DNA of 64,000 bases from assembly GCA_963082975.1 (NCBI GenBank), contig OY720346.1, positions 52,093,759 through 52,157,758 of the forward strand, read 5' to 3'. Made by a program: the position numbers and the translations under genes. Source of the DNA: Labia minor (taxonomy: Eukaryota > Arthropoda > Insecta > Dermaptera > Spongiphoridae). Positions 1 through 64,000 of this stretch are shown one piece after another. How positions within the stretch are numbered: position 1 is the stretch's first letter; every line of letters begins with the position of its first letter. The notes beneath the pieces are model-generated. The model searched no databases, was not told the origin of the DNA, and saw only the letters and a program-made list of their open reading frames with translations.

Positions 1-3000
1 AAATAAAATATGCATGGAGCGCATTGTACTTACATAGTTATGTATAAATTTATATGAATCTTTCAAATCAAATACAAGAATTTAGGAAATTTAAAATTAA
101 AACTAAACAAATAAATTTATTAGTAACATTGCATTTCAAAATGTCCTGTGAAAATTATATTAATAAAAAAAGAATATACTTATATATTAAAAATATTAAA
201 ATAGAAAATTTTTAAATTATTATAAATTTATAAAAAGTTAGTTTAAGAATATTTTTTTTTAATTACTTTACTTAATTAAAATTTACTTATCTTATGCATT
301 TTGCCAAATATAATAAGTTTCAAATATCAATTTTTAAATATAAATAATAATAATCATATTATTATTCATCTAATTATTATATCATTTTAATTTATAAGAA
401 GGAGAAATGCGTTTTTTTATATTTTTGCAATTTTAGGTGCATCAATTAAAATTTCAGTTCTATGCAAGCCTTGTGTAGTAGAAATGGAAAATTATAATAT
501 GGAAAGGGCCTGCATGATCTCTATATATTAGTTACCACTAAACTAAGCAAAAATAAATTAAATAGTGTTTAAATTTACATTATAAAAAGTTTATATTTAA
601 ATATTAAATAAAATTAACTTACTTTTCGTTATACATTATTCGTAGTATTACTCTAAATAAAAAACATTATTAGTTAAGTGCTACGAGTATTGTTTTTTCA
701 AAATTTTATATTATAAATTATTATATTATTATATTTAGAGAAATTTTATTATTATATTATTTATAAAAATTAAATGTAGTTTAATAATTTCTTCTTTAAT
801 TAGTTCCCCCTCAAAGTCCAGCTGATTTATTTATTTTTGTATAAATTAAATAGTAAAATAATTAAAATTGGTATTTAAATAAGAAATCCTTTATAAGAAC
901 ATGGAATCGTTTTATTTTCTTTTAATGTTTTTTATTAATTTATTATTTAATTTTTTACTACTTTTAATTTTACTACTTTTTATTAATTTTATTTAAAAAT
1001 AAAAAAAAAATATTAGAATCGATCAAATAGAATATTATTTCATAATACATATTTATTCCTATATAATAATAATAAATTAATAATTATTTTTATATGTGTA
1101 TAATAAATAAATAATATCAAAAATGTTGTGATCAAGAAACAAAAGTGGCTAAAGAGTTTTAAAACATCTTTATTCATAAAGAATGTTTCTTAAAAATATT
1201 AAAAAGAAATAAATTAATTAAATAAACAATTCAATATTTTAAAAGACTTCAATTGATAAATTTCTTATTTAGTATATTAATGAATGTTTTGAAAATGTAT
1301 ATGATTAATAACTTACATTATATTCACAAAAATCTTGACAAGGATAAGCAATTATAAAATGTAGATTTTTTATAATAAAAAATAGAAGAGAGAGGTAATA
1401 CACTTCTCGTCCTTCCATTGCTGATGATAAGGAGACAACGAATGAAATTTTCATTTGAGGAGTAAAAGACAGACGGTAGCAGACGAGGGAGGGGGAATGA
1501 AGAGATTCAGATAGCAATGTTGAGATTTTGAAAATATAAATAAATTAAATTGATTAGACAACGATTGATTAGTTAAATACAATGGAGAGGGTTAATTAAG
1601 AAATAAAAAAATATAAAGTATAGCAATGAATAAATAAATAATAAATAGGAATAAAAGAAAATTATTGTTATTTGCTTTTTGTAATATTATTTAAGTAATA
1701 AAGTAATATATATATAAACAATTTAAATATTAATTAATAATTATATTCTTTGTAAATGTATTATACAAAAATATGTTAGGGATTGTATAATTATAAATTG
1801 TACAATCTATATTGTTTACTTGTATAACATTTTTGTCGTTTTTTCAAACATAAAATTAAATATTTTGAGATAGAAATTTGAATTCCTCTCTTCTCAAAGA
1901 ATAAAGATTTTTGTCAAATTTTAATAAAAAAAAAACGTTAAAATTTAGCTTTTTTTATTAATTTCAAAATATATCAAAACATTTAATCATTTATTCTATT
2001 TATAAAATAAAAAAATTACATATTTGTAGGTTTTATAAATTTTGAACCTCACTATATATATACAATATATAATTCATGTAAACACAAACTTTTTAAATAG
2101 AAACAAATTATTTTTCAAGATATATATATATATATATATATTAATAAACAATCTATATAAATAAAAAATCTCTGAAATGATAAATTAAGGAGGATGAAAT
2201 TAATTTTAAAAAAATAAAATATAATTTAATAATATTTTCAATTATTAATTTATTTTCTATTTCCAAAAAAATATTCTATTCAAAGCACATATTCTCATTA
2301 AAATTACATTGTTTGTGTGATCTATAAAATAATTAAATTAATTCTCTATTTGGGCGGAATAATCAGAAAATATCATTAAATAAATAAATTAAGAATATTT
2401 ATTTTTGTAAATAATTGATAAGCGCAAAAAGCTAACTAATAATGGATTGAAGGAATTTCTGAGAGATGCTGAGTATTATTTTTTCTCATATTCCAAAACA
2501 AGATCTGTAGGACTTCCCTTCCTCTCTCCAAGTTAGATAATAGATGCTAAGTAAGACATTTTCAATGAAATAAATATCTAATCATTTATCAATTTGGGTT
2601 GGAATCTAGAAGAAAATACAACAATTCAATAAACATAAATAAATTTCTTTGGAAAAAAACTTTTGTTTATTGAATAATTTTATTAACATTGAAAGAATTT
2701 ATCTGAATGAAAAATATTTTTTTTATTTTAATTTTTCAAAATATTTCTTTAGTTTTTATAATAACTATATTCATTTAAAGTTTTGAACATTTAAATAATT
2801 AAAATATTTATTTTTATACAAATTCTAAGATATTATTTTCTCTTTACATTGACAATAAAACAAATAATAATATTCCAACGATCCTATAATTTATTATTAT
2901 TTGATTAACTTTAATAGTATAAATGAAATTTTTAAAAAATTTAATGAAATAATTTGTATAAAAATATATTTTATTAGCGCTTTCATATTTATTTTTATAT

Positions 3001-3224
3001 TGTCGCCTCACCAAAGACTTGGCCTACCCATAGATTGGTAGTTTTTAAAGTATTTTTTTAAGGTATTCTATTTCTTCTTATGACATTATTTTTAAAGTCA
3101 ATGAAATGGTATGAACAGTATAATCTGCGCAAGAGTCACTCAACATTTGCTCTTCAGTCTTTTGTCAACGACGAAGGACACCTTAACTGTCTTTTAAAAA
3201 GATTTTATAACTTGTATCTATTTC
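1..3224. other. AT-rich intergenic sequence, no gene seen
   Basis: Very AT-rich sequence with homopolymer runs and a short (AT)n tract at about 2120-2141. The short open frames here (for example 1305-1517 on the minus strand) have low-complexity translations, no recognisable domain and no convincing splice partners. Slightly GC-richer islands lie at about 1390-1510 and 2440-2540, but neither gives a readable protein. The stretch 3000-3220 just before the LINE fragment is also unassigned. Confidence 0.6.
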
Positions 3225-4270
3225 TGTCTCTGTGGCTCTACGGAACTCGAGAGTTCTTGTCAGCAGCAACCACATTTCTCCAAGTGTCCCTATCCTGAGT
3301 CACAACCATCCAATCCCTACCTTCTCTCAACTCTCTCACGTCCCCTCCTACATTATCCATCCACCGCGTCCGGTCTTCCCCACAAAAATATTCCCTTCGC
3401 CATACTTTCCTCTCCCATTCTAGCCACGTGCCCTGCCCATCGCAGTCTTCTAGATTTTATAATCCTAACTATTTCTGAAGATGCAGAGAGGTCATGCAAT
3501 TCCTCGTTATGTAGTCTACGCCATTCCCCGGTGACTTCATCTTTCTTTGGCCCATAAATGCTGCGAAGAATCCTATTCTCAAATACTCTAAATCTACTCT
3601 TCTCTCCCAAGACCATGCCTCACACCTAGGGACACGATATCGAAAGCTAAGTATCGATTCTTAGTATCGGTAGGTATCGAAAGGCTAAGTATCGATTCTT
3701 CGATATTATTGGACTCAAAAGTATCGATACTCTAATGTATCGGTAACGGAAAAAAAGCTTAGTCCAGCAAACGTTTGTCCTTTTTTTAGACCCAAATTTA
3801 AAAAATTTTGAAAAAAAGTACACTTCTAGGTGCGCTGAGAATACTTTTTTCGTTACCACAGGTATGGGTATCGATACTGTACTAGTATAGGAAGTTAAAG
3901 TATCGAGTACAAGAATCGATGGTATCAGAAGCAAAGTATCGATACTCGGATAGTATCGAATTATTGTTAGTGTCCTTGCTCACACCCATATAATACCACC
4001 GACAATATAATTGGTTTATATATTTTAATTTGTATCCCCTTTCATAATAATTTTGACGCGATAAGCCCTTGTATTGCATGTTAAAAGGCGTTACTCGATT
4101 GCAACATCGATTTAAATTCTTCTCGAATATTATTATCCTTCGTGATTACAGAACGTAAGTATTTAAATGTTTCTATATTTTCAAATTCTAGGTTTTGTAT
4201 GTTAAGACTTTGTGTGTTAATATTACTTGTATTCATTTTATGATTTTGAGCTTCTCTAAAGATTCCGCTA
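3225..4270 (-). mobile_element. LINE (non-LTR retrotransposon) 3' fragment, interrupted
   Basis: On the minus strand this translates as the C-terminal end of a LINE reverse transcriptase. Recognisable segments are [20 protein letters not shown], then an EWRRLHNEELHDL stretch, then RRLRWAGHVARMGEES (about 3420-3616), typical of RT-endonuclease elements common in arthropods. The element's 3' end is the block at 3230-3300, which is repeated elsewhere in the window. The fragment is 5'-truncated and frameshifted, and is split by a hAT-like insertion at 3627-3978. LINE sequence resumes at 3987 and can be followed to about 4250 by comparison with the copy at 6262-7050. It is not a functional gene. 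Confidence 0.85.
3627..3978. mobile_element. hAT-type MITE rich in TATCGAT motifs
   Basis: A 352-bp non-coding insertion inside the LINE fragment. It is flanked by a perfect 8-bp direct repeat CTCACACC (3619-3626 and 3979-3986), the target-duplication length of hAT elements. Its ends are imperfect terminal inverted repeats: TAGGGACAC on the left and CAAGGACAC on the right read outward-in, both fitting the hAT YARNG terminus. The uninterrupted LINE copy at 6640-6680 reads through the same point without the insert. The interior is packed with ATCGAT/TATCGATAC palindromes. The open frames over it are chance. Confidence 0.85.
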
Positions 4271-4911
4271 CTGTAACCCCTACTCTTGCTGGGCTCCTGG
4301 CACCTTGTAGGTATAGGTAGAGATGAAATGATACGAGTAAATACAAGTACTTATCGATACTTTTCTATCGATATAAAGTATTTTTGGAACCAATAATTTG
4401 GGTTCGAGTACCAAGTAGGTATTGGTCGAAAATACTTGTATCGATACTCAGTACACGTCCGCGATAATTAGTTTGAAGGAAGAATATTTATATTTTATTT
4501 CAACTAAATTGTACTAGAAAGAAGAACTTTATGATTCTGTGATTCTATCAAATAATACGAATAAGTATCTGTGGAAGGAAACAAATGCTAGTGTATCCGT
4601 ATTTTCTAAAAAAAAGGTAAAATTTTTTTCTGATTTGGCTGATATATGACAATGAGACCAATGCGTTTTTTTTACAAATGTCCTGGTTTGGTGTTTTCGA
4701 AATATGGTCACCAAATATAGACATAATCCGTCAACTGGTGTTGACTTGATGGTGTGTAATAACATAGAATATTTGATAACTATTTTTTATTTTTTAAAAA
4801 TTTTTTTTGCAGATAAATTAAATAAAAAACTGGTAAAAATATACTCTTCGAATTGATACCAATATTTTCACAATTAGAAATTCCAGATATAGTCAGAAAT
4901 GATAAAGGGCC
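4271..4911. other. Non-coding AT-rich sequence with more TATCGAT motifs
   Basis: No gene is visible. Between about 4340 and 4460 there is another group of TATCGATAC-like words resembling the hAT MITE at 3627-3978, but no clear terminal repeats or target duplication could be found. It may be a decayed relative. Confidence 0.45.
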
Positions 4912-5513
4912 AATTTTGACTGTCTCGCCAGAGATAGTATTGCGATCATTAAAATTTTCGATGTCGAGATTTTGATGTTTTTATACGTTTTGAAGGTCCC
5001 TGAGTCATTTTCATTAAGGTTGAGAAAAATGTCTGTGTGTATGTGTGTATCTAGACAAGATTATGCAAAAACGGTTTGAGCTAGAATCAAGAAATTTGGT
5101 ATATGGGCTTTATTCGAAATTTGTAGTTTTCTATCAACTTTTGAGAAATATAGCTCAACCGGAAGAGGGTCATTACCTACCATGTTTTGATTTTTTTCCT
5201 CTAAAGTGACCGTAAAAATAAAGATATATGTTTGATAGTTTTTTACATTATTAAAAATTGTATAAAACTTATGCATATATATAGAATTTCAGCTTGATTG
5301 AATCGCTGAAAGTACCAGAATTAATTTTTTAATACTACAAATCACGCGTCAACACGTGACGTGGTGCCATCAACAAAGAGCCAAACACGTGTTGGTTTAA
5401 TAAATGCTATTTATTAATTTTAATTTATAATTTAATTAATTAAATTTAATTTAAATATAATATGTTATCTAATCCAATTCAAATTGCGAGATAGTCGAGT
5501 GGAGACACTCCAG
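4912..5513 (+). repeat. Dispersed repeat family, copy 1 (unclassified)
   Basis: Roughly 600 bp, clearly similar in the same orientation to 21901-22444. Shared blocks include the ACTRTCTCRC start, a TGAGTCATTTTC segment, CAACCGGAAGAGGGTCATTA, the palindrome-containing GCCAAACACGTGTTGGTTTA, and an end at AGACACTCCAG. The start and the near-terminal GCGAGATAGT are inverted relative to each other, which hints at a DNA transposon. No coding capacity is seen, and short indels separate the copies. Confidence 0.75.
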
Positions 5514-6023
5514 CTTATTTTATATGATTTTAAAAACTTTTGTGAATAATGGAATATTTCACATAGTATAATAATATAATAGCATAATATTTCACCGTAG
5601 TTCAAAATATCCCAGAAGTATTGTAAAGACAGAAATAGCAGTTAACTTGTTAAAAATATATTTAAAAAAATATATTTAAAGATTTATCGAGTAATGGAAA
5701 TGGATCAACAATTAATTAAAATAGTCATGAAGAATTACTAATGGAAAGAAAATTCAATGAATCTTTGGACCTTTTTAGAAAATTTTAAAAATAAAAAAAA
5801 AATATTGCTATTATTTAAACAAATTAGGTGAGGAAACGGTTACAAGAAATTGGTTGGGTAAAGAAAAGAGAATAAGAATGAAGATTAATGATAATCAAAA
5901 TCAATGAAAGAAGGGAAGATGTAATTAATTTGATGATGTGATTATTATTATTGACAAAATAAATAATATATAATGACTAAATTATTATACTAATAAACAA
6001 TTCCTTATTATTATATTTATATA
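5514..6023. other. AT-rich spacer
   Basis: AT-rich non-coding sequence between the dispersed repeat and the Helitron. No open frame or repeat is recognised. Confidence 0.5.
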
Positions 6024-6254
6024 CTAGCTGCTCAGAGCGCCTTCGGCGCTCTTCACACCTAGACGGGGGCTCCGCCCCCTGTACCCCCGAGTTGTACATA
6101 GTATTTGGTGGTTGAAAGTATTAAAAGGTTTTCATCCATTTTGTTTCAATCAGTATATTACATAAAACATTCATTTCTTTTTGTGTTCTTATTTAAAAAA
6201 TATATTTTAATTTAATCACTATATTAATTATATATATTATTATTGTATATGTTA

Positions 6255-7050
6255 TATCTATCTACCTATGTGGCTCAAAGATACTCTAAAGTTCTTAGCC
6301 GCAACAACCACATTTCTCCAAGTGTCCCTATCCTGAGCCCTTATTCCATCTCTCTTACGTCCCTTCCTACGCGTCATTGGTTTTCCAAGCGGACGTTTTC
6401 CAATCGGTCTTCCCACCAATATCTTTTTCCTCTCCCATTCTTGCCACGTGCCCTACCTATCGCAACTTTTTCCCTTTTATAACCCTAACTATTTCTGAAG
6501 ATGCAGAGAGGCCATGCAATTTCTTGTTATACAGTCTCCCTCATACCCGGTGACCTCATCTTTCTTTGGCCAATAAATGCAGGGAAGAATCCTATTCTCA
6601 AATACTCTGAATCTACTCTCATCTCCAAGGGTCATAGACCATGCCTCCCACCCATATAATGCAACAGGCAAAATAATCTTTTTATATATTCCCTTTGATA
6701 ATAATTTTGAAGAGATAAGCCTCTTTATTGCAGATAACAGGCGTTTCCCGATTGCAACCCCGATTTAAATTCTTCTCAAATATTATTATCCTTCGTGATT
6801 ACATTCAATTTTTCTACATATTCAAATTCTACATTTTGTATCTTAAGATTTTGTATGTTAATACTCTTCCTCTTTGTTACTAAATATTTTTTCTTATCAC
6901 TATTAATTTCAAACCTCCATTAAATTTTCCTCGCTATCTGTAATTGCAATTGCCGAATCTCCTATTATATTTAAGTCGTCTGAGTAACCTAATATTTTAC
7001 AATTGATTTCCGCATCTTATTCTTTCTTTACTACCTTCAAGAGAAATTTG
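6255..7050 (-). mobile_element. LINE 3' fragment captured in Helitron A
   Basis: Minus-strand translation shows LINE RT C-terminal words ([18 protein letters not shown] at about 6500-6620) and the shared 3'-end block at 6262-6335. The same LINE segment, with the same junction to Helitron sequence, is present in Helitron copy B. It is degenerate and non-functional. Confidence 0.85.
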
Positions 7051-9149
7051 AAGATTGAAAATTTGAAAAAGTTTATCCGGATCTATTGAGTTATGCGTAT
7101 GTTTTACTAAAGTCTACAAATAATTAGTGAACAGAAATATTGAATTCGCGGTTTTGTTCCTAATATCTGTCATAATGAAAATATCTTAATTAATGTTGGT
7201 CGATTTGGCCTGAACCCGCAATGATATCTCCTAATATTTCCTCCGCCTATAGTTTATAAGTATTGTATATGTTATAATAGAGTATAATATTTCTTGATCA
7301 TTACATTTTGGTATTTTATTTTCATTGCTAGATTATTATTGAATATTTTTAATTATAATGAAACTTGAGAAAATGCAAAAATAGAGACTTGAGACAATTT
7401 ATAAAAATTAACGGTATAAAACTATAGATAAATGACCAATATATACATTCATTAATAGTATTAATATAAATTAATTGATTTATTTGTTTTTTTTATTATT
7501 AAGTTCATTTATTAATTTTTTTAGATCATAGTTATTTTCCTTAAAAGAAACTTAAATTCTGTGGTGCTAGGGGATTTGAAAATTATTCGTCGCAATATGA
7601 AGATTTCGCTTACAGTTTCTGTCATGTCCGACCTCCATCCAACAGTTATTTTCTGTTAAGTTTTTTGCTTCTCTTAATCATGTGATCTATATATTTAATT
7701 TTTTTTGATTCATTATAATAAAATTTAAACAAATAAAAAATTTCACTTTGTTAATTTATATAAATTTCAATATAAACTGATTGTGAGTGATACGCTTAGC
7801 CAATACTCTGAATATTTTGTGTACAAAAATATTGAATGTTCTTAGCGAGATTTGATATAATGTTGTACGATTTGTCCTAAATCTGAATTAGAAGAAAATT
7901 ATAAATTGCCTCCTCTTCCAGCCCAATTCATTTACCCACCCATGTTGCATATGGCATCTAAATTTCTTAAAACTCCGTTTTTTTAATTTAAATTAGAAGG
8001 AGAGAAAGAGTTTTAAATTATATTCGAATAGTCTATATATTCTATATATCAGTATTTTTTTTCTGAATTTAATAGCAAGTTGATTTTAAAAATTTTCCAT
8101 TCTTAATGCATATGATTGATTACATGTGTTAAAATTTAAAAAAATTCAAATATTCTAATTTTTATATTTATATATACAATTTAATATTATTTTTTATTAA
8201 TATCATATCAAAAAAAGAGAATTTATTAAAAATTAAAAATAAAAAAAGAAGCCTATTAATAAAAAATTGAATGGTGATTTAAATATTTTATTAAATTAAT
8301 TAAAATGAGACCTTTTAGAATAAATTATTTAATTGAAATGATATTTAAATATAAGAATTTAAAAAAATATTATATTCTTTGTTTGGCAATTGTTATTTAA
8401 TTATGTGCAACATGATTCGACTTGCACGGAGCATCGTTATTTTTTATTAATATCACATAATAAAAATGAATCTTTTAAACATAATAAATAAAAAAGACAT
8501 TTTAATAAATTTAAAAAATATACCCAATTTAAAAATGTCAAAAATTTAAAACAACTTTATATCATCATATTTTAATTTTTATATAATCTATATATATATA
8601 TAGTTAATTAATAATAGAGTAATTAAATTAAAATAAAAAACAAAGATAATATAATTCAGTCATTTTAATTCAGGTTAAATAATATTTTTTTTTATTATTC
8701 AATGATAAAATTTATATATTATTATATATATATTATAGAAAAGAAGAAATATTCAATTAAATAAAAAATAATTTAAGATAAAAATATGATCTAATAAATA
8801 TTTTAATTAAATTGAGAACTTTTAGAATAAATTATTTAATTGAATTGATATTTGTATATTAGAATTTAAAATAAAAAGGGAAATATTATAATAATTCTTC
8901 GATTGGGAATCTCTATGATAATTCATTGTTTGAAATGATTCCGCTAGGCCGACAGTGAGCCGCGAGCTGCTCTTGAATGAACAACACGGAGAATTATATA
9001 AACTTTAAAAAATTAATTTCTGCGGTTATTGATAAGATATTAATAAAATTTATAGCCTATGTTACTCTAGAGGTATATAAGAATATTGTGATGTAATTTC
9101 AAAGAAATCGGTTCAGCCAATTCTGAGTCTATAAAATAGTAATTTTCCG

Positions 9150-9240
<91 letters not shown>

Positions 9241-9241
9241 G
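9150..9241. repeat. (GACA)n microsatellite inside Helitron A
   Basis: About 23 uninterrupted copies of GACA. It follows a segment with ATCGGTTCAGCC, a wording common at the tails of arthropod transposons. Confidence 0.97.
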
Positions 9242-9354
9242 TGAAAAATTCTAAAGTCACTTTTGGATTCTAGAGGTCATGAAACGCGAAGATATGCAAA
9301 AATTTTTAAATTCTGAGCAATGTGCAGACAAAAACCTTTTTTTATATATATAGA

Positions 9355-10930
9355 TTTATTACTACATCAAAAATGTAAGATGGTAAGATTTGTAAAAAAA
9401 CTAATAAATATATTGCTTTTTACTTAGGTGAATAAAATTATTGAAAAATAACGGAAATAACAGAATGGAGATTTTTTTGGGTAATTGTTCAGATTAGTTG
9501 TCATGTCATGGATTTAAATAAAACTTTACCAGTGGGTCCCTTTGTTTAATTCCAATGAAACTCCTTATGCAACATTTCTCGTCTCTTCTAGTAAAAATCT
9601 TATAAAAATCTTAAAAAAAAGAATATAGACTTTTTTTAAAATATTTAATAAAATATCAATTTAGTACAAAATAAACATGGAATATATATTCTCCAATGAA
9701 AATATTACAAAGTTAATAAAAATTATTTATTTCTGTGATAAATGTTTTTTATATATTCTAGTATATATTTATATATAAACAGAAATAAAAATTTGAAAAA
9801 TTTTTAAGATTTTCTAATTCAATTAAATTTCAAAGAAATATTTCATTTTTTTTTATTAATATTAACAAAAAAGAATATTTATATTATCATTATTGTTAAA
9901 ATATTTCTATAAATTAAAATATATATTTTTATCACAAGTGCTTCACTTAAAAAATATCAAAATTTTTTTCTTTAAATGAAAATGAGAAAGACAAAAACAG
10001 ATTAAAAAAAATTAATATTTTTGTTTCTAAATAAATAATCTTAAGAGTTTTTATTTTTTTAGTATTGTTTTACATAAGGAATGTTAAAATTATTATAAAA
10101 AAAAAAAAAAATTTGGAGTAAGATATAAAAAAATATTATTAACCAAAAAATAATACATTTAAGACAAATTTACACTAAATAATTAAAAATTTAATAATTG
10201 TTGTTGAAAATATATCATATCTAAATTTAGTTAGGTAAGAAACAAAGACAATTATATATTATAAATTTATAATATTCATTTATTCATTTTAAAATAAAAC
10301 TGGCTATTTATTTTTTAAATAATAAATTATTTAAATTTCCTAATCCTCTTTTATAAAATTATCATTATTATTAAGAATTATTTGAAAATTATTTTATTTA
10401 TTTATATTTTTTTCCTAGAGGAATCTAGAGAGTTAACTATTATCATTAATGTTCTTTAGCAACAGTATTATTATTTATGGGAAAATAACCCTAACGTTAC
10501 GTTACTCTTTAAAATCATAAAATATCTTAAATATATTTTTTAAGCACATTAATTTTAGTCAGAATTTAAAAGAAAAAAAATCCACAAAAGAAATAATTAT
10601 TTAAAGACTAAAATGATCACTTAATATCAAGGAACAAAAATAATTATATATATTTATATATATAACTTATATATATAAATAAATTTAAAAACTATAATAA
10701 CCATAAATTAATTGTCAGTAATTATTTTTAAATAAATTAATAAATATTATTAAATACATTCTTTAAAAAAAAAATTAAAGTGTAAAAAGAGATAATTTCA
10801 ATTAATTTAAATTAATTAACATTAAAAATTAGTATATAAAAATTATATTTAAAAATAGTATTTAGTCTATTTATCAAAAAACTACTGATAAATAAAATGT
10901 AAATAGAGATATATTATGTTCAATTAACTC

Positions 10931-10961
<31 letters not shown>

Positions 10962-11264
10962 TTGGATACTCTTTGGAGTTGTGTTATAAAGACTAGCAAA
11001 CACAGCACATGAGCAATAAAACAGCCAGAATTAACTAAATAGTAAAGACATATGATATATTTTCATTTTTTTTATCCAGGTAAATAAATATTTTCGATAT
11101 ATAAAAAAAATCAATCATCTCTAACTGAAGAAATTAAAAAGTAATAGGATAAAAAATATCAATAAGATTTTTGTGTTTTTGTTTTTGTTTTTTTGTTTTT
11201 TTTTTTATAAATCAAGTTTTATTACTTGGAGAATTGAATCAATAGAAAATTGCTTGTTAATATA
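9355..11264. other. AT-rich intergenic sequence
   Basis: Non-coding AT-rich sequence downstream of the zinc-finger gene, with poly-A/T runs (a 15-A run near 10097) and (AT)n tracts near 10620-10680 and 10930-10960. No readable protein or known repeat was found. Confidence 0.55.
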
Positions 11265-14200
11265 TTAAGTAGTCAATCCGCGTGAAACTGGCGCTCTTCT
11301 AGCGCCTCGAATTCTCAAAAATGCCATGCCATGAACTCGCAAATGAACATTTAAAGCGTCCTGGGATGGCATCCATTCGCGGCAGACACGACATTGACGA
11401 TTATTTACAGATGTTAATTTGGGTGGATCCCCCTCTTCGCCAGATTCTATTAAGCCGTGCTCTTTCATATATGCATCCACATCTTGTAATCGATGAGCAA
11501 CATGAAGGTGTTTAGAAAAGCTTGGTTTAACTACAAAACATGCCCCACATTCTAAACAAGGAAATGGTGAACTGAAAATAAATAAATATTTATTGTTAAA
11601 AATAATATAACCAGGTAACATTTACTTTTTTACTCGATTAAAATAAAAAAAACTAATGTGTGTGTGCGTTAGGATTTAATGAATTAAATTATTTAAATAT
11701 TTTCAACACGGATATGAATGTTAAATATATGTCGTTAGTTGAGAATTTTATATTTTAAACTAAATAATTTATACATGAGATTAAAAACATAAAATAAATA
11801 TCAAATATATATGAGAGACCCTTTCTATCACTGTGAATCTAATGTATACATAAGTTTTTGTATATACCAACCACATTCCTACAACCATCCCTATTCTGAA
11901 CTACATCTATTCATTTAGAATCTTCTAATTGAATAATATATGATTTTATTACTAATTTAAAATATCAATGATATAGTTTTCTTCATTAGGACTGATTAAA
12001 TTCCCTTAGACCATTCCTTTGGGGTAATTTGACTGTTTAGGGGGACAATGAAAAAAATTTATTATTTATTTATTTAAACTATTTAGTAAACAATTAAAAA
12101 TTATGCATTTGTAACGGGGGACATTTAAAGATTTTAGAAGTTCTGGTGGGGCATGGCATAAAAAAGGTTGGAAAACTCTGATATAGTTATCCTTAAATCA
12201 AACTTTCGAGAAAATACATTAAAAATGAAATGAGGTGTATTAATTTTGAAATTAACAAAGTAATAAAATCAATAATAATAATAATAATAATAATAATTAT
12301 ATAGATAAAATTTACTTTGCAAAATTATTTGTTTAATCATCAAGAGTTTTTAATGTAACGCCAATAATATATAATACGTATATAAATATATTTTTGAGAA
12401 TAAAGTCTACTCGAACAAACTACAAATTTAGAATAGATAAAGGACAGAAATGTTTTCATAATTTTTAAAGGAATAATTATTTACCATAAAATAGGAGAAA
12501 TTAAATATTTAATAATTTTAAATATATTTATATATACTAACTTGGAATCACGATGATTGATTGCATGTAATCGAAATGATTTTATGTCTTTTTCGCTATG
12601 ACCACATTTGCTACACGTAAATTTCTTTTTTGAATTTCCATTTGAATTTGTTATCTTGATTGGATTTGATGCTTTCAGGATTTGTCCTGAACTAAATGGT
12701 TCTTCATCAGGACTGGGTTTGTCCGAACTATTACGTTTACGTTTTTTCGGTGGTGATGAACCTGTATTAGATTTTCTGTTAATTATGGGTTTTTTTTTAG
12801 ATTTCGTATCTAAATCTTTCTCCTGTTTAGTGTCATCCTAAAAGAAATAATTAAAAACATAAATAAAACTTTATTTTACGAATTATTAAACAATAAATTC
12901 AAATTAGTCAATATAAATTTAATTTATATAATATCTATACTAATCTCAAAATGAACATTTAAAATAAAAGATATCTTCTTGTTTAAAAAAAGATATTAAA
13001 TAAGGTAATTTCTTTTTAAATTTGAATAAATATTACAAATCGAAATTTTGAAAAACAAAAATAAAAAAAATTAAAAATTAATATTATTATTAAATTTTGA
13101 TTCTTATATATTTATAATTAAATTTTTTTATATAATATATAATTTTTTATATAATAATATTGAGAGATATATTAAAAATAATTATATTTTAAGAAAAAGG
13201 AAAACAATGAATATGAAAAATAATGCATATAGGAAAAAGAAATAAAAAGAAAGATGTTTCTATTTTTTTTTTATTATTTAAAAAAAAGAAAGTGTTTATT
13301 ATGAAAATAATAAAATTTAAATAATAATAAAAAAAAACTTAAAAATAAATTATATAAAAGTATAGTTTTAAAAACTTAAGAATCAAAATTTAAATTAAAA
13401 TAATATTAAATGGAAAATTTTGATAAATACATAAGATTCAAGTTTTTTTAAAAATAAATATCCTTATTTAATAGATTTATAGGATTAAACATGAAAAAGT
13501 ATGAAAAATAATATATAAACTATATCTCTTATTTTTAAAAATTAAATATTTTAAATAAATATAAAATAATATCAAATTTATTAGAAATAATTGCACTAGA
13601 TTAAATTTGTTCGAATATAATATAATATTAATAATAATAAATAATAAATTAATTTAATAGTGAATAGTGAATTTTAATTTACAATAAACATATATATATG
13701 TATATGTAAATATATATAAGTATAATTAAAACGATAATAATTTAAAAAAAAAAATCAATTTTTATAAAGTAATTAAAAAATTAAATTACTTTTTTTAAAA
13801 AAGTTGGTTTGTTAATGTTAAAAAATATATTTAGAAACTGAAAGATTTTCTATTAAAATTTTGAAAAAATTGAAATTGAAATATTTAAAATTAATTTATA
13901 TAAACATTAATATTTAACATTATTTCCATAAAATATGTTTAATATAACTATATACTTAAAGACAATTTAAAATTGAATAATTATAATATGAATTAAATAA
14001 TTATATATTTAAAATTTCTTTAGAATAAAATATATAAAAATTATAAATTATAAAATAAAAAATATTTGTGTATAAAAATATATTGCCATATTAATTTTTT
14101 TTTTTCTTATAGATAATTGTCAATTAAATCTATTATTATATATAAGAATAAGTAATAATCTCTTTATGATTTGAGTATATATTGCTTTAATTTTTATAAG

Positions 14201-17200
14201 AATTGATTTGTGTAAATAATTTTAGTTATTGATATTTTTTGTTCTTTGTGTTTAAAACAGATTGTTATATGAATATTCAATTCAGGAATAAATATAATTT
14301 TATTGTATAAATTTAAGAATATAGAATGTAATAAGTTGACCTGTGGCCAGGTCGGAACCGACCGACGGTTTTAAGTAAATTAATTAGCAGCTACAGAAAC
14401 AATTTCAAATAATTTTAATATATCTATTAATGTAATAAAAAACAGATATGGATACATAAATAATAATATAAACATTTTTAATTTTATTTTATTTATAATA
14501 TATATGCAAGACCAGGCTGTGACGTTATGAATGGCTGGATGACGTCATATAATTTTAAATCAAGAAAAAACTAATAAATATGATTTTCCCGAGGATAAAA
14601 CCAATACAAAGTGCATGATTCGTGGTGATATATAAAAAAATCTCCTCATGTGAAATTTGGTGTGAAAATAACCCTTCCCTTCCTATCGTCGATCGCTAAT
14701 ACTACCACTTCCGGTTTCCGGATTTGCACCAAAAGTTGATCAATTCATCCCACTGATGCATTAAGTAAATATACCAAATTTCATCAAAATCCGTTCAGCC
14801 GTTCAGGCTGTACACATCTATACGGACGGACGGACGGACAGACATCATGCTAAAAATACTTTTTTCTGTTAAGAAAATGCATGATTCGTGGAGATATGTA
14901 AAAATCTCCACATGTGAAATTTGGCGTGAAAACAATACCTCCCTTACTATCGTCGGTCGGTAAAAATTACATATTTATCCAAAATATATTTAAATTATTA
15001 TTTACTTTTAATTATTATAAACAACAAAGATATAGTAGTATATAATATTGTTTATTTATTGATGTTAATATTTTTATAACTGAATATATAGCTCGATAAA
15101 TTGGTTTTCATCTTAATAAATTAATAAAAAACAAAATATGAATATACTGAATAATTTAGGATACCTCAGTGATAGATAAATCGGGTGAAATATCATTCTT
15201 GGTTCTCCGATTTGATACTGGCGTTGATGAAACTAAATTGGCCGATCTTTGGGTCCCATTTAAGCCGGTTAAAAGCATAACACCATTTTCTGGATGCTCC
15301 GTACGAAAATGATCTTGAATTGTCTTCCAATCCATCTCCAATTGAGCTTTACACATATGACACGAATACATTTTCTTTTCAGGTGGTGTCTTTTCAAACG
15401 CTTTTGTTAACATTTCCTGATCTTGGTCCGGTAAACGCAATAATTTACCAGATTTATCCGATGATTTTTTTAAAAAGAGAATATCTTTACCATTTCTTTT
15501 TTTTATTACTACTGATGTTTCTTTGATACATTGATTGCATCGTGGAATGAATCGTTGTTTGTCTGGTGGAGGCACTGAATATAATAAACGTTTGCCACAT
15601 CCCAAACATTTACATAATTCTTGTTTATTCTCATTGGCGTTTGGAGATGAAAAAGAAGGGGTTGTTTCTACATTCCCACCTGTATCATCATTAGAATGCT
15701 CATGTTGGCTAAATTCTTTTTTACTAGGAGTAAGGAATTTGCATTTGGAACACTGATAAGCTATGATTTGAACTTTTTGTTCTTTACTATGAGCACTAAC
15801 GTGAAACAGTGTCTGTGATTTAGGAATTAATCGATCTGGACATAATTTGCATTGTTGGTAAGAATTAATAGGTCCCGAATTTAGATTATGACATTTTAAC
15901 TTATGTTCTCGAAGTGCTTCTACGGTAAAACAAGCAATGGGGCAAGCATTACATTTAAATACATCTTTCACATGTCCAGTTAAAAGATGAACCTAAAAAC
16001 AGATATTTTTTTCTTTAAAATAAGAATTGAAAAAAATATTTAATAGAAAGAGAATTAACATTTTTTTAAGTTTAAAATGTGTAAGTTTAATGAGTAATTA
16101 AAAAATAGTAAAAATGTAACTAGAATTTTAATGTTTTTCAATAAAATTTGATATAAATTATAAAATCGACATTATTAAAGATTATTATATTATTAAATAA
16201 TTATAAATTATAGAAAATAAATAAAAATTTATAGGCTAACAAAAATTTAAGTCAATATATTTTCAATGAGAAAAATTGAAAAAAAGATATCTATTATAAA
16301 TTAAATAAAAATAATAATAATGAATGAAATATAAATATATATAAATATTACCTGATATGTGACCATCGTTTTAAAAACATCATTGCATTCTGGGCACAAA
16401 ATACCTATAGATTTATCTAAATGAAAACATTCTGTTTTTAAATGTTTGTTCAATTCATTCCAAGTTGAAAATTTTATGACACATTCAGGACAAATAAATG
16501 GTCGTTTCATTGAATGGAGACGTTTATGAGCTAAGTAAGAACATTTAGTAGGAAGTGGCAAGGAACAATCCTTACATGTAAGCTCTTCCTGAAAGGGAAT
16601 AGGCAGAGTTGAACCTAGATAATGTGACTTCATCTAAAACAAAAAAGAATAACAAAATTTATTTATTTAAAAAAGTTTAACTTTTTTCTTCTTAGCTTAG
16701 ATTACGAATGCTAAATATTATTAGCCTTATAAATTATATCTATCTATCTCTATGGCTCTACGGAACTCGAAAGTTCTTGGGTGCAGCAACCACATTTCTA
16801 CAAGTGTCCCCATTCTGAGCTACACTCATCTAACTCCTATCCTCCTAAAATTTTAAAATCATAAAAAAACACAAAAGTTTTAATAAATAATTTATAATTT
16901 TTGTCATTTTTAAAAACCTTTAAAATTAATTAATAGCTCAATGAAACTTTATTAACAAAATTATATATGCATTAAATAAGATTAAAATTTCTTAATATTT
17001 AATCCGCTATGTATGATAAATACCCTGGAAATATTAAAGGTAGATAAATGAATTATGAAGCAAATAAATTACCAAAATCATTATGAAAATTATAATGCAT
17101 ATATAATTTGATTAATAAATTTCTTTAGCCAAGACACTGATGGAACCTCTTGGAATAATAATTGCATGGTTTTGATTAATATAATTTTTTTAAAATAAAT

Positions 17201-18843
17201 TGAAGCAACCCAAAAGCTAACAAAATTATTCCTTTATATATATATTTCAAATTAACAATTCCATCTTACTATATATTACTAAGAGAAAATAAATAATTAT
17301 ATTAATTAATTTATATACCTGATTAACTTCCTCTCCACATTCATTACAAGAATTGCCTAATGGAAGAACATTATCAGATTCATCTTTATCATTTGTCTCC
17401 ATTTGTAAATCTTTATTATTTGATGTCGATGAGAATATTGTTGAAGATTTCGATGATAACATTTTTGAATTATTATTTATGTTATTATTATGTGGAGAAA
17501 TATTCTGAATGGTAACCGAGGGGGTGATTTGTTTTAGTGTTGAATTGGCCAAATTAGGAGATGTTAATGAAAATGATTTTAGATTCGATGTTACAGTGGG
17601 CTGTTTCACCACCCAATGTAGAGGCACCGGCTGTATTGTGATAAATTGAGGATTAAAATTTTCTAAAGAAACTTCTGGATGGAGAGTTCGAAAGTGTTCT
17701 AAAAATCGACAACGATTATAAAATTCGATATTTTGACGACAATAGGGACAGGCTAATAATATAACCATGCTGCGACGATCCATATGATTAACGAAACTAT
17801 TCTGGATAACAAATCTGTTGAAAAAAAATACAAAATAAATTTAAAATAAATAAATGTTATAGGATTTTTGTTTAGTTATATTTATTATAATTTATACAAT
17901 AATAAATTAAAAAAGAATGAATAATCAAATTTAGGCTTTTTAGAATATTAAATAAAATATAATCTGTTGGGAATAACCGAAGTTTCATATTTATATATAG
18001 CAAATCAAATCTATATATTTTTTTGTTGATTATTAAGAATGATTACAAATGATGAACGGCATTAACTTCAGTCAATAATTTTTAAATATATATATATTTG
18101 AACATTTTTTAAATCTTGTTATTTTCCAGCATAAAATATATTTATAATTCTTATAAAGAAATCGTTCTATTATATTTCTTACTTCAATAAATTAAACATA
18201 CAAAAATTAAATATTTTTAATTTATTTAAAAATGTTTAGTATTGTTTTCAAAAGTTTAATATCATATTAATCTTTATTTTTTTCTAAAGACATTTCTTTA
18301 TTAATAATTATATCTTTGAATAATATATATATATATATATATAATTATATAAAAAACTTTCACCTATCACAAAATTTTAAATTAAAAAAATCTATTTTAA
18401 TGTAGAAAAAATGCTTCTAAGAAATAAGAATCCATTTGACACAAATAATTATCATTAGTAATAGTGATTAGAGAAAGAGAAATTCGAAAAAAGATGTTTT
18501 AATATTTTTATTAAAAAGTGATTTTTATTTTTAATTTGTTTCAAATGTTTATAAATTATAGATAAATTAATTCTATTTATATATAAATAGTTAAACATAA
18601 ATATAAAATTATTAATTATATTAAGAAAAGATAAATATATGTGAGTAATAGAAATTAGGATAAAATAAAAATTATATCTAATGAATTAATCTTTACTTAC
18701 TTATCTGTACATTCTTGACAGGTATATAACATATTATTTGCTCTAGAATGAACATGAATTGGTGGTGAATAAGGAGGCAATACGCCTCTTAATAACATAC
18801 TCAAAGGGTTAGGTGATTTTATGTTGTTCATTGTGTTATTCAT
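11265..18843 (-). CDS. ZNF532/592/687-like multi-C2H2 zinc-finger protein
   Basis: Six coding exons: 18843-18701, 17814-17319, 16633-16352, 15992-15165, 12837-12542, 11571-11265. All have GT-AG borders, and together they give 783 residues with the frame intact. About a dozen C2H2-type fingers are visible, starting CQECTDKF (residue 42). The run CKDCSLPLPTKCSYLAHKRL, then CPECVIKF, then CPECNDVF...VHLLTGH resembles the finger cluster of the vertebrate ZNF532/592/687 family, as does the ending LRVHGMAFLRIR. A PPKKRKR nuclear signal lies near residue 612. The role is probably nuclear, in transcriptional regulation. The chosen ATG sits exactly at a splice acceptor, so an upstream untranslated exon is needed, perhaps ending at 19382. 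The protein is shorter than the vertebrate relatives. Family assignment is likely but not certain. Confidence 0.85.
11979..12180. mobile_element. Possible hAT-like MITE in a zinc-finger-gene intron
   Basis: The right end, read inward, is CAGAGTTTTCCAACCTTTTT, close to the ends of Charlie/Buster-type hAT elements. A perfect 8-bp direct repeat ATATAGTT flanks the segment (11971-11978 and 12181-12188). The left end does not show a matching inverted repeat, so the element may be left-truncated or decayed. It lies in the last intron of the zinc-finger gene, next to a faint LINE 3'-end fragment (about 11866-11915). Confidence 0.55.
14340..14965. repeat. Dispersed repeat with internal direct duplication
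   Basis: A GC-richer island inside the 2.3-kb intron 12838-15164. An ~87-bp block with GCATGATTCGTGG and TGTGAAATTTGG occurs twice in direct orientation (about 14611-14700 and 14877-14963). Between them are ACCAAATTTCATCAAAATCC, GTTCAGCCGTTCAG and a CGGA/CAGA tetranucleotide run (14823-14844), wording typical of arthropod SINE/RTE or Helitron tails. A piece of its left flank recurs at the right edge of the window (63880-63992). Confidence 0.7.
16737..16858 (-). mobile_element. LINE 3'-end fragment in zinc-finger-gene intron
   Basis: About 120 bp closely matching the LINE 3'-end block at 3230-3300 and 6262-6335 (for example CGGAACTCGAAAGTTCTTGG, CAGCAACCACATTTCT). It lies between coding exons 2 and 3. 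Confidence 0.85.
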
Positions 18844-19986
18844 CTGAAACAAATTTAGAACTTAAGGTTATTAAATGCAAAATTCCCCCCCTCTTTTCAT
18901 TGAATAATCTTCACCTGCAAAATTCTAAATTCACGATCGTGATGGGAATTCTTTTCAATTTTATCTATATTCAAATGATCATCCATGATTCTAATCATGC
19001 AAATTTTTATATTTTTATATTAAAATTCGATGTAAAAATGATTTTTTAAATGTACGATTATTATTAGAGTCTTTAATGAAAAGCCCTAGTGGTGATTTTA
19101 TAAACTAAATAAACCAATTTCATTAATGATATTGGACAATTTTTAGACAAATTATATATATAACATATATTTATAATATATTTTTATAATTTAAAATTAA
19201 TAAATATTTTTTTAATAATATATTATTATTAAATAAATTACCTGATATAATCAAATTAGATAACAAGAACATTAAACGATCATAAGAAGAAAGCTGCGTT
19301 AGTTTTTGTAGGTCTTGTCCACTACGAAAGCGCATGGTATGTGACGGGAATGCCTTCCTTCAGTTTTTACAAAATTCTTACCTTAGAACTAGAGGGGGTG
19401 GAGAACCCACCATCAGGAAAAACCGGCCAATTTGATTTACACTGTATATTAATAACGCATTATTAAATATACACCCTTATCTTTTATTAATAATTTATAA
19501 ATATATTTATAATATAAAATTATTCAATCATAATAATAAACCAATAAAATAAAAAATGTTTTTATATATTTTTTGGCAACTCCTTCAAATTATAGCATTT
19601 ATCGATTTTATAATTAAATGATTTATTTAATTACGAGCACGTTTATTTTTATTATTACCTGATTAATATTTAATATGAATTTATAATAATGGTGGTAAAT
19701 ACTACATAAGACAAAGGCTTTCAAATACCTATTTATAACATATAAAATTAAAGAAATTATTAAATACCAGCTTTAACTTTTTTTAATAACTTGCTTATAA
19801 TCATTAATTAAAAGAAAAATAAATTAATACAAACCTTATAATATTCTTTAATTAATCATTTAAAATAATGATAAGTTGGTTGAATATTTAATTAAACTAA
19901 TAAAAATTTTTTAACATTTTTGCAAAATAAATTAAATTTCTAATAATATAAAATTCTTTATTATATGTACATTAAAATTGTGTGAA

Positions 19987-20025
<39 letters not shown>

Positions 20026-20814
20026 CAGTATTTGAGAATAATTCATTATACATAAATCTGACTTGATTAAGACCTAATTAAGAAAACAAAATTAAAATAC
20101 ATTTTTTAGGACAATTATTATTTGAAGCAAGAGTCACCTCAGCAACAAAGGCCATTCGTGTAAGGAAATCAACTCAATCTCATTCTTCACCAAGCCATCC
20201 TTTCAGGCTTAATTGCCTTCTTCTCGTCAGAGCAATTAATGAGGATTTAGATGTTATATTTGTATTTGATTTTTTTCCCTTTCACATCTTTATACTATTG
20301 TTTAAATCTTATTTATATTCAAAATTATCTAAATTGATTAAGACTTTTAATGTTAGTAAGCCAAAAACTTCTAAATATATATATATATATGTGAATAGTC
20401 ATTTAATATTATTGTTTTTCTTTAAAATCAATGAATTAAGCAAATGAACATAGTTAATTTTATGGGAATATTATGAATAGTTTGAAAATTCTTAAAGTTA
20501 ATATATTGATGTAATTTATTTTTTGTATTACTTATTTCTTCTTATAATTAAATTGGGGATAAAATTGGAAATAATGAACCAAAGAAAAAAAATAAAATCA
20601 TGTTTTTATAAACAATATCGTATAATATATTTTTAAACAAAATGTAATTTATTTAATAAAATATTAGGAAAGTAATTCATCAGTTGCCTATAAATATTTC
20701 GAATAACCTTTAATGTTTGTCAAATTTATGTAAGTATTCCATCTATAATAATTAATTAAAAAAAGCCTATTTTAATCTATTATTAGTATAAATTTAAAAT
20801 GATATACATATAAT
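18844..20814. promoter_or_regulatory. Upstream region of the zinc-finger gene
   Basis: No protein-coding gene is seen between the zinc-finger start codon and the LIG4 stop. Two GC-richer patches could hold 5' untranslated exons on the minus strand. One is 19383-19440, ending in a near-ideal donor AAG|GTAAGA at 19382. The other is 20138-20260, ending GAG|GTGACT. An alternative donor CAG|GTAATT lies near 19251. An (AT)n tract lies at about 19990-20021. These are inferences from splice-site context only. Confidence 0.35.
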
Positions 20815-21610
20815 TTAATCAATTTCCATTGGTACTTTTTCATCCTTGTAAGATTTCATAGGAAAATCATGCTCTTCCAATCGAGTTTTAAGACGACAAC
20901 ATTCAAAAACCCAATCACTACTTACTATAAACATCTTCTTTAGACGATTATCGTTGATATTTTTCCAATGGGTTATCTTATCACTGAAATAACATTATAA
21001 TAATAAAAATAATTATATATAATTTAAAAAATGTAAAGTTTTTACCTAGAAGAGAGAATAACATGCGTAACTTGTTCGGTTAATTCTTTGGATATTAATC
21101 CTCCATAAAATCTAAAGTCATTCGAGATCCAATCCATTTCCGAATTATTCTATAAAAAATTTAAAATATATAAAAAAATATAGGGTCGTTTTATGAAGGA
21201 AAAGACAATTATTTAAAAAAAAAACTGTTTAAAACGTAATTTCAAATTGTAAATTATCGATTAAAAAATGTATTGATAAAGAGACTTTAATGAAATGATG
21301 TTAATTTCTATTCTATTAAAATAGTATAGGAAAAATTTTAATTTTTTTTTGATAGATAAATATAATGATATTAAGTAGTATAGAATAATATATAAACTAA
21401 TATTTTGAGGATAAAATATTAAAAAATAAAAAAAATTGTTTATCCATAGCGGATGGTGTGATGGTCTGTGATCTGTCGTGTGAGCTATTGAAGGGGCCAT
21501 TGATTTTTAAGACAGGTGGCGCCACGAAGATAAAAAAAATAGTAGAGAATGGAAACCAATGGAAACCTTTGTTTATTTCATACCATTTTATATTTTAGAA
21601 AAAAGTTAGG

Positions 21611-21651
<41 letters not shown>

Positions 21652-24600
21652 TTTAGAATAATTAATAATTTAAAATTATTTTATACAATATACCTTTTCT
21701 TCAATAATGGCTGTACAAAGACGAAATATTGAAAATGGACTATTCCCGAAAAAAATTTCAATATCCAATTCAGACATTTCATTTTGTGTTAGAGAGATTG
21801 AATCCTTAAAAAATATAAAATGAAAAAATTATACAAATGCGTATTTATATTTATTAATAATACATAAAATAAATTAATTGGAACATTTGGTTGTATTTTT
21901 ACTATCTCACGAAAATTTTCGATGTCGAGATTTTGATGTTTTGATACATTTTGAAGGACCCTGAGTCATTTTCACTAAGGTTGAGAAAAATGTCTGTGTG
22001 TATGTAGACAAGATTATGCAAAACGGTTTGAGCTAGATGATGAAATTTGGTATATGGGCATTATTCGAAATTTGTAGTTTTCTAACAACTTTTGAGAAAT
22101 ATAGTTCAACCGGAAGAGGGTCATTACCTACTATGTTTTGATTTTTTTTACTCTAAAGTGACCGTTAAATATGTGTGATAGTTTTTCACATGATTAAAAA
22201 ATGGATAAAACTGCTATATATAGAATTCAGCTTGATTGAATCGCTGAAGAATTAATTTTTTAACACTGCAAATCACGCGTCATCACATGACGTGGTGCCA
22301 TCAACAGAGCCAAACACGTGTTGGTTTAATAAATATTAATTATTAATTTTAATTTATAATTTAATTAATTAAATTTAATTTAAATATAATATATGTTATT
22401 TAATTCAATTCAAATTGCGAGATAATTGAGTGCAGACACTCCAGATTTTTTAAATTGGAAACTTAATCAATCAACTAATTAATTAAAATATAATAATTTC
22501 GAATTTTAAAAATTTAGTTTATAGTTTCACTTACATCAACAAATACACAGGTGATAAGGTTTGAACCGATATAAAACAAACAAATAAATTAATTTTAAAT
22601 GAAATATATTATGAATCCCTCTATTATTCTGAAGCTTTCTAGTAGGGATTAATAAATATCAATAACAATTGTGGATTTCTTTCTTACTTCACACACACAC
22701 ACACACACACAAATATATATGTCTATCATATCTCTCCCTATTAATGTTGTATGATAATTGAATAAAATTAATTAAAAGGAAATTATATAAATCAACTTAC
22801 CATATGATCAAAACATTGATTGATGCTTCCTATTGTGGCTGGAATTCTATAGTTATCGCCATATTGATCATAAAAAAGATTGATTTGTTTTTTAGTTTTA
22901 TCCACGGCATGAATCATATCAAATGGAGTCCAATCTGGCTCTTCGATTGATTCATCAGGGGTATTTAAAAAACGCAATAACCAATCAATTTTTACCATAT
23001 CGTATTTGTTGGATTTTATAAGTGTTTTTACACGAAATGTAATATCTCCAACGATAATACAAAATGTATTTGTTCCTAAAAATTATCATCAATGATCATA
23101 TATCAAACTATATAAATTATCATAATTAATTTTTTAATACTAATTATGAAAGAAAGAATATTGTCGTTTATTTTTAAACAAAATCAAATATTATATATTG
23201 ATGAGAATAATAAATTATACATATATATATACAGGGCTGGGCTACCAACAATCTTAACAGAAACTTTTAGGATTAGAAAAAAAAGAATATTTAATATAGA
23301 TTTGTTTAATTTTTATTTATAAAATTATAGACGATTTTTAAATTTTTTTATAATAAAACTTATTAAGGTAATATAATTAAACGATAATTTAATAAAAATA
23401 TAATTCAAAAATGGCAGATGAGCATAAATGAGTATTAAATTTAACAAATAATTTTTTTATTCTCGGGTAATTTTCTATAGAGTTAATATTTTTAGTTTTG
23501 TCTTTCATAAAAGACACAGAATTTGTTAGAATTTTTTCTTCTTGTGGGATAGAAAATATATAAAAATCAACTTTCTCTGACTATCCTCAGAAGGCTCTTC
23601 TTTTTTTAATAATTTTTTATGATTGTGAATTATATTCAAACATAAATTGTTTATTCTTATTTTGTTTTCATCTAAATCTTCTGGAACCCATCTCATTTTG
23701 AAAGATAGATATTTTGTTTACTTTGTAAAAGATCCAATGCTTGTGCAATTGGCTTCATTAATTTTATATATTCTTCTAAATAAAATAGTTTTTCTTTATT
23801 CTTAAATATATGTTCAGAAGAATCGTATAAGAAATTCCATCTTGTTGGAACAGGATAAATCAGAGAACAATTCAAAATGACGGCAACGCAAAATTAAAAA
23901 AAAAAAAAAAATCGGTAGGAACTTAGTTTTTTGGGGAACTAGTTACTGTTCCCGTTTCAAAAAGTAACGTGCTCGGGGAACGCCGTTGCTTGTGACGTGT
24001 TACTGTCCATCCCTGTATATATATATGTATATAATTTCAAATAAATTTATTACTCTTTTAGAAGAAAACCCTATATCAAATGAAACTTAATTTAATATTT
24101 TATTGCATTTTAATGTATAATAATCCTACATATTAGAAATAAATGAAATTATTTTAGAATTTTTTATTTATATATATATATATATATATAAAGATTTAGT
24201 TTTTATTACCAGGATTTTGTGAAATTTTTCCACCATTCTCAATAATTTGTTTTTCGATAACATTTTTCGAATGTTCTTTGGTATCTGAAATGACACAAAA
24301 TTCTTTTTCTCTGAGTCGTTGCCCCTGCATAGATGGATCAGTAACATTCAATCGAAAATATGATGGCACAGGGTGACTTTTGATATTCTTTTTACGTCTT
24401 TTTTTGGGCACGGCCTCACCTTCAACTCCACTTGGTACATGACGAGAATAAAGTTTGCCTTGAGCCTCCTAGAATTGAATTAAATTTATTATTTAAATAC
24501 ATATCAAAATAACAAATAAATATTAGTCATAATAGAAATATCTAATAATAAAATTAAATAAAATAGAAAATGAGCAGTTAGCTTATAGGGGAAAATTTTG

Positions 24601-27600
24601 AACTATTCGTAATTTTTGAAAATAATCTCAAATTTTACGGTTAATGGTGATCATTAATTATAATTTATTAATTAATGCTTTAAGTATAAATTAATTTAAT
24701 GAGTTTTTAACTAGAAATTTAGAAAACAATTTATTTTAATATAATTCAACTAATTTATCCAATATATTTATTTGTATTGTACTTATATTGTATTATTGAT
24801 TATATTATTATGATTATATTATTATATATGTATTTTATATAAATATTATATATTGCCTATATTTCTTAATATTTGTCTCTATAATTATAAATACGAAATA
24901 TATAATATTTATTATAAAAACCAATTCAGCTTTTAATTAAAATTAAAATTAATTAAATCATTTATTGTATTTATTTATATATTATATTTTTATAAATTAT
25001 ATTATTATATATATATATTATATTTATATATTATGATTGTAAAAATTGATTCCTATATTTTATTTATTAATAAATTATCATATTTTATTTTTAGTAGATT
25101 ATATTTAAAAATAATTTAAATTTGCCCCAATCATTTGAATAAAAGCGCCCTCATTGGAAAATTTTTGTTGACATTTATTTTGAAAAAAAAAAAAGAAAAA
25201 AAGTAAATAAAATCTTAGTTTAATAAGACCAAAATACAAAATAATGAGAATAAGAATTTGGACTATTTTACAATTAATATCATGTTTTATATATATAATA
25301 GCTGAGGATGTAATTGAGATTGATCCACTCGGATATATTCTTTATTGTCCTTGTATGGGTAAGCCGGTTTAGTTTTGAATATTTACCTTATTTTACATTG
25401 AAAAATGAAAATGAATTAATTTAATAATTTAATCTTTTAAGGTCGTTTTGGAAATCAAGCTGATCATTTTCTCGGGTCCCTTGCATTTGCCAAAGGATTA
25501 AATCGTACCCTTGTTTTACCCCCCTGGGTTGAATATCGTTATGGAGAGCCTAAATCGGTAATTATTTATTTTATCCTTAACACTCTTTCTATTCCATTGT
25601 TTAAAAATAATACATTATTACATATTTAGTCTAATTATTTTTAAATAAATATACCTGTCATTAAATTTTATATATCTTAAAATATATATTATTCTATTGA
25701 TATATGTGAAAAGTAACTGACAAATTTTAATCTTGTATAATGTCAAAATAAATACAAGACTGGACTATATATAAATAAACAACTGAAAAGCAATTACTAT
25801 ACAAGCAAGTATTTTTATATTATATGTAAATATTATTTATATAAAACAGTATTCATAATTAGTAATTCTTTTTTCAACCATTTCCTTTTAAAATTAGTGT
25901 GTTTTTTTTAAACAAAAATAAATACATTTGAATATTTTAATATTTGAAACTTCATTAATAAATAATTAACACATGAAAGCAAAGTTTTTCTTCATTAAAT
26001 ACATTATTATTTTTATTATTATTAATAATAGTTTTCTCTTTTATATCTGTCAATAAATCATATAGGGATTATAGAGTATAATTTATTGATGTTTTCAGCT
26101 TCAAATACCATTTGATGAATATTTTCAAGTTGAACCCTTATTAAAATACCATCGAGTGATAACTATGGAAACATTTATGAATAATCTAGCACCAAAAATA
26201 TGGAAGGTAGAAGAAAGAATTTCATTTTGTTATACAGCTCGTGCTGGTGGAGTTGCTCAAAGTTGCAATGCTAAAGATGGAAATCCTTTTGGACCATTTT
26301 GGGATACATTCAATGTGGATTTTATTAATTCTGAATTTTATGGACCACTTCATTATAATATTTATGAACAAGATATGGCAAAAAAATGGATTGATCGTTA
26401 TCCTCCATTAAAATGGCCAGGTATTCAATATTTAATCATTAAAAAACAAATTTTCATTTTTCTTAAGATAGGATTTTTTAGTTTTGGCATTTACTGGTGC
26501 TCCAGCAAGTTTTCCTGTTCAAGATGAGAATCGTGAAATACAAAAGTATCTTAAATGGAAAGATACATTAAAACAACAAGCACAAGAATTTATTAAAGCA
26601 AATCTACTTAAAGGAGGTGGTTTTATTGGTATTCATTTGCGAAATGGAATTGATTGGGTAAGATAATTTTTATTCAAAATAGTAACAAAAGAAAAAAGAT
26701 TAAATTTTGAATTTATTTCCTTATTATGATTTTATTTCGTAACCATTGTATAATTATTTTTCAACCCCAATTTTATATATATTATGTATATTATATATGT
26801 TATTTTCTTTTAGCGTTATAAAAATTAATGATAAATTTATTAATTTTCTAAAACAAGATAATATTCTTCTAGGTTCGTGCTTGTGATCATATAACACAAA
26901 CTCCAAATCTTTTTGCTGCTCCCCAATGTTTAGGCTACCGAAATGAAAATGGTTTTGCAAATTATGATATGTGTATGCCAAGCCAAAAAACAATTATCAA
27001 ACAATTAAAACGATTAATTCGTAATGCCCAACCACCTTTAGTAAGTGTTTTTGTTGCCTCCGATGCGGATCATATGATTCCAATATTAATAAAAGCGTTA
27101 AAAAAATTAAACGTAAGTTTTAAATTCTATTAAAACAATTGTCATTTATCGATTATTTATATATTTTTCTTTTTAAATAATATTAATATTTAATATTTTA
27201 GATCAATGTAACTAAACTAGAACCATCGAATCCTCATCTCGAATTAGCTATTCTTGGATTATCAAATCATTTCATTGGAAATTGTATTTCTTCATTTTCA
27301 GCTTTTGTAAAACGTGAAAGAGATGCTAAAGGATTGCCGTCCAGTTTTTGGGCATTCCCCCAAAATAAATCGACAAATAAGAGTCCAAAATCCCACGATG
27401 AATTATAAATTGAATTCTTATAAAGTATTCTTATATTTTTATTTATTAATTTATATACAAATTTCTAATAAAATAATTTTTAAAAAATAACGTTTCAAGA
27501 AGTTTTATATTGTTATAAACCTTCATTGAAATTACATATCTCACATTAAAATAAATTATAATTGATTTTCGTTTTTATATATTAATTTATCAATTTATTA

Positions 27601-30600
27601 ATTATAAAAAATGCTATTATTTATATATTTAAAGTGTTGAATTAAATAGACCTTGAGGACAGATTGAGATGGTGTTCAGCTTCCAGTATATTTTTCATTT
27701 GAGTAGCGAGCTACACATATTTATTTATTTTTATCTTATTTTTCTTAATATTATTAGTGAGAGTGATTCCTAACTCTATTAAATATATATTAGCTTTATA
27801 TATAATGGTTGTTTAAGAGTTTTAAAAGTGAGAGGTATTTTCATAATTATTATTATTGGTAACTGTTGTAGTCTATGATTTTATTACACAGTTAGGACAG
27901 GTCTTCCCAGTATAAAATATTTTTCACCACTGGAAATTGCATGTATTTTTATTTGTAATGAGCGGTGTACATACCTCTACCAGTCCATATTTTATTTCCA
28001 ATTGATAGATAATAATTGGCTAGATGGTGATATCGATTAAGAATTCACTACCCATAATGTGTTCTATACTTTTACCGATGTTCCATTATTCTCAAGATCT
28101 TATTTTAAAATGAGAACTTCTTATAATTTCATATTCTTAATAAGGGGTCAGAGATCCCCTGTATTAAGAAGCCCTCAGTTTCCGGGTACAAGAATCCATC
28201 GTCAGCCCTTTTCAGAGAAGCCTTCTTGTTTGCATTTTTATCGTTGATGAGTTCCATGTAAAACTTTATTCTCCCAAGAGCCTAGAACCTTGACGCATTT
28301 AAAGTTATTATTAGTTAAATTTAAGGATGTTCATCCTCATGAAATTGTCTTTCGATTTCAGAAGTCTTTCTCTTATCTTTAGATCTTTTGATTTGCTTAG
28401 ATGAGATATATTTACATATATATTGATATCTATTAAGCTTTCCCATATTTGAGAAAAGTTTATCTGTGGAAGAGTTTTTGTATAGCAGCTTTTGTCAGAA
28501 GTCTTCTAGTTGACTAGGCCTGTGTTCACTACTCCAAATAAATCGATGGTACTGCCCAAGTGTTTATCTCAGTTATTAGGTTTTTTGATAATATATTAGT
28601 ATATATATATATTATAACTTGATTTTAAGTTCTGTGTGGCCGATCTTAATAGGTTTTGTTGTAGAGGTATAGATCTTGATATTTATATATATATATTTCC
28701 TCAGTTACTCTAGCATGTTCGTAACCTTTAACATCTTAAAATTATTATTATTCTCTTTTTTAACTATTGTCCCCCTGGATATGGGGTTCTGAGTCCAGTA
28801 TTTAAAAATAATTTTTGGAATATTCAAGGATAGTTCTTTAGCTCTACAAATCCCATATTAATTAAATCATTAAATGTGTTAAACATACCTGAAAAAGTTG
28901 ATAGAATTGCTCTAAAGTCATGCATTCTTCGATTTTTTTTTCATATCTGATCTGTTGTACTCGAGGAAAACGGAGAGTGAAACCAGCAGCAAAATCTTTA
29001 CTTCTCGTTATTTCAGTTGCTTTAACCTTTATCAAGAAAAATATATAATTTCTCTTAATTATTCTCTAGATAGAATTTATGAATTTAGCACTTTGCAATT
29101 TAAATGTATAATGACGAAAAAAAGAGAACGCTAGTCTAGCTCAGCCCCTTTCTCAACATCTTTAATATATAAATCAAAATTATAAAGAAATTAATTTTGA
29201 ATACCAATTCAATTTTAAATGATAGCCAATTTTATGTTTTTATGGTATTTTTTCCGTCACTATATATAATAAAAACAAATTTTTTTCTTACTTCTAAAAT
29301 AATTGAATGATTATCCTGAATCCATACATCTGGTTTTTCATAGTTCCATATAAGATTTGAAGCAGGAGCTTGGCCATGTTTTAAGTTTTTCCAATGTGGC
29401 AATAATTTCGCTGCTAGTTCTGCTAATTCTGAATGGGAATAACCTGATCCAACTTTACAAAAGGATAAGAATTCTAAAAAAAGAAAGAAAAATAATTAAA
29501 TATATTTATAAGAAAAATAAGTCGTAAGATAATTTTGAAAAAACTTACTTTCTTCATCTCGTAATCCCAATAAAAAATGGCTAATAGTACCACGATGTTT
29601 TCCTTCTCCATAATATCCTCCCATTATTATTAAATCTAGATGATCCATTAATCCTTCAGTATACTTAAAAAAATAAATATAAAAGAAAATCATTTAAATA
29701 TTTATAAAAAATATCCCATGATAAAACTATTCTTTTAAATACATTTTTTTAAAAAAATAATATAAGAAAAAAAAAGAAGAATACAGTAGAATCTCGATTA
29801 TCCGGAATAATTATGACGTGGAGGATGGTGTACGAAAATCGAATCGTTATTTATTTTCAAAGAGAAGATAAATTAGATTATATAATTTAGATACAAATAA
29901 TGAAGTTCAACATTAAGTTTTTTAAGTTTTTGATGATTTTTTTTTTATTTCATAGATATCTTGATTATTTCTTTTTTTATTTATATATTAAATATATAAT
30001 TTTATTAATAAACATTCATTCAAAGACAATTAAATAAGAATAAGCATATTCTTTTACCTCCGGCTTTATTTTAAACCATCCAGCAGTTCTTGCGTTTGGT
30101 TTATATATACTATTTGGTTCCTTAATAATTATTCCTTCCAAATGTTTATCAATGGCATCATTTAAATGCGTTGTAATCTCCAAACTGGTTTGAACTTTAT
30201 GCCGTTCTGTTAATTGAACAACACCTATTTTCGGAGTAATCAATTTATCAAGTAATTCAACTCGTTCTATATAAGGTCGATTAGTTAATACTTGGTTATT
30301 ATATAAAAGAATATCATAAATACAATAAAAGGGAACGTATTTATCTCCAGGTTTCAATTTTTTCACGTCAAATGTTATACCTAATGTGAACAATCAATTT
30401 CAATAATACACATTTAAATGAGATAAATTGAAAAAAGTAGTTAACCTTTGGTTTTGAATAATTTATTTTTAGGATCCCAGCCCATCATTTCTCCGTCAAG
30501 AATCAATTCATTACATTTAGAATCAAGTTGTGGTGCCAAAAGAGGCGTTAAAATTCCTTGACTTTGATTCGATCCAAATGTATTCGTATATTCAAAAGCA

Positions 30601-32663
30601 CCTCTGATTAATTTTATATATTAAATCAATTCTTATTATTTATATTCAATTTAATTTAATTGCATATTTTTATTCACTTACCTAGAAAAATATTTAAATT
30701 CTCCATTGCAAAAATGCAGTTGAAATCTCTCACCATCATATTTCGTTTCAACATAAAGATAATCATGAGTTTTTAAACATTTTTCAACATGTAGAATATT
30801 ACAACGATTTGCTAACATTGGCCTAAATGGTTCAAAAATAGAAACTTCAATCTCATGCAATCTTTGAGATGCATCTGTTAATCGTTCACACACCTAAAAA
30901 TATAATTCATATTTTATTATATTTATATCAATATGAAATTGAAAATTATTTCATTAACTAAGTGATTACAAATGTCACGATAAAAATAATAAAAATGATT
31001 TATTTATTTATTTCATTAGAATAATGTTCTGAAACTGCAGATTAAAATATAATTTAAGTCTCGCGAATGAGATTGAAAAACGTAATAATTATAATATTAA
31101 TAAAAACTTAAATTTTTAATTAACTTTTTAATTTGTGTTCTCATTGCCCATTTAATAGTATTTTTTTTGAAAGACAAAAGGAAACCGTGAAAATAAAGAG
31201 TTTCTATTATGAAAACTAATAATCAAAACAGGATAATATTTAAAATGTAATTAGTATTTTGTTTTATTTTTCAAGACATACCTTTACAAGATTATTGCAC
31301 ACATCGAAAAGTTCTAATCCATCCGGATGCCATAAATTAAGTATTCGATTATGTCCAATTCCTATATTAATATTTTTTAATAACATTCGTATAATCCATT
31401 TTTGTTCCATTGGCGATGTCTTTTGAAGAAGTGCTGTTAATTCAATATCAATCCCCCCTAAAATATAAAAAAACTTAATAATAAAAATAAATATTTATTC
31501 ATCTTCTCTTAATCTTTAATTACTGGAATCATTAGCTGCATTTAAATCGGCGATTTTATCAAAATGTTGATTGAGATCATCAATATTAATTTCTCCACCA
31601 CGTGAAGCTCGGCCTTGTAGAACCCAAAAAGCAACATCAGCGAAGTCACCCGCATTTTGACCAGAATATTGGGGAACTCTTAAATTTCAAATTTATTATT
31701 AATAACTTAATTGTATATTATTTATAGTAAATTTAATGAATATTTTTTATCTCATTTCATAATTAACAACTCCTGGCGTTAACCAATTTTACTTTCAAAA
31801 TAGGGGGATTGATATTGACCAGAAAAAAAGCACACCCCTCCCGAACAAATAATTGAAATAAGTATAAATATTGATATTATATCTATCTCTGTGGCTCTTT
31901 GGAATTCGAAAGTTCTTGGCCGCAGCAACCACATTTCTCCAAGTGTCCCTATCCTGAGAACTATAACCATTCAACAACCTAAGTCCAAAAACTCGCACCC
32001 ATTCAACCCAAAATCCCTCATCGACTCTTGGTCATACTGATTAAGACCCAGAATCCCTAAAAATTCCCTCATAAATAAACTCTCTTGAAAATGGTGTCAA
32101 ATTGGGAGGCAAATCTCACAATTAAATGTGAAAATAACCCGGAAAATAATTTCTTATAATAATAAAAACTTTCACAGAAACCTAAACGAACAAATAATTA
32201 TATATATATAATTATTATTTAATACTTTAATTAATATTTCAATTTTATCATTAGAATTAAAAGAATATTGTTTTGTACCTAAAATTTATTAATTTTTGAG
32301 CTTGAATCCCATCTTTAGACAGACCTAAGATATTGACATATATTTTTGCCAATGTTGCTTCTTTAATTCCATAAGGACCCCTTTCTCGATCCAAACGAGG
32401 TAATAATAATCTCATTACAGGAAAAAAACTACCATTCTAGAAAAAAAAATATATTTATAAATAATAAAACAATATATTTTGATTAAATATTTGAATCAGC
32501 TTACATCTTTTAAATTTAAATTCGCTTTTTTAACATTCTCTTTAAATTTTCGTATATAATTACTTAATTCTTTTGCTTTTTGTTCTTTAATTTTAATATT
32601 GCATATTTTCTCCAATAATTTACATAAATCCTTTAATAATAATGTCGATGTTATCGTTGACAT
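20815..32663 (-). CDS. LIG4: DNA ligase IV
   Basis: ATP-dependent ligase that seals breaks in non-homologous end joining with XRCC4. Fifteen exons: 32663-32505, 32436-32279, 31678-31524, 31457-31282, 30893-30682, 30603-30446, 30380-30058, 29663-29549, 29473-29292, 29026-28889, 24468-24210, 23075-22801, 21804-21694, 21149-21046, 20983-20815. They give 897 residues with every junction in phase (the human protein has 911). The order is an N-terminal DNA-binding domain, the nucleotidyltransferase motif I KYDGER with adenylated Lys267, [26 protein letters not shown] and GWFKIKPE, an OB fold with [15 protein letters not shown]1 (EFCVISDT to [11 protein letters not shown]), the XRCC4-binding linker (YDQYGDNY) and BRCT2 ending [10 protein letters not shown]. 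It looks intact. Intron 10 (24469-28888) contains POFUT1 on the other strand, and other introns hold transposon relics. Confidence 0.97.
21611..21650. repeat. Compound (AT)n(AG)n microsatellite
   Basis: Perfect (AT)n passing into (AG)n, in LIG4 intron 13. The same compound design occurs at 46811-46852. Confidence 0.97.
21901..22444 (+). repeat. Dispersed repeat family, copy 2 (unclassified)
   Basis: About 544 bp, similar along its length to 4912-5513. It lies in LIG4 intron 12. It starts ACTATCTCAC and ends near GACACTCCAG, with an inward GCGAGATAA close to the right end. The core words AACCGGAAGAGGGTCATTAC and GCCAAACACGTGTTGGTTTA are preserved. No coding capacity is seen. Confidence 0.75.
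22690..22711. repeat. (CA)n microsatellite
   Basis: Eleven perfect CA units, in LIG4 intron 12. Confidence 0.97.
23232..24015 (-). mobile_element. hAT transposon relic with transposase remnant
   Basis: A 784-bp element in LIG4 intron 11. The left end is CAGGGCTGGGC. The right end read inward is CAGGGATGGACAGTAAC. An 8-bp TATATATA lies on both sides (23224-23231 and 24016-24023), which fits a hAT target duplication but is low-complexity here. On the minus strand, 23875-23693 reads [17 protein letters not shown] and later [18 protein letters not shown], the conserved region of hAT transposases upstream of the C-terminal dimerisation domain. Only this part of the transposase survives, so the element is dead. 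Confidence 0.8.
25244..27408 (+). CDS. POFUT1: GDP-fucose protein O-fucosyltransferase 1
   Basis: ER enzyme that adds O-fucose to Ser/Thr of EGF repeats, for example in Notch. Six exons: 25244-25358, 25442-25557, 26099-26420, 26482-26657, 26873-27112, 27202-27408. They give 391 residues (the human protein has 388). Features are an N-terminal hydrophobic signal peptide (residues about 5-19), [20 protein letters not shown] for GDP-fucose binding, the conserved [20 protein letters not shown] with the likely catalytic Arg238, [20 protein letters not shown] near the end, and a C-terminal HDEL ER-retrieval signal. The gene is complete and lies wholly inside LIG4 intron 10 on the opposite strand. 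A possible polyadenylation AATAAA lies near 27470. Confidence 0.97.
27645..28850. other. Unexplained GC-richer non-coding segment in LIG4 intron 10
   Basis: Between the POFUT1 stop and LIG4 exon 10 is about 1.2 kb that is less AT-biased than the flanks and free of long homopolymers in its first half. It has no credible open frame beyond 62 codons, no recognised repeat and no mitochondrial rRNA signature that I could see. It could be a non-coding transcript or a unique old insertion. I assign no function. Confidence 0.4.
29784..29850 (+). mobile_element. Pogo/Tigger-like terminal inverted repeat, solo
   Basis: The sequence TA followed by CAGTAGAATCTCGATTATCC strongly resembles the ends of pogo/Tigger DNA transposons, which insert at TA. 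A matching opposite terminus was not found, so only one end is recognisable. It lies in LIG4 intron 7. Confidence 0.6.
31881..31990 (-). mobile_element. LINE 3'-end fragment in LIG4 intron 2
   Basis: The minus strand reads [20 protein letters not shown], the extreme C-terminus of the LINE ORF in this window's repeat family. It matches the blocks at 3230-3300, 6262-6335 and 16737-16820. Confidence 0.88.
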
Positions 32664-33566
32664 TTTGATTATAATCTAAAATAAAATAATGTTCTATTCT
32701 CATTATATTTTTAAAAAATATAGGGTTTTTAGAAATTAACATTATATATAGATTAATCAAATTATATATTTGTTTTTTTTCCTACTTATATCAAACTTAA
32801 TCTTAAATCTATTATTATAAATTATCAAATATCTATTTGAATTTTTCGTTAAATTATTAGAAATACAAATTAGTACATTTAAAATGTTTTAAATAAATTA
32901 ACTATTTAAATGTAAACAGATACTTTTAAAATAAATACTAGAAACAATTTTTTGTTATAAATTATTACTAAAAAGCAAAATAAATCTATATTTATATATA
33001 TTTCCTGTTTATCTTTTAAATAAAAATGATTGAAATATTTCATGAAAGAATTAATATATATATATATATAAGATATTCATTAAATGAAAGAAAACCTCCT
33101 TATTTACGATGGTACACTTACAATTAATCAATAAGTTATTAAGATTTTATTATGACCAAGTCAAGCATAAATAAACCTGAAAAAATGGATAAATATTAGA
33201 AAAAAATAGTACTAATCTGAATTAAATTATAAATTATTAAATAAATAAAAGAAAAATTATTTGGTCAAATTTGAGTCAATACAAAGTAAAAATAAATCTC
33301 AAAAATTTAAAAAAATTTGCATATATATATATATATACATGAATGGGTGGAAATGTAATTGTATTTTTTTTTTCGGTGCTCTTCACAGCTGATTTTATTA
33401 TGAAATTTAAAAATTAAAAAGAATAATTTATAATTTAATAATTTTGTTTTGTTTTATGTAAATTGATTAAAAAAAAACTTTTAAAAATAAAATATTTAAA
33501 ATTTTATTAAATAAAATATATTTATATATATACACGATTTGTCCATTACAATCTTTTTTTTTTGTT
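32664..33566. other. Intergenic spacer between GTF3C3 and LIG4
   Basis: About 900 bp of AT-rich sequence containing the GTF3C3 3' region and the LIG4 promoter (same strand). (AT)n tracts lie near 33056-33071 and 33320-33338. No clear core-promoter motif could be assigned. Confidence 0.5.
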
Positions 33567-36173
33567 TTATATAATAAGATATTTTTCAATATAGTAGGTA
33601 GCAAGATCAATGGAATCTGCATTTTTATAAATAGAATATAAATTAAATGCAGCTTCCTTTTTAAGATCAAAATTAGGCCCTAGTTTTGAATTTATTTTTA
33701 ATGTTTCTTTGTAGAAATGAATTGCTTGAGGCAACAGGCCGAATTGATGATGAGCTCGTGCCAAGTTGTAAAATACTTCTTGTTGGCCTAAAGGGCATCG
33801 CATTTTTTGGTATTTACTAAAGAAACCAATGGCTTGAGTGACAATCGCGTGTTTTTGTGAGGTAAATTTTTGACACGCCATTTGGGTTAAAGTGACACCT
33901 AGAAGAAAAAGCATCATTGGATCATCCGGTTGCAATCGATGGGCATTTGCATATTCATTCAAGGCGTATTTATAAGTTCCAGCTATTAAACAATTATTAG
34001 CGTGAAGGATCAAGTAATTGGTATTTGAACTTTCCCGAGACAAACATCGCATAATGAATCGATTATGGCGAACATCTTCAGCACGTTGAATAATTAAATT
34101 AAAAAAATTCCAAATTCGAGGAAATTTTGGCTCTTTCATTAAAAAATCGCGAACTAAATTATAACCATTGAATGTGTCATCATTATAAAAGGCGCTTAAT
34201 AGGCAGAGAAATTCAATTCGCGGGAAATTTACTTTGTCGTGCATAAATAATCGAGAGCCAAGTGCAGAAAATGTCAATCGTTGAAATCGAGCAAGTTGTC
34301 CAGTCTCTAAACAAGCATTACATAAATCTTTTAATAGATTCCATTCATCCCGAGTGTTCGGTTGTCGTTTTGTATCTCCAAAATCAGGCGCATTAAGATC
34401 CATATCTGGTTCTCCTCGATTCACCCTTAACTCCTTAATTTGATCTTTCTGTCTATCCGATCTTCTTAATCGTATCACAATTTGTACTTCCTCAAGACTG
34501 CGTATCTCAACACAATGTCGTGATAAAAGCATTTGCCCAACTACTAAAAATTCCTCAATTTTATGAGCACCTGCTTTTTTTAATAATTGTGTTCTTTCGT
34601 ACAAGAGGCCAGGTTCTAAAATTTCGGTATTTTCATCCTGGGTTAACACTTGTAAAGCTTCTTCATTTTTTCCTAGCTTGGAATATAATTGCGCAAGTAC
34701 TAAGCGCGCTTCTAAATGTTGAGGTGCCATAGTAACAACAATTTCATAAGCGGCTGCACTCTCCTCTTCGAATCCACAAGCATGAAGACATTCCGCTTGT
34801 CGAAGCCACACCGCGGCCAAATAATAATTTTTACCATTGACAAGAGGTTTAAGCAATGTAAGCGCATCTTCATGTTTGTTTTCTGACATTAAAGCCTCGG
34901 CAATATCTAAATAAAGATCCCCGGTCTGTTCGGGGTCACCTTTTTTAAAAAATAATTCAATCAAGTCATTTATTAAATGAAATGATTTTAAATTAATTAA
35001 AGTGACAAGAAATTTTGCTAATAGATCCACTGCTAAATCATCTGGAATTTTATAGGAGATAATTTTAAATTCATTGTCATCGTTAGTTTCGGCTTCGATT
35101 TCCACGTTGGAATATTGTATTAGGATTTCTAAACATCGGGTATAGAATTTTAATGATATTAATAATTCAAGAATTAAATTGACATCTTCACATCGAATAC
35201 TATTAGGGCATTTAGCGAAAGCCATCGACATCACGTCATAAGCTTTACTGATTTCATCCATTTTATGGTACCGTTTAGCTACCATTTTGGATAATTGGAG
35301 AATAATTTCTCCCTGTGCCGGTTCTAAAATTGTGATTAAACGAATATAAGCTTTTAATGCATTTTTACTTTCGCCAATACTATCTAAAAGAGAAGCACGT
35401 GTCAAATGTGGTTCAATATTTGTAGGATCTGCTTCAATAGCTTTGGAATAGCAGGTGATTGCTTGTTTGATATTGCCTAGGTTTTTGGACAAGGAAGCCA
35501 ATTGAATCCATTGATCAGGATCGTTTGGGCTTAAATAAGCAGCGATCAATGCAAATTGGAGAAATTTTTCAGGAGATCCTGCATCTTCATAGGCGTGAGC
35601 AATTGTTTGAAAAGGTTCTGGTGCTGTAGGTACTTGTCTGATAATTTCCAAACATAATTTAATAGCTGTGTCGGGTTCACCTCGAGTATATTTTAAATTA
35701 GCCAGGCCCATCATACCTCTTAAAACTGGCGGCAGAACATTTCTTCGTCGACTTCGTTTCTTTGAAGAATTTGATTTACAGGTTGAAGCAATTTCTTTAT
35801 CAAAAAGATCAACCTCTTTAGAAGCATTTAATGAAAACTCTTCTTGATTTTCATTTGGATTATCCTCAGCCTCCATTAAAGCTGCATATTCAATGAAACT
35901 TAATTTCCCATCGATATATTTGTCTGTTACTTGTTTTTCTTGATGTTGAATTGTTGCTTTTTTTTCATTATCATCTTCCTCTTCATCCTCACCGGAATTC
36001 GTACAATCATCGGATATACTTTCGGAATCAGATTTTAGTTCAATCATTTCAACTTCGGCAATTTCTCCAACACCTTCAATTTCATTTATCATCGGTACAT
36101 CTTCCAATTCAATTTCTATTACATCTTCCTTGCTTGTACTTGGTAAGGGCTCTTGCTTTATTCTACTAGCCAT
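33567..36173 (-). CDS. GTF3C3: General transcription factor 3C polypeptide 3 (TFIIIC102)
   Basis: TPR scaffold subunit of TFIIIC, which binds A/B-box promoters and recruits TFIIIB to RNA polymerase III genes such as tRNAs. It is a single uninterrupted 868-codon frame (the human protein has 886). The N-terminus is acidic (residues 20-70, with GEDEEEDDNE). A basic KKRSRRR at 138-144 precedes the conserved VLRGMMGLANLKYTRGE. TPR units follow: EIIRQVPTAPEPFQTIAHAY, YSKAIEADPTNIEPHLTRAS, then VWLRQAECLHACGFEEE, and C-terminal VFYNLARAHHQFGLLPQAIH. The lack of introns is notable beside intron-rich neighbours. It is divergent from AK6, with about 710 bp between start codons. Confidence 0.97.
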   Translation of the reverse strand: MASRIKQEPLPSTSKEDVIEIELEDVPMINEIEGVGEIAEVEMIELKSDSESISDDCTNSGEDEEEDDNEKKATIQHQEKQVTDKYIDGKLSFIEYAALMEAEDNPNENQEEFSLNASKEVDLFDKEIASTCKSNSSKKRSRRRNVLPPVLRGMMGLANLKYTRGEPDTAIKLCLEIIRQVPTAPEPFQTIAHAYEDAGSPEKFLQFALIAAYLSPNDPDQWIQLASLSKNLGNIKQAITCYSKAIEADPTNIEPHLTRASLLDSIGESKNALKAYIRLITILEPAQGEIILQLSKMVAKRYHKMDEISKAYDVMSMAFAKCPNSIRCEDVNLILELLISLKFYTRCLEILIQYSNVEIEAETNDDNEFKIISYKIPDDLAVDLLAKFLVTLINLKSFHLINDLIELFFKKGDPEQTGDLYLDIAEALMSENKHEDALTLLKPLVNGKNYYLAAVWLRQAECLHACGFEEESAAAYEIVVTMAPQHLEARLVLAQLYSKLGKNEEALQVLTQDENTEILEPGLLYERTQLLKKAGAHKIEEFLVVGQMLLSRHCVEIRSLEEVQIVIRLRRSDRQKDQIKELRVNRGEPDMDLNAPDFGDTKRQPNTRDEWNLLKDLCNACLETGQLARFQRLTFSALGSRLFMHDKVNFPRIEFLCLLSAFYNDDTFNGYNLVRDFLMKEPKFPRIWNFFNLIIQRAEDVRHNRFIMRCLSRESSNTNYLILHANNCLIAGTYKYALNEYANAHRLQPDDPMMLFLLGVTLTQMACQKFTSQKHAIVTQAIGFFSKYQKMRCPLGQQEVFYNLARAHHQFGLLPQAIHFYKETLKINSKLGPNFDLKKEAAFNLYSIYKNADSIDLATYYIEKYLII

Positions 36174-36277
36174 GATAATTTAATTAAATTTTAGTATAAG
36201 TAGTGTGAAAATTACCAATTATTTTTGAGTTGTATGATGAATAATTTATATGTAAATCTATATATCTATATAATGAC

Positions 36278-36320
<43 letters not shown>

Positions 36321-36883
36321 TTAAACTGATTTAAACACACACATATTTATCTTAAAAATCCATTACAAATCATTTAGAATATACTATCAAATTATTTTGA
36401 TAATTATTGCAAACATAATAAAAAAAAATTAGAATTAACTATTTAATATAAATAAAATTAAAATATTTAATACGATTATATATATATATATATATATATA
36501 TTATTTAAAATTTGAAAATAAAATTCAATAAATAAATAAATATAGAATTTATATTAAAAACTTTATTAATCAGAGCCTCCTTCGATCATTTGTTTAATTC
36601 TTTATTATTTAAATAATTTTTTGGGGATTTAACAAAATTTTAGTAAACTCAAAATTCTAGTATTCATAAACAATAAAATTATATATTTTATTCCAATTTA
36701 AATATTCTGATCAAAAATGAACCTATTAAAATTCCCTTTTCATGTAAAACTAAAATCCCTGAAAAAAGTTTGACAGGATTTATCTTTAATTTTCTATCTA
36801 ACCTTTTCTATATATTTTTAAAATATTTATATTCATTCATAGATCCAAAGCACGTGCTAATCTTCTCAAAACAAAAAATAAAT
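36174..36883. promoter_or_regulatory. Divergent promoter region GTF3C3/AK6
   Basis: About 710 bp between two divergent start codons. It is AT-rich, with long (AT)n tracts at about 36280-36317 and 36476-36500. It must contain both promoters, but no specific element could be recognised. Confidence 0.45.
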
Positions 36884-38693
<1,810 letters not shown>

Positions 38694-38813
38694 AATTTAA
38701 GCTATAGAAATTATTTTTTATTATAAATATTTTATAAAAAAAATGTTTTTTAAGATACTAACAAAAATAATATATATTACTATGTTTGTTTTTAAATAAA
38801 TAAGTTTTTTTTA

Positions 38814-39962
38814 TTAAAAATCATTCCAACCTCTTTCTTGTCGAATGTTTTTTATTTTATTTTCTAGACTTGCATAATATTTCATTTCGATGAGTGCACT
38901 CTTGGCGTTCACTATTTTATTTTCATTGAAGGCTAAAGATATTTCACTAAAATAAGTTTAATATTTTTACTTGGAGAAAAATTAAAAATAAATTAAATTT
39001 ATAAGCATATAAAATATGTATCATTTAGAGAAGTATTTTTAAATAATACCAAAATAATATTATATTTTTGATGTAAAAATAACAATAGAATTTTCCAGGA
39101 GAAAATTGAAAAAATTAAATGAATTTAGGAGTTAAAATAGCTGGATTATTGAGACTATTAGCCTATAATTGTATTTGAATCCCTGTGATATATAATTTTG
39201 TAATACAAATTTTTAATAATCTTTGGATTTTGTAATATTCAAGGCCACTATTTAAGTTTTTTTGTTAATTCAATTTTAATTAAAAATTTGCTATTTTTAA
39301 TAATAAACATACTTTGATAATTTTTCCATTTTGATTTTATTGTTTTTTGCAATTTCATTAAGTTTTTCCTGATTATCAGCCGATTCTACTTCTTCATTTA
39401 ATTCCATAATTGTTAACAAAAACTCTGGATTATTTTGTACATTGCCCTCTTCTATAGTTTCACCATTAAGTTCTAACAAATAAAGACCTCGAGATAATGG
39501 TTGTTGCAATGTAGAATATGCTTTATTTACAAGAGAAGAATACTCTTCAGATATTTCCTTTTCTTTCTAAATTCAACAAGAAAAATAATAACATTTTCTA
39601 TAATTTAAAGAATTAAATGAAATCATAAATTATGGATTAAAGATCATAATTTAATTTATTTCATTAAATGATTTTGTTTTTAAGGTTATTTATTAACTTA
39701 CATCATCTTTATTAGTATATTTGTCTGGGTGAAGGAGAGTTTGTAATTTTCTAAATTTATTAGTTAATTCTTTTAGATCAATAGTATATTTTTCTTTAAG
39801 CCCCAAAATTTGAAAATAAGTATTGCCTGAATTAGGAGGTTGCAAGGAATTACATTTTATACAGAAAAGAGAGGAAGTGTCATGATTTGATCTGCATCTC
39901 CAACAATGAATTATTTTTTGGCTTGTTAAAAAACGAATAAACCGCAATGAAAACATTATCAA
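38814..39962 (-). CDS. HSCB: Fe-S cluster co-chaperone HscB (HSC20)
   Basis: Mitochondrial J-protein that delivers ISCU-bound Fe-S clusters to the Hsp70 partner. Three exons: 39962-39702, 39566-39313, 38946-38814. They give 215 residues. The N-terminus has a mitochondrial-type basic stretch and the metazoan zinc-binding pairs CWRC and CIKC (about residues 20-37). The J-domain follows (YFQILGLKEKYTIDLKEL) with the invariant HPD in LLHPDKYTNK. The C-terminal helical ISCU-binding domain contains LSRGLYLLELNGE. A second in-frame Met at residue 3 could also start translation. It is convergent with AK6 and divergent from PDIA3. Confidence 0.96.
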
Positions 39963-40599
39963 CTAATTAAGAAAATATAAACTAAATGAATACTTGTGAA
40001 TACTATTTTTATTTAAAAATGATGTGTTTTTCAAATCAAATTGATTATCTTAATGTTTATAGTTTCAGACTTTAATTATTATTTTTGTTTTGATAAAAAA
40101 AATAATATATATATATATATAATTTAATTTAAATTAAGATATTTCTATTTTTTTTTTAAATAGTGTTCCATTATTAATAATAAATTCACATCTTTATATA
40201 TAAATTAATATATATATATATTGTTCTATCAAAAATAATATATCTTATCAATTAATAAGTAATATGAAATTTAATATTATTTAGAAAAGAAGGCTTAATT
40301 ATATATTTAATTAAATTTTAAACATATAGATGATAATTATCTAAATATAAAAATTAAATTATTTTCACTACTATTGAAAAGAAAACATATTTTTAATTCT
40401 TATTATCTATATATATTTATTGTTTAAAAATAAGAAATCAAATCAGAGAAGGGGGTAGGGATTGTTGCAACTAGTGAAATAATATAATATTAATAATGAT
40501 TTGACATTGATTTCTCCTTTTTTAATAGAATTAAATATATATTTATATATAAATTGGACTGAATAGTTTTCTTTAATTATTTTGTAATTATAATTTTTG

Positions 40600-40849
40600 A
40601 AAAATGATGTGGTAATTTTTCAAAGTCGGCCCCTCTGTTCGTTGATTGGCGTAGCGTCGGCTGCGTTGGACCAATCGCGAGTGGACAACACTTTGGATGT
40701 AATTCGCCGGAGAAATTTTTGCCGTCGTCAAATTCATTTCTCATCTTAACCGGTGAGCAATAATTTTTTAGTTTAAATAATAATACAAATAGAACAAAAT
40801 AAAGTATAATCTATTTATAATATTAAATCAATTCCATCCAATCATAGAA
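40600..40849 (+). promoter_or_regulatory. PDIA3 promoter and 5' untranslated exon
   Basis: A GC-rich island (40621-40745) in AT-rich surroundings carries an inverted CCAAT box (GATTGG, about 40644) and a direct CCAAT (about 40671). The 5' untranslated exon appears to end at 40752 (AACCG|GTGAGC). A ~95-bp intron has its acceptor ATCATAG two bases before the start codon. No full ER-stress element (CCAAT-N9-CCACG) was found. Confidence 0.65.
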
Positions 40850-42814
40850 ATGAAGATCGGACTGTTTTTTTTACTATTCCTAGTTAGTTATTCTACTGCA
40901 AATGAAGAGGATGTTTTAGAACTCTCTGATGATGATTTCAATTCAAAAGTCGCTCAACATGAAACTGTACTTGTAATGTTCTATGCCCCTTGGTATGCAT
41001 TAATCATTCATTATAATTTATGTAAATTCCAATATTAATAACATTTTCTCTTATTAATTTAACTATTTTTCAGGTGTGGCCATTGTAAAAAATTAAAACC
41101 TGAATATGCCAAAGCAGCAGGAATCTTAAAAGATAATGATCCACCTGTAATTCTTGCTAAGGTAAATTATACCTCACTATTTTAATCTTAAATTTAAACT
41201 ATATCGTCTTTAATATTATTTATTATATTATTTTTAAGATTAAAATATATATGCTTATGTTTATTTAGTTTTTAGACAAATATTCAAATTTTCTTGGTAT
41301 TTTATTTTTTTTTTTATAAAATTTGACCATTACTAATTTATTTCAATTAATTTAATATAATAATATAAATATGATATATAAAATTTATAAGTTGTTGAAT
41401 TAATAATCAAAAAAATATAAATACTATTAATTCTAATAAATATATTAATGCAATTTTTTAGGTTGATTGTACTGAAAATGGTAAAGAAACTTGTAATAAA
41501 TTCAGTGTAACTGGATACCCAACTTTGAAAATCTTCAGAAATGGGGAACTTTCGTCTGAATATAATGGTCCAAGAGAAGCAGGTACAATTACATTTTTTT
41601 CATAGGGGCATTATAATTAAATGAATTTCCATAATACTAAATGATTTTAAGTTTAAATTCGTATGTATCAACCTATGCATAAATATGTGTTAGTCTTTGG
41701 AGAAGTTGTTTTGAATTCAATTGTAATTTATGCAATAATTAATGAATTTTCTAATTTATCTTTATATTTAAAAAGATATCATAATATATATTTTACTTTT
41801 CCTAAGAAACATGTTTCACTAAGAATTTTAAAATATATGTCATTATTACATGTCATTGTTACATCATTATTACATGTCATTGTCATATCATTATTACATG
41901 TCATTGTCATATCATTATTACATGTCATTGTCATATCATTATTACATGTCATTGTCACATCATTATTACATGTCATTGTTACATCATTATTACATGTCAT
42001 TATTACCTGGAATGAAATTTAATTAATTATCTGTTTAGAGTTTCTTGATTGGTTATCAAAATTGTTATATTAGATTAAAATGATTTTAAAATTTTAATAT
42101 AAAATACAATTAAATTTAAATTAATTAATTTAATTTAATTAATTTTTTTCTCTTTTAAATTAAAAAAATAGATATCCATTCACATATAAATCTATTTGAT
42201 TCTTTCTAGGTGGAATTGTTAAATATATGAAGGCTCAAGTCGGTCCTAGTTCCAAAGAACTCACCTCGACATCTGATTTAGATAGTTTTCTTGATAAAGA
42301 GGATGTTGCTGTTGTTGGTTTCTTTGAAAAAGAAACTGATCTTAAAGGTGTTTTCTTCAAATTAGCTGATAAATTAAGAGAAAAAGTTAGATTTGGACAT
42401 TCTACCCATAAAGGAGTGCTCACCAAACAAGGACAAAGGTAATTTTATAAACCAACAATTTCACAGATTTAATATATATTTATAAATTAATTATATTCTA
42501 ATTAATGAATGTTTGTTCTTTTAAAGCAACGCCATTGTTCTTTTCCGACCAAAACATTTGAAAAATAAATTTGAACCAGAATCTCTTGTCTATGAGGGTA
42601 AAGAAAGTAAAGAAGATTTAGAAGCCTGGATCAATGCCAATTAGTAAATAAAAAATTTTTTTTTTTGCTTTATTTTATTGATTTTATTATTTATATATAA
42701 TTGTTAATTGTTAACAGTCATGGTCTTGTTGGTCATCGAGTACGGGACAATACCCAAGATTTCAAAAATCCTCTCGTCGTTGGATATTTTGCTGTAGACT
42801 ATGTTAAAAATTCT

Positions 42815-42852
<38 letters not shown>

Positions 42853-44250
42853 TAATAAATAATGACATTTAAACGTTATGATAAATTTATATTTCTTGAA
42901 ATTTTAGTTCCATTTATTTTTAAGATAAAAATACATAATTGTATATATAGTATGCTTATTTAGCTTTTAAGAAATATATTCAAATACTCTATACTTAGGT
43001 CTACACAGTTTATTTTTTTATAATTTGACTATTTATTTCATTCAATACGATATGGTAAAAAATACCTAGCTATATCTATATTTGATAAATTAATTAGTTC
43101 TCTTTTTAAGTTCTATTATTAAAATCTATTCTATTTAGAGTAATTTATTTTCACTTTTATAAATAATTAATAGATATTAAAATAAATAAAATATAATTTT
43201 ATTTTCCTTCATTATATTTTAATTATATTATTTTTCTTTAAAGGAACAAATTACTGGAGAAATCGTATTTTGAAAGTTGCCCAAGGTTTCAAAGATACAT
43301 TTTCTTTTGCTATCAGCAGCAAAGATGATTTTCAACATGAATTGAATGAATTTGGATTTGATTTTGTAAAAGGCGACAAACCTTTAATACTTGCACGAAA
43401 TGAAAAAAATCAAAAATTTGTAATGAATGATGAATTTTCGTAAGTTATTTATTTATATCTATATAAATATAAATATTTAGGTATAGATCAATAAATATTT
43501 ACACTATTTTTCCATTTTTTTAGTATTGAAAATTTAGAAAAATTCTTAAATGATTTGAAAGAAGGCAATTTAGAGCCATACTTGAAATCGGAAGCAATTC
43601 CTACAGATAATTCAGGTCCTGTAACAGTTGCTGTAGCTAAGAATTTTGATGAAGTTGTAACTAATAATGGAAAAGATACTCTCATTGAATTTTATGCTCC
43701 CTGGTGTGGACATTGTAAAAAGCTTGCCCCAGTTTTTGATGAACTTGGTGAAAAGGTAAACATATTGAATTCTTAAATAATTATATATGGTCATGCATTA
43801 AAATTCAAAAATATTATATTTATTTAAATATATTAACTTAAATAAAATCGAACTTGAATTACATTTAAATAGAGTTAGTATTTATAATATTTGAATTCTT
43901 AAAAATAATATTTTAGATGAAAAATGAAGAAGTAGCTATTGTCAAGATGGATGCAACTGCCAATGATGTTTCATCGGCTTATGATGTTCGAGGATTTCCC
44001 ACACTTTACTGGGTACCCAAAGACTCGAAAACACCTATTAGATACGATGTAAGCTTTCATTATTATACTCTAAACCTTTAATTACTTAATTCTTCAATAA
44101 TTTTTATTTTTTTAATTAAAATATATTTTCTTTTTCTATTCACAGGGGGGTCGAGAGATTGATGATTTCATTAAATATATTGCTAAACAAGCCACAAATG
44201 AATTAAATGGTTGGGATCGTAAAGGAAAACCTAAAAAGCAAGAACTTTAA
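40850..44250 (+). CDS. PDIA3: Protein disulfide-isomerase A3 (ERp57/ERp60)
   Basis: ER thiol oxidoreductase that forms and rearranges disulfides in glycoproteins. Ten coding exons: 40850-40992, 41074-41161, 41462-41582, 42210-42438, 42527-42643, 42718-42818, 43244-43439, 43524-43755, 43917-44048, 44146-44250. They give 487 residues (the human protein has 505). Features are a signal peptide (residues 1-17), thioredoxin domain a with APWCGHCKK (CGHC at 49-52, split by intron 1), redox-inactive b and b' domains, and domain a' with CGHC at 393-396. The C-terminus ends KPKKQEL, a KDEL-like retrieval signal that is not the canonical form. The b' region and overall spacing favour PDIA3 over PDI or PDIA4. 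Confidence 0.97.
41840..42007. repeat. 24-bp minisatellite in a PDIA3 intron
   Basis: Seven contiguous copies of a 24-bp unit (TCATTATTACATGTCATTGT plus TACA or CATA). They differ at only a few positions and lie inside the intron 41583-42209. Because the period is a multiple of three and the unit lacks in-frame stops, both strands show repetitive open frames. These are not genes. Confidence 0.97.
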
Positions 44251-45719
44251 TTTAACTTAATTTATATATTATATATATAATAATAATAATAATTTTATAA
44301 ATGCTTTACTTAATTGGTCTGTCTCCATATACATTCCTTCTTTCGGATTACCAAAAATTACTTTTAAAATTAAGCATCCTAAATTAATTTTTCAATTGTT
44401 TTTTTTTTTAATATAGAATACTTAATTTTATAATTCATAAATGTACATTTTTAACATCAAATTATACAAAAAAGAATTTCCAAATAAATATTAGATACTT
44501 TTTCTATAAAAGAAATAAATTTTCTTTAATTTGAAACGAGAATAAAGACTGTTCCTCAAAATAGAAAAAATATCAATATATATATATAATTTAATTAAAT
44601 TAAAATTGAAAGTTAGGGATTACATTAGGTAAAAATAATTAAATATTTTTATTGATATCTTACTTTTTATTTCATTAAACAATACCTTTTTATTGAATCT
44701 CATTCAATATATTTTATCTTTAAATTTTTTTTTTTAATTTGTTAAGCATTAATTTGTTTCAATTTTATAAATAAAAATCGAGTAATGATAACTGATTTTT
44801 TTTTTAAATAAACTGGTGCGAAAGCTCACTACTTTCATTTAAGACTCCCGATATTTAAGATTATAATCATAATTATACAAATGATATAAATATAATTAAT
44901 TTTAATATGATAGGTTAAATTTATTAAAATTACTTTTAATTTAGTATTACTACTTGATCTCTATAAAAGTAAATCTACTGTTCTAGTTTTACAATTTTAA
45001 TTGAGAAGTTTTATGTGACACACACATCAGCGATTTTATATAAATTTATTAGAAATTTTTTTATAAAAAAAAAATATATTTTCAGGAAAACAGCTACCAT
45101 TAATACTTTTTTTGTTTTTTTTCTTATCGTTCTTAACAATTATAATTATATTTTAATTTTATCATTTACATGATAATAATAATACAATAAAATAGTCAAA
45201 TATTAAATATTCCTAAGAAATTTAAATAAAATCTTTAAACTTGTTTAGAAAATCACAAAAACTAAAAAAATTTTCACCTTTGTCAGTTATTAATTTTAAA
45301 TGAAAATGTTCCTTATACTATCAGAGAGATTTAGGCAATTTAACTTTAATGATTCCACATTAAAATATGGACTCAACATCTCCAATTTCTTGAAGTGTCA
45401 AAATTTTTAATAGTATAATACCACCCTCTGATCGCGTTTTCTTGTTTCATATATCGAAGGTATTCCTTTTCCTGTCGCAATTTCACAAAATATAATAATA
45501 GCTAAGGTTTCGTCATCGGCCTATTTCGTTTATAGATCTTATTAATTTATATTTAAAAATATCTAGGAACTATTTTTTTAATTTTTTGTTAACCAAAAAT
45601 GCTAAATAACTTCAATTAAAAATGACTATCATGTTATATACGTATATTATTTGATTGGTGTGATGAAAATCTTAAGGTGAAACAATAAAATTCCACACAA
45701 AAAAAGATTAGAAACTAGA
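44251..45719. other. Intergenic AT-rich sequence
   Basis: Mostly unassigned AT-rich sequence downstream of PDIA3. One GC-richer patch on the minus strand (45520-45410) reads as 37 open codons including DDETLAIIIFCEIATGKGIP, preceded by an acceptor-like AAATAG. It could be a transposon scrap or an isolated exon. No partner exons were identified. Confidence 0.4.
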
Positions 45720-46800
45720 TCACAAGAAGACATAAAAAATTATAGTACACAAGGAAGGAAAAAAGGCAGAAAAATGTCTAGCGGGAAAGAATATGCTCTG
45801 AAGTCGATATGCATTTGGGAAATAAGAAGACAAACATGGCGTGGAAGTTAGTCAAAGAAATGAAATGACATAACAAGGTGGCTGCAAAGATAAACATCGA
45901 AATATGGGGAAAAAGTACTATCAAGAATTGCTGACAGAAGGGGGGATATCGGAGATAGGATGAATGAAACACCTTCCACATAATATAGGAAATAATAAAA
46001 GCTGAAGTAAAAGAAGCTTTAAGCCAGATTAAAAATGGAAAAACTCCAGGACCAGGAAATATATATCTGAAATTACTGAAAGCATCACTCGAAATTCTCA
46101 ATGAATGCCTAGGAGGCGACCATCTAAACTCTGCTATTAAATAGGTTGGGGTGGTCCTGTTTGAAAAATTGACAAATTTAAGCTGTCAATATTCATGCTG
46201 AGGTTGCAAAAGCTCAATAAAAATGAAAAATGAGATTTCCGAAGGGTTTCACAAAAGGCTTACGGCAAATCATAAAACACTGCTCATCATTTAAATATTA
46301 TGAGTAAACACTTCCTCGAGGGGTAGAATCATCGAAGGCATTGGAAATAAAATAGGGAAGGGTAGAAGAGCAATCCACCAACTAAATTCGCTATTAAACA
46401 CCATGCTATACAAAGCAATTGCGCAGAGTATCTCGACATATGGGTCCAAAACATTACAACTAAATAAGAAGGATCAACAAACATGCTATTCCTTGAAATG
46501 AATTTCTGGAGGCGAAGTGCAAGAATTTCACCACATAAGAAATGAAAAAATATGTGGGATCATGAAAGTATACCAAGGCATCAAAGAAATAATACAGATT
46601 AAAAGACTTACAAGGTACGGTCAACTACAAATGATGAACGAACCAAGAACCAGGTGATCCAAGAAAGTCTTGAAATGGATACCTCCAGAATACCACCAAG
46701 AGTCCTGCAATCCTTGGAAACAAAAGGACTTGAGGAAGAAGTCTGGCAGAAAAGAAGATGGTGGCAGTTGAGATGCGAAAAGCGGCAAATTCCGTAGAAA
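45720..46800 (+). mobile_element. Degenerate LINE with reverse-transcriptase remnants
   Basis: The plus strand carries frameshifted RT pieces. At about 46000-46110 it reads AEVKEALSQIKNGKTPGPGN, the N-terminal RT signature. At about 46390-46480 it reads LYKAIAQSISTYGSKTLQL. At 46510-46650 it reads RNEKICGIMKVYQG and later IKRLTRYGQLQMM. The central catalytic region is not recognisable and many stops interrupt it. It belongs to a different family from the repeated LINE fragments. It is directly followed by a compound microsatellite and a mariner fragment. Confidence 0.8.
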
Positions 46801-46810
46801 ACCTCCCATG

Positions 46811-46852
<42 letters not shown>
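46811..46852. repeat. Compound (TA)n(GA)n microsatellite
   Basis: (TA)n passing into (GA)n at the junction of the LINE and mariner remnants, the same compound design as 21611-21650. Confidence 0.95.
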
Positions 46853-47363
46853 AAGTTAGTTACGTTTTGTGTGTTCCTCAATTTTTTACTTATCTCATCA
46901 ATTGTACCAAAACACTTTCCTTTCATTGGTCTCTTTAGTTTTGGAAATAGAAAAAAGTCGCAGGGAGCCAAATCTGATGAATACGGTGGTTGAGGCATGA
47001 TTACGGTGTTGTTTTTGGTCAAAAAACCACGAATAAGCAATGATGTGTGAGCTGGTGCATTATCATGATGCAGAATCCATTAATTGTTTTTCCACAATTC
47101 CAATCGTTTCGTTTGCTTCACGCAAACGTTGCGTAACTTCTTTGTAGTATTCCTTATTTTTTTAAAAGTAAAAAATCGAAGAACACGAAAACCGTGAATA
47201 ACTTTTTCGGTTGTCAAAAACAAACTACTAATCCAAAATGGCTCATAATGTCAACATATGAGAAACATATGTGTACTAACATAACAAGAAAAAAAATTTC
47301 GATAATCGAATATACACAGTCCGAGAAAATTCAAAATTCACCTTTTCTTTTGAAGAGACCTCG
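46853..47363 (-). mobile_element. Truncated mariner transposon
   Basis: On the minus strand the C-terminal part of a mariner transposase is readable: ILHHDNAPAHTS, then PPYSSDLAPCDFFLFPKLKR and GKCFGTIDEI. The catalytic HDN and the PPYSxDLAPCDFFLFP block are the family hallmarks. The outer end at 47363 reads CGAGGTCTCTTCAAAAGAAA inward, a mariner-type terminus abutting TA at 47364-47365. The other end is lost where the element meets the (GA)n tract. The N-terminal half is missing and the frame is broken. Confidence 0.88.
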
Positions 47364-47365
47364 TA

Positions 47366-48759
47366 TATATGTATATATATATAGAGTATAAAATTTATTT
47401 AGTGATTAATTTAAAAAATAAAGATGAAAACAAAAAGGGAATAAAGATTTCACAAAGTCAAACAAAATAAATGAAAAGCTAACTAAATTCATCACTCACA
47501 CAGTTCAGGGGGGAGGGCGCATAGCACACTCTCTTTATGCAGTGTCTAAGTTGGTCTGTTCAGTTAGTAAAAAATTTATTTTCATATAATTCTTTTTTAA
47601 TTTCAAAAATAAAATTTTCTCAATGACATTTAAAATATTCCATTAGACATAGGGATTCTAATTTTATTTAAAGTACACAATTGATTTTTTATTTCATATA
47701 TAATGAATATTTTTTTTATAAACTATTATACAGTATTTACATTATCTACATATAATCTAGCAATAATATATTATATTTATATTTTCTCCAAACTAAATCA
47801 CTATCATTTTCCCATACTTTAATATAATAAATTCTTAGAATATTTTTATTTTCTTCACAGAGCAAAAGTTTATTATTTTATCACCCTACATTGTGTGAGT
47901 AATGATAAAGGATATTGATAAAACTCTCTTATTATATAAATTTAAAATTAACCTGGAGATAATGTAGTCATAACAAATCAACAGTCTTTGAATAAACAAA
48001 GTTGTTATGTAATTATAGCAAATTGTAATGACTTATTAGATTGTTAAAACTATAAAAATATGGAAATTATATGTATAATATCGGGAACAAAATAATTTTC
48101 TTTTATTAATTATCATAGATGAGTAATGAGTATTTTTGATAATTGATTTATGTAATTTTAATAATTCGCATAACATATACTTAAATTAAAAAAAAATGTT
48201 TTTAAATCTTTAAATTAAATATTTTAGTATTTATTTATATAGGTACATTCATATAAATATAAATCTTTTGATAATAATTTATAAAATTCTTAAAGAAACA
48301 ATTTATATGCTTTTTTATTTCAAATTTTATAAAACTAATACTTCACATTAATTAATTATTATTTTCTAATTTATTCAAGTTTATATTTTATTAAAGAGAT
48401 TGATAAATAATTATTATGAGAATTAGGAAATTTTGGATATGTATTTATAAGGAAAAAATAATAGCAAGGATGGAAAGAGAAAGGAATGAGGGGTGATGAT
48501 TGAGAAGGGTGGGGGTGAATGGAAGACATTTTAACTTCGTCACTGCTGCTCACTGCTGCTGCTCTATTAGAAACCTAACAAAACCTCAAAAACTAGTTTC
48601 ATTTATAAAAATATTCTAATTATCTTTATTTTTAAAATGTCACTTTGCATATAAGATTAATTAATATTTAAAACATTGATTTTTATTTTGTTTTTTATTT
48701 AAATTGCATATAATTGAATTTGAAATAAAGAAATTCAACTTTTTTCTTGTCTTATTATT
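47366..48759. other. Intergenic sequence and HSF upstream region
   Basis: AT-rich non-coding sequence. A GC-richer patch at 48480-48590 may be the 5' untranslated or promoter region of HSF. No consensus heat-shock element array was identified by eye. Confidence 0.45.
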
Positions 48760-51700
48760 ATGCATTCATTAGAAGAAATGAATACAAGTGTCCCAGCATT
48801 TGTAGCGAAATTATGGAAAATTGTTGAAGATATAGAAACGAATGAATTGATTTTCTGGACAACAGTAAGTAATAAAACAATATTAACAAAAACAAATTTA
48901 TATTTATACAAAGTTGAATATATTTTTGGTTATGTCGCACATTGAATTTTATAATTACTTTTTGTAGGAAGGGAATAGTTTTAAAATAAAAAATCAAGTA
49001 AGATTCGCTAGAGAATTACTTCCACTTTATTTTAAACATAATAATATGGCAAGTTTTATTAGACAACTAAACATGTGTGAGTATTTTGTTTTGTTTTTCT
49101 TTGTGAATTTGAGTATTTTTAATTTTTTTTTATAAATTCTTTATTTATTATGATTATGAGAGTTTATATTTATAAATTGTAATTCGTATCCAAATCCATT
49201 ATAATTAAAAATAAAACAATCAGTACATATTTCAAAATATAATGATGGTGTCTGAGTTATCTATATATATAAAGGAGAGTGTTTGTATGTATGTATGTAT
49301 GTATGTATGTAATTTGTTTACTTTTTTGCTGTCATAGAAACAAACAAAAAAGAAATTTCCTACTTAACCGACACTTTACCGGTAATTTAGAATTATGAAC
49401 ATCAAAAAATAAGAAACGATTTCTATGAAATTACATCACAATATTCTTATATATCTCTATGGTAACATAGGCTATAGATTTTATTAATATCTAATTCTAA
49501 TCAATAACCGCAGAATTTAAATTTTTAAAGTTTATATAGTTCTCCGTGTTGTTCATTCAAGAGCCAGGCGTGGCCCACTGACTGGCGGACTCATTTTACA
49601 CAATGTATATAACTAGCCTTCAAAGAATTATTATAATATTTAACTTTTTATTTTAAATTCTAATATTCAAATATCATTTCAATTAAATAATTTATTCTAA
49701 AAGTTCTCATTTTAATTAATATAATAAAATATTTAAATCATATTTAACTTAAATTATTTTGTATTTATTCTTTCTATATTTGAATACTTCTTTTATTTTA
49801 AGGGAGGGAATTAACTATGATCTAAAAAAATTAATAAATGAACTTAATAATAAAAAATCAAATAAATCCATTAATTTAAATTAATACTATTAATGAATGT
49901 ATATATTGTTAATTTATCTTTAGTTTTATCAAAACTTTTATACCGTTAATTTTTATAAATTGTCTCAAGTCTCTAACTTTGCATTTTCTAAAATTTTATT
50001 ATAATTAAAAATATTCAATAAAAATCAAGCAATGAAATTAAAATATCAAAATGAAATGATCAAGAAATATTATACTCTATTATAACATATACAATACTTA
50101 TAAACTATAGGCGGAGGAAATATTAGACGATATCATTGCGGGTTCATGCCAAATCGATCAACATTAATTAAGATATTTTCATTATGACAGATATTAAAAA
50201 AACCGCGAATTCAATATCTCTGTTCACTAATTATTTGTAGACTTTAGTAAAACCTACGCATGACTCTCTAGATCCGGATAAACTTTTTCAAATTTTGATC
50301 TTAAAATTTATCTTGAAGGTAGTAAAGAAAGAGTAAGATGCGGAAATCAATTGTAAAATATTAGGTGACCCAGACGACTTAAATATAATAGGAGATTCGG
50401 CAATTGCAATTACAGATAGCGAGGAAAAATTAATCGAGGTAGGAAAAGAGATGAGGTTTGAAATTAATAATGATAAATAAATATATTTAGAAACAAACAG
50501 GAGCATTATTAACATACAAAATGTAGAATTTGAATATGTAGAAAAATTGAATGTAATCACGAAGGATAATAATATTTGAGAAGAATTTAAATCGAAGTTG
50601 CAATCGGGAAACGCCTGTTATCATGCAGTAAAGAGGCTTATCTCATCAAAATTATTATCAAAGGGAATGAAAATTAAAATATATAAAACAATTATTTTGT
50701 CTGTTGTATTATATGAGTGTGAGACATGGTCTATGATCTTAGGAGATGAGAGTGGATTCAGAGTATTTGAGAATAGGATTCTTCCCAGCATTTATGGGCC
50801 AAAGATGAGGACACCAGGGAATGACGTAAGAAAGATGGAACAGAGGCTCAGGATAAGGACACTTGGAGAAATGTGGTTCTAGCTGCCAAGAACTTTCGAT
50901 TAGATAGTTATAACATATTCAATAAAAATATATATAATTAATTTACTGATTAAATTAAAATATATTTTAAATAATCACACAATAAGAAATGAATGTTTTA
51001 TGTTATACATTGATTGAATCAAAATGGATGAAAACCTTTTACTACTTTCAACCAAATACTATTTACCACTCGGGGGTACAGGGGGCGGAGCCCCCGTCTA
51101 GATGTGAAGAGCGACGAAGGAGCTCTGAGCAGCTAGTATATATATATAAACAAGATAAAATTAATAGCTTATTTTAACCAAGTAAATAATCATATTTTTC
51201 TGCATTCATTAATCTAATCAGGAGTTATCTATTCTTTAATTTTTTCAGTGAAAAAATAAGAAAAATAGTTTCTGTCAGTTATTTTCATTTGAATGTCAGA
51301 ACTTTTTATTGAGATCTCTGAGAAGGGGTTCTATTTATATTATATTATTATATCGAAGAAATTTCAGAAAAAGATCTTTAGTATTTTTTTGTAATGGAAT
51401 GTACATTATCACTTCATTTATATTTATTGATAACACAGGCACACTCAATTGATTAAGGATTTCAAGAGCAAATTGTTTTCTGCAATTTCTCAAAAATAAT
51501 TAATTAACTTTGTTTTATTTGCTTTCTAGATGGTTTTCATAAAATCTCATCAATTGATTCAGGAGGTTTAAAACTCGATAAGGATGAAATGGAATTTGGA
51601 CACCCTAATTTTATTAAGGGACACCCATATTTATTAGAGCACATAAAAAGAAAGGTTAAAAAAATAATTCTAAAAATATTCAATTTTCAATTTATTTTCA

Positions 51701-54700
51701 AATTCTACGAAAATTTATTCATTATTTTTAATTTTTAAACTCAAGATTTATTTATTTCTTAATATTAAATTAAAAAAATAAAAAAAAATTAATACTAAAT
51801 TATTATTCTCAATAAAAAGGTTTAGAAATATTTTAACAAATAAACTTTTTCAAAAGAATAATTAATTAATTCATTATTAAATTTATAAAATCAGAAATTT
51901 TACAATGCATTTAATGAATGAAACCAAATTTAAAACTTTATATAACTATTATAATAGACTAAATAAAGTAAATAAAGTAAATCTTGTATAAATAAGATGT
52001 ATTGATAATCTTGTTATTTCATATTTTAATTTCATTAAATAAAAAATTATATTCCATTTTTAAAAAATAATTTGACTATTTAATCATTATATTTTAGATT
52101 TCTACTAAAATTATAGATGATACTAATAAAGTTAGTAAACCCGATAATGTCAATAGAGTTTTAAATGAAGTAAAAGGATTGAAAGGAAGACAGGACACAT
52201 TTGATACAGTGCTAAATAAAATTCAAAGAGAAAATGAAGTACTTTGGAGAGAAATAGCATGTCTAAGGCAAAAACATATAAAACAACAACAAATTGTCAA
52301 TAAGGTTCGTTATTGGTTTTTTATTATTTATAATAATATATTTCATCTAATTCCAAAACTCTTAAACTATGCATTTAAATAAATAATTTTAATTTTGTTT
52401 AAATCAAATTTATATTTATTGCCATATTTAATGGTTTTGAATTCTTGACATTTCATAAATATTATATAAATAAAAATAATTTCAATATTGGTCGTTTATA
52501 AATAAATTCTGAAATTTCTCATGCTGATCTGTTAATTAGTTACTTAATTAACAGATCAGCATTTTTATTTATATAATAACTTTTAAGCTATCTTTCTATT
52601 TTTTAATTCTTCTAAAAGATGTATCACTAATTTAGAAATTAAATATTGATAATTTGAATTCTAAAAAATTATTATACAATTTCTATATTTTAAATTAATA
52701 TATTTACTTCATAATTTTCTTTTAGCTTATTCAATTTCTTGTTACAATGGTTCAATCATCTCGAGGTGGAGGAATTGGAATAAAAAGACATTATCCTCTT
52801 ATGATAAACAGTATAGCTCATTCTCCATCCAAAATAAGCAAGACTCAATCGCCATCGAAAACATCCACAATGGTATTGTTTCAAATATTTTTGTTTTTTA
52901 TTTATATCTAAATGATATGACTTTCTTAATTTTGGTAATTTCCTTGTATATAATTAAATATTTTTAGAGTGCTTCTTCACCAACTGGTCCAGTGATTCAT
53001 GAAATTGATCATGCAGATCTTTTGGAGGATTGTGATTTGGATGATGATCAATTGAATAAGTGAGTAATCTATTACTCTTATTATGATATATTATTATCTT
53101 AAATTATATTAATTCTTTATTTGAAATTTTAATAGTTATATAACTATATTCTTAGTCTCTAATAAAAGGTAGATGTATAACAAAATTTAACAATAACAAA
53201 AAAAAACTTTTTACTCTTTAAAAAACGAAACTTGTTTAATAATTTTTGAATGCCTTTACTTTCATTGAATAATTTTCATTGAAAGTTTCTCTTAATGGAT
53301 CTTAAAAATAAAATTTGAAATTTGTAACATTTAAAGTTGAATTCTTCTTTAAATTTTTATTATTACTTTTATTAATCTGATTAGAAGTTGGGAAATAAGT
53401 GATTGCTCATTTTCTCAAAAAAATAAATTGTGAAGCAATGCTCATATGGAATGAAAAAATTGTTTATAAAATGAAAGATTTCAAATTAGGAGTGTGCACA
53501 GCTTATACAAGTCAAGTACATTTCAAAATTTAATTGAAAGTAAAATTTGGGGGAAAAGATAGGTTGAATGAGACAAATGCCTCAGGATAGAGACTGTTGG
53601 TTGCTGCGGTCAGGAACTTTCGGATTCAGAGATAGCATTTTTTACTCAAGTCTGGCCACACATAGAGCAATATCTGAAAGCTATGCATTTAGATTCGGAG
53701 TAAGTAAATAAGTAAAATAGAATCTACGGAGACATTTTATGAGAAAAGAACTAAACTAATTAATTCAATGAAATTTAAAATAAATGTAAATTAACTTTTT
53801 TCAGTCTTCAAGAAATGGGATTAGTATCAAGTCCGGCACATTGTTGTACAAATTCTTCAGAAATACCTACATCTCATCCTGACAATGAAGAAATATTATT
53901 AGATATAAAAGCTAGTGAGGCTCAACCAACACATATAGCTTCTCAATCAAACTCAAAACCCAAAACACCTGTCCTTTCTAGGTAACATTTTCATTTTAAA
54001 AATAGTTGTTTTGGTTTGTTCTTTATACATAACTTTCTATATTTATAAGATCAGTGTTACATTAATTTCATACCCACAAAAATATTAAAATAAAAAAATA
54101 CAATTTAAATATCTAATTCATCGTGAATATGTTATTTTAATTTCTTTTTTATTATTATTTATTAAAGAAAATTTTTTAAATATTTTCAGCAAAAACTCTT
54201 TAAAACCACAAGATCCTCAAATATCAAAAAAATCAATAATTAAAACAAATCTCAATTCAAAACTTAGAAAAGGAAAGAAAAATAAAATATCTAAGCCCGT
54301 TGGAATAAAGATTAAACCAGTTATAGAGGAGACAGAATATAATGTTGATGAAGAAAATTTATCAATGATGACAGATGATCCTCTTGCGAATTTGGGTCTT
54401 ATTCAAGAAAAAGAGGATTTTTCAATTCTTAGAGATGGTGAAAATGAGAAATCCGATCTTATCTACGTGGATCCACTAGAATTAAATAACCAAAATGTAT
54501 TATTTAATGATATGGAGCTCAATGATCCGCTTATGATAATTCCTTCCACTTCGGGTATTTCAAATAATATTCCTTCAAAAGATATGACTTTGGCTTGTAC
54601 ATCTCCATCAACTACAAGCACAACAACCAATAAGAGGCAATGCATTATTACAGTTATTTCTAGTATATAAATATTAATAAGATTATTAAAATGGATACTA

Positions 54701-55660
54701 AATTATTTATAAATTAAACATTTAAATTTTTAATTAGATATTAAAAAATTTTATTGTTAAAATTTTTGGAATTTTTCTTCAATCTGAAAATCATATTAAA
54801 ATTTGAAAAGATTGATGTTTAATTTATTAATAATTTTATATCTTCAATTAATATATCAAAGAAATTGACTTTCCTAGCATTTAACATTCTCAATTTTTGT
54901 ACATTTGTACATATAGTGTAAAAGAAGGGTTGTGAACAAAATTTAGTTTCTAGTTCTTCCAGGACAATTATTAAATATTTTAAAGGAAATATAATATAGA
55001 AAATATTTATTTTTAAGATTAATTCTTCAAATTTCATTAATTTGTCTTTAAAATTAATTATTTAATTTGATTAAAATACTATGATTTGAATGAAGATATT
55101 TTTTTTAAAGAATTAAAGAAAAAAATGTTTCTGGAAATACATATTCTACTGAAAGTCAAATTTATATTTTTAAACATGCCCTCTTGCTAAGAAGAAAGCT
55201 TATTTAAAATTAAAATCTTTAAGATCAAATCAAGATAAAAATTAATAAATATTAGTAAATTTGAAGTTACACTACAATCCTAATGAAAATAATATATATA
55301 TATATATATATATTATTTTTTCTATTATTAATTTTAATTAATTATTTTTTTTATTAATAGTTTCTCCAAAGTTGATATTGATTCTCACGTTGACATGTTT
55401 CAATCTGAACTTGAATCTCTAAGAGACTTCTTGAAAAATGATGGAATTGACACGTCTACATTGTTGGGGGTAGGCAACTATCAACAAGAGTTCCCGTTTA
55501 AGGTAGACGCTTTGCTGGCCTCCACTTGAGTATTTGAAAATGTCATTTTTTTACCATACTTGGAGAAAACTGATATATTTGCTTCTCCGAAGGATTTTAA
55601 TCAGTATACTTCATCTCTGGTGGATTTCTAGCAAAGCGATATTCTTCAAATTTCTTGTGC

Positions 55661-55693
<33 letters not shown>

Positions 55694-56428
55694 CTTATAT
55701 ATTATAATATAAAAAATCAAAATAAAAAAATAATACATTTATATATATATATATGTGCATACTCATTGTTTATTGTATTCCATAACATTTTCCATAAATT
55801 TTAATTATTGATTATTTAAAAAAATCTAATTTATATATATCATTAATTTTCATCTATGTAATTTATAATCTATTAAAGATTCCAATATAACTATAACAAA
55901 TACGTTTTTTTCATCTATCATTTTATAATATATATAATAAACTAAAATAATTTTTTATTAATTTCAGTTATTCAATGACAATCCTCTGATATATGAATTA
56001 CCAACAATGAGTGGGATGGACGGAGAAAATAAAAGCAATGGTTTGTTTTTTTGATAAATCTATTTTACAAAATATTGATAATTAGATAATAGTATAATAA
56101 TAAGTATTAATTTATAAATAATAAAATTAAATAAATGAGGATGTTATTTGTGTGATAACAAAACAATAACATAATAATAATCTCAAATTAACTTTATTCT
56201 GTTTTTTAATTATATTTATTTCTATTAATAACAGTAAATTTAATAGTCGATAAAAATTCATTTATAAATTTTCACTTTTTGATTTTAGGTAATGAACTTA
56301 TGACATATAACTCTGAAATAGATCTGAACTCCCTTCTTAGGGATGAGGATATTATGGGGATTGAAGATAAAGATGACGAATTAGAAACTCCAACGTTTAT
56401 AACTCAATCAGAAGATCCACTAAAATAA
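48760..56428 (+). CDS. HSF: Heat shock transcription factor
   Basis: Trimeric activator of heat-shock genes. Eleven exons: 48760-48864, 48968-49076, 51530-51654, 52098-52304, 52726-52872, 52968-53059, 53805-53981, 54190-54636, 55361-55469, 55968-56040, 56289-56428. They give 576 residues. The DNA-binding domain (residues 10-113) contains [14 protein letters not shown] and the recognition helix [17 protein letters not shown], and ends [12 protein letters not shown]. The coiled-coil HR-A/B (about 131-193) contains [16 protein letters not shown]. The C-terminal part has [31 protein letters not shown] and an acidic [12 protein letters not shown] region. The exon 8-9 junction fits a GC-AG intron; a shifted GT-AG pair (54662/55372) also keeps frame and adds five residues. 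Intron 2 is enlarged by a Helitron. Confidence 0.95.
49260..51136 (+). mobile_element. Non-autonomous Helitron, copy B, in HSF intron 2
   Basis: It begins TCTATATATATAAA after a host A (49259) and ends CTAG at 51133-51136 before a host T (51137). The 3' hairpin at 51108-51126 has decayed (5 bp of the outer stem remain). The GGGGGC...GCCCCC hairpin lies just upstream. Reverse-complement similarity to copy A runs through 49430-49620 (matching 9125-8945) and 50036-50290 (matching about 7330-7090), plus the 3' 200 bp. A (TATG)n tract replaces the (GACA)n of copy A. No proteins are encoded. Confidence 0.92.
50290..50910 (+). mobile_element. LINE 3' fragment captured in Helitron B
   Basis: The plus strand reads [20 protein letters not shown], then [20 protein letters not shown] and [10 protein letters not shown], the C-terminal part of the LINE ORF. 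It has a deletion after GPKM and ends at the LINE 3'-end block. The junctions with Helitron sequence match those in copy A. Confidence 0.86.
52521..52562. repeat. Perfect 18-bp inverted repeat (hairpin) in HSF intron 4
   Basis: The arms ATGCTGATCTGTTAATTA and its exact complement are separated by six bases (52539-52544). The full 42-bp stem-loop is perfect in both arms and unlike its surroundings. Confidence 0.95.
53570..53632 (+). mobile_element. LINE 3'-end fragment in HSF intron 6
   Basis: A short diverged copy of the LINE 3'-end block (CAGGATAGAGACTGTTGGTT, GCTGCGGTCAGGAACTTTCG), in plus orientation. Confidence 0.75.
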
Positions 56429-57767
56429 TGAGAGGTTATAGTTATTATAATAAGATTTTATTTTAAATATATTTAGAAAGAAGTGCCTCTCAAATGAAAT
56501 CAAAGCATTTGACCGAAAGAGACTGATTTAAGATAGAAAGAAAAAAATAAACAACTTGGGACTCAAAATTATGTCATATAAAATGAATGAATGTTGAGTC
56601 AATTTAATAAATTTAGTAAAAAGCCAAAGAATGTGATAAATTAAAGATGATGTTTAAAAAATTGTTAAGCATTGTACAAGCCCCTCCCTAACATCAATAT
56701 TGCTATATTTATAATTAAGAAAATTCAGAGTTTATTATATTATAGGCATGGAGGCATTCATTATAATTTCATTAGAGGAATTAATAAACAACATCCCTGT
56801 AATTCTCTATACTTTTAACATAACTCTATCTGTATAACATGTAAATTGTATATAGAATTTTTCAAAAATATTATAATCGTTTAACATCTTTAGTAAATGT
56901 TATTGATTTATATAATGTTTTACATAAACACACACACATATATATATAAAGAATTTTACATTTATCATTAATTTGTTTTTACTTTTTTTAAAAAAAAAAA
57001 TTAAAATATTCATTTATTATTAATTATTGTTTAAATAAATTAAAAAGATTGTCAAGGAAAAATAAACAAAACAATAAAAATATCAATTTAAAAAAAAAGT
57101 ATCTATTTTTTTATACTTATTATTTTGACAAACTTCTTTACAAACATGTAATCTTAATAAAATGACTAGATAAAAATGCTTAAAAATTAAAACAAAATAA
57201 AAAAATACTTAAAAATTAAAACAAAATAAAAAAAAAATGATAAAAATAATACTGTGTTTGAAAAGTATATATATATATATTTATATGTATATGAAACGTT
57301 TTCCATTAGTGCAAACTCAACATGTAGAATATATTTTACAGAAAACTACATATTTTTTTCTGAGATCTACCTTTTGTCGAGATTGCACTTTGTAGCCACA
57401 ACGCCTCATATATATACACATTTCAAATATATATATATATATATATATATATACATTATGTAATATTTTAATAAAAGTGTATATATATTTATTAATATTG
57501 GTCATTTTTAAACCCATTTTATATTTTCCTTTCCTAAAGAAGTTAACATAATTAAAATTAATTGAAATAGATCAATTAAAGAGAAAAACAATGTTCCACC
57601 ATAGGGGAGTTTAATATAAATTATAAATCTATCTAAATATTCCTATATATAAATATAAATATAGTATATATAGATAAGTAGATAGATATATAATTATTTA
57701 TAATTAATATAATTTATATAACATATTATTTTTTAGTTTATATATAAATTATTTTTCTGGTTATTTT
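56429..57767. other. Convergent intergenic region HSF/PNPLA8
   Basis: 3' flanks of two convergent genes. AATAAA-type signals occur near 56545 and 56770. (AT)n tracts lie at about 57266-57280 and 57426-57452. No further gene is seen. The short frames around 57254-57517 are low-complexity. Confidence 0.5.
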
Positions 57768-60700
57768 TTATCGATATCCTAAAATATCGCGGTGTAAATT
57801 GATCCAATCATTGAATTTTTGAAAGGTTGTTCTTGGTTCTATAAGAGCTTTCGATGCAGCAATAAACGCTTCCTCGTTTCGTCTGAAATACATTTCTGCG
57901 TCTGTTTCGAGTTGATTTAATTTCTCAGGTCGTATCTCATCCATTGGCAACATTTCAGTAAGATACGGATTAAACCGGTAATATACTTCTCCGGGTAATA
58001 AATCATTTAGAATGGTATGAACAGCTGAAAAAAAAAGTTGGAAATAAACCTTGGCTAATAGGTATTTAAATATTTCTATATAAAGATTGGCGACGTTTCA
58101 AAGATATATATAACAAGAAAGGGCAGAATAATTCATCTTCTATTTTAATTACATGACTTGATTTTTCTTTTCTATAAAAATAAAAATCTAATATAACTTA
58201 TTATGTCAATTATTTTATTATATTTTTATTATATTAGATGAATTATGAATTTTATTGTGAAGTATTTAAATATTAAAATAAAAAAATAGGAGTGAATTAG
58301 ATAAAAATAATTCTAAAGAAGATTCGAAGGTCATAATTACCTTGTCCCCGCTATCCTTATCTCATTCCACAACCTTGAAATTTTCTTAAATGTCCTTCAA
58401 TGAATTCTTCCTTGTTTACCCTTGAAATTTTCTAAATTTTTTTTAAATCTTTCTTCAACACCCTAAATTTATACAACTATTGTCATTTCTATATATTTCC
58501 TGGTTTTAAAATTTCGATCGTCTTTTGGGATTTTAGGGTTTCAAATTTTTTTAATAGAGCAAAAGTCATGTGGTAGTAAAGCTACTAGTAAGTAATTTTC
58601 AAATATAATTTTTTCATCTATTCGGCCCAAAAATTTTTCATTTTAAAATAATTTTATTTTCAATAACTTCGTTCCAAATTTTCGACCATCAATATGATTG
58701 ATTATAACTTATACATCCACATTAAATGTACTATAATTTTGCCAGATATTTAAATTTGAATATCAATTCTTAATTTTTTATATTTTCATCAAAAATAAAA
58801 ACAAATCAATAATACATATTTCAAAAAACACTAAATTATTATCATTTTTTTTGAATTTATATTATACAAATATGTAGAATTTCCAACCAACCTTCAGTAT
58901 CCGTGGCGCTATATAATATTTTCGAAAATTTTGTTTTCCATGAAGAAGTTTGCGGGGGTGATTCTTCTTGTTTAGTTAAATGAACTGGTTGATGACGACC
59001 TGTTCCAATTGAAACTACGCATTGTAGTTGACTGTCAGGCCAGAGCATTCGAGCTTCATGAATAGCAACAGCTGTCGGATTGTTCACTAAAATACCACCA
59101 TCCTAAAACAATCCATAGATAATCTATAACTACAACAATACATCCAAACAATTAATTGTTTTAATGAGTTATGTTCATACAAGGTGCATGAGGTCATCTG
59201 TTTGGAAATCTTCAAAATAAGTAGGCGCTGCTGCTGAGGCTCGAACTGCCTCCCATAATCGATAATTGTAACCACCCATATACTGTGATTGCACACGTGG
59301 TGGATGAGAATAATTCCGAAATATGAATGCAAGAACACTATTCCCTTTATTTATTACTGTAGAAACTGCTGATATCTAAAATGAAAAAAATCTTATACTT
59401 AAAAGTTGTTTAATAAATGACATCTCTAAAATAGAAAGTTCTAATCCAATTAAAGACTAACAAAAAATTATAAATTAGAATAAAACAAGCTGACAAAATG
59501 TAAAAGAATATTTCGATTTAATAATATTTATATAAAAAAAGCAAAACTATTATTGTTATACAGGAAGATTACTGGGTCAAATTAAAATAAATTGGTATCC
59601 TAGTGAGTTATTCATATTTCCATTCATAAATATACATTTTAAATTGCTAGTTTTTAGTATTCTTTCAATTAATAATTCATCTATATTTACCTTTGGACAA
59701 TTAGCATGCCGGGATGTCTTTATCATCTGGATATCACCTGTATATTGACGAAGAAATTTTTCCCACATATCTGTGTCGTAGTATGAATGACTCCATACTA
59801 ATCGATTGGCACCAATAATTCGCGATTGAGTAAAGATTTTTGCACTCAATTCTTTATATAATTTTGAAGTTTCTTCTAAAGACTTTCTTTGGGCACCTGA
59901 AGAAAAGATGAATAAAAATAAATTAAAATAAAATTATCATTAAATTTATGAATATTTAGAAAAATTATATAATAACTTACCAAGTACTGCCACAAGAATT
60001 GCCCCCGTACTCACACCACAAATATAATCAAACATTTCATAAATAGGTTGACCAGTAAGTTGTTCAAGTTTTTTCAATAATTCTATTACAATCAGCCCTC
60101 TAAATTATATATATATATAAATATAGATATTTAATTTATTTATTCATTTATATTTTAATTAATTTCAAAATATACCTAATCCCGCCGCCATCAATGGATA
60201 ATATGCGAATTCCTTTGCCTGGAAGAGGATTAGAATAACCAAGGATTGCAAACGCTTCTCGGAGTGCTTCCTGACAATTTTCATCTTGGGTTTCTAAACG
60301 AATACGAAGAAGACTTGAAATTGCACCCTCCTAAAAACATTTATTAATAATTAATTAATTAATTAAAACAATTTCTTTCAATTTATTTTCTCGATATATA
60401 TTAATAATTAAAGTAATATTTTCTTTTAAATAAAGTTTTGGAAAAATTTATAAAATATTAAATACTAATAAAAAATTATTTTTAATGCGCCTCATATATT
60501 AAATATTATTTCACATTAATTTATTTTAAACAATTTTGGAAAAATTTCGATCAATATTTAATTTTGTGATGAATTGAATTTTAATATATCTTACATAAGT
60601 ACGTATTTTTAAACAACTTAATTTGATTATCTTTGAAATTATAAGTATTCTTAGATATCATTGACATCAAATGCTTTATAATTAAACAAAAATAAATGTT

Positions 60701-62867
60701 TAATCTTTATATACTAGTTATAGATATCATGTGAATTTTTTTTATTTAAAATTTAAAATTTTATTCATAATTATATTTTAATGAGAAGATTTTATATTGT
60801 GTTTTAAAATGTTAATTCATTTTATTGTTGGCATCCCTTTTAAAAATAGTTAAAAGAATCTCTCTTTGATAAGTATTAATTAAAAAATTAATAATAAAAA
60901 GGTAAATCTTTTATTTACTATTTAAAATAATCTATATTACAGCATATATCTAAACTTTTATTATATTAAATATTAATGAAATTTTACCTTCACTGCTGTT
61001 TTTATGGACAGTGGATGTTGGTGAAAATGTGCAATTAAATCTTCAAGACGTTTTAATCGTGATACATCACTTTCAGCTGCTTTTACTGAAGAGATAACAT
61101 GTTTTGTTCTTGATAAAAGATTTTCCTAAAAGAAAAAAAATCTAATTATATATATATATATATATATATAATATAATATAAATATTCAGCATTATTACTG
61201 TTGAAATTAATTTTAATTTATTTTTCCATTTTGCTGGTGAATTAGGTGGTTCCGATACGACTGTTGGAGTTTGTAATTTTTTTGTGATTCCAGATAAAAC
61301 AGGAAAAAAACTTTCTGATGAGGATGATGTTGCCTTAGTAGATTCTTCATTTTCTACAACCGGCGTTGACGTTTTTATAATTTCTTTTTTCTCTTTTTTT
61401 AAATCAACTTCATCGGTTTTTGAATCTTTTGATGATCCGATTGCTGAATATTTTTGTAAAACATTAGCCCATTCTTTATTCAATACAAACAGTAATCCTT
61501 TTTGTGATGAGGGTGGTTTGGTTAAATATTCTTTTAATTGAAATAATAGTTTCATTTGTTGTGCGGATAAATTTCTAATCTGATTTCCAATACTCATTTT
61601 AACTGAATTTTTTTCTGTGGATGCACTTTGGGTGGATATATTCCTAAAAAAGAAATACATTACATAAATATAATTCTAAAAACTATATATTCAATAAATA
61701 TATTAAATAATTACAATAAAATTGAATGTCATATTTATCATTAATAATAATAAAGAAAAATAAATTTATCTCGAAAATTTTATAATGATAGAAACAAACA
61801 AAGGTTAATATGGCGAATGTATTGACAGCCAAAACAGCTGTGAATATGATATTCCAAAATATATTTTAAATAAAAATATCTATATTTTTTTAACTTTATA
61901 TCAATTTAAAAAAAATCAATATGATTTATATAAATATATATTAAATAAAAATGATAAAAGAGTATGAAGTAATATTTAAAATATTTTTATCATCCAAATT
62001 TAAAAATGATTCTAGTAAATTCTATTCATTATGAAATCTAATGACATATTTAGATAAATATAATGATTCAACATTTTTTTTTATATAAAATATTGATAAA
62101 TGAAAATAAATTTGGAAAATTTCCCTAAAAACGAATAATTTGTAATCTTTGATCATAGTATTTTTAATTTAATTAGAATTTATTGATTTATAAATTAAAT
62201 TAAATGCATTGAAATTGGCTTCATTCAATTTTTCTACTTTTAAAAAGAACAATTTTAACATAAATGATTTTTAAACAATAGTTATTGTATTTATATATAT
62301 ATATATATATGGACTTAATTGTTTTAAAATGCATTTCCCATTAATTTGAATTTTAATAAAAAATAATAATTTCATCATATATATATAAGATATTTAAAGA
62401 TGTAAAAAAAATCAAATTATTTATTAAAAATTCATTGAACTTTGTTTATTGTTATTTGTATTGTGTCTATACTATTATCTGAATTTTGAAAAATTAATAT
62501 TTTTTAATTAAATATAATCTAAATCACAACATTATTTTTATCAATATTTATTAAATTTCGCATTTTTCCTTTTACAAAATCGATGCGTTTATTGTCAGAT
62601 TATAAGAAAAGGGGTAATGTAAACAAAAATTGTTTTTCATCACCTCCTATTGTTAGTCCAATTGTATTATGTAGTATAGATTACATATATTTATATATCT
62701 ATATATATATAACGAGATTTTTAAAAATGAATATTCAAGGACTGGAGTTAAAGTTGAACTAATCAAAACAATATTTAAAATAACTCTGATTTGCTAATAA
62801 ATAAAACTTACCTTATCAGTATACATGTTGATTTGCGATATGTTAAATATCCTTTGTGAAACGACAT
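57768..62867 (-). CDS. PNPLA8: Calcium-independent phospholipase A2-gamma (patatin-like)
   Basis: Membrane phospholipase of mitochondria and peroxisomes that hydrolyses glycerophospholipid acyl esters. Nine exons: 62867-62812, 61643-61199, 61125-60988, 60330-60176, 60099-59981, 59896-59691, 59375-59181, 59102-58892, 58024-57768. They give 593 residues with all junctions in phase (the human protein has 782, with a longer N-terminus). The N-terminus is basic and mitochondrial-like. The patatin domain has the oxyanion motif DGGGIRG (260-266), the lipase motif GVSTG with nucleophile Ser295, and DGG with Asp439 completing the dyad. [14 protein letters not shown] and [15 protein letters not shown] agree with iPLA2-gamma, as does the [11 protein letters not shown] tail. 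Confidence 0.96.
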
Positions 62868-64000
62868 TTTATCCTGATTGTCACAACAATTATGAATGAT
62901 ATAACAATTAAATATGTGAGGAATTTGGAAGCGATATGTTTGTATAATAGCGCAAGTCAGTTGCGGTTGTGTTATCTGGTAGTGGTCTGATCGCGTTATG
63001 TTTTATTGGTTGAAAATGCGCGACAACCTCTTACTTCTCCTTCTCCTAATATGAAAAGCACGTGTTACAAAGAGGAGAAAACAACCCGGAACCTTGTAAG
63101 AAAAAATAAATTCAAGGGCTTGTTTTAATTACGATCTGTTCATATGTCAACACAGATCATGCAATATATTATCTGCTACGTACTAGTTTTTTTTTTCTCC
63201 ATCATCTATACCGTTTCTTTTTATTAACTAAATTACATTTTCAATCAAAATATTTATCATGATCAATTATTACGCATATTCATATAAAAATAAATAAGAA
63301 ATATTGATGTAGATATAAGTAAGCTAATATGATTTTCAATTTAAAAAATTTACAAATTTCTTTGCAATTATTTATATTAAATTTAAATGATTGGTATTTC
63401 TCTTCATACAAAAATAGAAACATGATCTAGTAAAAATAAATAAATATTGCATTTCCATGGAGGAATGAATCAAAAATTTATTTACTATTTAAATAATTAA
63501 TTAATAATGAAAATCAAATAAATAAATAATCAATTATAAAATATTTTATTATATTCAATATGTTTTATATAATTTGAAATGATTTTTTTTAAAATTAATT
63601 ACCTTTACTTTAAAATTTTATTTATCTTTTAATTTTAACTATTTATAATTAAACCTTGAATATTTTTTATTAATATACCATCTAATATATATAGTACCTG
63701 ACAATTAAAAAAAAATATTTTTTATTATCAGGTTTGATACCTGGTACACCGTTCAAATAATTTTAAAGAACATTATATAAATTATAAAAAAAATAGTCAT
63801 AAAACATTCACCCATTAATGCACTGAAAGACAGAAAAGTAAAAAGCCTCATTTAAATTTCTTATTTTAAATTAAGAAAAAACTAATAAATAATTTAAAAG
63901 TAAGTATTAATGCACTGAAAGACAGATATGGATATAACATAAATATTTTTAATTTTATTTTATTTATAATATTTTGTATTTAAGGAAGCGATGTCTGACG
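62868..64000. promoter_or_regulatory. PNPLA8 upstream region and window edge
   Basis: A GC-richer stretch (62930-63170) just upstream of the start codon is the likely promoter and 5' leader. It contains ATTGG (an inverted CCAAT, near 63006). Beyond 63200 the sequence is AT-rich and unassigned. A 7-bp-spaced repeat of CCTGG/CAGGT words near 63730 was noted but not interpreted. Confidence 0.45.
63880..63992. repeat. Dispersed repeat fragment at the right edge
   Basis: Matches part of the left flank of the repeat at 14420-14580, including ACAGATATGGATA and ATTTTTAATTTTATTTTATT, plus the AAGAAAAAACTAATAAAT word. It is cut by the window end. Confidence 0.55.

Follow-up and report, generated by a model that had tools for sequence, protein, structure and literature searches.

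The arrangement of coding exons at this locus raises the question of whether the DNA ligase IV (LIG4) exons on either side of an oppositely oriented POFUT1 gene form a single gene, spliced across an intron that contains POFUT1, or belong to more than one transcript. We examined this question in the window, by which we mean the whole 64,000-base stretch of DNA analysed, setting the exon borders of both LIG4 and POFUT1 by hand from reading frame, splice signals and homology, without a gene finder.

The LIG4 coding region modelled in this way (20815..32663, minus strand) comprises 15 exons encoding 897 amino acids, with GT-AG borders at all 14 introns and a frame that is open throughout. The predicted protein scored above the Pfam cut-offs for DNA_ligase_A_N, DNA_ligase_A_M, DNA_ligase_A_C, RNA_ligase, BRCT and BRCT_2, while a PTCB-BRCT match fell below the Pfam cut-off. 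In phmmer comparisons with PDB chains, the best match was to 7lsy_X, named DNA ligase 4, which we take to be the human protein (E 2e-187, 628 bits, residues 3-872), and the top match under another name, a thermostable DNA ligase (2hiv_A), reached 136 bits. The order of domains, with N-terminal, catalytic and C-terminal ligase domains followed by two BRCT domains, together with this best match identifies the product as DNA ligase IV.

The intron in question, LIG4 intron 10 (24469..28888, minus strand, 4,420 bp, phase 0), separates exon 10 (28889..29026, minus strand), which was defined from the gene model and the alignment to DNA ligase 4, from exon 11 (24210..24468, minus strand). Its donor reads TTTCAG/gtatgttt after 28889, and its acceptor reads attcaattctag followed by GAGGCT before 24468. 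Since the remaining 13 LIG4 introns measure between 62 and 1,134 bp, the host intron is approximately four times the length of the next longest. When the splice sites of all 19 introns in both genes were ranked by a leave-one-out matrix score, the intron 10 donor came second and the acceptor 15th. Where exons 10 and 11 join, the alignment to DNA ligase 4 is ungapped; reading on beyond the exon 10 donor adds eight residues before a stop, and an in-frame TAG lies immediately before exon 11, whose first methionine is at exon residue 47. Because the join is ungapped, read-through of exon 10 meets a stop, and exon 11 has both an upstream stop and a late methionine, a LIG4 divided into two genes is unlikely, and the sequence points to one LIG4 gene that would be spliced across the 4.4-kb intron 10. 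The exact borders, phase 0 and the ungapped alignment to DNA ligase 4 thus bear out the original prediction that LIG4 continues across 24469-28888.

The POFUT1 coding region (25244..27408, plus strand) consists of six exons (25244-25358, 25442-25557, 26099-26420, 26482-26657, 26873-27112 and 27202-27408) that encode 391 amino acids, with GT-AG borders at five of five introns. Nearly the whole Pfam O-FucT profile was matched (PF10250, 1.1e-73, profile positions 1-325 of 326), and phmmer aligned the product to the PDB chains 5ux6_A, a POFUT1 (1.2e-103 over residues 27-376), and 3zy2_A (4.6e-102). Consistent with this assignment, all four matched sequences carry the name protein O-fucosyltransferase 1, in one case with the qualifier putative. 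The predicted protein has a hydrophobic N terminus, by eye a candidate signal peptide, and ends in SHDEL, in which the HDEL motif is presumably an ER-retention signal. The gene model and its near-full-length homology therefore confirm that a complete, six-exon antisense POFUT1 of 391 residues ending in HDEL lies inside the LIG4 intron, as had been claimed. A pattern search for POFUT1 among bacterial and archaeal contigs returned six matches, none of them a relative, and since the collection consists of bacteria and archaea this search is uninformative on synteny.

The whole POFUT1 coding sequence (25244-27408) falls within the LIG4 intron (24469-28888) on the opposite strand, its span of 2,165 bp taking up part of the 4,420 bp available. 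On the LIG4 side, the GT-AG borders, the phase 0 junction, the ungapped homology at the join and the in-frame stop before exon 11 mark LIG4, by sequence, as the external gene of the pair. Both gene models, with their frames, homology, orientation and containment, can be read directly in the DNA. Searches of the window with the LIG4 and POFUT1 proteins by tblastn (E up to 1) gave matches at their own exons only. The predicted coding sequences of the two genes have zero exons in common, so no conflict between them is visible in the DNA, and pairing between these coding sequences in mature mRNA is not expected; the "convergent transcription conflict" proposed for this locus is not shown by the sequence.

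With respect to its surroundings, the window has a GC content of 24.0% over its 64,000 bases, similar to the values given in 2020 for the most GC-poor sequenced insects, Aphidius ervi (25.8%) and Lysiphlebus fabarum (23.8%) (PMC7257214). A scan of the window with Rfam, using gathering scores, yielded zero matches, and an open reading frame inside intron 10 (28041-28247) matched no Pfam family at E 0.001. Several LIG4 introns carry repeats. An interspersed repeat of approximately 0.55 kb in intron 12 (21912-22455) occurs again at 4951-5525 with 88% identity, and a short repeat piece in intron 2 (31878-31958) recurs at 3219-3299, 16741-16819, 6259-6337 and 50847-50899 with 86-91% identity. Intron 11 contains an element of ~0.8 kb (23216-24031) with 25-base inverted ends that are 96% complementary and read CAGGG..., set in TA-rich flanks; by eye we take it to be a decayed hAT-like DNA transposon, and its two open reading frames matched no Pfam family at E 0.1. 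Open frames at 46621-47079, 3353-3619 and 6489-6764 (all minus strand) and at 50580-50882 (plus strand) look transposable-element-like by eye, suggesting the end of a mariner transposase and the tails of retrotransposons, and none of the four has a Pfam family. A short tandem repeat at 41830-42020 is read through by several open frames on both strands, with repeated ITCHCHI and MTCNND words. Upstream of the intron-rich LIG4 and on the same strand lies an intron-free open frame of 870 codons (33567-36179, minus strand) that contains TPR repeats and resembles a TFIIIC subunit by eye.

We consider it very probable that the locus is an ordinary intronic (host-nested) gene pair, in which LIG4 is the host and an independent, intact POFUT1 lies within intron 10. 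Transcription and splicing are inferred here, as are the promoter and the poly(A) site, the untranslated regions, how the nesting arose and the lack of a functional link. LIG4 would be transcribed leftward and its 4.4-kb intron 10 spliced out, whereas POFUT1 would be transcribed rightward from a promoter within the 775 bp before its ATG. This stretch (24469..25243, plus strand for POFUT1), bounded on its other side by LIG4 exon 11, has a GC content of 13.8%. The POFUT1 transcript would probably end near 27.5 kb, where a possible poly(A) signal AATAAA (27467..27472, plus strand) begins 59 bases past the last base of the stop codon; this motif is one of 17 on the POFUT1-sense strand of intron 10 (dinucleotide-shuffle mean 11.7; 16 of 200 shuffles reach this count). 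The two mRNAs would have no coding sequence in common. POFUT1 most likely arrived in the LIG4 intron through a rearrangement at the DNA level, and the pair may persist without a functional link. Origin as a fresh retrocopy is ruled out for POFUT1 because the gene has five introns. Three observations weigh against the ordinary-pair reading, namely the rank of the intron 10 acceptor, the excess of AATAAA motifs in the LIG4 sense, and the six exons of the internal gene.

The AATAAA excess bears on the alternative that LIG4 is split. Under this reading a short gene would end at ~28.9 kb, the BRCT exons at 20.8-24.5 kb would be part of a different transcript, and POFUT1 would sit between the two. 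On the LIG4-sense (minus) strand of 24469-28888 the motif occurs 31 times, compared to a dinucleotide-shuffle mean of 20.3 (sd 4.5), and only 2 of 200 shuffles reach this count, so that early polyadenylation of LIG4 within intron 10 is conceivable; a BRCT-only product starting from Met 47 of exon 11 would also be possible in principle. However, both sides of the intron are in phase 0 and match DNA ligase 4 jointly, exon 11 has no methionine among its first 46 residues after the in-frame stop, and a ligase stopping at exon 10 would be without its BRCT domains, since both Pfam matches (BRCT at residues 644-713, BRCT_2 at 821-881) come after the exon 10/11 join. We therefore regard a split LIG4 as very unlikely. 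That POFUT1 was misplaced into the LIG4 intron during assembly is, in our estimate, extremely unlikely. The 1-kb bin at 28001-29000 has a GC content of 31% compared to 24% for the window, and a 24-base stretch near one end of the intron (24948-24971) matches another near the opposite end (28857-28880) at 88%, although both are AT-rich. Since individual 1-kb bins of the window have GC contents anywhere between 10.5% and 40%, however, this bin is not out of line. Moreover, the 64,000 bases contain no N, and blastn at E 1e-5 matched the intron parts that flank POFUT1 (24469-25243 and 27409-28888) to nothing else in the window. Among the repeat matches listed within 20500-33000 (11 direct families and 25 of 43 inverted pairs), those touching intron 10 outside POFUT1 are AT-rich, and we read these intron-edge repeats, including the 24-base pair, as probable chance similarity in AT-rich DNA and not as traces of how POFUT1 arrived.

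The remaining alternatives accept the nesting and give it a function. Antisense transcription could couple the expression of LIG4 and POFUT1 through transcriptional interference, for which the enrichment of LIG4-sense AATAAA in intron 10 could be cited along with interference reported for nested genes in human cells (PMC3192792) and inferred for fly nested genes in the work reviewed in PMC8467205. The protein-coding set searched in the human-cell study, as it is described there, comprised 31 tandemly arranged, same-strand genes (PMC3192792). Given that the predicted coding exons of LIG4 and POFUT1 do not overlap, and that the authors describing a comparable pair, tim2-2mit, report seeing no functional relation (PMC3786989), such coupling appears highly improbable. 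A more elaborate form, in which an old nesting is kept under selection because antisense POFUT1 transcription tunes LIG4, for example through a form that lacks the BRCT domains and ends in intron 10, where LIG4-sense AATAAA motifs are in excess, and thereby ties Notch glycosylation to end-joining repair, is one to which we would assign scarcely any likelihood. The ordinary host-nested pair remains the reading that we prefer, and the nesting would acquire greater significance only if the pair proved to be conserved across a clade or were shown to alter LIG4 splicing. Its value for annotation is practical, in that automated gene prediction could break LIG4 in two at intron 10 or overlook POFUT1.

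Compared with known systems, the LIG4-POFUT1 arrangement is less surprising than had been supposed. The original prediction called it unexpected, but nested genes are common in animals and, in the mammals studied, lie mostly on the opposite strand to their host. The figures quoted in PMC3786989 put the nested share of genes, often antisense to the host, at ~6% for D. melanogaster, ~2.1% for C. elegans and 0.5% for human, and section 3.2 of PMC8467205 counts opposite-strand pairs as 220 of 296 simple nested pairs in human (74.3%) and 193 of 248 in mouse (77.8%). LIG4-POFUT1 shares with these simple pairs the presence of one internal gene within one intron (PMC8467205), although its six-exon POFUT1 is less typical than their internal genes, which that paper describes as typically short and intronless. 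For flies, work cited in the same paper indicates that expression diverges rapidly following nesting (PMC8467205). This particular pair is not general to animals, since the two genes are unlinked in human, where POFUT1 is placed at 20q11.21 (PMC6266312) and LIG4 at 13q33-q34 (PMC5055698). Our literature search, which covered open-licence papers, did not find a nested LIG4-POFUT1 pair, in agreement with the claim that it had not been described.

The closest parallel is 2mit, which lies in intron 11 of timeless2 (tim2/timeout) in Drosophila melanogaster and is likewise a protein-coding gene contained in one intron on the opposite strand (PMC3786989). Its host resembles LIG4 in having a role in chromosome stability, and the authors report that they detected no functional link between the two genes (PMC3786989). 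The genes themselves are different, and 2mit has two exons compared to six in POFUT1. As described in that study, Drosophila species have retained the tim2-2mit pair, which also occurs in the honey bee but not in four Lepidoptera (PMC3786989). The kind of arrangement seen here is thus well known from hundreds of animal gene pairs, of which LIG4-POFUT1 is one more, and it makes one well-defined addition to the many nested genes already described.
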